Source: Azospirillum sp. TSH58
GTDB lineage: Bacteria; Pseudomonadota; Alphaproteobacteria; Azospirillales; Azospirillaceae
Assembly (NCBI RefSeq): GCF_003119115.1
Contig: NZ_CP022367.1
Coordinates: 124,001 to 188,000, forward strand
Direction: 5' to 3'
Length of the DNA stretch: 64,000 nt
Shown here: one piece after another, positions 1 to 64,000 of the stretch
Position numbering within the stretch: the first letter of the stretch is position 1
How the letters are laid out: each line of letters starts with the position of its first letter
Notes under the pieces: model-generated
Told to the model about the DNA's origin: nothing
The model's database searches: none
What the model saw: only the letters and a program-made list of their open reading frames with translations
Program-made: the position numbers and the translations under genes

Positions 1-31
1 GCCGATCCAGGCGGGCGCGGGGGAGGAGACC

Positions 32-520
32 ATGAACGCCCGATCTCCATGGAGCGAGGACCGCGCCACGGCGGTGATCGCCGCCAACCGTCACCTGCGC
101 GGGGCGCTGCTGCCGATGCTGCACGCTCTTCAGGAAGAGTTCGGCTGCATCGACGAGGAGGCAATCCCGCTGCTGGCGCGTGAGCTGAACCTGTCGCGCG
201 CCGACGTGCACGGGGTGGTGTCCTTCTACCACGAGTTCCGCCGCAGCCGCCCGGGCCGCCACACGATCAAGGTCTGCCGGGCCGAGGCCTGCCAGTCGAT
301 GAACGCCGACGGGCTGATCGACCACATCCGCCGCCGCCTGAAGGTGGACTTCCACGAGACGACCGCCGACGACGCCTTCTCGCTGGAGCCGGTCTTCTGC
401 CTGGGCAACTGCGCCCTGGCCCCTGCCGTGATGGTGGACGAGACGCTGCACGGCCGGGTCAGCCCGGCCCGCTTCGACGCCATCACCGCCTCCACCCTGG
501 CCACGGAGGCCGCGCGATGA
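32..520 (+). CDS. fdsG: NAD-dependent formate dehydrogenase, gamma subunit
   Basis: This 162-residue protein is a NuoE-like thioredoxin-fold subunit that carries one [2Fe-2S] cluster in the soluble NAD-dependent formate dehydrogenase. The four cluster cysteines are visible as CRAEAC near residues 82-87 and CLGNC near residues 124-128. The start follows a strong GGGGGAGGAG ribosome-binding site. It is the first gene of the fds operon and overlaps fdsB by four bases (ATGA), which implies translational coupling. Length and gene order match known fds operons. Only 31 bases of upstream sequence are in the window, so the operon promoter cannot be seen. Confidence 0.95.
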   Translation: MNARSPWSEDRATAVIAANRHLRGALLPMLHALQEEFGCIDEEAIPLLARELNLSRADVHGVVSFYHEFRRSRPGRHTIKVCRAEACQSMNADGLIDHIRRRLKVDFHETTADDAFSLEPVFCLGNCALAPAVMVDETLHGRVSPARFDAITASTLATEAAR

Positions 521-2097
521 GCGAGCCCCTGCACACCGTCGCCCTTCACACCGTGTACGTGCCGCGCGACGCCGCAGCCCTGTCGGTGGGCGCCGACGAG
601 ACCGCCGCCGCCATCCGCGCCGAGGCGACCCGGCGCGGCATCCCGCTGCGCATCGTCCGCAACGGCTCCCGCGGCATGCTCTGGCTGGAGACGCTGGTCG
701 AGGTGGAGACGCCCGAGGGCCGCGTCGCCTACGGTCCGGTGATGGCCGAGGACGTGGCCGGGCTGTTCGACGCCGGCTTCCTGGAGGGCGCCGACCACGC
801 GCTGGCCCACGGCCTGACCGAGAAGATCCCCTACTTCGCCAGGCAGGAGCGGCTGACCTTCGCCCGCTGCGGCATCATCGATCCGCTGTCGGTCGAGGAC
901 TACCGGCTTCACGGCGGCTTCCGCGGGCTGGAGCGCGCGCTCGCCATGACCCCGGCGGAGATCGTGACCGAGGTCACCGACTCCGGCCTGCGCGGCCGCG
1001 GCGGCGCCGGCTTCCCGACCGGCATCAAGTGGAACACGGTGCTGAACGCCCAGGCGGACCAGAAGTACATCTGCTGCAACGCCGACGAGGGCGACAGCGG
1101 CACCTTCGCCGACCGCATGATCATGGAAGGCGACCCCTTCTGCCTGATCGAGGGGATGACCATCGCCGCCATCGCGGTGGGCGCCACCGAGGGCTACATC
1201 TACATCCGCTCCGAATACCCGCACGCCGTGGCGACGATGCGCGAGGCGATCCGGCTGGCCTATGACGAGAAGTGGCTGGGCGACGAGATCCACGGCACCG
1301 GCCACCGCTTCCACCTCGACGTCCGCGTCGGCGCCGGCGCCTACATCTGCGGCGAGGAGACCTCCATGCTGGAAAGCCTGGAGGGCAAGCGCGGCACCGT
1401 CCGGGCCAAGCCGCCGCTGCCGGCGCTGGAGGGTCTGTTCGGCAAGCCGACCGTCGTCAACAACGTGCTGTCGCTGACCTCCGTCCCGATCATCCTGGAC
1501 AGGGGCGCCGACTACTACCGCGACTTCGGCGTCGGCCGCTCGCGCGGCACGCTGGCCTTCCAGCTCGCCGGCAACATCAAGCACGGCGGCATCGTCGAGA
1601 AGGCCTTCGGCGTCACCCTGCACGAGCTTCTCTACGAGTTCGGCGGCGGCACCATCACCGGCCGTCCGATCCGCGCGGTGCAGGCCGGCGGCCCGCTCGG
1701 CGCCTATCTGCCGCCCTCGCTGTTCGACCTGCCGAAGGATTACGAGGCCTTCGCCGCGGTCGAGGCGATGGTCGGCCACGGCGGCATCGTCGTCTTCGAC
1801 GACAGCGTGGACATGGCCAGGCAGGCCCGTTTCGCCATGGAGTTCTGCGCCGCCGAATCCTGCGGCAAGTGTACCCCCTGCCGCATCGGCGCGGTGCGCG
1901 GCGTCGAGGTGATGGACCGCATCATCGCCGGAGAGAAGGTGGCGACGAACATCACGCTGCTCAACGACCTGTGCGAGGTCATGACCGACGGCTCGCTCTG
2001 CGCCATGGGCGGCATGACGCCGATCCCGGTGCGCAGCGCCCTGAAGCACTTCCCCGAGGATTTCACCCGCAGCCCCGCGGCTGTCGCGGCCGAGTGA
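517..2097 (+). CDS. fdsB: NAD-dependent formate dehydrogenase, beta subunit
   Basis: This 526-residue NuoF-like subunit binds FMN and NAD and passes electrons from the formate site to NAD+. The FMN-binding glycine motif GRGGAGFPTG and the NAD-site motif GAGAYICGEE are present. The C-terminal [4Fe-4S] ligands are in SCGKCTPCR, with the fourth cysteine in SLCAMGG. The first 120 or so residues form a separate N-terminal domain, as in other FdsB proteins. It overlaps fdsG by four bases and is followed 20 bases later by fdsA. No defects were seen. Confidence 0.95.
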   Translation: MSEPLHTVALHTVYVPRDAAALSVGADETAAAIRAEATRRGIPLRIVRNGSRGMLWLETLVEVETPEGRVAYGPVMAEDVAGLFDAGFLEGADHALAHGLTEKIPYFARQERLTFARCGIIDPLSVEDYRLHGGFRGLERALAMTPAEIVTEVTDSGLRGRGGAGFPTGIKWNTVLNAQADQKYICCNADEGDSGTFADRMIMEGDPFCLIEGMTIAAIAVGATEGYIYIRSEYPHAVATMREAIRLAYDEKWLGDEIHGTGHRFHLDVRVGAGAYICGEETSMLESLEGKRGTVRAKPPLPALEGLFGKPTVVNNVLSLTSVPIILDRGADYYRDFGVGRSRGTLAFQLAGNIKHGGIVEKAFGVTLHELLYEFGGGTITGRPIRAVQAGGPLGAYLPPSLFDLPKDYEAFAAVEAMVGHGGIVVFDDSVDMARQARFAMEFCAAESCGKCTPCRIGAVRGVEVMDRIIAGEKVATNITLLNDLCEVMTDGSLCAMGGMTPIPVRSALKHFPEDFTRSPAAVAAE

Positions 2098-2117
2098 GCG
2101 GAAAGGACTAAGATCCC

Positions 2118-4946
2118 ATGTCGATCCAAGACATCGATTACGGCACTCCGGCCCGCGAGTCCGCCACCATGGTGACGCTGGACATCGACGGCCGCACGGT
2201 GACCGTGCCGGAAGGCACCTCGGTGATGCGCGCGGCGATGGAAGCCGGCATCACCGTGCCCAAGCTGTGCGCCACCGACATGCTGGACGCCTATGGCTCC
2301 TGCCGCCTGTGCATGGTGGAGATAGAGGGGCGGCGCGGCACGCCGGCCTCCTGCACCACGCCGGTCGCGCCGGGCATGAAGGTGCACACCCAGAACGAGC
2401 GTCTGGGCCGGCTGCGCCGCGGCGTGATGGAGCTGTACATCTCCGACCACCCGCTGGACTGCCTGACCTGCCCGACCAACGGCAATTGCGAGCTTCAGGA
2501 CATGGCCGGCGCGGTCGGCCTGCGCAACGTCCGCTACGGCTACGAGGGTGAGAACCACCGCTCCGCGGTGAAGGACGAGAGCAACCCCTACTTCACCTTC
2601 GACCCGTCCAAGTGCATCGTCTGCTCCCGCTGCGTGCGGGCCTGCGGCGAGGTCCAGGGCACCTTCGCCTTGACCATCGACGGGCGCGGCTTCGACAGCA
2701 AGGTGTCGCCGGGCGCTCTCGAACAGTTCATGGACAGCGAGTGCGTGTCCTGCGGCGCCTGCGTCCAGGCCTGCCCGACCGCCACCCTGACCGAGAAGTC
2801 GCTGATCGAGCTGGGCCAGCCGGAGCACAGCGTCATCACCACCTGCGCCTATTGCGGCGTCGGCTGCTCCTTCAAGGCGGAGATGAAGGGCACCACCGTG
2901 GTCCGCATGGTCCCCCACAAGGACGGCGGCGCCAACGAGGGCCATTCCTGCGTCAAGGGCCGCTTCGCCTGGGGCTACGCCACACACGCCGACCGCCAGA
3001 CGAAGCCGATGATCCGCGAGAGCATCGACGACCCTTGGCGCGTCGTGTCCTGGGAAGAGGCGATCGCCTACGCCGCCACCCGCCTGCGCGCGGTCCAGCA
3101 GAAGTATGGCCGCGGCTCCATCGGCGGCATCACCTCGTCCCGTTGCACGAACGAGGAGGTGTATGTCGTCCAGAAGATGATCCGCGCCGCCTTCGGCAAC
3201 AACAACGTCGACACCTGCGCCCGCGTCTGCCACTCCCCGACCGGCTACGGCCTGAAGCAGACCTTCGGCACCTCCGCCGGCACGCAGGATTTCAGGAGCG
3301 TCGACAAGTCCGACGTGATCCTGGTGATCGGCGCCAACCCGACGGATGGCCACCCGGTCTTCGGCTCCCGCATGAAGAAGCGGCTGCGCCAGGGCGCCAA
3401 GCTGATTGTCATCGACCCGCGCCGCATCGACCTCGTGCGCAGCCCGCACGTCTCGGCCACGCACCACCTCCAGCTCCGGCCCGGCACCAACGTGGCCGCG
3501 ATGAACGCGCTGGCCCATGTGATCGTCACCGAGGATCTGGTCGACCGCAACTTTGTGGCCGACCGGTGCGACCCGATGGAGTTCGCCCGGTGGGAAGCCT
3601 TCGTCCGCGACCCGCGCCACTCCCCGGAGAACACCGAGCAGTACACCGGCATCCCGGCGGCGGAGATGCGCGCGGCGGCCCGGCTTTACGCCACGGGCGG
3701 CAATGCTGCCATCTATTACGGGCTGGGCGTGACCGAGCACAGCCAGGGCTCGACCGCGGTGATGGGCATGGCGAACCTCGCCATGGCGACCGGCAACATC
3801 GGGCGTGACGGCGTCGGCGTGAACCCGCTGCGCGGCCAGAACAACGTCCAGGGCTCCTGCGACATGGGCTCCTTCCCGCACGAGCTGACCGGCTACCGCC
3901 ACGTCTCCGACGACGTGGTCCGCCAGCAGTTCGAGGAGGTGTGGAACGCGGCGCTCGACCCCGAGCCGGGCCTGCGCATTCCCAACATGTTCGACTCCGC
4001 GGTGGACGGCACCTTCAAGGGCATCTTCGTGCAGGGCGAGGACATTGCCCAGTCCGACCCGAACACCCAGCATGTGTTCGCCGCCCTGCGGGCCATGGAG
4101 ATCGTCGTGGTGCAGGACCTGTTCCTGAACGAGACCGCGGCCTTCGCCCATGTCTTCCTGCCCGGCACCTCCTTCCTGGAGAAGGACGGCACCTTCACCA
4201 ACGCCGAGCGCCGCATCAACCGCGTCCGCCCGGTGATGCCGTCCAAGACCGGCAAGCAGGAATGGGAGGTCGTCTGCGATCTGGCCACCGCCATGGGCTA
4301 TCCCATGTTCTACCGCAGCGGCGCGCAGATCATGGACGAGATCGCCCGCCTGACCCCGACCTTCTCCGGCGTCAGCTTCGAGAAGCTGGACCGGGTGGGC
4401 AGCGTGCAGTGGCCCTGCACCGACGAAGACTCTGTCGGCACCCCGATCATGCACGCCGACGGCTTCGTCCGCGAAGGCAAGGCGTCCCAGGGCCGCTTCA
4501 TGATCACCGAGTATGTGCCGACGGAGGAGCGGGCCTCCCGCTTCTACCCGCTGATCCTGACGACGGGGCGCATCCTCAGCCACTACAACGTCGGCGCCCA
4601 GACCCGCCGCACCGCCAACGTGGCGTGGCACCCGGAGGACATCCTGGAGGTCCACGCCCACGACGCCGAGGAGCGGGGCATCCGCGACGGCGATCTGGTC
4701 TCCATCGCCAGCCGCATCGGCGCCACCACGCTGCGGGCGCGCATCTCCGACCGGATGCCGCAGGGTGTGGTCTACACCACCTTCCACCACCCGGTGACGG
4801 GCGCCAACGTGGTCACCACCGAGAATTCGGATTGGGCCACCAACTGCCCCGAATACAAGGTGACCGCGGTGCAGGTGACGCTGAGCAACCACCCGTCCGA
4901 TTGGCAGATCCGCCGCGGCGATCTGGTGGAAGTGGCGGCGGAGTAA
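2118..4946 (+). CDS. fdsA: NAD-dependent formate dehydrogenase, catalytic alpha subunit
   Basis: This 942-residue molybdopterin subunit oxidises formate to CO2. In order it shows an N-terminal [2Fe-2S] ferredoxin domain (CRLC near residues 57-60), a His-Cys3 [4Fe-4S] site around DHPLDCLTC, two [4Fe-4S] ferredoxin motifs (CIVCSRCVRAC and CVSCGACVQAC), a further cluster at CAYCGVGC near residue 243, and the bis-MGD catalytic domain. The catalytic residue is Cys371, in RVCHSP, followed by the conserved His372. It is therefore a cysteine enzyme, not a selenocysteine enzyme. Length is normal. It sits between fdsB and fdhD in the fds operon. Confidence 0.96.
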   Translation: MSIQDIDYGTPARESATMVTLDIDGRTVTVPEGTSVMRAAMEAGITVPKLCATDMLDAYGSCRLCMVEIEGRRGTPASCTTPVAPGMKVHTQNERLGRLRRGVMELYISDHPLDCLTCPTNGNCELQDMAGAVGLRNVRYGYEGENHRSAVKDESNPYFTFDPSKCIVCSRCVRACGEVQGTFALTIDGRGFDSKVSPGALEQFMDSECVSCGACVQACPTATLTEKSLIELGQPEHSVITTCAYCGVGCSFKAEMKGTTVVRMVPHKDGGANEGHSCVKGRFAWGYATHADRQTKPMIRESIDDPWRVVSWEEAIAYAATRLRAVQQKYGRGSIGGITSSRCTNEEVYVVQKMIRAAFGNNNVDTCARVCHSPTGYGLKQTFGTSAGTQDFRSVDKSDVILVIGANPTDGHPVFGSRMKKRLRQGAKLIVIDPRRIDLVRSPHVSATHHLQLRPGTNVAAMNALAHVIVTEDLVDRNFVADRCDPMEFARWEAFVRDPRHSPENTEQYTGIPAAEMRAAARLYATGGNAAIYYGLGVTEHSQGSTAVMGMANLAMATGNIGRDGVGVNPLRGQNNVQGSCDMGSFPHELTGYRHVSDDVVRQQFEEVWNAALDPEPGLRIPNMFDSAVDGTFKGIFVQGEDIAQSDPNTQHVFAALRAMEIVVVQDLFLNETAAFAHVFLPGTSFLEKDGTFTNAERRINRVRPVMPSKTGKQEWEVVCDLATAMGYPMFYRSGAQIMDEIARLTPTFSGVSFEKLDRVGSVQWPCTDEDSVGTPIMHADGFVREGKASQGRFMITEYVPTEERASRFYPLILTTGRILSHYNVGAQTRRTANVAWHPEDILEVHAHDAEERGIRDGDLVSIASRIGATTLRARISDRMPQGVVYTTFHHPVTGANVVTTENSDWATNCPEYKVTAVQVTLSNHPSDWQIRRGDLVEVAAE

Positions 4947-4974
4947 AGCGGCAACGCGCAGCGGAGGACCAGCC

Positions 4975-5772
4975 ATGCTCACCCACGCCCATTCCCTGCC
5001 GGCCAGCGGCACCGGCTTTCCGGAAGCGGCCGATCAGGCTCCGAATCAGGCAAACGTGACGTGGCTGGTCGCCGAGGAGACTCCGGTGGCGTTCGAATAC
5101 AACGGACGCTCCCACGCCGTGATGATGGCGACGCCCGCCGATCTGGAGGACTTCGCGCTGGGCTTCAGCCTGTGCGAGGAAATCGTCGGCAGCGCCGCCG
5201 ACATCGACCGCGTCGCGGTGCGCACGGTGGAGGACGGCATCATCCTGTCCATCGTGGCCGACCCGTTGCGTCTTCTGCGCGGCTCGCTCCGCCGCCGTTC
5301 GATGGAGGGGCGGAGCGGCTGCGGCCTGTGCGGGGTGGACAGCCTCGCCAACGCTGTTCGCGAGCCGCCGAGGGTGACGGCGGGCTTCACCCCGTCGGTG
5401 GGGGCGGTGGCCGCCGCCTTCGCCGCCCTGCCCGACCACCAGCCCATGAACCGCGCCAACAAGTCCCTGCACGCGGCGGCCTGGGCCGGTCCGGACGGGC
5501 GCATCGTGATGGCGCGAGAGGACGTCGGGCGGCACAACGCGCTCGACAAGCTGGCCGGCGCGCTGGCCCGCGCCGGGATCGACCCGTCCGGCGGCTTCGC
5601 GGTGATGAGCAGCCGCTGCAGCTTCGAACTGGTTCAGAAGGCCGCGACCATCGGCATCCCCATGCTCGCCACCATTTCCGCCCCCACGGCGCTGGCGCTG
5701 AAGCTCGCCCGCGCCGCCGGCATGACGCTGGCCGCGCGCGCGCGCGGCAACGGCGTCATGCTGTTCCGTTGA
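4975..5772 (+). CDS. fdhD: FdhD/FdsC-type sulfurtransferase for formate dehydrogenase maturation
   Basis: This 265-residue protein belongs to the FdhD family, which delivers sulfur to the molybdenum cofactor of formate dehydrogenases and is needed for activity. The family CxxC appears in GCGLCG near residue 115, so the sulfur-carrying loop is intact; some FdsC homologues lack it. The EDVGRHNALDK signature is also present. It starts 28 bases after fdsA behind a GGAGGA site, in the place usually held by fdsC. The fdsC name would also be defensible. Confidence 0.92.
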   Translation: MLTHAHSLPASGTGFPEAADQAPNQANVTWLVAEETPVAFEYNGRSHAVMMATPADLEDFALGFSLCEEIVGSAADIDRVAVRTVEDGIILSIVADPLRLLRGSLRRRSMEGRSGCGLCGVDSLANAVREPPRVTAGFTPSVGAVAAAFAALPDHQPMNRANKSLHAAAWAGPDGRIVMAREDVGRHNALDKLAGALARAGIDPSGGFAVMSSRCSFELVQKAATIGIPMLATISAPTALALKLARAAGMTLAARARGNGVMLFR

Positions 5773-5795
5773 AACGCTATTCCAGGAGCCGCCCC

Positions 5796-6026
5796 ATGGA
5801 CACCACACGCGAACTCGTCCGCATGGCGAACCAGATCGCCAGCTACTTCCAGTCCTACCCGCAGGAGGAGGCGGTGACCGAAACCGCCGGCCACATCCGC
5901 GCCTTCTGGGAACCGCGCATGCGCCAGCGCCTGCTGGAGCACAGCAGCGCGGGGGGCGAAGGGCTGCATGAGATCGTCACCCAGGCGGTCGAGCGGCTGA
6001 AGGGGCCGGCGGTGGGCAGCGCGTAA
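5796..6026 (+). CDS. fdsD: NAD-dependent formate dehydrogenase, delta subunit
   Basis: This 76-residue soluble protein closes the fds operon. It has the family's small helical layout, including RMANQIASYF near the N-terminus and a FWEPRMR motif in the middle. FdsD has been linked to cofactor handling or stability of the Fds complex. The start was chosen at the ATG preceded by CCAGGAG, 23 bases after fdhD; the open frame runs further upstream only because it overlaps fdhD in another frame. Confidence 0.9.
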   Translation: MDTTRELVRMANQIASYFQSYPQEEAVTETAGHIRAFWEPRMRQRLLEHSSAGGEGLHEIVTQAVERLKGPAVGSA

Positions 6027-6035
6027 AAGTTCATT

Positions 6036-6120
6036 TCCCCCACCCCGGCCCTCCCCCGCTCCGCAGGGGAGGGAGAATTATCCCCTCCCTCGCGAAGCGG
6101 GGGAGGGTCAGGGAGGGGGC
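6036..6120. repeat. Palindromic intergenic repeat, possible bidirectional terminator
   Basis: About 85 bases between the converging fdsD and marR genes form two imperfect inverted arms of roughly 37 bases around an 8-base AT centre. The arms consist of CCCTCCCC and GGGGAGGG blocks joined by a CGCTCCGC/GCGAAGCG step. This resembles the G/C-block intergenic palindromes common in alphaproteobacteria. It could fold into a long hairpin in either transcript. No second copy was noticed in the window. Confidence 0.7.
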
Positions 6121-6137
6121 AAGTGCACCTCTCCTGT

Positions 6138-6575
6138 TCAGGCCCGCTTGCTCAGCAACCCCTTCAGCACGCGCGACAGCAGATCGGCGAGCTGGAACTG
6201 CTCCGGCCCCGGCAGGGCGGCGATGACCGCGGCGAAGTCCTTCAGCGGATCGTATTCGAGAAGCGCCAGCGCCTTCTCCGTGGGATGAAGCTGCACGACG
6301 CGGCGGTCCTCCGGCACCGGGACCCGCGTCAGCAGTTCCTTCGTCACCAGAACCTCGACCATCTGGGAAGCCGCGCCGCGGGTCGTCGCGTGAAAATCGG
6401 CGAAGGCGGACACGGTCCGCTGGCTGTCGTTGGCGCGCGCGAAGTAGCGCAGCGCCGTCCACTGCGACGGCTTCAAACCCTGCGTATAGCCCATGCTGTC
6501 GGCGATGTGACCGATGTGCATCATGACCTCGGCGATCGCCTGCGCCGATGCCAGGGACTGGGGGCTTTTCGACAT
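6138..6575 (-). CDS. MarR-family transcriptional regulator
   Basis: This predicted 145-residue winged-helix protein carries the MarR core: a dimerisation helix at the start, QWTALRYFA as the start of the DNA-binding domain, a recognition region around FHATTRGAASQMVEVL, and a wing with the DRR motif of PEDRRVV. MarR proteins repress genes until a small ligand binds. The start MSKSPQS was preferred over one 20 residues upstream because homologues begin near there. The target and ligand are unknown; the divergent neighbour is rimO, 347 bases away. Confidence 0.88.
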   Translation of the reverse strand: MSKSPQSLASAQAIAEVMMHIGHIADSMGYTQGLKPSQWTALRYFARANDSQRTVSAFADFHATTRGAASQMVEVLVTKELLTRVPVPEDRRVVQLHPTEKALALLEYDPLKDFAAVIAALPGPEQFQLADLLSRVLKGLLSKRA

Positions 6576-6922
6576 GGCAGCGGGGTCTCGACAGTTGTCA
6601 GAAATTGACCCGCGGCACAGCAAAGAAGCCGACAACGAGTCTGTACGATGCAGAGACTATACGTTTACAAAACTAACATACCCCAGTAGGCAAGTCCACG
6701 ACTCCCCCACCCCCGACGACGGGGCGCACACTACGTCATTGGGACAGTAAACGAAACATTGACCTCAAACCTCATCCAGCACAAGGTGTCGCACCCCCCT
6801 GTGGCGCCGTCCGGTTCACCGGACCGGTGCGGAGACAACGCAGGGCACCTACCACCTCGTGTCGGGGCTGCGCCGCGCGTTTTGTCTGGCGTTGCGCCGC
6901 GACTCGCCTATATATGCGCGCC
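6576..6922. other. Intergenic region between divergent marR and rimO
   Basis: This 347-base stretch holds no supported gene. An AT-rich block at about 6640-6690 contains TTGTAAACGTATAGT when read leftward and probably includes the marR promoter, but no clean -35/-10 pair could be fixed. The part next to rimO is GC-rich. A MarR operator would be expected here, but no convincing palindrome was found. Confidence 0.4.
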
Positions 6923-8287
6923 ATGACCAGCACGCCCCCGTCCATTCCCGGTTTCAAGACCAACCCGGCCTCCTCCCCCAAGGTGGGGATCGTCAGCCTG
7001 GGCTGCCCCAAGGCGCTCGTCGACTCCGAGCGCATCCTCACCCGCCTGCGCGCCGAAGGCTACGAGATCTCGCCGTCCTACGACGGCGCGGACGTGGTGC
7101 TGGTCAACACCTGCGGCTTCCTCGATTCCGCGAAGAAGGAATCGCTGGAGGCCATCGGTGAGGCGATCAAGGAAAACGGCCGCGTCATCGTGACCGGCTG
7201 CATGGGCGTCGAGTCGGACATGATCCGGCAGGTCCATCCGGACGTGCTGGCCGTCACCGGCCCCCACCAGTACGAGCAGGTGGTCAACGCCGTGCACGAC
7301 GCCGTGCCGCCGGTCCATGACCCCTTCACCGATCTGGTGCCGCCGGAAGGGCTGCGGCTGACCCCGCGCCACTACGCCTATCTGAAGATTTCCGAGGGCT
7401 GCAACAACCGCTGCAGCTTCTGCATCATCCCCAGCCTGCGCGGCGATCTGGTCAGCCGTCCGGTCGTCTCGGTCCTGCGCGAGGCGGAGAAGCTGGCAAC
7501 CGCCGGCGTGAAGGAACTGCTGGTCATCTCCCAGGACACCAGCGCCTACGGCATCGACCGCAAATACGCGGAAGAGGACTGGTACGGGCGCAAGGTGAAG
7601 GCCCGCTTCATCGACCTCTGTCGCGAGCTGGCGAACTTCGACGTCTGGGTGCGCCTGCACTACGTCTACCCCTACCCGCATGTGGACGAGGTGATCCCGC
7701 TGATGGCGGAGGGCCGCATCCTCCCCTATCTGGACATCCCGTTCCAGCACGCCTCTCCCACGGTGCTGAAGGCGATGCGCCGCCCGGCGGCCCAGGAGAA
7801 GCAGCTCGACCGCATCCGGAAGTGGCGGCAGGAATGCCCGCATCTGGTGCTGCGCTCCACCTTCATCACCGGCTTCCCCGGCGAGACGGAGGAGGACTTC
7901 CAGTTCATGCTGGACTGGCTGAAGGAAGCGCAGCTCGACCGCGTCGGCTGCTTCAAGTACGAGCCGGTCGAGGGGGCCACCGCCAACGATCTGCCCGGCG
8001 CCGTTCCGGAAGAGGTCAAGCAGGAGCGCTGGGAGCGCTTCATGGAGACTCAGAAGGCGATCAGCGCCGAGCGGCTCCAGCAGAAGGTCGGCTTCACGCT
8101 GGGCGTCATCATCGACGAGGTCGACGAGGAGGGCGCCATCGGCCGCTCCTACGCCGACGCGCCGGAGATCGACGGCAACGTCTTCCTGAACGGCGAGACG
8201 AACGTCAAGCCGGGTGACATCGTGGACGTGACCATCGAGCACGCCGACGAATACGACCTCTGGGGTTCCATCGAACGCGCCGAGTAA
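6923..8287 (+). CDS. rimO: Ribosomal protein S12 methylthiotransferase RimO
   Basis: This 454-residue radical-SAM enzyme adds a methylthio group to an aspartate of ribosomal protein S12. It shows the N-terminal UPF0004 domain ([12 protein letters not shown] and NTCGFL, whose cysteines bind the auxiliary [4Fe-4S] cluster), the radical-SAM motif CNNRCSFC, and a C-terminal TRAM domain. The start MTSTPPS was preferred over an earlier in-frame ATG because the extra 32 residues are arginine-rich and unlike the family. The gene stands alone and ends in a strong terminator. Confidence 0.95.
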
Positions 8288-8304
8288 GGGGAGTCCCCTG
8301 AAGC

Positions 8305-8340
8305 AAAAGGGCCGGGACGGCATCGCCTCCCGGCCCTTTT
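8305..8340. terminator. Terminator between convergent rimO and csaA
   Basis: A 13-bp perfect stem (8305-8317 paired with 8328-8340) with a 10-base loop runs from AAAAGGG to CCCTTTT. The A and T runs flank the GC stem on both sides, so it can work in either direction. Confidence 0.9.
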
Positions 8341-8371
8341 GTTTGTCGTCACCCTTTTGTTTTTCGGCAGC

Positions 8372-8707
8372 TCAGTACAGGCGCCCGCCGTTCGGCACGC
8401 CCTGCCCCGGCCCGACCAGCACCACCTCGCCCTCCGCGTCAGGCAGGCCCAGGCACAGGACCTCGCTGGTGAAGGGGCCGATGCGCTTGGGCGGGAAATT
8501 CACCACGCCCAGCACCTGCCGCCCCACCAGCTCGTCGAGCGTGTAGTGGCGCGTGATCTGGGCGGAGCTGCGCCGGGTGCCGATCTCCGGCCCGAAATCG
8601 ATGGTCAGCTTGTAGGCCGGCTTGCGCGCCTCCGGAAAGGGCTCCGCCGCGGTGATGGTGCCGACGCGGATGTCCACCTTCAGGAAATCGTCGTAACTGA
8701 TGGTCAC
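8372..8707 (-). CDS. csaA: CsaA-type tRNA-binding-domain protein
   Basis: This 111-residue protein is a single OB-fold tRNA-binding domain of the CsaA family, proposed to be an export-related chaperone. It begins with the family signature [14 protein letters not shown] and contains the strand motif [10 protein letters not shown]. The conserved [16 protein letters not shown] and [15 protein letters not shown] segments complete the fold. Length matches the family. It converges on rimO across a shared terminator and appears to be a single-gene unit. Confidence 0.92.
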
Positions 8708-8846
8708 GGGTCTCGTCCCTGCCCTGTTGCGGTTGTCGCGGTTTCAATCGTCAGGGGCAAGGCTAGCACTGGTGGCGCCGAAGCTGAAACGCGAAAGGGC
8801 CGCCCCGGTGGGCGGCCCCTTGCGGCACTCTCCAATGGAGAGGAGC

Positions 8847-9278
8847 TTACTTCTTGGCGATGGCGGCCTTGACCTCGTCCAGGCTCTCCGACACGCGCTT
8901 GGACAGCACGTCGGCGGCCTCGGTGTTGGACTTGGCGACCAGCTCGGCCAGTTCCTTGATGTTCGACAGGGCCTTCTCGAAGGCGACCTTGACCAGCTCG
9001 GCCTGCTTGGCGGCCTTCTCTTCCGGCGTGCCGGCGGCGGCGACCTGGTTCACATAGCTGCCGGCCTCCTCGACGGAGGAGCGGACGATCTCGGCCTGGC
9101 GGCGGAGCACGGCCTGCAGACCCTCGATCGCGAGTTGGTTGGCGGCGGTCACCGCCTCGATGTTCTTGCGCTGGCTCGCCAGGATCGACTCGACGTCGAG
9201 GCCGGGCACCTTGTAATCGCCCAGCACCTTGGACAGATCGAATTCGAGGAACGGGTTACCGGACGACTGCTTGGCCAT
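8847..9278 (-). CDS. Phasin-family protein (PHB granule coat)
   Basis: This 143-residue, largely helical protein matches the phasin_2 family, whose members coat polyhydroxybutyrate granules and modulate their size. Visible features are the FLEFDLSKVLGDYKVPGLD segment and a long amphipathic region of alternating alanine, lysine and glutamate ending in AAIAKK. The start MAKQSS was chosen because it fits the family and lies behind a GGGGTGAG site. A good sigma-70-like promoter lies just upstream. It implies PHB storage in this organism. Confidence 0.92.
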   Translation of the reverse strand: MAKQSSGNPFLEFDLSKVLGDYKVPGLDVESILASQRKNIEAVTAANQLAIEGLQAVLRRQAEIVRSSVEEAGSYVNQVAAAGTPEEKAAKQAELVKVAFEKALSNIKELAELVAKSNTEAADVLSKRVSESLDEVKAAIAKK

Positions 9279-9339
9279 GGTTCTCACCCCCGACGAAAGG
9301 ATTTGCGGGCATGCTGCGACGCAGCAAACCTGTGGCGCG

Positions 9340-9368
9340 ACTATGCAGATTGCCAAAAAGATAGTCAA
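9340..9368 (-). promoter_or_regulatory. Sigma-70-type promoter of the phasin gene
   Basis: Read leftward, TTGACT (9363-9368) and CATAGT (9340-9345) are separated by exactly 17 bases, about 60 bases upstream of the phasin start codon. Confidence 0.65.
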
Positions 9369-9414
9369 CGCCCTTGTGCGTCGCACCAGGGGCTACACCG
9401 CGGCTCATGGAACC

Positions 9415-10185
9415 TCAACCAGCGGACGCGCTTCCTGGTTCCCTGGCCGATTCCCTGGCCGATTCCCTGGCCGATTCCTTGCCCGGTTCCTGGGCGCCCT
9501 GCGGCGCCGTATGGGATTCGGATGGAGGGACGCGTCCGGATCTGCGGCGTAATGCCCCAGCCCAGCGCTCCGCCCGCCGAAGCTCTGAATCGAGCGCCGC
9601 CATGGTCCGCGACAGGTCGGCGCTGTCGTCCTCCAGGAAGACGCGCATGACCCGCGCCTGCACCGCGCCGAGCCCGGCCACCAGGAGGGCGCCGCCGGTC
9701 CGGTCGGCCTCCACCCCCGCGGCGCGCAGCATCCAGGCCATCGACCGCCCGAAGTGACGGGAGAAGGCCAGCGCGGTGAGCGGTTCCCGCCGCAGATCGC
9801 GGACGACCGAGCGCAGCCCGTCCCGGTAGGGCAGCAGCGCGTCGTAGCGGCGCATCATCACGTCGAACAGCCGGTCGCGGGCGCTCTCGTCCGGACCGGC
9901 CGGGGCGTCGTCGGCGAGGACCGCCGTATCGGCGACCCGCGACACCGCGGCCAGCACGTCGGACCGGTCGGGGAAGCGGCGGTAGAAGACGTCCGGCGGC
10001 ACCCCCGCCCCCCGCGCGATCGCCAGCAGGCCGGTGTCGCGCCAGCCCTGCCCGGCGGCGAGCCGCATCGCCGCGGCGGCCACCCGCTGGTCCAGTTCGT
10101 CGGCCCCTCCCCCTCCCGCGGCGTTCCCCGCGGTGTCGGGGGCCTCGGGATCGGTCTTCCAGCGGGTGTCGGCGGTGTCGTCCAT
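9415..10185 (-). CDS. TetR-family transcriptional regulator
   Basis: This 256-residue protein has a TetR-like N-terminal helix-turn-helix at about residues 30-80, with the recognition part AGVPPDVFYRRFPDRSDVL, followed by an all-helical ligand domain. The first 25 residues form a flexible Asp/Gly-rich leader. The C-terminus carries a short SARE repeat tail encoded by a 12-base tandem repeat. It lies 56 bases downstream of the membrane glycosyltransferase-like gene on the same strand, so the two may be cotranscribed. The start was fixed at MDDTADT; reading further upstream would pass through the neighbouring gene. Confidence 0.82.
   Translation of the reverse strand: MDDTADTRWKTDPEAPDTAGNAAGGGGADELDQRVAAAAMRLAAGQGWRDTGLLAIARGAGVPPDVFYRRFPDRSDVLAAVSRVADTAVLADDAPAGPDESARDRLFDVMMRRYDALLPYRDGLRSVVRDLRREPLTALAFSRHFGRSMAWMLRAAGVEADRTGGALLVAGLGAVQARVMRVFLEDDSADLSRTMAALDSELRRAERWAGALRRRSGRVPPSESHTAPQGAQEPGKESARESARESAREPGSASAG
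9439..9486. repeat. 12-base tandem repeat in the TetR C-terminus
   Basis: Three perfect copies of a 12-base unit (9439-9474) and one degenerate copy encode repeating SARE tetrapeptides at the regulator's C-terminus. The period is a multiple of three, so copy-number change would keep the frame. Confidence 0.85.
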
Positions 10186-10241
10186 GGGGTCGAACCTCGT
10201 GGTCAGCCTGTCCCCATGATGTGGGATGCCCGCGCCGCACC

Positions 10242-11888
10242 TCAACCGGGGCGGCAGAAGGGGAAGGGTTCGGCCCGCTTCATATAGGTGGGAATCCAGC
10301 CGCACTGGCCGGCGGGGTTGGGCAGGCGGATGGCCTCGATGGCCGGCCAGACCTGGGCGACCACCACCACCAGAGCCACCATGCCGACGATCCAGCGGCG
10401 CGTCCGGGCGCGCTCCAGCAGACCGGGCAGGCGCAGCAGCACCCAGGCCGCGGCCAGCCCCATCAACGGGTCGGTGTAGGCGGCGTAGGCCCGCTGGAAT
10501 CCGCGCAGGGAGAACAATGTCTCCAGCCCCCAGGCGACCAGCAGCAGAAGCGCCGCCTGGGCCGCCGCCACCCGCTCCCCCCGGCGCCACAGGACGATGC
10601 AGCCGCCGATGATGAACCACTCCACCACGACGGTCTGCGGAATGTTGTCGGGGTGAAGGATGATGGTGCGGATCGCCAGCGTGCGCCACAGCCCCTTCGC
10701 CAGCAGCATCGCCAGCCCGTCGGACAGCACCTGCTCCTGCCCCTGGAGCGCGGCCTGATGCTTCCAGGTGGTGAAGACGAACATGTGCTCGATCAGGTTG
10801 GCGACGGCGATCACGTTCTGCTCGTGCGGGCGGATCGTCAGGGCGAGCACGCCGAGCGCCAGCCCGAGCGCGACCGCCGCCATGGCCGCCGCCGCGTAGG
10901 ACAGGCGCACGCGCCACACCGCCGCGTAGACGGCCATGCCGAGGACGACCCAGCCGACGACGATCCCCTGATAAACCCCCGACAGCCCGCCGCCGACCGG
11001 GCGGTAGGGATAGAGCGACTGGCCGGCGCTGGCGATGCCGTGCTGGATCAGGGCCGCCGCGGGCAGCGCCGCCGCGCCCGCCGCCAGCCCCAGAATGCCG
11101 GCGGCGATCCAGCGGGGACCGTCCTGTTCGGTGAATCGGCGCCCGAAGGCCAGCGCGATCACCGGAATGCCCAGCGCCAGGAAGATCGCCTGGATCTTCG
11201 TCACCACCGCCAGCCCGGCCAGCAGACCGGCCAGCCCGAGCAGCAGAAGCGGCCGCCAGCCCGGCGCGGTGCGGACGGCGACCAGCACCAGAAGAAGCGC
11301 CGTGACCACGAAGGAGGCCGACAGCAGGTCGGTGCGCATCTGCCGCGCCTGGGTGGACAGGCCGATGCCGAAGGCCATCACCACCGCGGCCAGGAAGGCC
11401 ACCCGCCGGTCCCCGACCAGCGCGCGGACGAGGTTGGCGTAGATCAGCGCGAATCCGGTGGTGACGAGGATGGACAGCGCCCGCCCGGCCTCCACCAGAT
11501 TTTGCCAGGCTGCGTTGTAGGCGGCGGTGTCGGCGGCGGGCGGCAGACCGGACAGGGTGATGACCGGCATCAGCCCCAGCGCGTGCAGCAGCCGGTACCA
11601 GACCTCGATCACCAGGAAATAGGTGTAGCCGGGATGGTCGAAATACTCCTGGGGCAGCCCCTCGCTGAACAGCAGCCCGTGATAGGCCAGCACCAGATCC
11701 TGGTCGGCGTGCGACCAGTAGGGGGTGCGGAAGCCGATCGCCAGGGCCGACACCACCATGACCACCGCCAGCGCCGTGCACAGACCCCACCAGGGCCAGC
11801 GGTCCAGCAGGCCGGCGCCGGGCACCCCGGCGGAGCGGTTGGGCATGACCAAACGGGGAGACGTGGCGCCGCGGTCCGGGGATGACAT
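10242..11888 (-). CDS. Multi-pass membrane protein resembling GT-C (PMT/ArnT-type) glycosyltransferases
   Basis: This 548-residue integral membrane protein has about a dozen hydrophobic helices. After the first membrane helix, a periplasmic loop carries the acidic pattern HADQDL and then YFDHPGYTYF, as in GT-C enzymes that use lipid-linked sugars. Such proteins add sugars to lipids or proteins on the outer face of the inner membrane. The C-terminal GQCGWIPTYM region is unassigned. No sugar-pathway genes lie nearby, so the substrate is unknown. The TetR gene lies downstream on the same strand and may regulate it. The family call is moderate; the membrane call is firm. Confidence 0.7.
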   Translation of the reverse strand: MSSPDRGATSPRLVMPNRSAGVPGAGLLDRWPWWGLCTALAVVMVVSALAIGFRTPYWSHADQDLVLAYHGLLFSEGLPQEYFDHPGYTYFLVIEVWYRLLHALGLMPVITLSGLPPAADTAAYNAAWQNLVEAGRALSILVTTGFALIYANLVRALVGDRRVAFLAAVVMAFGIGLSTQARQMRTDLLSASFVVTALLLVLVAVRTAPGWRPLLLLGLAGLLAGLAVVTKIQAIFLALGIPVIALAFGRRFTEQDGPRWIAAGILGLAAGAAALPAAALIQHGIASAGQSLYPYRPVGGGLSGVYQGIVVGWVVLGMAVYAAVWRVRLSYAAAAMAAVALGLALGVLALTIRPHEQNVIAVANLIEHMFVFTTWKHQAALQGQEQVLSDGLAMLLAKGLWRTLAIRTIILHPDNIPQTVVVEWFIIGGCIVLWRRGERVAAAQAALLLLVAWGLETLFSLRGFQRAYAAYTDPLMGLAAAWVLLRLPGLLERARTRRWIVGMVALVVVVAQVWPAIEAIRLPNPAGQCGWIPTYMKRAEPFPFCRPG

Positions 11889-12034
11889 GATCGGAGTATG
11901 TCCAGAGGTTACACGCCAGCGGTTTGTGCACGATTCCGGACGGTTTTGGAACCGCGGCAGCGGCGCGCTGTTTTTTGCAGACCTGCAACTCCTGATCGCT
12001 CAACCCCATTGCCAGAAGGAACGGTGCCAGCCCG

Positions 12035-13441
12035 ATGCCTGATCCCGACGACCGCCCGTCACCCCGTTCCACCGCCTCGGCTTCCCGCAGCGTCCAGGGG
12101 CACGACCCCGACGGCGCGGCACCGTCCTCCGCGGGCCGCGCCCTGGTCATCCTGCCCGTTCTGCCCACTCACCCCGACGATGGAAACACCGCCGCGCGCC
12201 AGCCCGACGCGCGGCTTTCCGAAGCGATCGCTCTCGCCCAGGCGATCCGGCTGGAGGTGCCGCACGCCGAGGTGATCCGCGTCGCCCGTCCCGACCCCGC
12301 CACCCTGTTCGGGCGCGGGACCGCCGAGCGGATCGGCGGTATGGTCGAAGCCTTCCACGCCGATCTGGTGGTGATCGACCATCCGCTCAGCCCGGTGCAG
12401 CAGCGCAACCTGGAACGCCGCTTCATGGCCAAGGTGATCGACCGCACCGGCCTGATCCTGGAGATCTTCGGGGACCGCGCCCAGACCCGGGAGGGCCAGT
12501 TGCAGGTCGAGCTGGCGGCCCTGACCTACCAGCGCTCGCGGCTGGTGCGGTCCTGGACCCACCTTGAGCGCCAGCGCGGCGGCTTCGGCTTCCTGGGCGG
12601 CCCCGGCGAAAGCCAGCTCGAACTCGACCGCCGCCTCATCGCCGAACGCATCACCCGTCTGAAGTCGGACCTGGAGGAGGTGCGGCGGACGCGCAAGCTG
12701 CACCGCTCCGCCCGGCAGCGCGGCGGCACGCCGCTGGTGGCGCTGGTCGGCTACACCAACGCCGGCAAGTCCACCCTGTTCAACCGGCTGTCCGGCGCCG
12801 GCGTCACCGCCGAGGACATGCTGTTCGCCACGCTCGACCCCACGGTGCGCCGGATCGCCCTGTCCTCCGGCAAGACCATGGCCCTGTCGGACACGGTGGG
12901 CTTCGTCTCCGAACTGCCGACGCAGCTCGTCGCCGCCTTCCGCGCGACGCTGGAGGAGGTGCAGGCCGCCGACCTGATCCTGCACGTCCGCGATGTCTCG
13001 CACCCCGACACGGCGGCGCAGAAGGCGGACGTGGATTCGGTGCTGGCCGACCTCGGGATCGACGCCGCCAACGACCCGCGGGTGGTGGAGGTGCTGAACA
13101 AGACCGACCAGATGCCCGCGACCGCCCGCGGCGCGCTCCACATGCGCCTCGCCAACCAGCGGATGATGGAAGGGGAGGAGCGCGCCGTCGCCGTGTCCGC
13201 CCTGACCGGGGAGGGTCTCGACGACCTGCTGGATCTGTTGGACCGTCGCGTGTCCGCCGGGCGGCAGGTGCTGGAACTGACTGTGAACCTTGCGGACGGG
13301 CGCGCCCTGGCGTGGCTGTACGAACATGGGCAGGTGCTCGACCGCCGGGACGAGAACGGGCAGGCCCATGTGCATGTGGCGTTGGCCCCCTCTGACGCCG
13401 CCCGCTTCGAAAGCCGGTTCGTCGGGCAGGAAAGCCGCTGA
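12035..13441 (+). CDS. hflX: Ribosome-associated GTPase HflX
   Basis: This 468-residue protein matches HflX, a GTPase that binds the 50S subunit and splits stalled or heat-damaged ribosomes. It has the N-terminal HflX domain (LFGRGTAERIG, then a coiled coil after GGPGESQLELDRR) and a GTPase domain with G1 GYTNAGKST (from residue 239), G3 DTVGF and G4 NKTD. The first 35 residues are a low-complexity extension. hfq, often adjacent in proteobacteria, is not beside it; the upstream neighbour is a divergent membrane protein gene. Confidence 0.94.
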   Translation: MPDPDDRPSPRSTASASRSVQGHDPDGAAPSSAGRALVILPVLPTHPDDGNTAARQPDARLSEAIALAQAIRLEVPHAEVIRVARPDPATLFGRGTAERIGGMVEAFHADLVVIDHPLSPVQQRNLERRFMAKVIDRTGLILEIFGDRAQTREGQLQVELAALTYQRSRLVRSWTHLERQRGGFGFLGGPGESQLELDRRLIAERITRLKSDLEEVRRTRKLHRSARQRGGTPLVALVGYTNAGKSTLFNRLSGAGVTAEDMLFATLDPTVRRIALSSGKTMALSDTVGFVSELPTQLVAAFRATLEEVQAADLILHVRDVSHPDTAAQKADVDSVLADLGIDAANDPRVVEVLNKTDQMPATARGALHMRLANQRMMEGEERAVAVSALTGEGLDDLLDLLDRRVSAGRQVLELTVNLADGRALAWLYEHGQVLDRRDENGQAHVHVALAPSDAARFESRFVGQESR

Positions 13442-13575
13442 CGGTACGTCTCGCGCTTTTCGGCCCGCCGTTTCGGATGGTTTGAAACCACCGCCGCTCT
13501 CCTGCGTTGTGACGGGAAGACGGGTCCGTGACCCGCCCGGTCCCAAACCCGCCATGACCAGGAGGAGGCAGCCCC

Positions 13576-14010
13576 ATGACCCGAAAGCCGGAGCAGGATC
13601 GGGCCGAGCGCGTGCGTCGCCGCGCCCACGACATCTGGGAACGGGAGGGCCGTCCCGACGGCCGGCACGACGAGCATTGGGCCCAGGCCGAAGCCGAGGT
13701 CGATGACGAGATCCGCGCCGAGCGGCAAAGCGAGGAAACGGAAAGCAGCGCGCCGGATGCCCCGCCGAAGCGGCGGTCCAGGACGGCCGCCGCGAAGCCG
13801 GCGTCCGCGAAATCCAAGGCCGCGCAAAAGACCGCCCCCAAAGCCGCGGGGGGCAGCGGAACGCGCGCCGCGGCGGAGAACCTGTCGGCCGTGGCCGCCG
13901 GACGGGCGGAGCAGACCGGCACGACCAAGACCGGCGGCCAGATCTCCCGCGGCGGTGCCGCCAGCGGAAAGCCGGGAAAGGCCTCGCGCCGGGATGCGTC
14001 GCGCGGCTGA
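13576..14010 (+). CDS. DUF2934 protein with Lys/Ala-rich tail
   Basis: This 144-residue protein begins with a DUF2934 domain: RVRRRAHDIWEREGRPDGR, then EHWAQAEAEV, at residues 11-45. The rest is a disordered stretch rich in Lys, Ala, Ser and Gly, like the tails of small nucleoid-associated or stress proteins. The function of DUF2934 is unknown. It has its own AGGAGGAGG ribosome-binding site and no obvious operon partner; hflX upstream is 134 bases away. Confidence 0.85.
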   Translation: MTRKPEQDRAERVRRRAHDIWEREGRPDGRHDEHWAQAEAEVDDEIRAERQSEETESSAPDAPPKRRSRTAAAKPASAKSKAAQKTAPKAAGGSGTRAAAENLSAVAAGRAEQTGTTKTGGQISRGGAASGKPGKASRRDASRG

Positions 14011-14206
14011 CAGCCGCGCGGCGGACAGGGGTGGGACGACAAGGGTGGGGCGTCGCCCCTCCCCGTTCACCGCAGACCTCCTATGCCCCGCCTGCCGGAA
14101 AATGGGGCGGAAAAGGGAACGAGAGGTCTGGTTTCCGCCCTTCGGGATTGCTAGTGTTGCTGCCCCTGCGCATCCGCACGCAATGTTCGATCCCTGAGGT
14201 AGAGAC

Positions 14207-16072
14207 ATGCCGCATTATCGCTCCCGCACTTCCACGCACGGCCGCAACATGGCGGGCGCCCGCGGCCTGTGGCGCGCGACGGGCATGAAGGACGGCGATT
14301 TCGGCAAGCCGATCATCGCGATCGCCAACTCCTTCACCCAGTTCGTGCCGGGGCACGTCCACCTGAAGGATCTGGGTCAGCTCGTCGCCCGCGAGATCGA
14401 GAAGGCCGGCGGCGTCGCCAAGGAGTTCAACACCATCGCCGTGGACGACGGCATCGCCATGGGCCACGACGGCATGCTCTACAGCCTGCCCTCGCGCGAG
14501 CTGATCGCCGACGCCGTGGAGTACATGGTGAACGCCCATTGCGCCGACGCGCTGGTCTGCATCTCCAACTGCGACAAGATCACCCCCGGCATGCTGATGG
14601 CCGCGATGCGGCTGAACATCCCGGCGGTCTTCGTGTCGGGCGGCCCGATGGAGGCCGGAAAGGTCAACTGGCGCGGCAAGACCAAGGCCGTGGACCTGAT
14701 CGACGCCATGGTCGCCGCCGCCGACCCGACGGTGACCGACGAGGAGGCGGCGGTGATGGAGCGCGGCTCCTGCCCGACCTGCGGCTCCTGCTCCGGCATG
14801 TTCACCGCCAACTCGATGAACTGCCTGACCGAGGCGCTGGGCCTCTCGCTGCCCGGCAACGGCACGATCCTGGCGACCCACGCCGACCGCAAGGAGCTGT
14901 TCCTGGCCGCCGGCCGCATGGCGGTGGAACTGTGCCGCCGCTGGTACCAGGAGGAGGACGCGACCGCCCTGCCCCGCGGCATCGCCACCTTCGAGGCGTT
15001 CGAGAACGCGATGACGCTGGACATCGCCATGGGCGGCTCCACCAACACGGTGCTGCATCTGCTGGCCGCCGCGCAGGAGGGTCAGGTGCCCTTCACCATG
15101 GCCGACATCGACCGGCTGTCGCGCCGCGTGCCCAACGTCTGCAAGGTCGCCCCGGCGGTGTCCGACGTCCACATCGAGGACGTGCACAAGGCCGGCGGCA
15201 TCTTCGGCATCCTCGGCGAGCTTGACCGCGGCGGGCTGCTGAACCGCGACGTCGCCACCGTCCACGCCAAGACGCTGGGCGACGCGCTGGACCGCTGGGA
15301 CGTCAAGCGCACCCAGGACGAGGGCGTGCACACCATGTTCAAGGCCGCTCCCGGCGGCATCCCGACGACCATCGCCTTCAGCCAGGAGAAGCGCTGGCCC
15401 GAACTGGACCTCGACCGCGACAAGGGCGTCATCCGCTCCGTCGACAGCGCCTTCAGCAAGGACGGCGGCCTCGCCGTGCTGTTCGGCAACATCGCCGAGA
15501 AGGGCTGCATCGTGAAGACGGCGGGCGTGGACGCCTCCAACCTCGTCTTCGCCGGCCCGGCCCGCGTCTTCGAAAGCCAGGACGCGGCGGTCGAAGCCAT
15601 CCTGGGCGACACGGTCAAGGCGGGCGATGTGGTGGTCATCCGCTACGAAGGCCCGCGCGGCGGCCCCGGCATGCAGGAGATGCTCTACCCGACCAGCTAC
15701 CTGAAGTCGAAGGGGCTGGGCAAGGCCTGCGCCCTGGTCACCGACGGCCGCTTCTCCGGCGGCACCTCGGGCCTGTCGATCGGCCACGCCTCGCCGGAAG
15801 CGGCGCAGGGCGGCGCCATCGGTCTGGTCCAGGACGGCGACCGGATCGAGATCGACATCCCCAACCGCAAGATCAACCTCGCCCTGTCCGACGAGGAGTT
15901 GCAGCGCCGCCGTGATGCCGAGAACGCCAAGGGCGCCGACGCCTGGAAGCCGGCCAACCGCAACCGCGTCGTCTCGCCGGCGCTGCGCGCCTACGCCGCC
16001 CTGACCACCAGCGCCGACCGTGGCGCGGTGCGCGACGTGTCGCAGGTCGAAGGCATCGCCGTGAAGCGCTGA
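14207..16072 (+). CDS. ilvD: Dihydroxy-acid dehydratase
   Basis: This 621-residue enzyme dehydrates 2,3-dihydroxy acids in the valine, leucine and isoleucine pathway. The iron-sulfur cysteines are in SNCDKITPG (Cys122) and CPTCGSCSG, and the family motif [14 protein letters not shown] is near the C-terminus. Length and motifs match the long, E. coli-like class. The start codon follows GAGGTAG. It is monocistronic here, with a likely terminator at 16158-16186. No leader peptide or riboswitch was recognised upstream. Confidence 0.97.
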
Positions 16073-16157
16073 CACGGCACCGGAGGCACAACCGAAAGGA
16101 CCCAGAACCTTCCGGTTAAGACCTTCGGAAAGGTTGTAACGACCACAGGCAATAACG

Positions 16158-16186
16158 AACGGCGCCCGGAAATCCGCGGCGCCGTT
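16158..16186 (+). terminator. Probable ilvD terminator
   Basis: A 9-bp perfect stem (AACGGCGCC at 16158-16166 with 16178-16186) encloses an 11-base loop that can pair internally (CGGA/TCCG). It is followed by a short T-containing run. Confidence 0.55.
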
Positions 16187-16365
16187 TCGCTTTCCGGACG
16201 CAACGGCTCGTCGAGCGGCATGCGGCAGTATGTCTCCGATCCTCTCGCCTCATCACCAAAAGAAGCGCAGGCCATCCAACTCGAAATCTGGCATTGTCTT
16301 TCCGCATGCTCCGGCATGCCGGAACGGTATGTGCGTTCCACAGCACCAACACCACGGGGAAACCG

Positions 16366-18393
16366 ATGGCGCAGCCGCGGTCCGTCGCTCAGGATGATGC
16401 CGGGGCGCCACCCGATGGCGCCGCGTTCCGGCGCGCGCTGGCGGAGATCGCGGACGCCCTGCATCGGGCCGAGGAGGGCATCGGTTCCGTCCTTTCACTG
16501 ACCGCAGCGGACGGCGACGCCGACCGTCTGATCGCAACGCTTGTCCACAGCCCCGTTGCCGCCGGTTTCAGCGTCCTGCGCTGGCCGCAGTCCCGGCTGC
16601 CGCCGCTGGGCGGACCCGACGATCTCGAAGCGGTGGCCGTCAGCCTTCTGACTCTGCCCGATGGCTCTCCGGACGAAGCCCGTCGGGACATCGCCCTGGC
16701 GGCCGAGCGCGGTGGCGGTGAACTGGCCGGAGAGGCGGTGCGCGGCCTGTTGGGCTTTCCATCGCTCCAGCCGCTCTGGCTCGGGCTGGACGGCGTGCAG
16801 AGGGCGGAATTCCAGGTGGAGGGGCTGGCATCCGCCATACTGGACCTGTGTTACGAACGCCCCGTCCTGATCGTGGTGGAGAACGTCCAATGGGCTCGCG
16901 GCTTGACGGTGCCGTTGCTCGACACGCTCGGCAACGCCGTCGAGGACGCGCGGCTGTGCCTGCTGACCTTCCGCTCACCCACGCCCAGCGAGCGGCCCGG
17001 TGGTTGGGTGCCCTCCGGCACGGCACGGCGCATCGTCCTGCCGGGACCGGATGACGGACCGGCCGACGCCGTCGGCCCCGATGGCGATGATCCGAAGCCA
17101 CATGGCCAGCTTCTGGACGCGCTGCGCCGCGACCGGCGGCCGGAACGGATCGAGTGGATGGCCCACCACGCCCCATTGGCCGGCGAGTGGGCGCTGGCCT
17201 GCGCCTGCGCGCGGCACGCCGGGCGACGGGCGGAGGCGGGCAGCCGCCCCGCCGACGCCGCCCGTCATTACAGGGACGCTCTGACCGCGCTGGACCGGTT
17301 GCCCATGACCCGTCGGCACGCGCAACGCCGGATCGACCTGTGGACCGCCCTGGCCCGCACCCACCCGCCACTGGATGGCGGCGCGACGAGAGCGGCGGAA
17401 ATGGCCCACGCGCTCGCCGAAAACCTCGGCGACCAATGGCGCGCCGCGCGCGCCCTGTCGCTTCTGGCCAGCCTGCACTGGGCCGGCGGCGACCTGTCGG
17501 CGGCCCGGCGGACGGGCATGACGGCTCTGCGGATCTGGCGGAGCACCGGAAGCCCCGATCAACAGGTGCAGACGCTCATCAAACTGGGGCGCGGATTGAC
17601 CGAAGAGGGCCGCTTCCGCCACGCCGACACCATCCTGCGCGCCGCCGCCGAACTGGCGCCCTGGGGGAACACGCCCCGCCTCCACGGTCCGACCGCCTTG
17701 GCTCCGGTGTGCATCGCAGCGCACCGGGCGCGCTGCCGGGCGGAGCTGGGCGACCCGGAGGAGGCGCTGCGGCTGGCCCGTGCGGCGCTCGCCCAGGCGG
17801 AGGACAGCGGCCACGCCGCGTCGCGCGCCCTGGCCTGCCTGCATCTCGGCTGGGCCGCGTTGACCGCGCAACGCTACGCCGTGGCGGTGGAGCCGCTGAA
17901 GCGGGCCGTCGCCATCACCGAGACGATCCGCCTGCACGCCTGCCAGCCCCTCGTCCTCGGCGCGCTGGGTTACGCCCTGGTCCGCACCGGGACCCTCAAC
18001 GACGGGGCGTCCTTGCTGCTTGGCAGCCGGGAGCACGCGCGGATGCTCGGCATCCGGCGCCACGAACCGCAGATCCTGATCTGGATCGCCGAGGCCGCCC
18101 TGCTCTCCGGCCAGCCGGAGGACGCCGTCCGCAACGCCCGCGACGCCGCCGATAAGGCCGCGACCGCCGGACAGTCGGGGGACGAGGCCTGGGCGCGACT
18201 CGCGCTGGCCCGTGGACTGGCCGCGCAGGGGGTGAGAGGCGCGGCCCGGCAATCCGCGGAGACCGCCGCCCGCATCGCCGCGCGGCGCTCGATGGCGCCG
18301 TTGCTGGCGCAATGCGCCGATCTGCAAGACCGTAACGGACGCTTGAAGGCTTGCGGCCAAGCGCTGGACAAACCCCACGAAGATCGAACTTAA
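16366..18393 (+). CDS. Degenerate AAA-type ATPase with TPR repeats
   Basis: This 675-residue protein resembles the ATPase-plus-TPR part of large MalT/adenylate-cyclase-like regulators. A Walker-B-like strand, PVLIVVENVQWARG, is visible near residue 165. The place where the P-loop should stand reads GSVLSLTAADGDADRL, without the GxxxxGK[ST] core, so ATP binding is doubtful. Residues 250-660 form helical tetratricopeptide-like repeats rich in Ala and Leu. There is no DNA-binding or cyclase domain. The start at MAQPRS was preferred; an alternative ATG lies 72 bases upstream. A histidine kinase gene follows 118 bases later. Role unknown; protein-protein scaffolding is inferred. Confidence 0.65.
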   Translation: MAQPRSVAQDDAGAPPDGAAFRRALAEIADALHRAEEGIGSVLSLTAADGDADRLIATLVHSPVAAGFSVLRWPQSRLPPLGGPDDLEAVAVSLLTLPDGSPDEARRDIALAAERGGGELAGEAVRGLLGFPSLQPLWLGLDGVQRAEFQVEGLASAILDLCYERPVLIVVENVQWARGLTVPLLDTLGNAVEDARLCLLTFRSPTPSERPGGWVPSGTARRIVLPGPDDGPADAVGPDGDDPKPHGQLLDALRRDRRPERIEWMAHHAPLAGEWALACACARHAGRRAEAGSRPADAARHYRDALTALDRLPMTRRHAQRRIDLWTALARTHPPLDGGATRAAEMAHALAENLGDQWRAARALSLLASLHWAGGDLSAARRTGMTALRIWRSTGSPDQQVQTLIKLGRGLTEEGRFRHADTILRAAAELAPWGNTPRLHGPTALAPVCIAAHRARCRAELGDPEEALRLARAALAQAEDSGHAASRALACLHLGWAALTAQRYAVAVEPLKRAVAITETIRLHACQPLVLGALGYALVRTGTLNDGASLLLGSREHARMLGIRRHEPQILIWIAEAALLSGQPEDAVRNARDAADKAATAGQSGDEAWARLALARGLAAQGVRGAARQSAETAARIAARRSMAPLLAQCADLQDRNGRLKACGQALDKPHEDRT

Positions 18394-18511
18394 TTTGCCA
18401 AGCACCCGTATAAAAGGCGGTGCGTTCGCATACGAATCTCCATATCGTAGACGCTCTTCCCCGCGGACGGCATCGTCCGTTCCCTGCTTTCGAAACGGAC
18501 GACCGCCGCAT

Positions 18512-19512
18512 ATGACTCTTGCCCAGCTCTCCCGATTGCGCGGGCACAAGGGTTTGGGGTTCATGTTCGCGTTGGCGACCTTTGCCGTCGCCCTGGTGGC
18601 GCGCCTTGCCCTGGACGACCGGTTGCCGGCGGGCTTTCCCTTCCTGACCTTCTTCCCGGCGGTCATCGTCACCACCTTCCTCGCCGGGATGTGGCCGGGC
18701 ATCCTGACCGCGCTGCTGAGCGGGCTGGCCTCCTGGTACTTCTTCCTCGGCACCAGCCAATCGCTCGATCTGCCCCCGGCAGCGCCCTTGCGCTGGGTTT
18801 CTTCGGGCTGGTCGTGGCGGTCGACATCGCGGTGATCCACGCCATGAACGTGGCGCTGGAGCGGCTGGCGGAGGAGCGCAACCGCAGCGCCCGCCTGACA
18901 CAGCAGACCCAGGTGATGTTCAGCGAGCTTCAGCACCGCGTCTCGAACAACCTTCAGCTCGCCTCGTCGCTGATCGCGATCCAGAGGTCCAAGGTCAAGG
19001 ACCCCGAAGCCCGCCGCGCGCTCGAGGAGGCCGCCGGACGGCTGTCCACCCTGGGCCGCCTGCACCGCCGGCTTCACGCTCCCCACGACGGGCCGATGGA
19101 CATGGAGCCGTTCCTGCGCGAGCTGTGCCAGGACATCCTGAACACCTCCGGAGCGGAGCGGATCGACTGCACGGTCAGCGCCGCGGAGTCCGACCTGCCG
19201 CCGGACACCCTGATCCCGCTGGCTCTGATCCTCACCGAACTCGTCAGCAACGCCCTGGAGCACGGTTTCCCCAACGGCGAGGCCGGACGGATCGCCGTCG
19301 ACCTGCGCGCCGACGACGGAGGGCTTGTGCTGACGGTGTGCGACGACGGGGCGGGTCTTCCCGACGGCTTCTCCCTGACGCGACCCTCCAGCCTCGGCCT
19401 GAAGATCGTCAGCTCGCTGGCCGCCCAGATCGGCGGAAGCTTCAGCATGACCGGATCCCGCGAAGGGGGCACCACGGCCCGGCTGGTTCTTTCCCAGACC
19501 ACAGCCCCCTGA
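18512..19512 (+). pseudogene. Membrane histidine kinase (DUF4118 + HWE/HisKA_2), frameshifted
   Basis: Two adjacent frames together make one kinase of about 333 residues. The first (18512 to a stop at 18835) encodes a DUF4118 membrane domain with FLTFFPAVIV and helices. The second encodes the last membrane helix, the phosphoacceptor segment LQHRVSNNLQLAS, and the ATPase motifs LVSNALEHGF, DDGAGLP and GLKIVSS. One extra C in the five-C tract at 18773-18777 joins them exactly, reading LDLPPGSALALGFF through a complete membrane helix. Such kinases usually signal through small response regulators or general stress pathways. Whether this is a base-call error, a recent mutation or a switchable tract cannot be decided from the sequence. 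Confidence 0.85.
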
Positions 19513-19516
19513 CGGG

Positions 19517-19554
19517 CACCGGTGGACGGCACCGGTGGACGGCACCGGTGGACA
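19517..19554. repeat. Three tandem copies of a 13-base unit with a CACCGGTG palindrome
   Basis: Two perfect and one nearly perfect 13-base copies (beginning at 19517, 19530 and 19543) lie between the kinase gene and the next start codon. Each contains the 8-base palindrome CACCGGTG. They could be a small satellite or a set of protein-binding sites. Confidence 0.85.
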
Positions 19555-19585
19555 GGGGCGTGCCGTTCCGGCAAAAGTCGCGCCC

Positions 19586-20554
19586 ATGCCCATCCTTCCC
19601 ACCTCATCCGCGACGGCGGCCCCGGCGACCAGGACGGCGCGGCGCGTCGGCGTCATCGACCTGGCGCGCGGCGTGGCCTTGCTCGCCATGGCCCTCTATC
19701 ACGGCTCCTGGGACCTGACCTATCTGGGGCTGGCCGATTTCGACCTGTTCGGCGATCCGCTGTGGCTGGCCGCGCGCACCGGCATCCTCGGCAGCTTCCT
19801 GATCCTGTCCGGCCTCAGCCTCACCCTGGCGGCGGCCGGCGGCACCGACCGGCGCCGCTTCCTGCGGCGCTTCGCGCTGCTCGTCCTGGCCGCGGCCGGC
19901 GTGTCGGCGGTGTCGCTGGCGATGTTTCCGGACAGCCCGATCTTCTTCGGCGTGCTGCACCATATGGCGGTGGCGAGCCTGCTCGGTCTCGCGCTCCTGC
20001 GCCTGTCCTGGCCGGCGCTTCTTCTGCTCGGCGTGGCGGTGATCGCGCTGGGCCAGACGGTCGCCCTGCCTCTGTTCGACGAGCCCTGGCTGCGCTGGAT
20101 CGGGCTGATGACCTTCGCGCCGGAATCGAACGACTATGTGCCGATCTTTCCCTGGTTCGGGGGCTTCCTGTTCGGGATGGCTCTGGGACGCATGTGGCGT
20201 CCCGGCCCGGCGACGACTCCGGGCGGAGCGGTCGGGCGCGGGTTCGCCTGGGCCGGGCGGCACAGTCTGGCGGTCTATCTGCTCCACCAGCCCGTTCTGT
20301 TCGGTTTGCTGTCCCTGCTGGCGATGGGGATTGGCGCCGACCCGGCGGATGTCCGCAGCTTCCAGACCTCCTGTGCGGCCACCTGCACCGCCAGCGGCGG
20401 GGAGACGGCGCATTGCACCGCCACCTGCCGCTGCGTGGCCGACGATCTGAACCGGGCCGGCCTGTGGTCCGACTTCGTCCACGATCGGCTGACGGCCGAC
20501 GGCGCCCGCAAGGTCGACGGGGTCATACAGAGCTGCGGCAGCCGCCGACCGTGA
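19586..20554 (+). CDS. DUF1624-like acyltransferase-type membrane protein with Cys-rich tail
   Basis: This 322-residue membrane protein matches the heparan-alpha-glucosaminide N-acetyltransferase-like (DUF1624) family. Features are the N-terminal GVIDLARGVALLAMALYH signature, several hydrophobic helices, GVLHHMAVAS, FPWFGGFLFGMALG and a final HSLAVYLLHQP helix. Such proteins are thought to acylate extracytoplasmic sugars. Unusually, the C-terminal 60 residues contain six cysteines within about 26 residues (from CAATC to CRC), probably exposed. The start MPILPTSS was chosen over an earlier ATG lying in the tandem repeat. The substrate is unknown. Confidence 0.75.
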   Translation: MPILPTSSATAAPATRTARRVGVIDLARGVALLAMALYHGSWDLTYLGLADFDLFGDPLWLAARTGILGSFLILSGLSLTLAAAGGTDRRRFLRRFALLVLAAAGVSAVSLAMFPDSPIFFGVLHHMAVASLLGLALLRLSWPALLLLGVAVIALGQTVALPLFDEPWLRWIGLMTFAPESNDYVPIFPWFGGFLFGMALGRMWRPGPATTPGGAVGRGFAWAGRHSLAVYLLHQPVLFGLLSLLAMGIGADPADVRSFQTSCAATCTASGGETAHCTATCRCVADDLNRAGLWSDFVHDRLTADGARKVDGVIQSCGSRRP

Positions 20555-20575
20555 GGACGCCGAGCGGGGAATGCG

Positions 20576-21583
20576 TTAGGCCCGGCGCTTCCCCACCGTG
20601 TCGGCGACATAGGCTTCCCGATGCCCCATCGGCTTCGGGCCGCGCCCATCCTCCTCCGTGGTGTCGCGCGCGGTCTGATGCTCGATCTCCGCGTTCAGTT
20701 CCGCCCCCATCAGGATCACGTAGGAGGTCAGGTTGAACCACAACAGCAGAACCACGCCCGCCCCGACCGAGCCATAGGTCTGGTTGTAGCTGCCGAAGTT
20801 CGAGACGTAGACCGAGAAGCCCACCGAGGCGATGATCCACAGCGCCGTGGCGATGGCCGATCCCCAGGTGACCCAGCGCCATTTCGGCTGCCGCCGGTCC
20901 GGGCCGTAGCGGTAGAGCACGGCGAGCGCCAGCACGATCGCCACCGCCAGGATGGGCCAGCGCGCGAGGCTGGCGGCCCAGCCGATGGGAGTGTCGCGCA
21001 GGCCAAGGAAGTTGATGGCCGCGGGCACCGCCACGATCAGCGCCAGCGTCATGATGACGAACACCAGCCCGGCCAGAGTCAGAACCAGCGACAGCGCGGC
21101 GAGCCAGAAGAAGCTGCGCCGCTCCTTCTCGCCATAGGCAATGTTCAACGCGGTGATCAGGGAGTTGGTGCCGCGCGACGCGCTCCACAGCGTCAGAACG
21201 AGGCCGAACAGAACACCGAAGCCCAGACCTTCCTGCGGCGCCGACGCCACGTTGCGCGCCTGATCGCGCAGCACGTTCAGCGCCTCCGGCGGCAGCAGGC
21301 CGGCCAGTTGGTTCACCTGCTGCTCCACCCCCGCCGGATCGAAGACGAGGCCGTACAGCGAGACCAGTGCGGCGATGGCCGGGAAGATGGCGAACAGGGC
21401 GTAGTAGGCCACCCCCGCCGCCACGATGGAGATGTTGTCCTTGCCCTGCTCTTCCCAGGTGCGCCAGAGGATGTCCTTCCAGCCCGCCTTGGGAATATCG
21501 GACGGCCGGTCCGCCGACCGTCCCCGCCCCCCCATCTCGACGCGCGGATACTCATAGCGGTGGCGACGGCTCAGCCCCAGCAT
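20576..21583 (-). CDS. YihY/BrkB-family inner-membrane protein
   Basis: This 335-residue protein has the YihY/virulence factor BrkB domain: VAAGVAYYALFAIFPAIAAL near residue 55, then about six membrane helices, and the conserved GAGVVLLLWFNLTSYVILMG AEL stretch near the C-terminus. The family was once called ribonuclease BN in error; its real role is unknown, with transport suggested. It lies 10 bases downstream of the DUF3618 gene on the same strand, so the two are probably cotranscribed. The C-terminal tail is charged and cytoplasmic. Confidence 0.88.
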   Translation of the reverse strand: MLGLSRRHRYEYPRVEMGGRGRSADRPSDIPKAGWKDILWRTWEEQGKDNISIVAAGVAYYALFAIFPAIAALVSLYGLVFDPAGVEQQVNQLAGLLPPEALNVLRDQARNVASAPQEGLGFGVLFGLVLTLWSASRGTNSLITALNIAYGEKERRSFFWLAALSLVLTLAGLVFVIMTLALIVAVPAAINFLGLRDTPIGWAASLARWPILAVAIVLALAVLYRYGPDRRQPKWRWVTWGSAIATALWIIASVGFSVYVSNFGSYNQTYGSVGAGVVLLLWFNLTSYVILMGAELNAEIEHQTARDTTEEDGRGPKPMGHREAYVADTVGKRRA

Positions 21584-21593
21584 GTCCCCTCCC

Positions 21594-22442
21594 TCACGCG
21601 ACCGCTTCGCGCAGGGCGCCGACGCGGTGGCGCACCGTCTCGATCTCGTGGAAATGGGCGCCGACGATCACCGTCAGTTCCTCGGGAAGCTCTTCGTGCA
21701 GACTGTTGCGGAACAGCCCGAGCGTGCCCTCCACGCCGCTTTCGAGCCCGCGGAGCAGCCCGCCGCGCGTCCGCGCACCACCCAATTCGGTGTCCAGCTC
21801 GCGCCACACCGCGTGGACGGGCGCCCGCAGATCGCGGCCGCCGCCGCGGCGCACCAGTTCCGCCTCCAGGGCGGCGGCGCTGCGGTCGAACTGGCTGGCG
21901 ACCTGGGACAGCCGCGCCGTCAGATCGGGATCGTGCAGAACCATCTCGGCTTGGCGGAAGCCGGTGGCGCCCTGCCGGCACGCGGCGACCAGAACGCTCA
22001 GCACATCCTGGGTTGTCCCGTCGGCGACCCGTCCCCCGGCGGACCCCGAGACGGTCGGTTCGGCTTCCGGCGTGCGCGACACGGTCCAGGCGAACCATAG
22101 GGCACCCGCGGCCACCAGAGCCAGCGGCCAGGGGTTCGAGCGGATGGCGCGGGCGATGCGCGACGGGTTGCCCTCGACCACATCCCGCACCACCTCGATG
22201 ACGCCGCCCGACATCTGGCCGGGCGACAGGCGGAACTCGATCTCGTCGAGAACCGCGTCCATGCGGCCGCGGATGGCGTGGATATCCTGCTCGATCTCGT
22301 CCTTTCCACGCCGGCCGGACGGCGATGCCGGGGTATCGGCCGGGGTTTCGGCCGGGGTTTCGGATGTGGGTGCGGTGCTTGCTGTTGTGCCCGCCGCGAC
22401 GCCGCCCATGGTGTCGGCATACGGATCGATGGCTCGGTTCAT
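21594..22442 (-). CDS. DUF3618-domain membrane protein
   Basis: This 282-residue protein contains a DUF3618 domain at about residues 50-120: a helix beginning EIEQDIHAIRGRMD, an amphipathic stretch and a single membrane helix near NPWPLALVAAGALWFAW. In actinobacteria and alphaproteobacteria this domain often accompanies YihY-like or phage-shock-like membrane proteins. The N-terminal leader has a short TPAETPAD repeat. The second half is soluble and helical. The start MNRAIDP was preferred to one 11 residues upstream. It probably forms an operon with the YihY gene just downstream. Confidence 0.8.
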   Translation of the reverse strand: MNRAIDPYADTMGGVAAGTTASTAPTSETPAETPADTPASPSGRRGKDEIEQDIHAIRGRMDAVLDEIEFRLSPGQMSGGVIEVVRDVVEGNPSRIARAIRSNPWPLALVAAGALWFAWTVSRTPEAEPTVSGSAGGRVADGTTQDVLSVLVAACRQGATGFRQAEMVLHDPDLTARLSQVASQFDRSAAALEAELVRRGGGRDLRAPVHAVWRELDTELGGARTRGGLLRGLESGVEGTLGLFRNSLHEELPEELTVIVGAHFHEIETVRHRVGALREAVA

Positions 22443-22660
22443 GCCGGCGACTCCCCCTCTTGACGCTGCCGCCAAGCAACACCGGAGGTTGGCGGAAGGT
22501 TCCGGCTCGCCGCCGGGGTGACACGAGGGGTCGCCCGCCCGATCTTTTTAATCAGGCGGCAACCGGGAGCGGTACCCCATCCCTTGCAATCCGCCATGGG
22601 CCGGTTTGCAGGAGGAGTCCGAACCAGCGTTCCGTCAGACCGCTAAGCTATTGAGGGGAA

Positions 22661-22736
22661 TGGTGATCCGGGTGGGATTCGAACCCACGGCCACATGATT
22701 AAAAGTCACGTGCTCTACCGACTGAGCTACCGGATC
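22661..22736 (-). tRNA. tRNA-Lys (anticodon TTT)
   Basis: Read leftward, the 76 bases fold as a cloverleaf: acceptor GATCCGG paired with CCGGATC, D arm GCTC/GAGC, anticodon stem CGTGA/TCATG around CTTTTAA, and T arm GTGGG/CCCAC with TTCGAAT. A 3' CCA is encoded. The TTT anticodon assigns lysine. Confidence 0.97.
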
Positions 22737-22771
22737 ACAGAAGCATGCGGCCTGTTGCCGATGCGGGGCGC

Positions 22772-22800
22772 AACATAGGGGGCGGTGGCGCCCCGGTCAA
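22772..22800 (-). promoter_or_regulatory. Sigma-70-type promoter of tRNA-Lys
   Basis: Read leftward, TTGACC (22795-22800) and TATGTT (22772-22777) are 17 bases apart. The expected start site is about 28 bases before the mature tRNA 5' end. Confidence 0.7.
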
Positions 22801-22870
22801 CAGCGGGGTTGGGCGGAGCGCACAAAAATTTCGCCCTCCGCCGCAGCCCCGGCGCCGTCCCTGTTTGCCG

Positions 22871-26252
<3,382 letters not shown>

Positions 26253-26290
26253 GGAGACAAACTCATTCTACGGGCTGCGGCGATGCTCGG

Positions 26291-26340
26291 TGTTCAACGC
26301 TTGCTGTTCAACGCTCAAGGTCAACACTTAAGGTTCAACG
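26291..26340. repeat. Repeated TGTTCAAC motifs in the gyrA leader
   Basis: Within 50 bases upstream of gyrA there are two perfect TGTTCAACGC copies (26291 and 26305) plus the related GGTCAAC and GGTTCAACG, at about 14-15-base spacing. They lie between the likely promoter and the start codon, where a regulator or leader structure could act. Confidence 0.6.
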
Positions 26341-26451
26341 GGGCACGTCCGCACGGCCCTTCGGGCCGCTGCATGTAATATAAGAATTCCTATCAGCTTT
26401 CGCATGTGCACACAACGCTCCGGCAATCCCACGATTTCTGGCCTTTGCAGG

Positions 26452-27831
26452 TCAATGGCCTCCAGCCTTTGCAGGCCGGGGGCGGCTCAACAGCGCGAAG
26501 CGCAGCGAAAGGATGGTCACGGATACCACACTGGCGATCAAAATTCCCTCAAAAAGACCACGCGCGCCGCGGTCCAGCCCGAAGGCGAGCAAGGCCGACA
26601 CCGGAATCATCACCACCGCGTAGGAGATGAAGTGCAGCGCGGTGGGGACCCAGGCGTCGCCGCGCCCGCGCAGCGCGTTGGCCATGACCACCTGCCCGCC
26701 GTCCGCCACCAGAACCCAGGCGGTGAAGGCAATCAGCGGCGCCACCGCGGCGATCAGCTCGGGGTCGGCGCTGTAGATCGCGGCCAGAGGCTCCGGCATC
26801 CAGCGGTAGAGCACCCCGACTCCGGCCAGGATCAGGCTGGTGACGCCCAGCCCGGTCCAGCCGGCCAGCGCCATGTCCAGCGGGTCGCGCCGGCCATAAG
26901 CCACCCCCACCCGCACCGCCGTGGCCGAGGCCAGCCCGACCGCCGCCATGAAGGGCAGCGCCGTCAGGTTCAGCCCGACCGTGTAGGCGCCGAGCGCCAG
27001 CGGCGAGATCATGCCGGCGAACAGGCCCAGCGTGGCGAAGGCGCCGCTTTCCACGCCAAGGCTGACCCCGGCGGCGTAGCCGAGATGGCGCTGCCTGCGG
27101 CTGCCGCTCCACCAGTCGCGGACGGGGTCGCGCACCGCCCAGCGCGCGTGGTCGCTCATGTGCCAGGCGTAGAAGGCAAGACCGAGCCCCATCCCCCAGC
27201 GCACCGCCGTGGTTGCCCAGGCCGACCCGACCGCTCCCAGGGCCGGGAAGCCGCCATGCCCCCAGACCAGCATCCAGGCGAGCAGAGCGTTCAGGAGATT
27301 GCCGAGGATCATCGCGACCATGCCCGGCACCGGCCTCTTGAGCCCTTCCAGGAAGAAGCCGGTGGCGACGTACAGCATCATGCCCGGCATGCCGTAGCCG
27401 AGAACCGCCATCACCTGCCCACCGCCCGCCGCCAGTTCCGCCGACTGGCCGGTCAGCCGGAAGAAGGGCTCCCCGGCCAGCGAGGCCAGGGCGAAGAGGA
27501 TGCCGAGCAGCAGCGCATAGGGAATCGCCCGGCGCCAGATGCGCCCGCACTCGGCGTCCTGACCGGCGCCAAGCGCGTGGGCGGTCACCGCAACCACCCC
27601 CATCATCAGCCCCACGCCGGTGGTGACCAGCAGATTGGCCGGCAGATGGGCCAGCCCGTAATAGGCCAGCTCCTGCGCGCTGTAGCGGCCGACGATGGCC
27701 GTATCGACCGCCATCATGACGACCAGCCCGGCGCGCGAGACGATGACCGGGGCGGCCAGCCGCAGCAATTCGCCGGCATGGGTGCGCAAACGGTCGGCCA
27801 GGAGAGGGGTGGGAATCGCGTGGTCGGGCAT
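26452..27831 (-). CDS. MATE-family multidrug/toxin exporter
   Basis: This 459-residue protein has twelve predicted membrane helices and the two-fold pattern of MATE transporters, which export cationic drugs or toxic metabolites using Na+ or H+. Typical segments are RLAAPVIVSRAGLVVMMAVD in helix 1 and GNLLNALLAWMLVWG before the midpoint. The start MPDHAIP was chosen as the first methionine consistent with helix 1; two earlier in-frame methionines would add unrelated residues. The nearby Gly/Pro-rich intergenic DNA holds the diverging entericidin-like gene. The substrate is unknown. Confidence 0.9.
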   Translation of the reverse strand: MPDHAIPTPLLADRLRTHAGELLRLAAPVIVSRAGLVVMMAVDTAIVGRYSAQELAYYGLAHLPANLLVTTGVGLMMGVVAVTAHALGAGQDAECGRIWRRAIPYALLLGILFALASLAGEPFFRLTGQSAELAAGGGQVMAVLGYGMPGMMLYVATGFFLEGLKRPVPGMVAMILGNLLNALLAWMLVWGHGGFPALGAVGSAWATTAVRWGMGLGLAFYAWHMSDHARWAVRDPVRDWWSGSRRQRHLGYAAGVSLGVESGAFATLGLFAGMISPLALGAYTVGLNLTALPFMAAVGLASATAVRVGVAYGRRDPLDMALAGWTGLGVTSLILAGVGVLYRWMPEPLAAIYSADPELIAAVAPLIAFTAWVLVADGGQVVMANALRGRGDAWVPTALHFISYAVVMIPVSALLAFGLDRGARGLFEGILIASVVSVTILSLRFALLSRPRPAKAGGH

Positions 27832-28025
27832 GATCGAACTGTCGGTCGCTTGTGTACGGTTGTCACCGCCGGTGGCGGAACCGGCCATCTTGACCTTGCG
27901 GCGTACCACGTCAAGTGGCGGCTTATTGTCCTTCCGCCCTGTTGCAAATCCGCCGAATGGGCCGGAACCAACGCCGGTGGCGGCGCGTTGACGAAGCAAC
28001 AGCATCCACTGAGGAGTTCGGGATC

Positions 28026-28178
28026 ATGAGCCGCGCCATGCCGTTCCCCGTCCGCCAGATTGCCCTCGCCAGCTTCGTCCTGACCTTCGCCGCGCTCCTT
28101 GCCGGTTGCAACACGATCGAAGGGGCCGGGCAGGATGTCCAGGCCGGCGGACGGGCCGTCGAACGCGCCGCCGAGTGA
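28026..28178 (+). CDS. Entericidin EcnA/B-like small lipoprotein
   Basis: This 50-residue protein has a signal peptide ending in the lipobox LAGC, followed by NTIEGAGQDVQAGGRAVERAAE, which matches entericidin-family lipoproteins. Those are small membrane-associated proteins linked to stress-induced lysis or stationary phase in enterobacteria; many alphaproteobacteria carry one. The start has a GAGGAG site 12 bases before. A proline-rich small gene follows 37 bases later and could be in the same transcript. Confidence 0.85.
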   Translation: MSRAMPFPVRQIALASFVLTFAALLAGCNTIEGAGQDVQAGGRAVERAAE

Positions 28179-28215
28179 CGCGCGCCCCCTTTTCAACCAC
28201 GAAAGAGACACCCGC

Positions 28216-28404
28216 ATGAGCGACCCCATGCATCCGGAGCGCCCGACCGAGGTGCCGCCCCCGAGCAACCCGAATCCTCCGCAGCCGGACCGTCCGACCG
28301 CGCCGGACCCCTACCCGGTTCCCGAGAATCCGGACACGCCGCCGGAGATGCCGCCGCCGGCGGATCAGCCGGTTCCCGGCATGCCGTCACCGACCCAGGC
28401 GTAA
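28216..28404 (+). CDS. Small proline-rich protein
   Basis: This 62-residue protein is almost entirely Pro, Asp, Glu, Asn and Thr, with no hydrophobic helix or signal peptide. It is probably disordered. It has a good GAAAGAGA ribosome-binding site, lies 37 bases after the entericidin-like gene, and ends just before a strong terminator. Those features support expression. No function is assigned. Confidence 0.65.
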   Translation: MSDPMHPERPTEVPPPSNPNPPQPDRPTAPDPYPVPENPDTPPEMPPPADQPVPGMPSPTQA

Positions 28405-28445
28405 GGCGCCGGGCGGGTCGACGGTCAGCGATACGCCGTTTCAGG

Positions 28446-28477
28446 AAAGGCCGGTGCCCCAGGGCATCGGCCTTTTT
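28446..28477 (+). terminator. Rho-independent terminator
   Basis: A 13-bp stem with one G-T pair (28446-28458 with 28463-28475) and a CCAG loop is followed by a T run. It ends the entericidin/proline-rich unit. Confidence 0.9.
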
Positions 28478-28661
28478 CCTTGTTCGGGTTTCGATGAATC
28501 GAAGTCGAAGATTCGAATCTTGAAACAACACCGAAACACATGGGCAACAAGCATCAAGGGACCGTGGCAAAATTTGGCGCCGAGACGTTAAGTGTTTTTT
28601 TACCTTTCCCTTTACCCCACCTTAATGTTAACGATTTGTTAATCATTGAGGAGGGGCAACC

Positions 28662-29288
28662 ATGGCCAGGTTTTCGGGAACCAACGCCGCCGAACGCTAT
28701 CTCGGCACCGACTCCGCCGACACGGTCTATGGCAATGGAGGAAATGATTCGCTCTCCGGAGGTCTCGGCAACGATTTTCTGGATGGTGGGCTCGGGAACG
28801 ACTGGCTTGGCGATCCCTACGCCGGCGATCCGGGCAACGACCGCATGTACGGGCGCCAGGGCGACGACCAGCTGTTCGGCGGGGCCGGCAACGACTGGCT
28901 GGACGGCGGATCGGGCAACGACACGGTGAAGGGCGGACGCGGCGACGACACGCTGGTGGGCGGAACCGGGGACGACTGGCTGATCGACACGCTGCGCGAC
29001 GACGGGTCCGACATCTTCCTGCCCGGAGCCGGCAACGACCACATGGTGAGCTACCGCGACGGCGCGACGGACATCTTCCGCTTCGACGTGGCGCCGGGCG
29101 GCTTCGGCACCGACGACATCGCCTATTTTGAAGCGGGGGTCGACCGCCTTGAGTTCCGCGGCTTCTCCGCCGCCGACCTGACCGTCTCCACCACCGCCAC
29201 CAGCACGGCCTTCGGGTTCCGCGACGGGTCGTCGCTGACCGTGGACTCGGTGGGGTTGGTGTCCGGCCGCGACTATGTCTTCACCTGA
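28662..29288 (+). CDS. RTX-repeat calcium-binding protein
   Basis: This 208-residue protein contains RTX nonapeptide repeats (GGxGxDxUx type) from about residue 24 to 105, for example GGLGNDFLDGGLGNDWL and GGAGNDWLDGGSGNDTV. These fold into a calcium-stacked beta roll in secreted proteins. The last 80 residues resemble the C-terminal secretion region of type I substrates. No ABC exporter lies nearby. The start has a strong GAGGAGGGG site and an AT-rich upstream region. It is short for a secreted enzyme and has no catalytic domain. Confidence 0.88.
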   Translation: MARFSGTNAAERYLGTDSADTVYGNGGNDSLSGGLGNDFLDGGLGNDWLGDPYAGDPGNDRMYGRQGDDQLFGGAGNDWLDGGSGNDTVKGGRGDDTLVGGTGDDWLIDTLRDDGSDIFLPGAGNDHMVSYRDGATDIFRFDVAPGGFGTDDIAYFEAGVDRLEFRGFSAADLTVSTTATSTAFGFRDGSSLTVDSVGLVSGRDYVFT

Positions 29289-29355
29289 CTTGATGTTCGC
29301 CTGATTGGCCCCCTCACCTGAAGGAAGTACCGCAGGCATGAGGGACTGATGGCGC

Positions 29356-29388
29356 AAGGGGCGTGGCCGGGTTCGGCCGCGCCCTTTT
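29356..29388 (+). terminator. Probable terminator of the RTX gene
   Basis: A 13-bp stem with two G-T pairs (29356-29368 with 29375-29387) and a GGGTTC loop ends in a short T run, 68 bases after the RTX stop codon. Confidence 0.75.
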
Positions 29389-29459
29389 CCGATCCTCCCC
29401 GCGACCCCTCCGCTCCGCTGCCGCGTTATAGCCTTGCCCACGCGACGGAGGAGCCACGC

Positions 29460-29912
29460 ATGAACCATCGACGCTTCACCCCCCGCCCCGCCACCCGGCT
29501 GCTGGCCGTCGGCGCCCTGGCCGCGCTCGCCGCCTGCGCGGAAACCGGTGCCGCGCAACGCCCCATGGCGCAGATGTCCCCCTTGGAACTGGTCGGGCTG
29601 ACGGTGCAGTCCATTCCCGAAAACCGCATCCTGGGTGCGGTGGAGGACGTCGTCCTCACCCCGGCCCGCGAGCCGGTCCAGCTCGTGGTGGCGAGCGGCG
29701 CGCCGGTCCATCCGGTGAAGCGCCATGTGACGCTGGACTCCGGGCAACTGCGCTACTCGGAAGAGCGGCAGGCGCTCGTCCTCACCGGCATGAGCGCCGA
29801 TCAGTTCGACGCCCTGTTCGCCACGCCCGCCGCCATGGCTCCGGCCCTTGCCCCCACGCCCGGCAACCCGGCGGACGCCACCAACTGGAATCGCGCCACC
29901 GCCCCGCGCTGA
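29460..29912 (+). CDS. Secreted lipoprotein with PRC-barrel-like domain
   Basis: This 150-residue protein has a twin-basic N-terminus, a hydrophobic helix and a lipobox-like ALAAC, so it is probably a lipoprotein. Residues 45-120 resemble a PRC-barrel fold: LVGLTVQSIPENRILGAVED, then two beta-hairpins. The tail is Ala/Pro/Thr-rich. The start behind GGAGGAGCC was preferred over an upstream ATG 111 bases earlier. PRC-barrel proteins of this kind are usually uncharacterised envelope proteins. Confidence 0.75.
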   Translation: MNHRRFTPRPATRLLAVGALAALAACAETGAAQRPMAQMSPLELVGLTVQSIPENRILGAVEDVVLTPAREPVQLVVASGAPVHPVKRHVTLDSGQLRYSEERQALVLTGMSADQFDALFATPAAMAPALAPTPGNPADATNWNRATAPR

Positions 29913-29921
29913 TCGCCCTTT

Positions 29922-30011
29922 CGGCCAGACCGTGCGGGAAGGCTCCGGTGACGGGGCCGCAGGGTCTGGCCGGCGCTCATCTTTTCGCCTTTTTTATGTT
30001 ATGATATAACG
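29922..30011. promoter_or_regulatory. Hairpin, T run and AT-rich dyad between two gene units
   Basis: A 10-bp stem (29922-29931 with 29963-29972) with a long loop is followed by a T-rich run, resembling the terminator of the PRC-barrel gene. It is directly followed by the dyad GTTATGATATAAC, a likely promoter or operator for the next two genes. Confidence 0.5.
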
Positions 30012-30058
30012 TTACTTTTCTCCGGTGTTGTTTGGCGGCATGCGGCAACGGAGTGACG

Positions 30059-30310
30059 ATGATCAAGGGCATGGATGCGCCGGGCGTTCCGGCGGGCTTC
30101 GAGGCGGCGCTGGACCTGGTGCGGTCACTGTGGGCCGACGGACGGCACAAGGGCGTGCCGGAACGGCTGGTCGCCTGGGCGATGATGGTCGAATCGGTGG
30201 ACCGCCTCGCCGCCCTGCACGGCCCGCAAGCCACGGCGGGTCTTCTCGACCGGTTGAGCCAAGCCGTTCTGGACACCCCTCCGGGCACCGGGCGGGCACC
30301 GCTTCAATGA
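30059..30310 (+). CDS. Small helical protein of unknown function
   Basis: This 83-residue protein is predicted to be helical, without signal peptide or membrane helix. Segments such as FEAALDLVRSLWADGRH and WAMMVESVDRLAALHG look amphipathic. The start MIKGMD was chosen behind the GGAG of AACGGAGTGACG. It overlaps the next small gene by four bases (ATGA), so the two are probably translated together. I do not recognise the family. Confidence 0.6.
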   Translation: MIKGMDAPGVPAGFEAALDLVRSLWADGRHKGVPERLVAWAMMVESVDRLAALHGPQATAGLLDRLSQAVLDTPPGTGRAPLQ

Positions 30311-30654
30311 GCGGCGTGACCAACAACCGCTTCTTCGGCGCACGGTCCTGGCGGGAGGCAAAGCCGGTCGTCCTGCACCCACGCTTCTTCGACGGGTTCC
30401 GGGATTTCCTCGACGGGCGCCCGTTCGATTACCGTGGGCTGGACGGCTGGCCGCTGCTCGACCAGCACCGCTACGAGAATGGCCGCGAATTGGCCGCGGA
30501 ATGCCGCGCCGCCGGAATCGCCGTCCGCTGGGGCGACCGCACGCGCATCCCGCGCGGACTGAAGGAACTTGTTTCCGGGCGCGCTCGGCGTCGCGCGAAT
30601 CCTCGGATGGCCCCTAGAAGCGCAGGCCGGCCGCGGGATTGTCGATCTGGTTGA
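30307..30654 (+). CDS. Small protein of unknown function, translationally coupled
   Basis: This 115-residue frame begins at an ATGA overlap with the upstream gene. The first 80 residues look like a real soluble protein, with FFGARSWREAKPVVLHP and GLDGWPLLDQHRYENGREL. The last 30 are arginine-rich and overlap the tail of the gene on the other strand by about 40 bases. The true C-terminus may therefore be altered by a base-call or frameshift change near 30570-30610. Family unknown. Confidence 0.5.
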   Translation: MSGVTNNRFFGARSWREAKPVVLHPRFFDGFRDFLDGRPFDYRGLDGWPLLDQHRYENGRELAAECRAAGIAVRWGDRTRIPRGLKELVSGRARRRANPRMAPRSAGRPRDCRSG

Positions 30655-30918
30655 GCGGGCAGCGGCAGGTCGGGCAGGATTCTGGGAAAGGAGCGTGTTG
30701 CGCTGCTCCTCCGTCAGCGAGACGCCGGCGGCCTGCACCGCCTCGTCGATCATCCGGCGATGATAGGCGGTGGCGCCGCAGCCCTCGTCCAGCACGCCCT
30801 TCAGGTCGTCGTTCGGAATGACGCGGAACGCCGCGGCGGGACCCGACAGGGTGGCCGCGCCACCACCGACCGCGACGGCTGCGAGGGCACGCAGGATGTG
30901 ACGGCGCCGGGGGGCCAT
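30614..30918 (-). pseudogene. Small Tat-exported Cys protein, apparently frameshifted
   Basis: The reading frame from the ATG at 30918 gives a Tat-like leader (MAPRRRHILRAL, then a hydrophobic stretch ending SGPAAA) and FRVIPNDDLKGVLDEGCG, up to LLSQ. The C-terminus SCPTCRCPLNQIDNPAAG lies one frame away and ends in a stop at 30614. Restoring one base near 30682 joins them as a protein of about 101 residues with a CPTCRC motif near the end. As given, the first frame runs on without a sensible end. The CxxCxC motif suggests metal binding, by inference. Confidence 0.65.
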
Positions 30919-31385
30919 GGCTGCTCCTGGGTCGGAAGAACGCTCGCCGTGGAATCTCGGTTGACGGGCGTTCCCCGTCAAGCCCGGCCTGGGCGGTTCC
31001 GGCGAAGACTTTTCTGTGATCGGAACCGGCCCGGGACCGGACGGGAGGGAGACACGACATCCCCCTCCCCACGGTCACCCGTTCGTTCAAAAAGGTTATA
31101 TATACCCAATGATTGTAAATTTTTTATAAGAATCTGAATTTCAATGATGTCTTAGCGTTCCTACCCACAGCGTGATCGGATTTGTAAAGTTTAATGCCAT
31201 TCCGGCATGAAAATCTTTACAATAGACGCTCGCGGCGAGTCGGATCTTTGATCCGACTCGCCGCGAGCGTAAGGGGAGCACGAGGGGACACCCTCGTTTT
31301 GCTGCAAGCAAAGCAAACCCGAGAGCCGCCAGGAGGGATGGACTCCTGCCTTCCTAAGGTTCATCCGGGACTAGGCGCAACCGCC
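30919..31385. other. Intergenic region with AT-rich block and perfect hairpin
   Basis: No gene is supported in this 467-base stretch. An AT-rich block at about 31085-31225 is the most AT-rich part of the first half of the window. A 20-bp perfect hairpin at 31226-31270 and a small hairpin with T run at 31373-31393 follow. It marks the change from core-type genes to accessory genes. Confidence 0.5.
31226..31270. repeat. Perfect 20-bp inverted repeat
   Basis: The arms 31226-31245 and 31251-31270 are exact inverse copies separated by CTTTG. No T run follows on either strand, so it is not a standard terminator. It could be a recombination or protein-binding site. Confidence 0.9.
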
Positions 31386-31763
31386 TCATTTTTTCGAAGG
31401 TAATCGGGGGCCCCGCCGGGTCGCTCTTGTTTGTCCTGACATACGCTTCCTGTTTGCAACCACCGCGTCAAGAATGTCCGCCGCCAAGCGGCGATCAGCT
31501 TCATCGAGCAGTGACAATGCGTCCAGGAACCTCTTCTTCTGAAGATCGGCTTCCTGCGTGAACGGCACCTCGAAAAAGCTCGCGACGGGCACATCCAGTT
31601 CACGAGCAAACGTGATCAATGTGTCCACCGAAGGGCGGGAATGCCGGTTTTCTATGTTGGAAACAGCTTGGGTCGATAGACCCGCACGGGAGGCGAGTTC
31701 CTCTTGGGACACTCCCCGCGCCTGCCGAAACTCCCTCAATCTTTTAGCTATGATGTCGTGCAT
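31386..31763 (-). CDS. Xre/HTH_3-family transcriptional regulator
   Basis: This 125-residue protein has a Cro/CI-type helix-turn-helix at residues 5-60: LREFRQARGVSQEELASRAG and LSTQAVSNIENRHS. The rest is a helical region followed by a basic tail. Such regulators commonly control mobile-element or stress genes. The start MHDIIAKRL was chosen as nearest the domain; an in-frame ATG 51 bases upstream is possible. It lies at the entry to the accessory region, opposite in direction to the HNH gene. Confidence 0.85.
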   Translation of the reverse strand: MHDIIAKRLREFRQARGVSQEELASRAGLSTQAVSNIENRHSRPSVDTLITFARELDVPVASFFEVPFTQEADLQKKRFLDALSLLDEADRRLAADILDAVVANRKRMSGQTRATRRGPRLPSKK

Positions 31764-31993
31764 CCCCGCCCCCGTCGGCGACGGAGTATCAGCCGGAAGG
31801 GTCAGCTTGACCATAAACTGCTGGTGTATTATTTATCCACTAACAGAGTGGTTTGGCTGCTTGCCATTGTCAACATTTCGCACCGTTCAATGAAGGGCGA
31901 TGGGTTCCGCCACGCGGTATCTATCCTTGCGCATCAAGGAGAAAGCGAACCCTTCCGGATTTCGATAGCCGTCAAAGACAGAGGAGGCACTGA

Positions 31994-32323
31994 ATGCACG
32001 TTTCCTACGACGCCTATATTCAGAGCGGCGCTTGGCGATCGAATCCGGCCAGGGAACAGGAGCTTCAGCTTGCGGGACATCGCTGCCGGTTGTGTAACCG
32101 AAGCCATCCGAAGGTGAGGCTTGAACTCCATCACAGAAGTTATGCCCGCTTTACGCGCGAACTCGCGGAAGACCTGACGACACTGTGCTCCGAATGCCAT
32201 GAGTTCGTTACCGAATGCCTTCGTCGGCGCCGGTACGCTGAGTCAAGCCGTCCATCGGTGCCCGATGTGAGGACGCCCAACCCGCGGCCGCTTCGGGACC
32301 CCTTCCTGTGGGGCGAGCCATGA
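31994..32323 (+). CDS. HNH endonuclease-like protein
   Basis: This 109-residue protein has an HNH-type metal-finger nuclease motif: CRLCN, then the LELHHRSYARF core with the catalytic-type histidines, and CSECHEF at the end. These domains act as homing, phage-packaging or restriction nucleases. Small free-standing HNH proteins with a following phage-like gene are common in prophages. It overlaps the next gene by four bases. The start sits behind GAGGCACTGA. Confidence 0.82.
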   Translation: MHVSYDAYIQSGAWRSNPAREQELQLAGHRCRLCNRSHPKVRLELHHRSYARFTRELAEDLTTLCSECHEFVTECLRRRRYAESSRPSVPDVRTPNPRPLRDPFLWGEP

Positions 32324-32904
32324 TGGATCAGGTTGCCAAGATGCGCCTGCATCTGGTTGGCCAAGCTGATCTGGTGATGAACTCGTCCAGGTTGGTGGAC
32401 CCACTCGAACCGATTGTTCAACAGTTGCGTCTTCTCACCTCGAAGAGAAAGAAGACATTGGCGGACCATGAGCGTATTGCCGAGGTCGAATGGCATGGGG
32501 CGCTCTGGGCGTCCGAAGGGCGACCCTGCCTTTTGGCGGACGCGGTCGAGTCGTGCTTCGTGGATGCCGCTCGGAAGCTGCGACTGGGCGAAGTGGCCAA
32601 ATCCGCTTTGGTGTGCCTCCGGCATTCGCCATTGCTCTACGACGGACCAGTGGACGCGGCGGCCCTTTGGAACGACCCGCGTTTCCGACTCCGGAAGGCC
32701 GTGGCGGTCAACGGCAGGCGCGTTATGAGGACGCGCCCAAGGTTTCCGCAGTGGGCCGCCGAGGTGACCGTCAGCTACCTCCCGGGGCTGCTCGACAGGG
32801 AGCAGGTGGTGCGGATCTTCGGTATCGCGGGTGACCTGGTGGGGATCGGTGATTGGAGGCCGCGCTACGGACGCTTTCGGGTCGAGATGCTTGAAAGCTC
32901 CTGA
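32320..32904 (+). CDS. Phage-like protein of unknown function
   Basis: This 194-residue protein shows no signal peptide or membrane helix. Its C-terminal WRPRYGRFRVE with the preceding GDLVGIGD resembles a conserved tail seen in uncharacterised phage and prophage proteins, from memory. It begins at an ATGA overlap with the HNH gene, so the pair is probably cotranscribed. The two adjacent start codons at 32320 and 32323 cannot be told apart. No function is assigned. Confidence 0.6.
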   Translation: MMDQVAKMRLHLVGQADLVMNSSRLVDPLEPIVQQLRLLTSKRKKTLADHERIAEVEWHGALWASEGRPCLLADAVESCFVDAARKLRLGEVAKSALVCLRHSPLLYDGPVDAAALWNDPRFRLRKAVAVNGRRVMRTRPRFPQWAAEVTVSYLPGLLDREQVVRIFGIAGDLVGIGDWRPRYGRFRVEMLESS

Positions 32905-32958
32905 GAACAAGCTAGGCAAGCCACGGCAGAGCCAGTCAAGGCGAGGCTAGGCTTGGGC

Positions 32959-32981
32959 GGGAGGGGCGCCCTGCCCCTCCC
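32959..32981. terminator. GC hairpin, possible terminator
   Basis: A 9-bp perfect stem (GGGAGGGGC with GCCCCTCCC) and GCCCT loop lie between the phage-like gene and the next small gene. There is no clear T run, so a terminator role is tentative. Confidence 0.45.
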
Positions 32982-33005
32982 CATCTCTCGACAGTGGAGT
33001 GTCCC

Positions 33006-33284
33006 ATGCAGATGAAACCGATCATGCTTGGCGACCGTCACCGACGCGGCAGCGGCTGGCTGGTCATCTCGGAAGGCGCGGTGCGCGCCGTTCTCACGCC
33101 TGGTGAGGATGGCGTGTATTTCGGATTCGCCTGTGATCAAAGGGTCCGCCCGGAGAATGGCTATGAGGTTTTCAGCAGCCTTGACGAAGCACAGCATTGG
33201 ATGACGGCTCGATTGGAGCCCCGGTCCCCTTCTACGCCCAAGACACCGGACAACGGAGAACCTCCTTGTTCCCCAACCGACTGA
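33006..33284 (+). CDS. Small hypothetical protein
   Basis: This 92-residue protein has a beta-rich core (WLVISEGAVRAVLTPGEDGVYFG) followed by the SLDEAQHWM pattern common in small accessory-region proteins of unknown function. The C-terminal 20 residues are Pro/Ser-rich. It has an ATG behind a weak site and lies 132 bases before the Lon-like ATPase gene on the same strand. I do not recognise its function. Confidence 0.6.
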   Translation: MQMKPIMLGDRHRRGSGWLVISEGAVRAVLTPGEDGVYFGFACDQRVRPENGYEVFSSLDEAQHWMTARLEPRSPSTPKTPDNGEPPCSPTD

Positions 33285-33416
33285 CGGCCCCTTCTGATGA
33301 GCGTTCAGCGGCTTGAGGATCATAGGGCCGCTCGGAATAATTGGATAACGGGCGGATCGCGATCCCTTGGCGCGCATACCACACCCTTCCTGTGCTCGCT
33401 GTTATGAGAGGGCGTT

Positions 33417-34898
33417 ATGACTGAGCGTCCTGGGAATGAATCAGGCGTGGGATCTGAAGCGCCGGAATGTGAAAACCTACTCGGCCTCTGGCGCGTCCGG
33501 CGGCCTTCAGTCGACGCGCAGGTCCGCTTGCGGACGGCATTGGTCGCTGAGGCGCGCGTCAGGCTGGACGAGGTGTCCGCGGCTACACGGGGCACGCTCT
33601 CCTCCCTCCTTCCCCGATGCGAGAGCGGCGACCCGTGGGCATGGATGCTCCTCTTCCCGCTGGTCAGAGAGACGTGGGGCCTCCCCGGCGACCAGAACCG
33701 CTGGCCGGAGATCGAGAACGGCTGTCTCGTGCTGGCGTCGCGCGCCGTCCCCCTCGCCGACTTGGTTCTCACGATGCGCCTTCACCGGGATGTCCAACAC
33801 CCCCCGGACGACGCCGGAACCGACGGAAACAGGGCCGAAGCCGCGTTGAACGCCAGGTTGGAGCGCCTCCGCGTGCGCCTGGCCCGGTTCGCCGACCCGG
33901 CCGACATCGCCTCCGGGCTCGGCCTCGACATTTTGCTGGCGCCTCCTGCGGTCGACAAAGCGGCGGACGCCGTGCGGAGCGAGGAGGACCGTCAGGACGG
34001 CCCGGCCATGCGCGTGCTTCTGGCCAGCCCGCCGCCCACCGGTGACCGTGACTTCAGGCCCATCCTGGACAGGATCAGGACGACGCTCGACGGCGAGGTT
34101 CCGCTGGCCCCGGCGCCCGACCCCGACGACCTGTGCGCCGCGCTGGAACGGGAGTTCCCGTGGTTCGGCGCGGTGGTCGAGCGCGTCCACGACGACCTCC
34201 TGCTCGGCGCCCGCTGCGGCCGGACCTTCTTCGGGCTGTCCCGCCCGTTGTTGCTCGCCGGTCCGCCCGGCGTCGGGAAGACGCGGTTCGCCCACCGCCT
34301 GTCCCGGCTCGCCGGACTGCCGATGGGCATGGTCAACGCGGCGGGGGCGTCGGACAACCGGCTCCTCCAGGGCACCGCCCGAGGCTGGGGAACGGTGACG
34401 CCGTCCCTGCCGGTCCTGCTCATGCTCCGGGACAGAATGGCGAACCCGTTGGTTCTGGTGGACGAGGTGGACAAGGCGGGCGGCAGCGACCGGAACGGCC
34501 GGTTGCACCACACGCTGCTGTCGATGCTCGAGCCGTCCTCGTCCCGGCGCTGGCCGGACGAGGCTCTGGCCGTCGCCGTCGACCTGTCGCGCGTCGTGTG
34601 GCTGCTGACGGCGAACGACACGGGGGCGATCCCGGCGCTCCTGATGTCCCGGCTGGCGGTGGTCGAGGTCGGGACTCCGCGGGCGCGCGACTTCGACGCG
34701 CTGTTCGCGGGATGCTTGGCCGACGCGGCGGACGACTACGAGTGCGCCGTCGCGGTGCTGCCGGAGATCGACCCGACGGCGCTGGACGCGATGCGCGAGG
34801 GGTTCGTCCGCGGGCGCCTGCAGGCCCGCCAACTGGCCGCCCTGATCCGGCGCGCGCTGGTCGCCGGAGCCAAGGCGGAACGGAAGCTGCGGTGCTGA
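33417..34898 (+). CDS. AAA+ ATPase of Lon type lacking a protease domain
   Basis: This 493-residue protein has a Lon-like AAA+ domain in its C-terminal half: Walker A GPPGVGKT (residues 282-289), Walker B LVLVDEVDK near residue 345, and a sensor-1 stretch VVWLLTANDTGAIPALLMSR that matches Lon. It ends at about residue 493 without the Ser-Lys protease domain. The first 220 residues are an unassigned domain, probably a substrate or partner module. It may be a remodelling ATPase. A VapB-type antitoxin gene follows on the other strand 45 bases later. Function unknown. Confidence 0.8.
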   Translation: MTERPGNESGVGSEAPECENLLGLWRVRRPSVDAQVRLRTALVAEARVRLDEVSAATRGTLSSLLPRCESGDPWAWMLLFPLVRETWGLPGDQNRWPEIENGCLVLASRAVPLADLVLTMRLHRDVQHPPDDAGTDGNRAEAALNARLERLRVRLARFADPADIASGLGLDILLAPPAVDKAADAVRSEEDRQDGPAMRVLLASPPPTGDRDFRPILDRIRTTLDGEVPLAPAPDPDDLCAALEREFPWFGAVVERVHDDLLLGARCGRTFFGLSRPLLLAGPPGVGKTRFAHRLSRLAGLPMGMVNAAGASDNRLLQGTARGWGTVTPSLPVLLMLRDRMANPLVLVDEVDKAGGSDRNGRLHHTLLSMLEPSSSRRWPDEALAVAVDLSRVVWLLTANDTGAIPALLMSRLAVVEVGTPRARDFDALFAGCLADAADDYECAVAVLPEIDPTALDAMREGFVRGRLQARQLAALIRRALVAGAKAERKLRC

Positions 34899-34942
34899 GC
34901 GCCCGCCCCGCTGGTGCTCAGCCTGCGGGCCGCCCACGACGA

Positions 34943-35146
34943 TCAGGCGTCTCCGCGACCTGGGCGGCTCGCCTCCAGATCGCCTTGCCACTCGACCGTA
35001 CCGTGGAGCGCCAGGGTCTTCTCCTCCTGCTTGAGGCGGATCAAACGGCGAAGCGCCTCCTCGACGACGGCCTCCTTCGTGGTCAGTCCGGTGGCCGCCA
35101 TCGCCTCGGCAATCAGAGCATCATTGATGTCGATATTGGTGCGCAT
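34943..35146 (-). CDS. vapB: VapB-type antitoxin without visible toxin
   Basis: This 67-residue protein matches the short VapB/DUF2191-type antitoxins: MRTNIDINDALIAEAMA, then an EEALRRLIRLKQEE helix and the WQGDLEASR tail. In these modules a VapC PIN-domain toxin gene normally follows on the same strand, overlapping the end. Here only 45 bases separate it from the end of the converging ATPase gene, and no PIN domain is seen. It is therefore an orphan antitoxin or a decayed module. The start MRTN was chosen over one nine residues upstream. Confidence 0.8.
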   Translation of the reverse strand: MRTNIDINDALIAEAMAATGLTTKEAVVEEALRRLIRLKQEEKTLALHGTVEWQGDLEASRPGRGDA

Positions 35147-35282
35147 GTCGCACTCCCTGATGATGACATCCAACTGTTCTCACGTTCGATGCGATCCTTC
35201 GTGCTCGTGCCTTCCATCGCAGCAGGAGAGCGGTGGCAAGAAACGCTACCAGCATGATCGTCGCCGGACATCCTATACCGGA

Positions 35283-36101
35283 TCAGTGGCCCATTTGTCG
35301 GTGCCCCGTGGGTCCGTGATCCATCTGGTCATGACCCATGGCGCCGTGGTCCATCGTGCCGTGCGCGCCGTGCATGGACATGCCGTGGACCATGGACGGG
35401 TCCAGCTTGATGGCGCTGGCGTCGCCGGGGTAGCGGTCGACGACGCTCTCCAGGAGCCCGATCTCGTAGGTCTGGTCCCGGACGATGTCGTAGTTCATGG
35501 TGCGCAGGAAGCTGTTCTCGCCGTTCGGGTCGGCGTTGTAGTCCCGCGCCATGTCGAGCGCGCCCTGGTGGTGCGCGATCATCGCCTTGGCCCAGCGGAC
35601 GTCGTACTCGTCGACCGCGCCGGATGTCGTCCAGAGGTCGAGCGCCGTCGGCGGCGGCGCCTTGATGTAGGACAGGCGGTGCTCCAGCCCCTCGGTGGCG
35701 ACCGGTCGCCGGACGAGCTTGGTCGAACCGAAGTCGGCCAGCACCGTCGGCGGCTGCTCGACCTGGCGCTTCACCTCGTCGAGCACGGCGATCTCGTACT
35801 CCTGGTTGGCGATGATGGCGCCCGCCATGCGCCGCAGCACCGGGTTCCGGCCCTTGGCCAGATACTCCTCGGACATCGTCAGCGCACCCGCGTGGTGCTC
35901 GCGCATGCCATTCACGTAGTCGAGGTCGGCCTTCACGACCGCGGAGGCGACCGCGCCGCCCGAGACCAAGGCGAGCTCGTAGACGGCGGTCTCGTGCCAA
36001 TCCCCGCCGCCACCGCCGTCGGCCATGACCGCCGATGCCGCAGAGAGCGCCAGGACCAGAGCCAGGGCGCTGCCCAGGAGGGCATTTTTCTTCGTCAACA
36101 T
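35283..36101 (-). CDS. Secreted double-DUF305 protein
   Basis: This 272-residue protein has an N-terminal signal peptide (helix after MLTKKNALLG, likely cleaved near VMADG) and two DUF305 domains. Each carries the His motif: MREHHAGALTM at about residue 68 and MIAHHQGALDM near residue 180. DUF305 proteins are helical, often found beside copper genes, and thought to bind metal through such His/Met clusters. The C-terminal 40 residues are rich in His and Met (MHGAHGTMDHGAMGH). It is 12 bases downstream of the HMA gene in one likely copper-induced operon. Confidence 0.87.
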   Translation of the reverse strand: MLTKKNALLGSALALVLALSAASAVMADGGGGGDWHETAVYELALVSGGAVASAVVKADLDYVNGMREHHAGALTMSEEYLAKGRNPVLRRMAGAIIANQEYEIAVLDEVKRQVEQPPTVLADFGSTKLVRRPVATEGLEHRLSYIKAPPPTALDLWTTSGAVDEYDVRWAKAMIAHHQGALDMARDYNADPNGENSFLRTMNYDIVRDQTYEIGLLESVVDRYPGDASAIKLDPSMVHGMSMHGAHGTMDHGAMGHDQMDHGPTGHRQMGH

Positions 36102-36112
36102 GGTGCGTCTCC

Positions 36113-36313
36113 TCAGGCGATCGGCGTGGCGTCGTAGCCCGCGTCGGCCAGCGTGCGGACGATCAGGTCGGCGCCGACGTCGCCGTCGACGGCAAGGCGT
36201 CGGTCGGGCGGGTCGGCCTGGATGGCCGTGACGCCGGGGACGGCAGCCAGGGCTTTGCGGACGGCATTGGCGCATCCGCCGCACGTCATGCCGGGAACGG
36301 TGAACTGCAACAT
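36113..36313 (-). CDS. HMA-domain copper chaperone (CopZ-like)
   Basis: This 66-residue protein is a single heavy-metal-associated domain with the Cu(I)-binding GMTCGGCANAV motif at residues 8-18. It is expected to pass copper to partners such as a P-type ATPase or the periplasmic pathway. Although this is a cytoplasmic-type domain, its operon partner is a secreted DUF305 protein. The start MLQFTVPG was chosen by domain length. A CueR-type site lies about 65 bases upstream, so copper induction is predicted. Confidence 0.93.
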   Translation of the reverse strand: MLQFTVPGMTCGGCANAVRKALAAVPGVTAIQADPPDRRLAVDGDVGADLIVRTLADAGYDATPIA

Positions 36314-36375
36314 CGGTATCCTCCTCGACGGGGTCCCTCCGGACCGCTCCGGTTCGTCTCTGGAGGCCAGCCTCC

Positions 36376-36399
36376 ACCTTCCAGTCATTGGAATGTCAA
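36376..36399 (-). promoter_or_regulatory. CueR-type operator/promoter of the HMA-DUF305 operon
   Basis: Read leftward, TTGACA (36394-36399) overlaps the dyad ATTCCAATGACTGGAAGG. A GAGGCT -10 follows after a 19-base spacer, the long spacing of MerR-activated promoters. The half-sites match the sites at 42657 and 53056. Confidence 0.75.
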
Positions 36400-36617
36400 T
36401 CACCTTCCTGCCGCATTGCGGCTGCGCAACGCGCAGCCCAGGCATGTTATCGCAGCATCACGGCGGACGGGTCACCCTTGGTCGCCCGGCGCCCGGCGCC
36501 CGCGACGGGACGATGAACTCAGTACGGGTTGCAGGAGGCGCACAGGATTCGCGTCCTTGATTGCTCCCCGGCCATCCGGTGATCTACCCTGTCCGAATGG
36601 GGATATTCAGTGGGGAA

Positions 36618-37895
<1,278 letters not shown>

Positions 37896-38008
37896 GCGGC
37901 GCTGGCGGGACACGCGCCACGGCGGCTTGTTGAAGAGGCAGGGGCCCCGGGGGTGCCCCTGCCGGACCATTTCCTCCCCGAGAACGATGGCTTCCGCAGT
38001 AGGCGGAT

Positions 38009-38515
38009 ATGGCTTACCCGTTCCACGAATCCGCGACCGTCGAGGTGGCCATGGCGCCAGAGCAGCTTTTCGAACGCCTGGACGACCACACGCGGCTCGC
38101 CGCGCACATGGAGAAGCCTTCCATGATGACGCTGGGCGGGCGCATGACCTACGCCTTCGACGAGGACAAGGGGCGTGCTGTCGGATCGGTCATCCGCATG
38201 AGCGGCCGTTTCCTCGACATCTCCCTGGGCGTCGACGAGGTTGTCACCGAACGCGATCCGCCGCGGCGCAAGGTGTGGGAGACCATGGGGCGCCCCCGGC
38301 TTCTGGTCATCGGTCCGTACCGCATGGGCTTCGAGATTGAACCCAAGGGGGACGGTTCGGCGCTGCGCGTGTTCATCGACTTCTCTCGCCCCGCATCGCC
38401 GGACGGGCGCATCCTTGGCATCCTGTTCGCCAGGACCTACGCCCGCTGGTGCGTGAGGCGCATGGCGGCCGATGCGGCGGACCTTGGTCGGATCAACCGG
38501 CCAACCAATCTGTGA
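38009..38515 (+). CDS. SRPBCC/START-like domain protein
   Basis: This 168-residue protein matches the SRPBCC (polyketide cyclase/START-like) fold: a first strand ESATVEVAMAPEQLFERLDD, a central helix, and a last helix with ARTYARWCVRRMAADAADL. Such proteins bind hydrophobic ligands in a deep pocket. It stands alone on the plus strand between the nuclease-like gene and a gene remnant. Function unknown. Being in the accessory region, it may be cargo. Confidence 0.75.
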   Translation: MAYPFHESATVEVAMAPEQLFERLDDHTRLAAHMEKPSMMTLGGRMTYAFDEDKGRAVGSVIRMSGRFLDISLGVDEVVTERDPPRRKVWETMGRPRLLVIGPYRMGFEIEPKGDGSALRVFIDFSRPASPDGRILGILFARTYARWCVRRMAADAADLGRINRPTNL

Positions 38516-38529
38516 GAGGTCGAGGAACA

Positions 38530-38905
38530 GCGGTTGGACGTCGACGCGATTGGTCCGGACCCGAACCCCACGCGCGCGCACTTCGGGCACCGGTTTGGCT
38601 GCTTTCCCCTTGTGCGCGGCCCAAATCGCGTCGATCCCGTGGTCCTCGACCGCTTTCTTCATCCTTGTCAGGGCGTGGTCCGAGTAGGACGGGAACTTCA
38701 TGCTGCCGTGCTGGAAAACGTGGCAGCACTGGGCATCGCCGTCGATCCCGCACCATTGCCGGACCGCGTTGGCCTTTGGCGGCGTCAGCCCGCTCTTCGC
38801 CGCCAAGTCTGTGGCGCTCATCTGGAATCGCTTGCGAAGGTCGACCTCCCGGACGGCCCCGTCCTCTGCCGGATCGTCGCTCGCGATCAGCCTGACCGAA
38901 AGAGT
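38530..38905 (-). pseudogene. C-terminal remnant of a DUF3644-like protein
   Basis: On the minus strand a frame open from an upstream stop near 38905 encodes about 110 residues ending near the basic KGKAAKPVPEVRARG. It includes a HTH-like MSATDLAAKSGLTPPKANAV, a spacer and FPSYSDHALTRMKKAVEDHG. The layout resembles the C-terminus of DUF3644-type proteins, from memory. There is no start and the frame runs on past any natural end, so this looks like a truncated gene. The opposite strand holds a longer open frame, but with shadow-like composition. Confidence 0.4.
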
Positions 38906-39115
38906 TGAACCCCGTCATGGCAGTTCGAAGCGAGGCGATCGCCTTCAGCTTCAAGGCACCCTCCTGGGAGTGGACAACGGCGGAATGCCATCCTGGATGC
39001 CTTTATACTGTTGCCCAGTCGTTAACTGCGGTCGCGGGTGCTGTAATACCCGGTGCTGTTCCGACGTCCATCAAACGGCCCGCGCTCTCGCGTGCCGCAA
39101 AACGGGAGGAGAAGC

Positions 39116-39367
39116 ATGTTGAGGAACATCGCCTTGGCCACCATCTTCGCCGTCGCCCTCACCGGCCCGGCGCTCGCCAACAGTTGCCCCAGGCACATGG
39201 CCGCCATCGACCAGGCGCTCGCGGCCAATCCGAAGCTGGACGCCGCGAAGTTGGCCGAGGTCAAAAAGCTCCGCGCCGACGGCGAGGCGCTCCACAAGCA
39301 GGGGAAGCATGCCGAGTCGGAGGCAACGCTCGCCCAGGCCGAGAACCTCCTCGGCATCAAGAAGTGA
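39116..39367 (+). CDS. Small secreted protein of unknown function
   Basis: This 83-residue protein has a clear signal peptide (MLRNIALATIFAVALTGPALA) and a mature part starting NSCPRHMAAIDQAL with two short helices rich in Lys and Glu. It has a strong GGAGGAG site. It is located next to the leftward oxidase locus but on the opposite strand, converging with the 62-residue membrane protein. Periplasmic metal-related roles are possible but not shown; only one Cys and three His are present. Confidence 0.75.
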   Translation: MLRNIALATIFAVALTGPALANSCPRHMAAIDQALAANPKLDAAKLAEVKKLRADGEALHKQGKHAESEATLAQAENLLGIKK

Positions 39368-39426
39368 CATCGGGCGCCACGGGGGCTGAGCAATGCCCTC
39401 ACCCCCGCGGCGTCGTGCGCAGCGAC

Positions 39427-39615
39427 TCAGCCCCTACGCGCCTTTCGGCCGACAGCGAACAGCATCCCGGCGAGCACCAGAAACACGATGGCGCCGCCGC
39501 CCCAGACCCGGACGTAGCCGGGCATCCCGAGGCTGGGGACGAAGGCGTAGACGGCGGCCAACCCCGCCCACACCGTGACGATGGCCAGGGTCAGCCAGAG
39601 TTCGTCGTTCTTCAT
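39427..39615 (-). CDS. Small two-helix membrane protein of the oxidase operon
   Basis: This 62-residue protein has two membrane helices (about residues 6-24 and 36-54) separated by a short loop. It directly follows the subunit I gene, 16 bases downstream on the same strand. Small accessory subunits of this size are common in ba3- and cbb3-type oxidases, so it may be a subunit of the complex. No metal-binding residue stands out. Function is inferred from position and size. Confidence 0.7.
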   Translation of the reverse strand: MKNDELWLTLAIVTVWAGLAAVYAFVPSLGMPGYVRVWGGGAIVFLVLAGMLFAVGRKARRG

Positions 39616-39631
39616 GGCTTTTCTCCCGCGC

Positions 39632-41323
39632 TCAGTGCCCATGCCCGCCGCCGATGGCGATGATCGGCAGGGATTGGATCAGCTGGAACGCGACGATGGT
39701 GAAGACATACATGGCGGCGACCAGCGCGGCGACCGACACCGGCCCGGTCCACGCGGGCGCGGCGCCGACGCCGCGCGCCCCGGCCTGCCAATCGACCACG
39801 CGAACCTGTTCAGCCGTCGCGCGCCGCGACAGCAGCGTGCGCACGACGCCGTAGACGGTGACCGAGATGGCCACGGCGAAGACCGTGGCGCCAACGCCGA
39901 CCAGGGCCATCAGCACCGGCCACGCCGCGGGGGCCATGCCGCCGTAGCTCACGTCGAACACCCGGCGCGGCACGCCCATGAACCCGGCCGTGATGCCCGC
40001 GGCGCCGAAGATGACCAGACCGATCGTCACCAGCAGGGGCATGCGCCTCAGCACCGCCGGGCGCCACAGGCTGCCGCCGCTCAACGCCGGGAGCATGACC
40101 ATCATGGCGGCCAGGAATGTCTGGGTCAGCACGCCGACCGCGAAGAAGTGGAAGTAGCCGGGCACGAAGAAGGTGTCCGACAGCATCGGCGCCAGTTCGC
40201 CCTGGATCAGGACGAAGGCGAAGGTGATGCCGACCATCATGTTCGCCACCGCCCAGCCCAGGTTCGTCATGGCCGGGTTGTCCCACGGCAGCCCGCGCAT
40301 CCAGCCGAAGAAGCCGGTGGCGCCGCGCGCCCGGGCGCTGGCCTCCAGCGAGGAGACGATGATGGCGAAGGCCGCCAGCGTCGGGACCGAGACGAACAGC
40401 GACAGCAGCGAGCCGACGACCCGCACGCCTTCGGACAGGTTCGGCTCCAGGAACATGTGGTAGAGGCTGGTCGGCGGCACGAAGACCAGATACGCCGCGA
40501 AGACGACCTTCGACATCCTGGCGCCGTGGATGGACGTCACGCCGGTCAGGTGCTCGGTCAGCACGTACCACACCAGCACGGTCGCCATCAGCGGCAGGTA
40601 GTGCAGGTTGTGGAACAGGATGTGCCACTCGGTGCCGTGGTCGGCCGGGAACGGCCCGGCGCCCAGCGACCACAGCACGCCCGGCAGGAAGGCGTTCGTC
40701 GCCGCGATGGCGCTGACCACCAGGAACCCCGCCCAGGCGAACAGCGCGAAGCCGATGGAGGTGAATGCGTCCGCCTCGCCACGCAGCCGGGGCTGGAACA
40801 CCGTCGCGATGCCGCTGACCGCCGAGGCGACCAAGCCGCCGGAGAGCAGCAGGTAGCCCAGCGCGAAGAACCCGACCGAGCGCGGATCGTCCGCGGCGAG
40901 CTCCGGGCTGCCGTCGTAGAGCAGCGGCGTGCCGGTGTAGGAGATCCATTCGCTGACACCGAAGCCCGCCAGCATCAGCGCAGCACCCAACCAGGCGAAC
41001 GGGCGCAACGCCAGCCCGCATCCGTTCTCGGCAGCGGCGAGCACGAGCAGGAGGGCCGCTTGGATCAGGTACAGCCAGTAGAAGAACACCGACACGCCGT
41101 GCAGGGTGAGCAGGCGGTAGGCGTCGTCGGGGAAGAAGGTCAGCGCACCGGCACGGGCCAGTGCGGTCACAAAGCCTCCGATCAAGCCCAGCACCAGCGC
41201 CAGCAGGGCGGCACCGAACAGCAGCTTGAGGAGCGCCTTGTCGGGCGTCGGCAGGGCTTTGATGCGCGCCGCCAGGGCGGGCTTGGAGCCGACCGGGGCG
41301 ACGTTCGTTGAGATGGTATCCAT
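39632..41323 (-). CDS. Divergent heme-copper oxidase subunit I with altered active site
   Basis: This 563-residue, about 13-helix protein is clearly related to B-family (ba3-type) cytochrome oxidase subunit I. The low-spin heme ligands H75 (in TLHGVSVFF) and H392 are present, as is the CuB His-Tyr pair H238/Y242 (HNLHY). However, the CuB His-His pair reads Tyr288-His289 (LYHMF), and the high-spin heme histidine is Tyr390 (VPGYFH). A GFFGWMRGLPWDNP segment matches ba3 enzymes. The electron-accepting subunit II is next upstream. Oxygen reduction by the usual mechanism is doubtful. Altered ligands are also seen in NO-reductase relatives of this superfamily, so that role is possible but unproved. 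Confidence 0.85.
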   Translation of the reverse strand: MDTISTNVAPVGSKPALAARIKALPTPDKALLKLLFGAALLALVLGLIGGFVTALARAGALTFFPDDAYRLLTLHGVSVFFYWLYLIQAALLLVLAAAENGCGLALRPFAWLGAALMLAGFGVSEWISYTGTPLLYDGSPELAADDPRSVGFFALGYLLLSGGLVASAVSGIATVFQPRLRGEADAFTSIGFALFAWAGFLVVSAIAATNAFLPGVLWSLGAGPFPADHGTEWHILFHNLHYLPLMATVLVWYVLTEHLTGVTSIHGARMSKVVFAAYLVFVPPTSLYHMFLEPNLSEGVRVVGSLLSLFVSVPTLAAFAIIVSSLEASARARGATGFFGWMRGLPWDNPAMTNLGWAVANMMVGITFAFVLIQGELAPMLSDTFFVPGYFHFFAVGVLTQTFLAAMMVMLPALSGGSLWRPAVLRRMPLLVTIGLVIFGAAGITAGFMGVPRRVFDVSYGGMAPAAWPVLMALVGVGATVFAVAISVTVYGVVRTLLSRRATAEQVRVVDWQAGARGVGAAPAWTGPVSVAALVAAMYVFTIVAFQLIQSLPIIAIGGGHGH

Positions 41324-41340
41324 GGTGGGTCCTCCCCGGG

Positions 41341-42000
41341 TCACGCGACGACGATGCGGCCCTGCATGGCGTCGTGCGCCTGGCCGCAGTAGACGGTGCA
41401 GTACACGAGGTACTCGCCCGGCTTGGTGAAGGTGATGACCTGCGCGGTGACCGTGTTCGGGCGGAGACGGATGATCCGGCTGGCGGCTCCCAGCTGGATC
41501 GACGCACCGTGGGTGATGTCGTCCGCCATCATGCGGAACCGGTACGCCTGCCCGGCCTTCAGCCGCAACATGTCCGGGCTGTAGGAGAACTTCTGGGCCA
41601 TCAGGTAGACGTCCACCGGCTCGCCTCCGGCGTCATGGCCGTGGTCATGCCCCTCGGCGGCGTGGCTGTGCGTGTCCTCGCTGGCGTGCGGGTTCACGCT
41701 ACCGTCCTTCTGCGTGTAGCGTTGGACGAAGTAGTCGTGCTCGAAGCGGAACTCCTCGGGCGCCATGCCCGCCAAAGCCCCGTGACCACCGTGGCCACCG
41801 CCCTCGGCGGGTGCTTCGGCGGCGCCGTGGCCGCCATGACCGCCGCCGTGGGCGTCGGGTTCGGGGGCGGCCGCTTCCTTGTGGCCACCGAAGGGGAGCG
41901 GTGCGGCCCCGTAGGCCGCCCAGGCGCCGTACAGGGAGACGGCGCCGAAGCCCAGTCCGGCGATAAAGCCGCGACGGGTCGTGAAATGCCTCTCAGACAT
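41341..42000 (-). CDS. CuA-type oxidase subunit II with Tat-type leader
   Basis: This 219-residue protein has a Tat-like leader (RRGFIAGLGFG) acting as anchor, a long His/Gly/Ala-rich linker (residues 38-125, with repeated HGGHG), and a cupredoxin domain. All CuA ligands are present: H164, C201, C205, H209 and M212, in the CTVYCGQAHDAM motif. It would take electrons from a c-type cytochrome and feed subunit I. Its start is exact behind GACTCTC. It is encoded 17 bases upstream of subunit I. The His-rich linker is unusual for this family and may bind copper. Confidence 0.88.
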   Translation of the reverse strand: MSERHFTTRRGFIAGLGFGAVSLYGAWAAYGAAPLPFGGHKEAAAPEPDAHGGGHGGHGAAEAPAEGGGHGGHGALAGMAPEEFRFEHDYFVQRYTQKDGSVNPHASEDTHSHAAEGHDHGHDAGGEPVDVYLMAQKFSYSPDMLRLKAGQAYRFRMMADDITHGASIQLGAASRIIRLRPNTVTAQVITFTKPGEYLVYCTVYCGQAHDAMQGRIVVA

Positions 42001-42105
42001 CGTGAGAGTCCTCTGGTCGCGTGGTCGGAATCGCTCGCGAACGCCGCCGGTCAGGCGGCGCGTGGCCGGGCATCCGACGCAGACGGCGTCAGGGCGCTCG
42101 GCCGG

Positions 42106-42453
42106 TCAGAGGACGGTCTTCGGAGGGGGCGTGTCCGGCGCGATGTCCCGAGCGTTCTGGGCGTAGTCGGGCCGCGGGTGCCAGGACGTCTCCACCATCG
42201 TCACCGCGACGGCGACGACATGGTGCGCCGGGGCTTCGGCCGCCGGGCAACACGGAGCCACGACCACGAGGGCGGCCTTGTGGGAGTCGCCGTGCGACGG
42301 GGCCGAAGGCGATGGCGTGTGATGGGAACGGTGGTCGATCGGCCCGCCATGGGCCTCCACATGCGCCATGGATCCGCCCGCCGCGCCCACCAGGAGCGCG
42401 AAGGCGAACGCCAGAACGGCGAAGATGTGGCCCAAACGCGTCATGTCTGCCAT
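42106..42453 (-). CDS. Small secreted His-rich protein, first gene of the oxidase operon
   Basis: This 115-residue protein has a signal peptide (RLGHIFAVLAFAFALLVGAAG) and a mature part rich in His, Ser and Pro (HVEAHGGPIDHRSHH), followed by APCCPAAEAPAHH and a Pro/Asp tail ending in KTVL. The His and Cys-Cys residues suggest copper binding. It is the first gene after the FNR-type promoter, 105 bases upstream of subunit II. The start MADMTRL was chosen to sit just after the predicted transcription start. Function unknown. Confidence 0.7.
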   Translation of the reverse strand: MADMTRLGHIFAVLAFAFALLVGAAGGSMAHVEAHGGPIDHRSHHTPSPSAPSHGDSHKAALVVVAPCCPAAEAPAHHVVAVAVTMVETSWHPRPDYAQNARDIAPDTPPPKTVL

Positions 42454-42481
42454 CGTCACCAATGACCCGGGACCTCCCAGG

Positions 42482-42531
42482 CCATGCCAAGCGTAGCCCC
42501 TATCATAGGTCCGGGAATTGATCGGCATCAA
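42482..42531 (-). promoter_or_regulatory. FNR/DNR-type promoter of the oxidase operon
   Basis: The exact palindrome TTGATCGGCATCAA (42518-42531) matches the TTGAT-N4-ATCAA box of FNR, ANR, FixK and DNR regulators. Read leftward, a TACGCT -10 lies at 42490-42495; its centre is 32 bases from the box centre, the geometry of a class II site at -41.5. Predicted transcription begins about 30 bases before the first gene's start codon. Confidence 0.8.
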
Positions 42532-42861
42532 CCCGGCGCCCGTGTCACGGTCCGGTAGTTGAAACGCCGTGGGTGAAACGTCACCGGGCGGTGGTGCCTT
42601 GCGCCTGCGGCAGGGCGGCGCCGGTGACCGGACAGGAGACGTGTTCGACTTTGTCCTTGACCTTCCAGCGGCTGGAAGGCGCAGGGTTCTTCCTGTGGCA
42701 TCTCCGGCCCGGTCGAAGGTGCGGGGGACATTCCGACGCTTGGGAGGGATCGTTGCCGAAGCCATCTGTTGTTGCAGGGGCCAGGGAACGGTCGTAGGTT
42801 TCCATAGGGGTGCGGTGGGCACTGGGGTGCCGCACAGTTCCCACAAGATGAGGCAAACGCC
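42532..42861 (+). other. Intergenic region with leader of the rightward copper unit
   Basis: No gene is supported in this 330-base stretch. It contains the CueR-type promoter at 42657-42687 and then a leader of about 175 bases before the next gene. The leader shows no clear riboswitch or terminator. Confidence 0.5.
42657..42687 (+). promoter_or_regulatory. CueR-type operator/promoter of the rightward copper cluster
   Basis: A TTGACC -35 (42657-42662) overlaps the perfect 19-base dyad CCTTCCAGCGGCTGGAAGG (42661-42679). A CAGGGT -10 follows after 19 bases. This is the layout of MerR-family copper-activated promoters. Confidence 0.85.
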
Positions 42862-43251
42862 ATGTGGCGTGCGACGCGGTCGTCGGTGAGGAGGGTGGTG
42901 GTGAGCCTGCTGATGCTGGCCACGCTGCTCGTCTATGCCGCGCCGAGCCACGCCAACCTGGGGCCTCACCATGCGTCCCAGACTCCTCACGAGCACGTTC
43001 TGGTCGACGACCATGGCGAGGCCATCGCGACCGTCCCGGACCACGAGCACAAGGACGCTCCGTGTGGGGACCTTGGCCTGCTCGACGAAGGGGCCTGCTG
43101 CAGCGTCGCTCAGTGCGTCACCATGCACGGCGGCCTTCCCGCGGTGGTGGTCGAGACGTTCGTCCCGCGCCTGAACGCCTCCCTGCATCTGGCTGCCCTG
43201 GCCACGCCGGACGGCATCGGCATCGACCCGGCTCTCCGCCCCCCGCTCTGA
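42862..43251 (+). CDS. Secreted Cys/His-containing protein under the copper promoter
   Basis: This 129-residue protein has an N-terminal basic stretch and hydrophobic helix ending at about YAAPSHA, then a mature part with several histidines (HHASQTPHEH, DHEHKD) and the cysteines CGD and ACCSVAQC. It is the first gene after the CueR-type promoter. No family was recognised. The residue pattern supports a role in periplasmic copper handling, as does its place. Confidence 0.68.
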   Translation: MWRATRSSVRRVVVSLLMLATLLVYAAPSHANLGPHHASQTPHEHVLVDDHGEAIATVPDHEHKDAPCGDLGLLDEGACCSVAQCVTMHGGLPAVVVETFVPRLNASLHLAALATPDGIGIDPALRPPL

Positions 43252-43407
43252 CCATCTGACGCCACGAGTCCGCCCGCGCCCGACCTGAGCCTCGGCTCGG
43301 CGAAGGACGCCGACTCCGGATTCGTGCGCTTGGCTTTTGCGTCCCCGGCGCTCCCGCGTGGAGTTCGTCCGGGATGGCATGAACCCAATGTTCAGATGGA
43401 GGACGCC

Positions 43408-44172
43408 ATGTCGTCTCTCACCCGCAAGATGCTCCCGGCACTCGCGCTGACCGCCATGATGTCGGTCGCCCAGGCCCAGACCACCACCGACCAGGACCAC
43501 AACGCCCATCATCCGGACGGTGCCGCGGCCACGACGCAGGCCCAGCCCGCTCCGACCCCGACCCCGACTCCCACGCAGCCGATCCCAGGCGCGAAGCCCG
43601 GCGCGCCCGGCAACGCACCGATGATGGGTCAGGGCATGGGCAGCGGCATCATCGTCCAGCCCGGCGCCCAGGCGCAGGGTGGCCAGCCCGGCATGATGAT
43701 GAACATGGACCAGATGCGCTCGATGATGGGCGGCATGTCGGGCCAGCAGGACGGCCAAGCCGGGATGATGGAGCCTGGGATGATGGGGCCCGGCATGATG
43801 TCCATGATGCGACAGATGATGATGGGCCAGCAGGGCGGAATGGGCTCGCCCTTCGAGCACGTTGAGGGCCGCATCGCGTTCCTGAAGGCCGAACTCAAGA
43901 TCACCGACGCCCAGGCGCCGCAGTGGAACGCCTTCGCCGACACGCTGCGGGCGAACGCCAAGGCCCATCGGGCCATGCACGAGCAGATGGCCATGGGCGG
44001 CATGCCCTCCTCCTGGCCCGACCGGCTCGCTTTCCAGCAGAAGGCGCTCGCCACCCGGCTCGACGCCCTGAAGGCGCTGGAGTCCGCCGCCAAGCCGCTC
44101 TATGCCGTGCTGACCGACGAGCAGAAGACGCTCGCGGACCGGCTGCTCCCCGGCCCCATGGGCATGATGTGA
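43408..44172 (+). CDS. Spy/CpxP-like periplasmic Met-rich protein
   Basis: This 254-residue protein has a signal peptide (ending AQAQ), a Pro/Thr-rich spacer, a long Met/Gly/Gln region (MMGQGMGSG, GMMMNMDQMRSMMGG) likely to bind Cu(I), and a helical C-terminal half of the Spy/CpxP type with two-fold LTxxQ-like sites (LKITDAQAPQWNAF and LTDEQKTLADR). Spy-like proteins act as periplasmic chaperones or metal sensors. The start behind GGAGG at 43408 was chosen over one 12 bases upstream. It precedes the DUF2933 gene by 10 bases, in the copper cluster. Confidence 0.85.
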   Translation: MSSLTRKMLPALALTAMMSVAQAQTTTDQDHNAHHPDGAAATTQAQPAPTPTPTPTQPIPGAKPGAPGNAPMMGQGMGSGIIVQPGAQAQGGQPGMMMNMDQMRSMMGGMSGQQDGQAGMMEPGMMGPGMMSMMRQMMMGQQGGMGSPFEHVEGRIAFLKAELKITDAQAPQWNAFADTLRANAKAHRAMHEQMAMGGMPSSWPDRLAFQQKALATRLDALKALESAAKPLYAVLTDEQKTLADRLLPGPMGMM

Positions 44173-44182
44173 GGAGGCGGCC

Positions 44183-44455
44183 ATGACGCACCACGAACAC
44201 ACCCATCACGCTCCCGAGCCGCAGGCGCGCACGCCCTGGTACCGGACCTGGACCGGCTTGGCCGGACTCGGCGCGACCGCCCTGGCGGCCGTGTACCTGT
44301 CGCTCTTCCACGTCGACCATGTGCTCGACGCACTTCCGCTTCTCGTCCTGCTGCTGTGCCCGCTGATGCACCTGTTCATGCACGGCGGCCACGGGCATGG
44401 CGGCCACGGCGGGAATGGTGACGCCGACCGGCCGACCAAGGGAGGCACGCCATGA
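44183..44455 (+). CDS. DUF2933 small membrane protein with His-rich ends
   Basis: This 90-residue protein has a His-rich N-terminus (THHEHTHHAPEP), two membrane helices, and a His/Gly-rich C-terminus (MHGGHGHGGHGG). It fits the DUF2933 family found in copper-resistance clusters. Both ends and the loop could bind copper, but its role is unproved. Its last four bases overlap the next gene's ATG, so the two are translationally coupled. Confidence 0.85.
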   Translation: MTHHEHTHHAPEPQARTPWYRTWTGLAGLGATALAAVYLSLFHVDHVLDALPLLVLLLCPLMHLFMHGGHGHGGHGGNGDADRPTKGGTP

Positions 44456-45129
44456 CGCACGAAGCCTCGGCCTATGGCCTGTGGGTGCTGGTCGCCCTCA
44501 ACTCGGCCATCTTCATCGTCTTCGCCTTCAGCTTCGGCAAGCCGCAGTCACCGCGGGACTGGCGGTCCTTCGGGGCGTTCAGCGCCTTCATCGTGGCCCT
44601 GTTCACCGAGATGTACGGCTTTCCATTGACCATCTACCTCCTCTCGGGCTGGCTCCAGACCCGCTACCCGAGCCTCGACATCCTGTCCCACGACGCCGGG
44701 CACCTTTGGTCGACCGTCCTCGGCCTGGAGGGCAACCCACACTTCAACGTGCTGCACATCCTCAGCAACGTCTTGATCCTCGCGGGCTTTGTCCTGCTCT
44801 CGGCGGCCTGGAAAGTGCTTCACGCGGCGCAGAAGCAAGACCGGCTCGCCACGACGGGCGTGTACGCCCATGTCCGGCACCCGCAGTACATCGCTTTCAT
44901 CGGCATCCTGTTCGGCTTTCTGCTCCAGTGGCCGACCATCCTGACGCTGGCGATGTTCCCGCTGCTGGTCCTGATGTACGTCCGTCTGGCCCGGTCCGAG
45001 GAGCGGGAAGCCCTCCGGGTGTTCGGCGCCGAGTACGAGCGTTACGCCGCGGTCACGCCGGGTTGGCTTCCACGTCTCTCCTCCCGTGGGCCGAACCACC
45101 CCAGAGTGGGAGGGTCGTTCGGTGCGTGA
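44452..45129 (+). CDS. Isoprenylcysteine carboxyl methyltransferase-like membrane protein
   Basis: This 225-residue protein has five or so membrane helices and the ICMT/PEMT-type core: GVYAHVRHPQYIAFIG near residue 135 (SAM-binding RHPxY motif) and EEREALRVFGAEYERY near the C-terminus. Family members methylate lipids or protein C-termini at the membrane. Homologues of this form often occur in copper or silver resistance clusters, where their role is unknown. It overlaps DUF2933 by four bases and lies 16 bases before the TolC gene. Confidence 0.85.
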   Translation: MTHEASAYGLWVLVALNSAIFIVFAFSFGKPQSPRDWRSFGAFSAFIVALFTEMYGFPLTIYLLSGWLQTRYPSLDILSHDAGHLWSTVLGLEGNPHFNVLHILSNVLILAGFVLLSAAWKVLHAAQKQDRLATTGVYAHVRHPQYIAFIGILFGFLLQWPTILTLAMFPLLVLMYVRLARSEEREALRVFGAEYERYAAVTPGWLPRLSSRGPNHPRVGGSFGA

Positions 45130-45145
45130 TTCTGGGTGGACGCTC

Positions 45146-46336
45146 ATGAAGAAAGCGGCGGCAACGACCGTCGCCGTGTGCCTGCTGGCGCTCCCGGCCG
45201 GAGCGCAGACGCTTCGGGACGCGGTCGAGGGCGCCTGGAAGCTCAATCCCGAAGTCAGGAGCCTGGAGGCCCAGAGGGCCGTGGCCACCGCCCGGCGCGG
45301 CGCCGGGGAGGCGCTGGTCCCGGCCGCCCCGGCGGTCACGCTGCGGCACACGAGCGACTACCTGAACCGGAACATCGGACGGCGCGAGTACGAGGCCGAA
45401 CTCGGCGTCCCGCTCTGGCTGCCCGGCCAGGGAACGGCGACCGTCCGGGCCGCCGACGCGCTGCAGGCGCGCACCGACGCCGAGATCGCCGCGCGCCAGC
45501 TGGCGGTCGCCGGGGAGGTCCGGACGGCCCAGTGGCAGGTCGCGCTGGCCGAGCGCCGCGCCGAGCTTGCCCGCCAGCGCCTCAAGGTCGCCCGCCAATT
45601 GGAGGCCGACACCCGGCGGACCGCCCGGGCCGGGGAGACCTCGGAGGCCGATCACCAGTTGGCCCGCGCCGAAGCCCTCTCCGTCGCCACGGACCTCCGC
45701 GACGAGGAACTGGCACTGGAGGAGGCCCGCCAAGCGTTCCGGACGCTCACCGGCATGGCGCTCCAGAAGGCGGCACCGGAACCGGACATCGGCGAGCCGC
45801 CGCTTGAGCAGCACCCCTCCCTGCAGGCGGCGCGGCTGGGCGTCCGCTCGGCCCAGGCCCAGCGCCAACTGGTGGACCTGACGACGCGCGACAACCCGGA
45901 GGTCGGGCTGATGGCCCGCCGCGAGCGCGACAGCCGCGAGGAACGCTACGACACCGTGTTCGGCGTCTCCGTCCGCATCCCGTTCGCGGTCGAGGCTGTG
46001 AACGCGCCCAAGCGGGCCGAGGCGCTGAGCGAAGTCGTCCGCTCCGAGGCCGAGCAGGCCAACGCGACCCGCACGGTCGAGTCCGACATCCGGCAAGCCC
46101 GCCTCGCCCACCAGGCGGCGAGCGAGCGCCTGTCGATCGCCCGCGACCGGGCTGCGGCCCTCAGGGCACGTCTGTCGAACATCGAGCGGGCCCGGAGGGC
46201 GGGCGAGATCAGCCTCGTCGAGTACGTGCGCGCCCAGGAGGCGGCCTTCGAGGCCGACCTCGCCCACGCCACCGCCGAAGTCCGACTCGGCGCCGCCCGC
46301 GCCCGTATGAACCAGTCCCTCGGAGTTCTCCCATGA
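45146..46336 (+). CDS. TolC-family outer-membrane efflux protein
   Basis: This 396-residue protein has a signal peptide (MKKAAATTVAVCLLALPAGA) and a duplicated helical coiled-coil layout with EAQRAVATARR and SNIERARRAGEI pieces, as in CusC/TolC channels. It provides the outer-membrane exit for a tripartite pump. It overlaps the adaptor gene by four bases (ATGA at 46333). It is slightly short for the family but no truncation is obvious. The start at 45146 gives the signal peptide. Confidence 0.88.
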   Translation: MKKAAATTVAVCLLALPAGAQTLRDAVEGAWKLNPEVRSLEAQRAVATARRGAGEALVPAAPAVTLRHTSDYLNRNIGRREYEAELGVPLWLPGQGTATVRAADALQARTDAEIAARQLAVAGEVRTAQWQVALAERRAELARQRLKVARQLEADTRRTARAGETSEADHQLARAEALSVATDLRDEELALEEARQAFRTLTGMALQKAAPEPDIGEPPLEQHPSLQAARLGVRSAQAQRQLVDLTTRDNPEVGLMARRERDSREERYDTVFGVSVRIPFAVEAVNAPKRAEALSEVVRSEAEQANATRTVESDIRQARLAHQAASERLSIARDRAAALRARLSNIERARRAGEISLVEYVRAQEAAFEADLAHATAEVRLGAARARMNQSLGVLP

Positions 46337-48057
46337 CCACCCGACGCCTTCTTGCCGCGACCGCCGTCGCCGCGAGCCTTGCCGCGCCGGTCGCCGCTCC
46401 CGCCTTCGCCCATGAGGGCCACGCCCATGGCGGCGAGGAGCCGAAGCCGGTCGTCACGACGGCCGCCCCCACCCTGGAAGCGTCCTCGTCCGACTTCGAA
46501 CTCGTGGCGGTCGCCCAGGGAAAGACCTTGCTTGTCCATCTGGACCGCTTCGCCACCAACGAGCCCGTGAACGGCGCCACCGTCGAGGTGAGCGCCGATG
46601 GCGAGGCCACGACGGCCTCGCCCGTCTCCGGCGAGGAGGGCGTCTACCGCCTCGACCCGTCCTGGCTCTCCAAGCCGGGATCCCATGAAGTGACCGTCTC
46701 CGTCACCGCGGCCGACGCGGCCGACCTGCTGATCGGCACCCTGGAGATCCCGGCAGGTGCGGCTGAAGCGCAGACCGGCGGTGCGCAGGGTGTTTCCGCC
46801 GTCCTCGGGCAGGTCAGGAACGATTCCGGCCTGATGCTGGGGGCGGTCATGGTCTTCCTGCTCGGGGTCCTGACCACCGTCGCCCTGACCCAGCGTGGAC
46901 GCACGCGGACGGTCGCGGGCGCCGCGCTGGTCGGCATCGGCCTGCTGTTGGCGAGCGGCGCCGCCTTCGCCCACGGTGACGAGGACCACAGCCACGGCGA
47001 CGAGGACAAGGGCAAGGCACCGGCGGCGGCTGTCCCGATGGGGGCGACCGGCGCCTCGGAAAGCCCGCGGCGCCTGCCGGACGGCAGCCTGTACGTGCCC
47101 AAGCCGTCGCAGCGCCTGCTGTCGGTCCGCACCATCGTCGCCAAGCCGCAGGAGGCGGCGCAGACGGTGCAGTTGATCGGTCAGGTCATCGCCGACCCCA
47201 ACGGCGGCGGCCACATCCAGGCCACGCAGAGCGGCCGCATCGAACCGGGGGACAAGGGGCTGCCCTACGTCGGCCAGCGGGTCGAGGCCGGGCAAATCCT
47301 GGCCTACATCGCCCCCGCCGTGACATTCGTGGACCGCAGCGGAATCCAGCAGCAGATCGCGACGGTCGAGCAGGAACTCGTCATCGCCGAATCCCGCCTC
47401 CAGCGGCTCCGGAAGCTGGAAGGCAGCGTGCCCCAGCGCGACATCGAAGAGGCGGAGGCCAACCTCAACGGTCTGCGCAAGCGCCGGGCCGCCCTGTCCC
47501 CCGCGCTGACGACCAAGGAAGCCCTGCGCGCGCCCATCTCCGGGGTAGTCACGGCCAACAACATCAAGGCCGGACAGGTGGTCGAGGGGCGCGACCAGGT
47601 GCTGTTCGAGATCGTCGACCCGTCGCGGCTGATGGTCGAGGCGGTCGCCTTCGATCCCCGGGTGGCGAACAGCGTCCGCGGCGCCACGGCGACCACCGCC
47701 GACGGCGTCACCCTGAGCCTCGTGCATTTGGGGCACAGTCTGGCATTGCGCCAGCAGGCCATCCCGCTGCTCTTCCAGATCGACACCCCGCCCCAGGGAC
47801 TGAGCGTCGGCCAACCGGTGCGCATCGTCGCCCAAATCCAGGGGAAGGCGTCCGGCATCGTCCTGCCGCGGCAGAGCGTGGTGCGCAACGCCAGTGGCCA
47901 GCCCATCGTCTGGCAGCACGACACTCCGCAACGCTTCGTTGCCCGCCCGGTGCGCACGCAGCCCGTCGACGGCGACACGGTGCTGGTCCTGGCGGGTGTC
48001 GAGCCGGAGGCGCGCATCGTCACCGACGGCGCCGGTCTCCTCAACCAGGTCCGGTGA
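46333..48057 (+). CDS. RND periplasmic adaptor (CusB/CzcB-type) with extra N-terminal domain
   Basis: This 574-residue adaptor links the RND pump to the TolC channel. It starts with a signal peptide and a His stretch (HEGHAHGG), then a beta-rich domain of about 120 residues. Two hydrophobic segments around residues 170-215 follow, and a second His/Asp-rich stretch ([15 protein letters not shown]). The classical adaptor lies after residue 240: barrel-sandwich parts around QATQSGRI and [18 protein letters not shown], a coiled-coil hairpin, and a membrane-proximal end. The extra N-terminal module is unusual. It is between tolC and the pump gene. Confidence 0.88.
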
Positions 48058-48070
48058 GGAGCGCCCCGCC

Positions 48071-51000
48071 ATGTTCAACTTCCTCGTCAACACCAGCCTG
48101 CGCAACCGGCTCTTCGTCCTGGCCGCCGCGGCGATCCTCGTCGTCTACGGCTCGTTCGTCCTCAAAGACCTGCCGATCGACGTCTTCCCCGATCTGAACA
48201 AGCCGACCGTTACCCTGATGACGGAGGCCGAGGGGCTGGCGCCGGAGGAGGTCGAGCAGCTGGTCTCCTTCCCGCTGGAGACCTCGATGAACGGCATGCC
48301 GGGCATCACCCGCGTCCGTTCGGTGTCCGGCGTCGGGCTCAGCATCGTCTTCGTCGAGTTCGATTGGGGCACGGACATCTACCGCAACCGCCAGCAGGTT
48401 GCGGAGCGGCTGGCCATCGTCCAGGGGCAGCTTCCGCCCAACGTCCGGCCGCAGATGGGGCCGATCTCGTCCATCATGGGCGAGATCATGTTGATCGCCA
48501 TGAGCGGCGACGGCGTCGGCCCGATGGAGGTCCGTGAACTTGCCGACTGGGTGGTGCGGCCGCGGCTGCTCGCCATTTCCGGCGTCAGCCAGGTCATCCC
48601 CATCGGCGGGGAGATCCGGCAGTACCGCGTCGCCCCCGACCCGGCGCGCCTGCACGACCTGGAGATCACCACGGACGAGCTCGTGACGGCGCTTCAGCAG
48701 TTCTCGGCGAACACCGGTGGCGGCTTCATCGACCAGCATTCCCAAGAGTACCTGATCCGCAACATCGGCCGGACGACCCGGCTGGAGGACCTGCGCAACC
48801 TCGTCGTCGCCTACAAGACGGGGCAGCCCATCCTGCTCCACCAGATCGCCGCCGTGGATTTCGCCGCCCGCGTGAAGCGCGGCGACGCGGGCGTCAACGG
48901 CAAGCCCGCAGTGATCCTGTCCGTCCAGAAGCAACCCGGCGCCGACACCACGACATTGACCGCCGAGGTGGAAGCCGCCCTGGGCGACTTGGCGAAGTTC
49001 CTGCCGAAGGGCGTCCACGCCGACGAGATCCTGTTCAAACAGGCCAATTTCATCCAGACCTCCATCGGCAACGTGGAGAAGGTCCTGCTGGAAGCGGTGG
49101 CCGTCGTGGCGGTGATCCTCTTCCTGTTCCTGCTGAACGTGCGGACGACGTTCATCTCGCTGACCGCCATCCCGATCTCGATCCTGATCACCGTGCTGGT
49201 GTTCAAGGCGTTCGGCATGTCGATCAACACCATGACGCTGGGCGGCCTCGCCATCGCCATCGGCGAACTCGTCGACGACGCCGTGGTGGACGTTGAGAAC
49301 ATCTACCGGCGCCTCGGCGAGAACCGGCGGGCGGGCAACCCGCGGCCCGTCCTGGAGGTGGTCGCCTCGGCCTCGCAGGAGGTGCGCTCAGGCATCGTCT
49401 ACGCCACCATCATCATCATCCTGGTCTTCGTGCCGCTGTTTGCGTTGACCGGCATCGAGGGACGCCTCTTCGCGCCCCTGGGCGTTGCCTACATCGTCTC
49501 CATCCTGGCCAGCCTCGTCACCGCCATCACCGTCACGCCGGTGCTGTCCTACTACCTTCTCCCCAGGCTGAAGCGGCTGGAGGAGCACGACAGCTGGCTG
49601 GTCCGCAAGCTGAAGGCCGGGAACGTCCGGCTCCTGGGCTGGGCCTTCGCCAACCCGGGGACGCTGTTCGCCACGGTGGGGGCCGCCGTCCTGATCGCCG
49701 CGGCGACGGTGCCGAGCCTGCCACGCGCCTTCCTGCCGCCGTTCAACGAGGGCACGCTGACCATCTCCATGGTGCTGAACCCCGGCATCTCGCTGGCCGA
49801 GTCCAACCGGGTCGGGCTGGCGGCGGAGAGGCTGATCATGCAGGTGCCCGAGGTGGCCTCCGTCGGGCGCCGCACCGGCCGCGCCGAACTCGACGAGCAC
49901 GCCGAGGGCGTCCATTCCAGTGAGATCGATGTCGACTTGAAGCCGTCCGAACGCAGCCGGGCCGAGGTGCTGGCCGATGTCCGCGCCCGGCTGGCCGCCC
50001 TGCCGGTGTCGGTGAACATCGGCCAACCGATCTCGCACCGGCTCGATCACATGCTCTCCGGGGTGCGGGCGCAGATCGCGCTGAAGGTCTACGGCGAGGA
50101 TCTGGACACCTTGCGCAGCCTCGCCGGACAGCTTCAGCAGAAGCTCGCGGGCGTACCCGGGCTGGTCGACCTCCAGATCGAGAAGCAGGTGCGCATCCCG
50201 CAGGTCCAGGTGGTCGTGGACTACGAGCGGGCGGCGCTCTACGGCGTCACCCCGTCCATGGCGACGGAGGCGCTGGAGAGCCTGTCCAACGGCCGCGTGG
50301 TGTCGGAGATCGTCGACGGCACCCGGCGTTTCGACGTCGTGCTGCGCCTGTCGGACGAGGACCGCACCACCAGCGGCCTGGCGAACCTGCTGGTCGAGAC
50401 CCCGGCGGGCCGGGTGCCGCTCAGCCGGTTCGCCTCGGTCGAGGAGACGGACGGCCCCAACCAGATCCTCCGGGAGAACGGCAAGCGCCGCATCGTCATC
50501 CTCGGCAACTCCGACGGCCAGACGGACATGGCCCGGATCGTCGCGGGCATCCGCGACGTGGTCGCCCGGTCGCAGCTGCCGCCGGGCTACTTCACCAGCT
50601 TGGAAGGCACCTTCCAGGCGCAGGAGGAGGCGTCCAAGACCATCGCCGCGCTGTCGATGGTGTCTCTGGCGATGATCTTCCTGGTGCTGTACAGCCGCTA
50701 CCGCTCAGCGGTGCTGGCGCTGATCATCATGGGCAACGTGCCGCTGGCCCTGATCGGCAGCGTGGCGGCGCTGTGGATCGCCGGGCAGCCGCTGTCGGTC
50801 GCCTCGATGATCGGCTTCATCACGTTGACCGGCATCAGCACGCGCAACGGCATCCTGAAGATTAGTCATTACATCAACCTGGTCCTGCACGAGGGCGAGA
50901 CCTTCGGCAAGGCCATGGTGACCCGCGGCAGCCAGGAACGCCTGACACCCGTGCTGATGACCGCGCTGTCGGCGGGGGTGGCGCTGGTGCCGCTGATGAT

Positions 51001-51187
51001 CGGCGCCGACGCGCCGGGCAAGGAGATCCTGCACCCGGTCGCCGTCACCATCTTCGGCGGGCTGGTCAGCGCGACCCTGCTCGACACCGTCCTGACCCCG
51101 GTCCTCTTCCTCAAGCTCGGCGAGAAGCCGCTGAATCGTCTTGTCGCCGCCCAGGCCGGTTCGCTGCGTCCGGCCGAGGCCTACTGA
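48071..51187 (+). CDS. RND heavy-metal efflux pump (CusA/CzcA-type)
   Basis: This 1038-residue, 12-helix pump has the RND fold: [16 protein letters not shown] near the N-terminus, two large periplasmic loops, and the proton-relay motif [13 protein letters not shown] (from residue 398) in helix 4. It belongs to the heavy-metal (HME) group and, with the upstream genes, should export Cu(I)/Ag(I) or a divalent metal to the outside. The start MFNFLVN at 48071 was chosen over an earlier in-frame ATG overlapping the adaptor. It starts 13 bases after the adaptor stop. Confidence 0.93.
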
Positions 51188-51224
51188 TCCCCCTCACCCG
51201 GTCCATCCAGAAGGAAACCACACC

Positions 51225-51617
51225 GTGAAGTTCTCGACCCTCCTCCTCGCCGCCGCCCTCTTCACCGCCCCGGGCACGGCCTTCGCCGACGGCCCGAAGA
51301 TCGGCCCGAACGGCGGCCAGCGCGCCGACGCGGGCCCCTACCACGTCGAAGTCGTGCTCAAGGGCAACGACGTCGTCTTGTACGTGACCGACGGCGCCGA
51401 CAAGCCGGTCGATGTGACCGGCGCCAAGGCCGAGGCGACCGTCCTGGCGAACAAGCAGACCCAGAAGGTCGCGCTCGAGCCCGCGGGCGCCAACACCCTC
51501 AAGGGGCAGGCGAACCTCGGCGGCGCGCACGACAGCGTCAAGGTCGTGACTGCCCTGACGATGCCCGGCCAGAAGCCGGTGCAGGCCCGCTTCGAGATGG
51601 GCCACGCGGGTCACTGA
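51225..51617 (+). CDS. Small secreted protein following the RND pump
   Basis: This 130-residue protein begins at a GTG codon behind AAGGAAA and has a signal peptide (KFSTLLLAAALFTAPGTAFA). The mature part starts DGPKIGPNGGQRADAG and is predicted to be a beta-rich domain, ending in FEMGHAGH. Similar proteins follow CusA-type pumps in other copper clusters and may bind copper at the His/Met ends. I assign no specific function. It lies 37 bases after the pump gene. Confidence 0.75.
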   Translation: MKFSTLLLAAALFTAPGTAFADGPKIGPNGGQRADAGPYHVEVVLKGNDVVLYVTDGADKPVDVTGAKAEATVLANKQTQKVALEPAGANTLKGQANLGGAHDSVKVVTALTMPGQKPVQARFEMGHAGH

Positions 51618-51679
51618 GATCGGCATGGGCGGCATGAGATTCCCCGCCCCATGCCGCCCCGCAAGCAAGGAGATGCGCG

Positions 51680-52546
51680 ATGAGCGCCAAGAAGAAACTC
51701 GCCACGATGGCTGCCGCCCTGCTGGTCGGTGCCGTGGTCGCCGGACCGGTCCGGGCGGCCGAAACCCTCAAGCTGAACGAGGTCTCGCACCTCCACGGGA
51801 TTGCCGTGGACCCCACGGACCCGTCGCGCCTGTATCTCGCCTCGCATCACGGCGTGTGGCTGACCAACCCCGACGGCACGGCCACGCGGGTATCCGACAA
51901 CCGTTGGGACTACATGGGGTTCACACCGAATCCGGCGCAGCCCGACGCCTTCTTCGCCAGCGGCCATCCGGAGAAGGGCGGGAACCTCGGCGTCCTCGTC
52001 TCGACCGATGGCGCGAAGACCTGGAAGCAGGTCTCGGCGGGTGTGAACGGACCCGTGGACTTCCACGCCATGGACGTCAGCCCGGCCGACCCGAAGGTGC
52101 TGTACGGGCACTACGGCAGCGTCCAGATCAGCCGCGACGCCGGGAAGACCTGGGAGGTGACCGGCAAGCCGCCCGCCGACATGTTCGACCTGGCGGCGTC
52201 CTCGAAGGAGCCGAACACCGTGTACGGCGCCACGCGCGCCGGACTGATGGTGAGCCGCGATGCGGGCAGGACCTGGCAGGCCGCCAACATCGTGCGGCGC
52301 CCGGCGACCATGGTCGCGACCACGAAGGACGGCGCCGCCTACGCCTACCAGGTCGGCACCGGCCTGCTCAAGACGACCGAGCCGAACCTCGCGTGGCAGC
52401 CGGTCAGCAACGGCTTCGGTGACGCCGTCCTGCTGCATCTGGCGGTCGACCCGACCGACCCGGACCGGCTCTACGCCGTGACCGACAAGAGCGCCATCCT
52501 GGCCAGCCAGGACGGCGGCAAGACCTGGAAACCGTTCCGGCCGTGA
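51680..52546 (+). CDS. Secreted beta-propeller (sialidase/VPS10-like) protein
   Basis: This 288-residue protein has a signal peptide and about five repeats of a propeller-blade motif with Asp-boxes: SRDAGKTWEV, SRDAGRTWQA and SQDGGKTWKP. It matches the F510_1955-type 'glycosylhydrolase' family, whose members are often found in copper clusters without known catalysis. No catalytic acid could be identified. It lies 62 bases after the preceding small gene and 19 before the cytochrome gene, likely in the same transcript. Confidence 0.82.
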   Translation: MSAKKKLATMAAALLVGAVVAGPVRAAETLKLNEVSHLHGIAVDPTDPSRLYLASHHGVWLTNPDGTATRVSDNRWDYMGFTPNPAQPDAFFASGHPEKGGNLGVLVSTDGAKTWKQVSAGVNGPVDFHAMDVSPADPKVLYGHYGSVQISRDAGKTWEVTGKPPADMFDLAASSKEPNTVYGATRAGLMVSRDAGRTWQAANIVRRPATMVATTKDGAAYAYQVGTGLLKTTEPNLAWQPVSNGFGDAVLLHLAVDPTDPDRLYAVTDKSAILASQDGGKTWKPFRP

Positions 52547-52565
52547 CGTGACGGGGGATGCGGTG

Positions 52566-53024
52566 ATGAAGGCGATGAAGATTGGCGTTGGCTTGGCCAT
52601 GGGTGCGGCGATCGCGGTGGCTGGCGTCTTCCTGCTCGCTGGCCCCAAGGCAGGCGCCGATCCAACCGACGACGCCCAGGTTGCCCAGGGCAAGGCGGTC
52701 TACGCGGAGCAGTGCGCGTCGTGCCACGGCACGCGGCTCGAGGGCCAGCCGGAGTGGCAAAGCCGCAAGCCGGACGGCCGTCTGCGCGCGCCGCCGCACG
52801 ATGCCTCCGGGCACACGTGGCACCACCCCGACGCCGACCTCTTCAAGATCACCAAGCAAGGCGTCGTTGAATTCGCCCCGCCCGGCTATGAGAGCGACAT
52901 GCCCGCCTTCGGCGGCGTGCTGAGCGATGCCGAGATCTGGGCGGTCCTGGCCTTCATCAAGAGCTCCTGGCCCGAGGAGATCCGTCTTCGCCACGCCGCC
53001 ATGAGCGAACGCGCGAAGAAGTGA
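52566..53024 (+). CDS. Membrane-anchored or secreted cytochrome c
   Basis: This 152-residue protein has an N-terminal hydrophobic segment (likely an uncleaved anchor or leader) and one heme c site, CASCH, with the distal methionine probably in DMPAFGGVLSD. The fold is class I cytochrome c. It may pass electrons to a copper-oxidising or respiratory enzyme; the nearby CuA-type oxidase is a possible partner, by inference. It is downstream of the propeller gene and ahead of a copper-regulated ATPase promoter. Confidence 0.88.
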   Translation: MKAMKIGVGLAMGAAIAVAGVFLLAGPKAGADPTDDAQVAQGKAVYAEQCASCHGTRLEGQPEWQSRKPDGRLRAPPHDASGHTWHHPDADLFKITKQGVVEFAPPGYESDMPAFGGVLSDAEIWAVLAFIKSSWPEEIRLRHAAMSERAKK

Positions 53025-53055
53025 GGAGCGGACGCGAGCGGGCCACACAACGCGC

Positions 53056-53086
53056 TTGACCTTCCAGTCATTGGAAGGCGGAGCCT
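53056..53086 (+). promoter_or_regulatory. CueR-type operator/promoter of the copper ATPase
   Basis: TTGACC (53056-53061) overlaps the dyad CCTTCCAGTCATTGGAAGG (53060-53078). A GAGCCT -10 follows after 19 bases. The dyad shares all but two inner bases of its half-sites with the site at 36376. Confidence 0.85.
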
Positions 53087-53175
53087 CGGTTTCATGAATG
53101 CCATCGCACGTCGGTGCCGGGAAGCACGAACGAACGCGGAGGCACCGACGCCTGCATGCGAAGGGAGAAGCGAAC

Positions 53176-55578
53176 ATGAACGACCAGCACCGCAGCCACG
53201 CGCACCATCCCAACCACCACAGTCACGGTGGGCAAGACCATCACGCCGGTCCCGACGACCGGCCCAAGGTGAAGGACCCCGTGTGCGGCATGATGGTCGA
53301 TCCCGAGCGAACCGGGCACCAAGCCGGGCACGGCGGCCAGACCTTCCACTTCTGCTCGGCGCGCTGCCACGACAAGTTCGTCGCCGACCCAGGGCGGTAC
53401 CTGAAGCCGGAGGCAAAGCCCGCCGGTCCCGAGAAGCCCGCCCAGGCGTCGCCGCAGAAGGGCGTGATCTACACCTGCCCGATGCACCCGGAGATCCGCC
53501 AGGAGGGGCCGGGCAACTGCCCGATCTGCGGCATGGCCCTGGAGCCGGTCGGAGCCACCCTCGAGGAAGGGCCCAACCCGGAACTCGTCGACATGACGCG
53601 GCGGTTCTGGATCGGCTTGGTCCTGAGCGTGCCGCTGCTGGTGCTGGAGATGGGCGGCCACATCCCGGGGCTTGGGCTCCATGACGTGGTGCCGCCCCGC
53701 ATCTCCGTCTGGATGCAGTTCCTGTTGGCGACGCCGGTGGTGCTGTGGGCGGGTTGGCCGCTGCTGGAGCGCGGCTGGCAGTCGTTCGTGAACCGCAGCC
53801 TGAACATGTTCAGCCTGATCGCGCTGGGCGTCGGGGTGGCCTACGTGTTCAGCCTGGTCGCGACGTTCCTGCCAGGCATCTTTCCGCCGAGCTTCCGAGG
53901 CATGGACGGCGTGGTGGCCGTCTACTACGAGGCGGCCGCCGTCATCACGGTGCTGGTGCTGCTCGGGCAGGTGCTCGAGCTCCGCGCCCGCGAGCAGACC
54001 GGCGGCGCCATCCGCGCGCTGCTCAACCTCGCGCCCAAGACGGCGCGGCGCATGCGGGGCGACGGCGAGGACGAGGAGGTGCCGCTCGAGGTGGTCCAGG
54101 TCGGCGACCGGCTGCGCGTCCGTCCCGGCGACGGCGTGCCTGTGGACGGCGAGGTGCTCGAGGGCCGCAGCGCCGTCGACGAGTCCATGGTCACCGGCGA
54201 GAGCATGCCGGTCGGGAAGGAGCCGGGCGCCAAGGTCATCGGCGGTACCGTGAACCAGACGGGCGCCCTGGTGATGCGGGCCGACAAGGTTGGGTCCGAC
54301 ACCATGCTGTCGCGCATCGTGACCATGGTCGCCGAAGCCCAGCGCAGCCGGGCGCCCATCCAGCGCATGGCCGACGTCGTTTCCGGCTACTTCGTCCCGG
54401 CGGTCATCCTCGTGGCCGCCCTGGCCTTCGTCGGCTGGATGGTCTGGGGGCCGCAGCCCGCCTTCGCATACGCGCTGATCGCGGCGGTCTCGGTGCTCAT
54501 CATCGCCTGCCCTTGCGCGCTGGGGCTGGCGACGCCGATGTCGATCATGGTCGGTGTCGGCAAGGGGGCGACCGCGGGCGTCCTGATCAAGGACGCGGCG
54601 TCCCTGGAGCGGTTCGAGAAGGTCGACACGCTCGTCGTTGACAAGACCGGCACCCTGACCGAGGGCAAGCCGAAGGTGACCGCCGTGGTTCCGGCGCCGG
54701 GCATCGACGAGGCGGACCTTCTGACGCTGGCGGCGAGCCTGGAGCGGTCGAGCGAGCACCCGCTGGCGGCCGCCATCGTCGCCTCCGCCAAGGAACGGGG
54801 CCTGCCGCTGCGGGACGTCGCCGACTTCGGCTCCGTCACCGGCAAGGGCGTCGTCGGGACGGTCGGCGGGCGCACAGTGTCCCTCGGCAACGCCGCGATG
54901 ATGCGGGACCAGGGTGTCGCGCTGGGCGACCTGAAGGCGCGCGCCGACGAGCTCCGGCGCGAGGGCGCCACCGCTCTCTTCGCCGCCATCGACGGCCAGC
55001 CGGGTGGCGTGATCGCGGTCGCCGATCCGATCAAGGCGACCACGGCGCACGCGCTGGAGACGCTCCGGAACGATGGTGTGCGGATCGTCATGCTAACCGG
55101 TGACAACCGGACCACGGCCGAGGCGGTGGCGCGCCGCCTGGGCGTCGACGCGGTCGAGGCCGAGGTGCTGCCGGAGGACAAGAACCAGGTAGTGAAGCGG
55201 CTGAAGGCGCAGGGCCGGGTGGTGGCGATGGCCGGAGACGGCGTGAACGACGCCCCGGCGCTGGCCGAGGCCGACATCGGCGTGGCGATGGGCACCGGCA
55301 CCGAGGTCGCGATTCAGAGTGCCGGGGTGACGCTGGTGAAGGGGGATCTGGCGGGTATCGCACGGGCGCGGACTCTCAGCCGGGCAACGATGCGCAACAT
55401 CCGGCAGAACCTGTTTCTGGCGTTCGTCTACAACGCCCTCGGCGTGCCGGTCGCGGCGGGTGTCTTCTACCCGCTGTTCGGGTGGACGCTGTCACCGATC
55501 ATCGCCGCGGCCGCGATGGCCCTGAGTTCGGTGTCCGTGGTCGGGAACGCGCTGCGGCTGCGTAGGCTCAAGTTGTAA
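53176..55578 (+). CDS. copA: Copper-translocating P1B-type ATPase
   Basis: This 800-residue ATPase exports Cu(I) from the cytoplasm. It has a His-rich N-terminus, a YHS domain ([10 protein letters not shown], residues 34-80), a second metal-binding segment (TCPMHPEI and [10 protein letters not shown]), then the membrane and catalytic parts: TGES at 340-343, the CPC motif at 445-447, phosphorylation site DKTGT at 489-493, and GDGVNDAP near the C-terminus. The copper class is given by CPC together with the N-terminal domains; no HMA domain is present. It is driven by its own CueR-type promoter. Confidence 0.94.
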
Positions 55579-56009
55579 AAGAATTGACGGGTGCCGCCCG
55601 CGCCCGATCGCCGTAGCGGTCCCGCGGTTCGGCTGCCCATTGTTGGGGCGGGTCGCCCAAGGCTTCCCCAGAACGCTCTCATGAAGCGAGCGGGCGCTGC
55701 TGAGCCGGAGCATGAACTCGCGCCGGTCAGGTCACGTTCTTTCGGGGTGAACTCCGGATCGGCGCTCATCGCCGTGTCCAAGAATGCCGGGGCGACAGAT
55801 ATACCGCATCCCCAGGGAGCGGAGAAAGCGCGATAGAGGCTTTCCTTATCCGCTCTGATCGCCAGCGCATTGACGGTCCGCAGCACCTTCCTTTGGATTG
55901 CGCATGTGCTAGAGACAGGCCCTTTACGCACGTTTTTGCCTTGATCGCCAACAATCCGCATCTTAGGGTAGTTTTTATTGGGAGATAACAGCAATAAGAT
56001 AGATCGTCG
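55579..56009. other. Intergenic region without recognised gene
   Basis: This 431-base stretch between the ATPase and the ABC-3C unit holds open frames on both strands, but none resembles a known protein. The last 100 bases are AT-rich and probably hold the promoter of the ABC-3C genes. Confidence 0.4.
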
Positions 56010-57218
56010 ATGGCAAGTCACACGGCAGCTGACTCAGCAACGGGCTATCTGTACCAATGCCGTTACGCTCTCTACGCCGCTCTCAGCCGTCAAGGTGATG
56101 AGCCCGGCCTGATGGTCTCGGTCGAGACGTACGATGACGTGGCTTTCACGCAGAACGGCGCCGCCGTCGAACTCATCCAGACCAAGCACTCCAGGACGAC
56201 AAAGCAGCTGAATGACTTCTCGCCCCAGTTCTGGAACACAGTAGGGATCTGGATCAAGCACCTGAAAGATCACCCGGAGGAGCTTGGCAGGACGGCCCTC
56301 ATGCTGGTCGCGACCGCAACGGTCGGCGAGGACACCGGCCTGTCGATGCTGCGTCCGGAGGGCCAAGGGCGGGATATCGGCGCAGCCCACCGAAAGCTCG
56401 TTGCGGCAGCAGCGGCATCCAAAAATCAGGACGTCGAATGGGCGGTCGACGCCTTCTTGAAACTCGATGCGGCGGCGCAACGCCAAGTCCTGGATATGGT
56501 TGCCGTTCTCGACGCCTCCCCCAACATCGTTGATGTGCGAGAAGAGATCCGACGGGTCTTGAGGCATTCCGCGAGGCCGGAACATCTGGACCATCTCATC
56601 GACAGGCTGGAGGGTTGGTGGTTTGGCGTAATGACCGGCGCCCTATCCCGAAAGGGTGGGCGCGAGATACCGGTTTCGGAGATCGACGCCAAGTTGCATG
56701 ACCTGCGTGAACAGTTCGGTCCGCTCCAGCTTCCGATCGACTACGCAGGAGTCGACCCATCCGCGGAAATCGTTTCGGCTCTCAAGGAGCGGACGTTCGT
56801 CGATCAGCTGAAGGAGATTCAGGTCGGGGACACCGGGATTCGCAGAGCCATCGTCGATTATTTCCGCGCGTTCAATCAGCGGTCCATTTGGGTGCGCCAA
56901 GGGCTGCTGAACGGCGATGAGCTCGGCCAATTCGGAAAACGGCTCATAGAGGCATGGGAGCGGCGCTGGGGAATTGCCGAGCGAAAACTCAGGAACGGAG
57001 CCAGCGACGACGATCTGGTGGAGGCCGGTACCGGCGTCTATGACTGGGCATGCAATTGCAACATCTGCTTGCGGCGTGTCGAAGAACCCTTCCTGACGCA
57101 GGGGACCTTTCACCTGCTGGCGAACAAGAAGCGCATCGGATGGCATCCTGACTACAAGAACCGGGTGGCCCTAAAAGCTGGACAAGGCGACGACGATGAC
57201 GACCCAGCCCTGGTCTGA
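56010..57218 (+). CDS. ABC-3C component 1: Cap4-like nuclease with ABC-3C C-terminal domain
   Basis: This 402-residue protein starts with a nuclease-like domain similar to Cap4/DUF4297: ATGYLYQCRYALYAAL, then an ETYDDV strand and ELIQTKHS, which give the acidic and QxK residues (D42/D43, E54, Q57, K59) expected of a PD-(D/E)XK site. The C-terminus has the ABC-3C pattern CNCNICLRRVEEPFL followed by IGWHPDY. It is the effector-type part of an ABC three-component conflict system, overlaps component 2 by 23 bases, and should act with the DUF3732 ATPase. Anti-phage action is predicted, not shown. Confidence 0.85.
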   Translation: MASHTAADSATGYLYQCRYALYAALSRQGDEPGLMVSVETYDDVAFTQNGAAVELIQTKHSRTTKQLNDFSPQFWNTVGIWIKHLKDHPEELGRTALMLVATATVGEDTGLSMLRPEGQGRDIGAAHRKLVAAAAASKNQDVEWAVDAFLKLDAAAQRQVLDMVAVLDASPNIVDVREEIRRVLRHSARPEHLDHLIDRLEGWWFGVMTGALSRKGGREIPVSEIDAKLHDLREQFGPLQLPIDYAGVDPSAEIVSALKERTFVDQLKEIQVGDTGIRRAIVDYFRAFNQRSIWVRQGLLNGDELGQFGKRLIEAWERRWGIAERKLRNGASDDDLVEAGTGVYDWACNCNICLRRVEEPFLTQGTFHLLANKKRIGWHPDYKNRVALKAGQGDDDDDPALV

Positions 57219-57699
57219 GCGCCCGGAGGAGGAGGCGAACCTCCTCAACCCCGCCTTTTGTTCGCTCCTGATCCGCTCCGCGGCTCGGGATTATCGCTCC
57301 GCGACCAAGACGTCCCTGCCGTTCGCCTTATCGTTCCTTATCTTGCCGGTGGTCCTCCACAAGCCAACCCGGGATGCGCTGCCGTCGACGACTGCGACAT
57401 TGATGACGGCCTGGGCTGTCGCGAACCCTGCGGTTCTCGCCGGGTTCGGGCAACGAGCACAGCGGTTCGTCGAGAGCACGCGGGAAGCTATCCTTTTCGG
57501 CGCCGGTCACGGCTGGCTCAAATTCACCGGGCCGGGACTTATCGCCGGTCCCAAGCGCCTGGGCGGGGACCCTGCGAACCTGCCTTCCAACACCGCTGAG
57601 GTCGGATCCTGCTTCGCCGCGTCCCGCCTCTTAGGGCGCTGGCTTGCCTCGGCAGGAACAACCGCAACGGTCATGTCAATCTGGGGAGTGGCGCCGTGA
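57196..57699 (+). CDS. ABC-3C middle component
   Basis: This 167-residue protein matches the middle component of ABC three-component systems: LNPAFCSLLIRSAARDY at the start, a helical core SFLILPVVLHKPTRDALP, and a C-terminal region ending WGVAP. The component links the nuclease-type component and the ATPase; its biochemical role is unknown. It overlaps the upstream gene by 23 bases and shares its stop with the next gene's GTG start (GTGA). Confidence 0.85.
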   Translation: MTTQPWSERPEEEANLLNPAFCSLLIRSAARDYRSATKTSLPFALSFLILPVVLHKPTRDALPSTTATLMTAWAVANPAVLAGFGQRAQRFVESTREAILFGAGHGWLKFTGPGLIAGPKRLGGDPANLPSNTAEVGSCFAASRLLGRWLASAGTTATVMSIWGVAP

Positions 57700-59627
57700 C
57701 ACTGCGGCTATGGAAGATTGTCGTGTACGGGCATCGTGGACAGGCCCGTATCGTCAAGTTCAATCCTCACGGCCTGAGCATCATCACCGGCGCATCGAAG
57801 ACGGGCAAATCGTCCCTCATCGACATCGTCGACTATTGCACCGGCCGCGACACTTGCAACGTCGCGGATGGCGTGATCCGCCGCGCGGTGTCCTGGTACG
57901 GGGTTCTGTTCGACCGCGGGGACACTAGGATCTTCGTGGCCCGACGCAACCCGCCCCCCGGCGAGACGCGCAATCCCGAAGCCTATCTCGAGGTGGGAGG
58001 GGATGTCGACGTACCGGACCACGCCACGCTCACCAAGAACATCACCGTGGAGGCGCTGGAGGCCTACCTGACCTCCACCGCGGGCATCTCGGAGAACGTC
58101 CACCAGCCCCCGGAGGGCCAGACACGGGCGCCCCTCACTGCCAACTTTAGGCACGCGCTGCTCTTTTCGTTCCAGGACCAGGACGAGATCGACAGCCGCA
58201 AGGTGCTGTTCCACCGGCAGGGCGAACCGTTCATTCCCCAGACCATCAAAGATGTCCTGCCATACTTCCTCGGCGCCGTCGACGAGGAGCACCTCCGGAA
58301 GCAGGCCGAACTGGACCAAGCCCGTAAGGAGCTCCGAAAGCTCGAGCGTTTGGCCGCGGAAAAGGAAGAGGTGGAGACCCTTGTCTCCTCCCGCACGGCC
58401 GACATCTATCGTGAGGCACAGGTCGCAGGCTTCCTCCCGGAGGGTGACGTCCCCCCGCCCTCTGAGGCCATAGCGAGCCTGCGTTCGATCGGCGCAGCGG
58501 AAGCCGCCGAGCGTGAGCCCGATCTTGACGGTGTACAGGCCGAACTCCAGACAGAACGGGCACGACTGCGCAGTCAGCTGTCTGCAGTCCGTGAGGAGTT
58601 GCGGCAGGTGCGACAGGTGGAGGAACTGGCTGGGGGCTACCTGGACGAGGTCCTTGAACAACGATCGCGCCTCGCGCCTTTGGGGCTTCTGCCCAAAGGC
58701 GCGCAGGATGTGAACGCCTGCGCCCTATGCGGTACCAGCCTGGACGCTCCAATCCCGACAGTGGCCGAACTCACGGCGTCTTTGAAGGACCTGGATGGGC
58801 AACTCCGTACGGTGAAACGCGAGATGCCCCGCCTTCAGGCGCTTCAGGCCGACCTCTTCCAGCGCCGGGGCGGGATCGAGGCGGCGTTGAGCGAGAACCA
58901 ACGACTCATCAACGAGCATGTGGCCAAAGCCGAGCAGGCGCGGGCGGAGCGCGACAGCCGCCTTCACCGCGCGCGGACCTCCGGGCGGATCACTTACTTC
59001 CTTGAAACCGTCAGGTCCGGTAATGGGCCGTCCGACCTTGAAACCCGCCTTGTCGCGGCGAGGGAACGGACGAACGCCCTGTTGTCGCTTCTCGATCCTG
59101 ATGAGGTGCGAGAGCGCCTCACCTCGTTCGTGAACATTGTGGGCGAGTACATGACCGTCTACTCTGCCCGCCTCGACCTTGAACACAGTGGAAGCAGGCT
59201 GCGCCTCGACCTGAGGAACCTCGCGGTGGTTGCCGACACCCCCGACGGCCCAGTGCCGCTCCAGCGCATGGGCAGCGGTGAGAATTGGGTTGGCTACCAT
59301 GTGCTGGCGCACCTCGCGCTGCACAAGTGGTTCCGACAGAAGGAACGGCCGGTTCCAGCCTTCCTTATCTTCGACCAGCCTTCGCAGGCTCACTATCCGC
59401 CCGAACGCGACGTCGAGGGCAACGTAAACATACTCGGGGATGCCGACCGCGAAGCCGTTTACCGGCTCTTCAGACTGATGGCGGATGTCGCGAAGGAGCT
59501 TACCCCTGGGTTCCAAATCATTGTCATTGATCATGCAGACTTGAAGGATGACTGGTTCGCCGATGCCGTAGTGGAGCGTTGGCGCGGCGGCCAAGCTCTT
59601 GTTCCAACAGATTGGCTCGACCAATGA
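57696..59627 (+). CDS. ABC-3C ATPase component (DUF3732, Rad50/SMC-like)
   Basis: This 643-residue protein has a Rad50-like ATPase built around coiled coils. The P-loop GASKTGKSS is at residues 32-40. A CxxC zinc-hook-like motif, CALCGTS, lies near residue 345 between two coiled-coil arms, and a LIFDQPSQAHYP Walker-B/D-loop strand near residue 558. It begins at a GTG codon in a four-base overlap. It would sense or trigger the system, using the nuclease component as effector. It is the last gene of the unit. Confidence 0.88.
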   Translation: MTLRLWKIVVYGHRGQARIVKFNPHGLSIITGASKTGKSSLIDIVDYCTGRDTCNVADGVIRRAVSWYGVLFDRGDTRIFVARRNPPPGETRNPEAYLEVGGDVDVPDHATLTKNITVEALEAYLTSTAGISENVHQPPEGQTRAPLTANFRHALLFSFQDQDEIDSRKVLFHRQGEPFIPQTIKDVLPYFLGAVDEEHLRKQAELDQARKELRKLERLAAEKEEVETLVSSRTADIYREAQVAGFLPEGDVPPPSEAIASLRSIGAAEAAEREPDLDGVQAELQTERARLRSQLSAVREELRQVRQVEELAGGYLDEVLEQRSRLAPLGLLPKGAQDVNACALCGTSLDAPIPTVAELTASLKDLDGQLRTVKREMPRLQALQADLFQRRGGIEAALSENQRLINEHVAKAEQARAERDSRLHRARTSGRITYFLETVRSGNGPSDLETRLVAARERTNALLSLLDPDEVRERLTSFVNIVGEYMTVYSARLDLEHSGSRLRLDLRNLAVVADTPDGPVPLQRMGSGENWVGYHVLAHLALHKWFRQKERPVPAFLIFDQPSQAHYPPERDVEGNVNILGDADREAVYRLFRLMADVAKELTPGFQIIVIDHADLKDDWFADAVVERWRGGQALVPTDWLDQ

Positions 59628-59658
59628 TCGGCGGAAATGTCTTTTCCTTCGTCGGTCC

Positions 59659-59971
59659 TCATGGACTCTTGAGAGCCGACTGCAACGCTGCTTGTCGCCC
59701 GCGCCACCCTGGAATCTGCTTGGTGGCCTCGAGCATCAGCCGCGTGGCCACCAGGGCATCAAGGACTTTGCCATGGTCCATATTACGGTCCGGTCCGATA
59801 CCCACCGGCAACGACGCCAGCGCCTCATGCCAGAAGCGGTTTGCCCGTGCGTCGTGGCGCAGATAGGCGCGCTCCCACCAGTTGGCGATGCGGTCTGCGG
59901 TACTGTCGAGGGTGTCTGCCGAGACAAGGCGGTCGGCCTTCGTGACCGTTCACGCGCGTATGGGTGGGCAT
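59659..59971 (-). pseudogene. Small protein of unknown function, frameshifted
   Basis: An ATG at 59971 opens MPTHTRV, then one base near 59950 must be removed to enter the long frame that runs to the stop at 59659 (VTKADRLVSADTLDSTADR, then NWWERAYLRHDARANRFWHE). The corrected protein has about 103 residues, with a conserved-looking RNMDHGKVLDALVATRL middle. It begins 7 bases after the next upstream small gene, which supports a two-gene unit. I do not recognise the family; a plasmid or element function is possible. Confidence 0.55.
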
Positions 59972-59977
59972 GAGGTT

Positions 59978-60112
59978 TCACAGGCCCACGTTCGGCCAAG
60001 CCGCGATCGGCAGGCAGTGGTTGATGTTGAACCCGCTCTGCGCATGCGGTGACGCCCCATGCGTCATTTCGGCTGCCACGCTTTCACGGGGGTCGTCGGT
60101 GAAATAGATCAT
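59978..60112 (-). CDS. Very small protein of unknown function
   Basis: This 44-residue frame starts MIYFTDDPRESVAAEMTHG and ends IAAWPNVGL. Its C-terminus (FNINHCLPIAAWPNVGL) looks protein-like, and the next gene starts 7 bases after its stop. It may be the first gene of a two-gene unit, or the tail of a larger lost gene with an accidental start. No function is assigned. Confidence 0.4.
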   Translation of the reverse strand: MIYFTDDPRESVAAEMTHGASPHAQSGFNINHCLPIAAWPNVGL

Positions 60113-60145
60113 ATCGGCACAACTCACGGGCGAAGAGAGGCTGGG

Positions 60146-60817
60146 ATGGGACGCATTGGTTGGGTAACGGCGCTGGCGACTGTGGCGGGCTGGTCATTTC
60201 CGGCACTGGCCTGGGACACACTGACAACGGACGGTGCCGTGGCGTGCGAGAGCCTGTACCAAGTCAAGGAGGCCGACAAGGCCGCCCAGGCGGGCGACGA
60301 CGCTTGGCTCAAGTCACTCGGGTGTGCGCGCGTTCCTGGTGGCCTGACCGCAACCATGATCGAGCGTCCGCGGAACGCCACAAATTACCGGGCCCAGTTG
60401 CGCCTGCACGACGCCAACGCGACTGTTTGGATCGGCGCCTGGGATATCATCCCCGTCACGGCCGGGCCACCCGAGGGTGAGGGGCTGAAGGACCCGAAGA
60501 TCGTCGAGGCCCTACAGAAACGGCTGGCGCGGTGCTCGTCCGGCGTCGTGCAGTCGCCCGGCAAGGGCGCGCCACTGTCGTTCGTGGTCTACGTCTCCCG
60601 CGGCTTCGGCGGCGCTGCGAGCGTCAACCAGGGCGATGAGACCATTGTCTTCCGCGAAGATCTGCTGAAGGACGAATCCGTCCGCGCGATGGCGCACCGG
60701 GCTTACAAGGCTGTCGACCAGCACAAGTGTCACACCTACAGCGATGCCGTCGTTGGTAAGGCGCTCAAGGACCGTAACCTCGGGGTCTATGTCGAGGTGC
60801 CGGTCTCCGTGCCCTGA
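60146..60817 (+). CDS. Secreted protein of unknown function
   Basis: This 223-residue protein has a signal peptide (MGRIGWVTALATVAGWSFPALA) and a mature part of mixed beta and helix, with three or four cysteines (residues near 34, 54, 131 and 200) that may form disulfides. It has no recognised domain. It has a GAGAGG site before the start. It is divergent from the small minus-strand unit, with only 33 bases between their starts, so the two may share regulatory DNA. Confidence 0.65.
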   Translation: MGRIGWVTALATVAGWSFPALAWDTLTTDGAVACESLYQVKEADKAAQAGDDAWLKSLGCARVPGGLTATMIERPRNATNYRAQLRLHDANATVWIGAWDIIPVTAGPPEGEGLKDPKIVEALQKRLARCSSGVVQSPGKGAPLSFVVYVSRGFGGAASVNQGDETIVFREDLLKDESVRAMAHRAYKAVDQHKCHTYSDAVVGKALKDRNLGVYVEVPVSVP

Positions 60818-60845
60818 ACTCGCCTCCGGCGAGACAACACGGTTT

Positions 60846-61010
60846 CGGGCTGTGTGTTCAAGTCCGTGGTTGACCTGCAGAACGCCATCGCCCGCTACAC
60901 CTGCGAATACGCCGGGACATCCAAGCCCTTCGTCTGGACCTAGCCAGCCGATGCCATCCTCGCCAAGCTCGCCCGTCTGCCTGCACCTCTTGAATGGGTC
61001 AGTGTATCAG
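60846..61010 (+). pseudogene. C-terminal remnant of an IS630-family transposase
   Basis: The translation FKSVVDLQNAIARYT, then SKPFVWT, a TAG stop, and PADAILAKLARL matches the C-terminus of IS630-type transposases, where a Lys-Pro-Phe-Val-Trp-Thr block precedes the ADxILAKV helix. The catalytic part is missing and a stop interrupts the tail. It is a scar of a past insertion. The inverted repeats of the element were not found. Confidence 0.72.
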
Positions 61011-61252
61011 CTTTGCGGGCGCGACAGAGGACAGGAGCGAAGGGCAGGCTGACGTCCAAGGCTGCGATCGATTGCCGCCAATCATGTCAGAGAAATTCTA
61101 TCAATGATGATACTTTACCCATTAAAGTCTCTTGAAAGAAGATTATCAAAAGCTATCATCACCAAAAAGTGGATGGTCGCTTCTAGGCCTGTTACCTTCA
61201 CGCCCCACCGAGGACCGGTGCATCCGCACAGGATGCACCTCAGGAGGGCCGT
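61011..61252. other. AT-rich intergenic stretch
   Basis: This 242-base stretch has no supported gene. It is AT-rich around 61085-61150, contrasting with the rest of the window, and may include the promoter of the DUF4236 gene. Confidence 0.4.
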
Positions 61253-62965
61253 ATGGGATTACGCTTTCAGAAGCGCGTGACGCTGTTCCCAGGCGTGAGG
61301 CTGAACTTCAGCGGCGGCGGGATCAGCACGACGATCGGTGTCCGCGGGGCGAGCGTCAACATCGGACCGGGCGGCGCCAACCTGAACCTGGGCCTGCCAG
61401 GAAGCGGCCTCTCCTACCGCACTCGGATCGACCGGAACGGAGCCCACCCCACCCGGGCGGAACCGGTCGTCTCCGCCCCTCCGGCGGAGCTTGTCCCCGC
61501 TCGACCCTTTCCGGCGCAGCCGCTCCCTGCCCCTCATCGTCCCCTTCTTCCGGGCGAGGGCGAGATCCGGAGCGCCGACATCTCCACGCTCACCAGCGAG
61601 GGGCTCGGCGACCTGAAGAGGCTCATCAACGAGGCCGACGCGCGCAAGCGGTCGGCGAAGATGAAGCTCGAAGCCGCCGAGCACTCCCGCGTCCTGGCGG
61701 AACGGCGCCTGAACTCCGCCCGGCGCTTCATCGTGCGGCTCTTCCTGTGGTCGGCCATCCCGACCCGGCAGCAGGAGGTCGTCGATCTTGACCGCAGGAT
61801 CGCCGAGGCCATGATGGAGCTCGACGGCTCCCACATCGACCTCGACTTCGCCTTCGACCAGCCGACGATCGACGCGTACGATGCTCTCCGCCGCGCCCAT
61901 GCCCGCCTGCGTGCGAGCGACATGATCTGGGACGTCACGGCCTCCTTCCTGACGAACCGGGTCGCCGAGCGCACGACCGCCACCACGCGCGTGGACCGGA
62001 CGCCGGTGCGGCTGTCGGAGACGGCATCGGACCTCCTGAACACGAAGTGGCAGGGGCTGAAGTTCGACAACGCCAACGGGGAGGACATCTTCGTCTACCC
62101 GGGGTTCGCGATGATGCGCGAGCGCGGCCGCGACTTCGCGCTCATCGACCTCCGTGAGGTCGAGATCGAATACTCGGAGCGCCACTTCCAGGAGGAGGAA
62201 CGCGTCCCCCGCGATGCGGCGATCATCGGGCACACCTGGGCCAAGACCAACAAGGACGGTTCGCCGGACCGTCGGTTCAAGGACAACTACCGGATCCCGG
62301 TGGTCCGGTACGGTCGGCTGACCATCACGAGCCGGACGGGCATCAACGAGGCGTACATGTTCAGCGACGCCACCGCGGCGCTCGCCTTCGCCGAGGTGTT
62401 CGCCGCCTACCGGCGTGCATTGGACGTGCTCGCCGAGCGCAGCAGGCGTTCGGACTTCGTGCTGCCCCGGCCCGAAGCCGATGAGCCCGCGGACGTGGAA
62501 CCGCCTGACGCGCCGCCGAACGACGGCCCCTCCGCGGTGGTGAGCGGACGCCCCCCGGCCCGCGCCCTGTTGGCCGACGGGCTCGTGCTCGCCGCTGTCG
62601 TAGCGGTCGGCGCCTGGGCGGCCGTCGGACACCGCGCACGCGATTCCGCACCGAACGTCCCCGCCGCCACGGCTCCGGCGCCGCCCCTGACCGCTCCGGC
62701 TCCGCCGCCCGCGACGGCCGTAGCTCCGGCGGCGAAACCCTTGGAGAAGCCCCCGGAGACGCCGAAGGCGCGTGAGGCCGTCGTGGTGAAGGCGCAGACC
62801 GCGAACATCCGCACCAAGCCGGACCGGAACGCGCCTGTGGCCGCCACGGCCAAGGTGGGCACCCGCCACTTCGTGTTCGCCCGGGACGGGGAGTGGATGC
62901 AGGTCGGCGACAAGGAACCGGCGGGCTGGATGCACGGGAGCGTCGTCGAAACCGCCCCCCCGTGA
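61253..62965 (+). CDS. DUF4236 protein with membrane anchor and SH3-like domain
   Basis: This 570-residue protein begins with a DUF4236 domain (MGLRFQKRVTLFPGVRLNFS, then SGGGISTTIGVRGASVN), followed by a helical coiled region, a middle domain that includes IFVYPGFAMMRERG, and a membrane helix near residue 450. After a Pro/Ala-rich linker, the C-terminus carries an SH3b-like domain, VVVKAQTANIRTKPDRNAPV. The layout suggests a membrane-anchored protein with a periplasmic SH3 domain. The start behind CAGGAGGG is firm. Function unknown; it stands alone between decayed genes. Confidence 0.75.
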   Translation: MGLRFQKRVTLFPGVRLNFSGGGISTTIGVRGASVNIGPGGANLNLGLPGSGLSYRTRIDRNGAHPTRAEPVVSAPPAELVPARPFPAQPLPAPHRPLLPGEGEIRSADISTLTSEGLGDLKRLINEADARKRSAKMKLEAAEHSRVLAERRLNSARRFIVRLFLWSAIPTRQQEVVDLDRRIAEAMMELDGSHIDLDFAFDQPTIDAYDALRRAHARLRASDMIWDVTASFLTNRVAERTTATTRVDRTPVRLSETASDLLNTKWQGLKFDNANGEDIFVYPGFAMMRERGRDFALIDLREVEIEYSERHFQEEERVPRDAAIIGHTWAKTNKDGSPDRRFKDNYRIPVVRYGRLTITSRTGINEAYMFSDATAALAFAEVFAAYRRALDVLAERSRRSDFVLPRPEADEPADVEPPDAPPNDGPSAVVSGRPPARALLADGLVLAAVVAVGAWAAVGHRARDSAPNVPAATAPAPPLTAPAPPPATAVAPAAKPLEKPPETPKAREAVVVKAQTANIRTKPDRNAPVAATAKVGTRHFVFARDGEWMQVGDKEPAGWMHGSVVETAPP

Positions 62966-62998
62966 ACCGCACGGCCGACGGCTCGGGGCAGGCCAAGG

Positions 62999-63511
62999 AT
63001 GGACACCGAACCCGACATGAAGCAGGCGCCGAATTCATACCGCGGCTTGCTTTCTCGCGCATGGAAGGAACTGGGCTACCCGCATGAGCGCCGACCGGTT
63101 CTGATCGGCATCGACGGTCGCCCGGGGGCGGGCAAGTCGTCGCTCGCGTCCTGGCTGGCGTGGCAACTTGGAGTCCCGGCCATCCATCTGGACCTCTTCC
63201 TTATGCCCGACCGCGTTCCGCCGGAATGGCGTCTCGACGACCTTACGAGGGCCGTGCAGTGACGTCTGCGCGGTTTCACGCTGAAAGAGCGGAGGGGGAG
63301 ACCTCTCGTCGTCGAGGGCGTCCTTCTCTTGGATGTCCTAGAGGCCATCGGGTTGGCACCCGACCTGCTCGTTCACGTCACCAAGGAACGCCATGACACG
63401 GACGGGGTGGCGCTGGGTCCAGCCCTTGCTGACTACCGTCACCGCAGGGCGCCTTCGGAGAGGGCCGACGTGACCGTGGTATGGTCTGATGAGCCACTCT
63501 CTCCGGCGTAG
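62999..63511 (+). pseudogene. Uridine-kinase-like P-loop protein broken by an in-frame stop
   Basis: One continuous frame encodes a kinase-like protein of about 170 residues: the P-loop GIDGRPGAGKSS, a Walker-B-like DLFLMPDRVPPEW region, then RPLVVEGVLLLDVLEA and HVTKERHDTD after the break. A TGA at 63260 stands after DLTRAVQ; a CGA-to-TGA change would explain it. Uridine-kinase-like proteins of this type phosphorylate nucleosides or related small molecules. The frame is unbroken otherwise, so the break is recent or an error. Confidence 0.75.
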
Positions 63512-63726
63512 CGCAGCCCCATGGTGTCCTCGGCGCCGATGCGGGCGACGCCGGGGACTCCTCGCCCTCCCAGCTTCCGTATTCCGTTAACGCCTTCTCG
63601 AAAGCCTTCAAACCGGAGAACCCCCGGCGTGGGCGTTCTCGACGAAGACTTTTCAGATGATCGACAGAGATTTCGACCACCGGCAGGAGGCGCTCGACGG
63701 GGACTGGCAGGCCATGTGGCGCCTCC
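63512..63726. other. Short intergenic region, nothing recognised
   Basis: This 215-base stretch contains only a 31-residue open frame at 63657 on the plus strand, overlapping the following minus-strand gene's end. No function or feature could be supported. Confidence 0.3.
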
Positions 63727-64000
63727 TTATTTCCGCGGCTGATTGCGAATAGCTTCGATCACGCTCTTGCGCGTTTGCTCCTTGTCAACAGGGGGCAGCG
63801 CCTGATTGAGCGTGGCCTCATCCAACCCCCGAGCCTTGGCGTTGTAGAGCCAGCGGACGAACTGCTGAAGCAGGCGCTCGTTCTCGGCCTCCAGGCGCGC
63901 GTTCTCGGCCCGGAACTTGTCGATACGGGCTTGCGCAGCCATAAGTTCGACCGACCCCTTCGGCGCCCTCTCCGGCAGGTTCTTGAGCACGTTCAAGCGG
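63727..64000 (-). CDS. Coiled-coil protein, running off the window edge
   Basis: This minus-strand frame encodes a coiled coil with a heptad-like pattern (RIDKFRAENARLEAENERLLQQ), then WLYNAKARGLDEATL and a basic tail. The first visible codon that could start is TTG at 63996, so the gene very likely begins outside the window and is partial here. I do not recognise the family. Its place at a decayed mobile region suggests an accessory-element function. Confidence 0.5.
   Translation of the reverse strand, partial: RLNVLKNLPERAPKGSVELMAAQARIDKFRAENARLEAENERLLQQFVRWLYNAKARGLDEATLNQALPPVDKEQTRKSVIEAIRNQPRK

Follow-up and report, generated by a model that had tools for sequence, protein, structure and literature searches.

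The locus analysed here raises the question of what a heme-copper oxidase subunit I has become when tyrosines stand in place of one CuB histidine and of the proximal histidine of the high-spin heme: a damaged gene, a member of a known family or an oxidoreductase with another function. The window is a stretch of 64,000 nucleotides from Azospirillum sp. TSH58, in which a sequence-only reading had placed the gene at 39632-41323 without giving its strand. These coordinates proved exact, and translation assigned the gene to the minus strand, where it encodes 563 aa (563 codons, no internal stop) from an ATG at 41323, with an in-frame GTG at 41344; the plus strand carries another long open frame over the same interval, which is meaningless. 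The protein matched Pfam COX1 with 102 bits and none of the NCBIfam models, and in profile alignment the closest solved sequence was the Thermus ba3 subunit I (E about 1e-22), at about 22% identity. An AlphaFold2 model computed from a 16-sequence alignment (pLDDT 74, pTM 0.81), which is only moderate to weak at about residues 373-389, was compared with known structures using Foldseek and VIA-align and returned the heme-copper oxidase fold, with Z about 30 to both 7deg and 1ehk. The Pfam match and the structure comparison thus both place the 12-helix subunit I fold of the heme-copper oxidoreductase superfamily along the full length of the protein. Because 7deg, ba3 and the A-type oxidases were near ties in the VIA-align ranking, no subclass of subunit I is drawn from it.

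The residues of the active site were assigned by profile alignment to Thermus ba3 and by wider multiple alignments. H75, H238, Y242, Y288, H289, Y390 and H392 correspond to ba3 His72, His233, Tyr237, His282, His283, His384 and His386, respectively. The roles of the ba3 ligands, including those of His282 as a CuB ligand and of His384 as the axial ligand of heme a3, are stated in PMC4979044. Tyr288 (codon 40460-40462, minus strand) therefore matches a CuB ligand and Tyr390 (codon 40154-40156, minus strand) matches the axial heme a3 ligand, as had been claimed by eye, and both codons are indeed TAC. The register is unambiguous at both positions, since the motif pairs YHMFLEP/HHQFADP and VPGYFHF/VPGHFHL match. 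Retention of H75, H392, H238 and Y242, also claimed by eye, was borne out by the ba3 alignment: the low-spin heme pair (His75 and His392), two CuB histidines (His238 and His289) and the tyrosine at the cross-link position (Tyr242) are all kept. Four of the six histidines that bind the hemes and CuB in heme-copper oxygen reductases are thus present, and the positions of His282 and His384 are tyrosine in every member of the family described below.

Homologues were collected by a single scan of species genomes, which yielded 24 loci, and by whole-genome searches, which added more. Tyr288 and Tyr390 were invariant in 34 homologous sequences, wherever the corresponding stretch was present. Both tyrosine codons are in use (TAC in 28 and TAT in 6 at position 288; TAT in 22 and TAC in 12 at position 390; no other residue), and within Azospirillum NG86 dN was 0.05-0.12 against a dS of 0.32-0.54. 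Full-length members scored above 600 bits and fragments down to about 280, and the next relatives scored about 80-150; those of the latter with clean sequence at both sites all have histidine there, and no single-tyrosine intermediate was found among the matches in the class, family and phylum searches. It had been considered that the homologues might all carry histidine, making the present copy a mutant; all of them carry the two tyrosines and none histidine, so that homologues and codon use together rule out a mutant or an artefact. That the pattern reflects a sequencing error, a decayed gene or a single-strain mutation is vanishingly improbable, even though one Azospirillum copy of subunit I (L016, 5001-6688; also L082/L088) is split into two overlapping frames, which points to a sequencing error or a decayed copy in that case. 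Some genomes carry two copies, namely G421 (L062 and L086, the same genes as L004 and L002) and G418 (L074 and L087, where the second match spans only part of the profile), and a close copy lies on a plasmid record that has no gene annotation.

Confirmed members belong to Alphaproteobacteria or to unclassified Proteobacteria, mainly to Azospirillum, and some carriers are soil or water bacteria. The patterns of the species-genome scan were derived from the window protein, so that distant members can escape it, and it returned only Alphaproteobacteria and unclassified 'Proteobacteria' MAGs; no member from outside the Alphaproteobacteria was found in 398 sampled genomes of the phylum. The order-level searches around two carriers covered just 1 and 4 genomes. 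The family is real, conserved and unusual, as it breaks the six-histidine rule at both the catalytic heme and CuB.

The upstream gene (41341-42000, minus strand) encodes the CuA subunit II that had been proposed from the window alone. Its product starts with TTRRGF and contains one hydrophobic segment, a His-rich linker and a CuA domain, whose best PDB matches are the ba3 CuA. All CuA ligands (H164, C201, C205, H209 and M212) are present and were invariant in 28 subunit II sequences. Of the 30 loci compared, 29 have subunit II next to subunit I; in the remaining one, the contig begins within subunit I. Downstream, a gene overlapping the end of subunit I (39427-39642, minus strand) encodes a 71-aa protein with two hydrophobic segments, which we propose as a small third subunit; it recurs in divergent members and was not detected in all of them. 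On the other side of subunit II, before the LTXXQ gene described below, the segment 42106-42490 (minus strand) would encode a short, secreted-looking peptide containing His and Cys, with no Pfam match and an uncertain start.

In a maximum-likelihood tree (LG+C20, in which the root serves for drawing only and the method warns of long A-type and B-type branches), the family forms one clade with 100/100 support on a long stem. Its sister is a group of eNOR-like sequences (98/92), and the B-type oxidases fall outside. We label as 'eNOR-like' those sequences with Gln at the position of the active-site tyrosine (His+4 = Gln), which are candidates for NO reductases. The earlier 'ba3-type' label for subunit I holds in so far as the protein is ba3-like over its full length; it is too narrow, because identity to ba3 is about 22% and the protein branches with the eNOR-like sequences.

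Comparison with known relatives sharpens this placement. The Thermus thermophilus ba3 oxidase (B family; 1EHK) and the terminal oxidase 7deg share with the family the whole-length fold, the low-spin histidine pair, two of the three CuB histidines, the cross-link tyrosine position and the CuA subunit II; the family differs from ba3 by tyrosine at the axial heme a3 histidine and at one CuB histidine, and these ligands rule out an ordinary ba3 oxidase. The eNOR-like candidates of the B family, although nearest in the tree, keep all six histidines and have Gln where the family has tyrosine. NO reductases are distinguished by the residue at this position, which is Gln in eNOR, Asn in sNOR and CuANOR, Asp in gNOR and Glu in cNOR and qNOR (PMC8756737, table). 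Neither the Gln of eNOR nor the residues of the five other types are found in the family, every member of which has Tyr242, and membership of eNOR, sNOR, gNOR, cNOR or qNOR is ruled out by this diagnostic residue. The cNOR and qNOR (NorB) proteins belong to the same superfamily and also include members with altered active sites, whereas the family has a CuA cupredoxin partner and an active-site tyrosine and bears no recognisable similarity to NorB beyond that of the superfamily. In the 'degenerate B family' oxidases, likewise B-type relatives from alphaproteobacteria, O2 reduction is thought to be lost or changed (PMC6431628); those proteins are described as lacking the catalytic tyrosine, whereas the family keeps it and loses metal ligands.

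The sequence-only reading knew of no family with the exact Tyr/Tyr pattern, which is indeed not among the NOR types tabulated in PMC8756737, and we found no description of this ligand pattern in the literature searched (mostly open papers, with few subscription papers or preprints). The six histidines have counted as so fundamental in this superfamily that a reference classifier discarded sequences lacking them (PMC3084760), and a family of this kind would thus be filtered out, which may be why no published description was found.

Further changes surround the high-spin site. Of the positions that B-type and eNOR-like sequences both conserve, the family retains 32 and has a different fixed residue at 11, including those of His282, His384, His376, Asn377 and Gly363. 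In ba3 numbering, the multiple alignments gave the replacements D372A, H376S, N377D, N366L, G363A, G232F and V236H. Small residues are lost at the positions of Gly360 and Gly363, which hints that the pocket of the high-spin heme may be filled. The histidine at the Val236 position, His241 (codon 40601-40603, minus strand), is invariant in the family and could stand in for the lost CuB histidine as a replacement copper ligand. Since the low-spin histidine pair and ba3 Arg449 and Arg450 are kept but the surroundings of the high-spin heme are changed, we consider the electron-input half of the protein to be intact and its catalytic half to be rebuilt.

Loss of several active-site residues would also fit a catalytically dead relative, acting as an electron relay, a sensor or an assembly factor. 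This is quite improbable: no member of the family deviates at His238, His241, Tyr242, Tyr288, His289 or Tyr390, six residues for which a dead site would have no need.

An enzyme that still reduces oxygen (or peroxide), its CuB site altered and its high-spin heme bound by a tyrosinate as in catalase, would fit the invariance of Tyr242 at the place of the active-site tyrosine cross-linked to a CuB histidine, as well as the retention of His238, His289 and Tyr253 and the CuA partner. Part of the K-type proton path is also retained: ba3 Tyr237 and Tyr248 are kept and hydroxyl residues remain at two positions (Thr302 to Ser, Ser309 to Thr), with Tyr244 replaced by Val and Thr312 by Ala or Val. A phenolate ligand, on the other hand, is expected to lower the potential of the heme, and the active-site Gly232 has become Phe. 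The axial histidine is gone, and so are Asp372 and His376, the partners of the heme a3 propionate, with which they form the proton-loading network of ba3 (PMC10766771). We regard such an enzyme as slightly less probable still than a dead relative.

A different function is suggested by the genes that flank the unit in the window. Divergently transcribed from it on the plus strand are genes for an LTXXQ-family periplasmic protein (43324-44172), a DUF2933 protein (44183-44455), an ICMT-like membrane methyltransferase (44452-45129), an outer-membrane efflux protein (45086-46336), a CusB-like membrane-fusion protein (46333-48057) and a CusA/CzcA heavy-metal RND pump (47894-51187, the real start being probably near 48071 because the profile match begins at residue 60). 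A cytochrome c (52548-53024), which may be the electron donor, and a copper-translocating P-type ATPase with YHS and HMBD domains (53098-55578) follow on the same strand. On the opposite side of the unit, the minus strand encodes a heavy-metal-associated (HMA) domain protein (36113-36445) and a DUF305 protein (35283-36122 being the stretch scanned). Clusters of DUF2933, ICMT, cupredoxin and copper ATPase genes have been reported in copper-resistant Alteromonas (PMC8478169). This copper-defence setting, like the small downstream gene and the additional changes at the high-spin site, goes beyond the sequence-only reading.

Copper-defence genes lie beside the unit in three independent lineages, namely Azospirillum, L020/L021 and L123. 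In L020/L021, genes for a multicopper oxidase (CopA-like in L020), LTXXQ, DUF2933 and ICMT proteins stand directly upstream of subunits II and I on one strand. In L123, where the unit runs in the order II, I, III, the gene for a YHS P-type ATPase begins just 8 bp past subunit III; DUF2933 and ICMT genes come later, and the whole array shares one strand. No adjacent copper cluster was found in L120, L121 or L125, which counts against a role in copper defence, and on accessory replicons adjacency need not mean that genes share a function.

The explanation that we tentatively prefer is that these proteins are a conserved variant family among the CuA-type heme-copper oxidoreductases, in which electron input works but the active site has been rebuilt and may lack its heme, and that they probably serve in copper defence. 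The invariance of both tyrosines, the 100/100 clade, the changed surroundings of heme a3, the invariant CuA and the linkage to copper genes speak for it; the retention of Tyr242 and of part of the proton path, as in oxygen reductases, the moderate quality of the model at 373-389 and the loci without a copper cluster, of which L121 has nirK instead, speak against it. Electrons would pass from a periplasmic donor to the CuA of subunit II and on to the intact low-spin heme of subunit I, and would not reach a normal heme a3-CuB centre; the protein therefore probably does not act as an ordinary oxidase that reduces oxygen and pumps protons. Any high-spin heme would need Tyr390 as its ligand, the arrangement known from catalases, unless this heme is absent altogether; copper would be bound by His238 and His289, probably joined by the newly gained His241, and Tyr242 and Tyr288 would lie near. 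The most likely role would be in copper defence, for example by moving electrons to oxygen or peroxide from Cu(I) or from periplasmic carriers under copper stress. The more specific proposal, in which the classical high-spin heme is lost or tyrosine-held, a copper/tyrosine site is formed by His238, His241, His289, Tyr242 and Tyr288, and a respiratory electron path serves copper defence, is possible though on the unlikely side. If it is true, the superfamily would have a job beyond reducing O2, reducing NO and dismutating NO, and, provided that the link to copper is real, plant-associated bacteria would have turned respiratory machinery to metal defence. A natural, conserved replacement of histidine by tyrosine at the high-spin heme is also a direct test of which components of the most studied respiratory active site are required, and of the purpose that they serve.

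The main rival to copper defence as the function of the family is NO handling. The protein might be an NO reductase of a new type, or an enzyme that detoxifies NO, with electrons passing through CuA and the low-spin heme to a rebuilt dinuclear site where the NO made by NirK is reduced. The sister position of the eNOR-like sequences (98/92) is consistent with this, as is L121, where the gene after subunit I, in the same orientation, encodes a NirK (501 bits) and hemerythrin and Crp/Fnr-type genes are also present. Outside the genus of the window, nirK was found in 6 of 12 carriers, several of them incomplete MAGs, and neither cNOR nor qNOR was detected in these six, whose remaining heme-copper matches are of the A-type and cbb3; nirK without NOR is, however, common among partial denitrifiers. 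Within the genus, nirK is commoner in carriers (17/20 versus 13/25; Fisher p=0.027, in a test that ignores kinship). The genome of the window itself already has nirK and two NorB-like proteins (L030 and L031, contig C7), one of which lies about 1 kb from nirK and is followed by a NorQ-like ATPase, so that it probably has a conventional NO reductase. Moreover, Tyr242 is kept, at a position that is occupied by E, N, Q or D in known NORs (PMC8756737). NO reduction was lowered from first choice because of the NorB-like proteins in the genome of the window and because half of the other carriers lack nirK, and we now consider it unlikely, copper defence remaining the preferred function.

Several other genes were noted during these comparisons. 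In L120, a 453-codon frame directly after subunit I (10133-11494, plus strand) matches Pfam Phenol_MetA_deg (PF13557) and contains a Met/Gly-rich stretch. In L125, from an Azospirillaceae MAG, a protein of the MauG/di-heme cytochrome c peroxidase family is encoded about 2.6 kb upstream of subunit II (4699-5655, minus strand). Finally, L083, L084, L085, L057, L115 and L117 form a separate B-type group with Leu before the first CuB histidine (TLHAIVY) and otherwise normal ligands.
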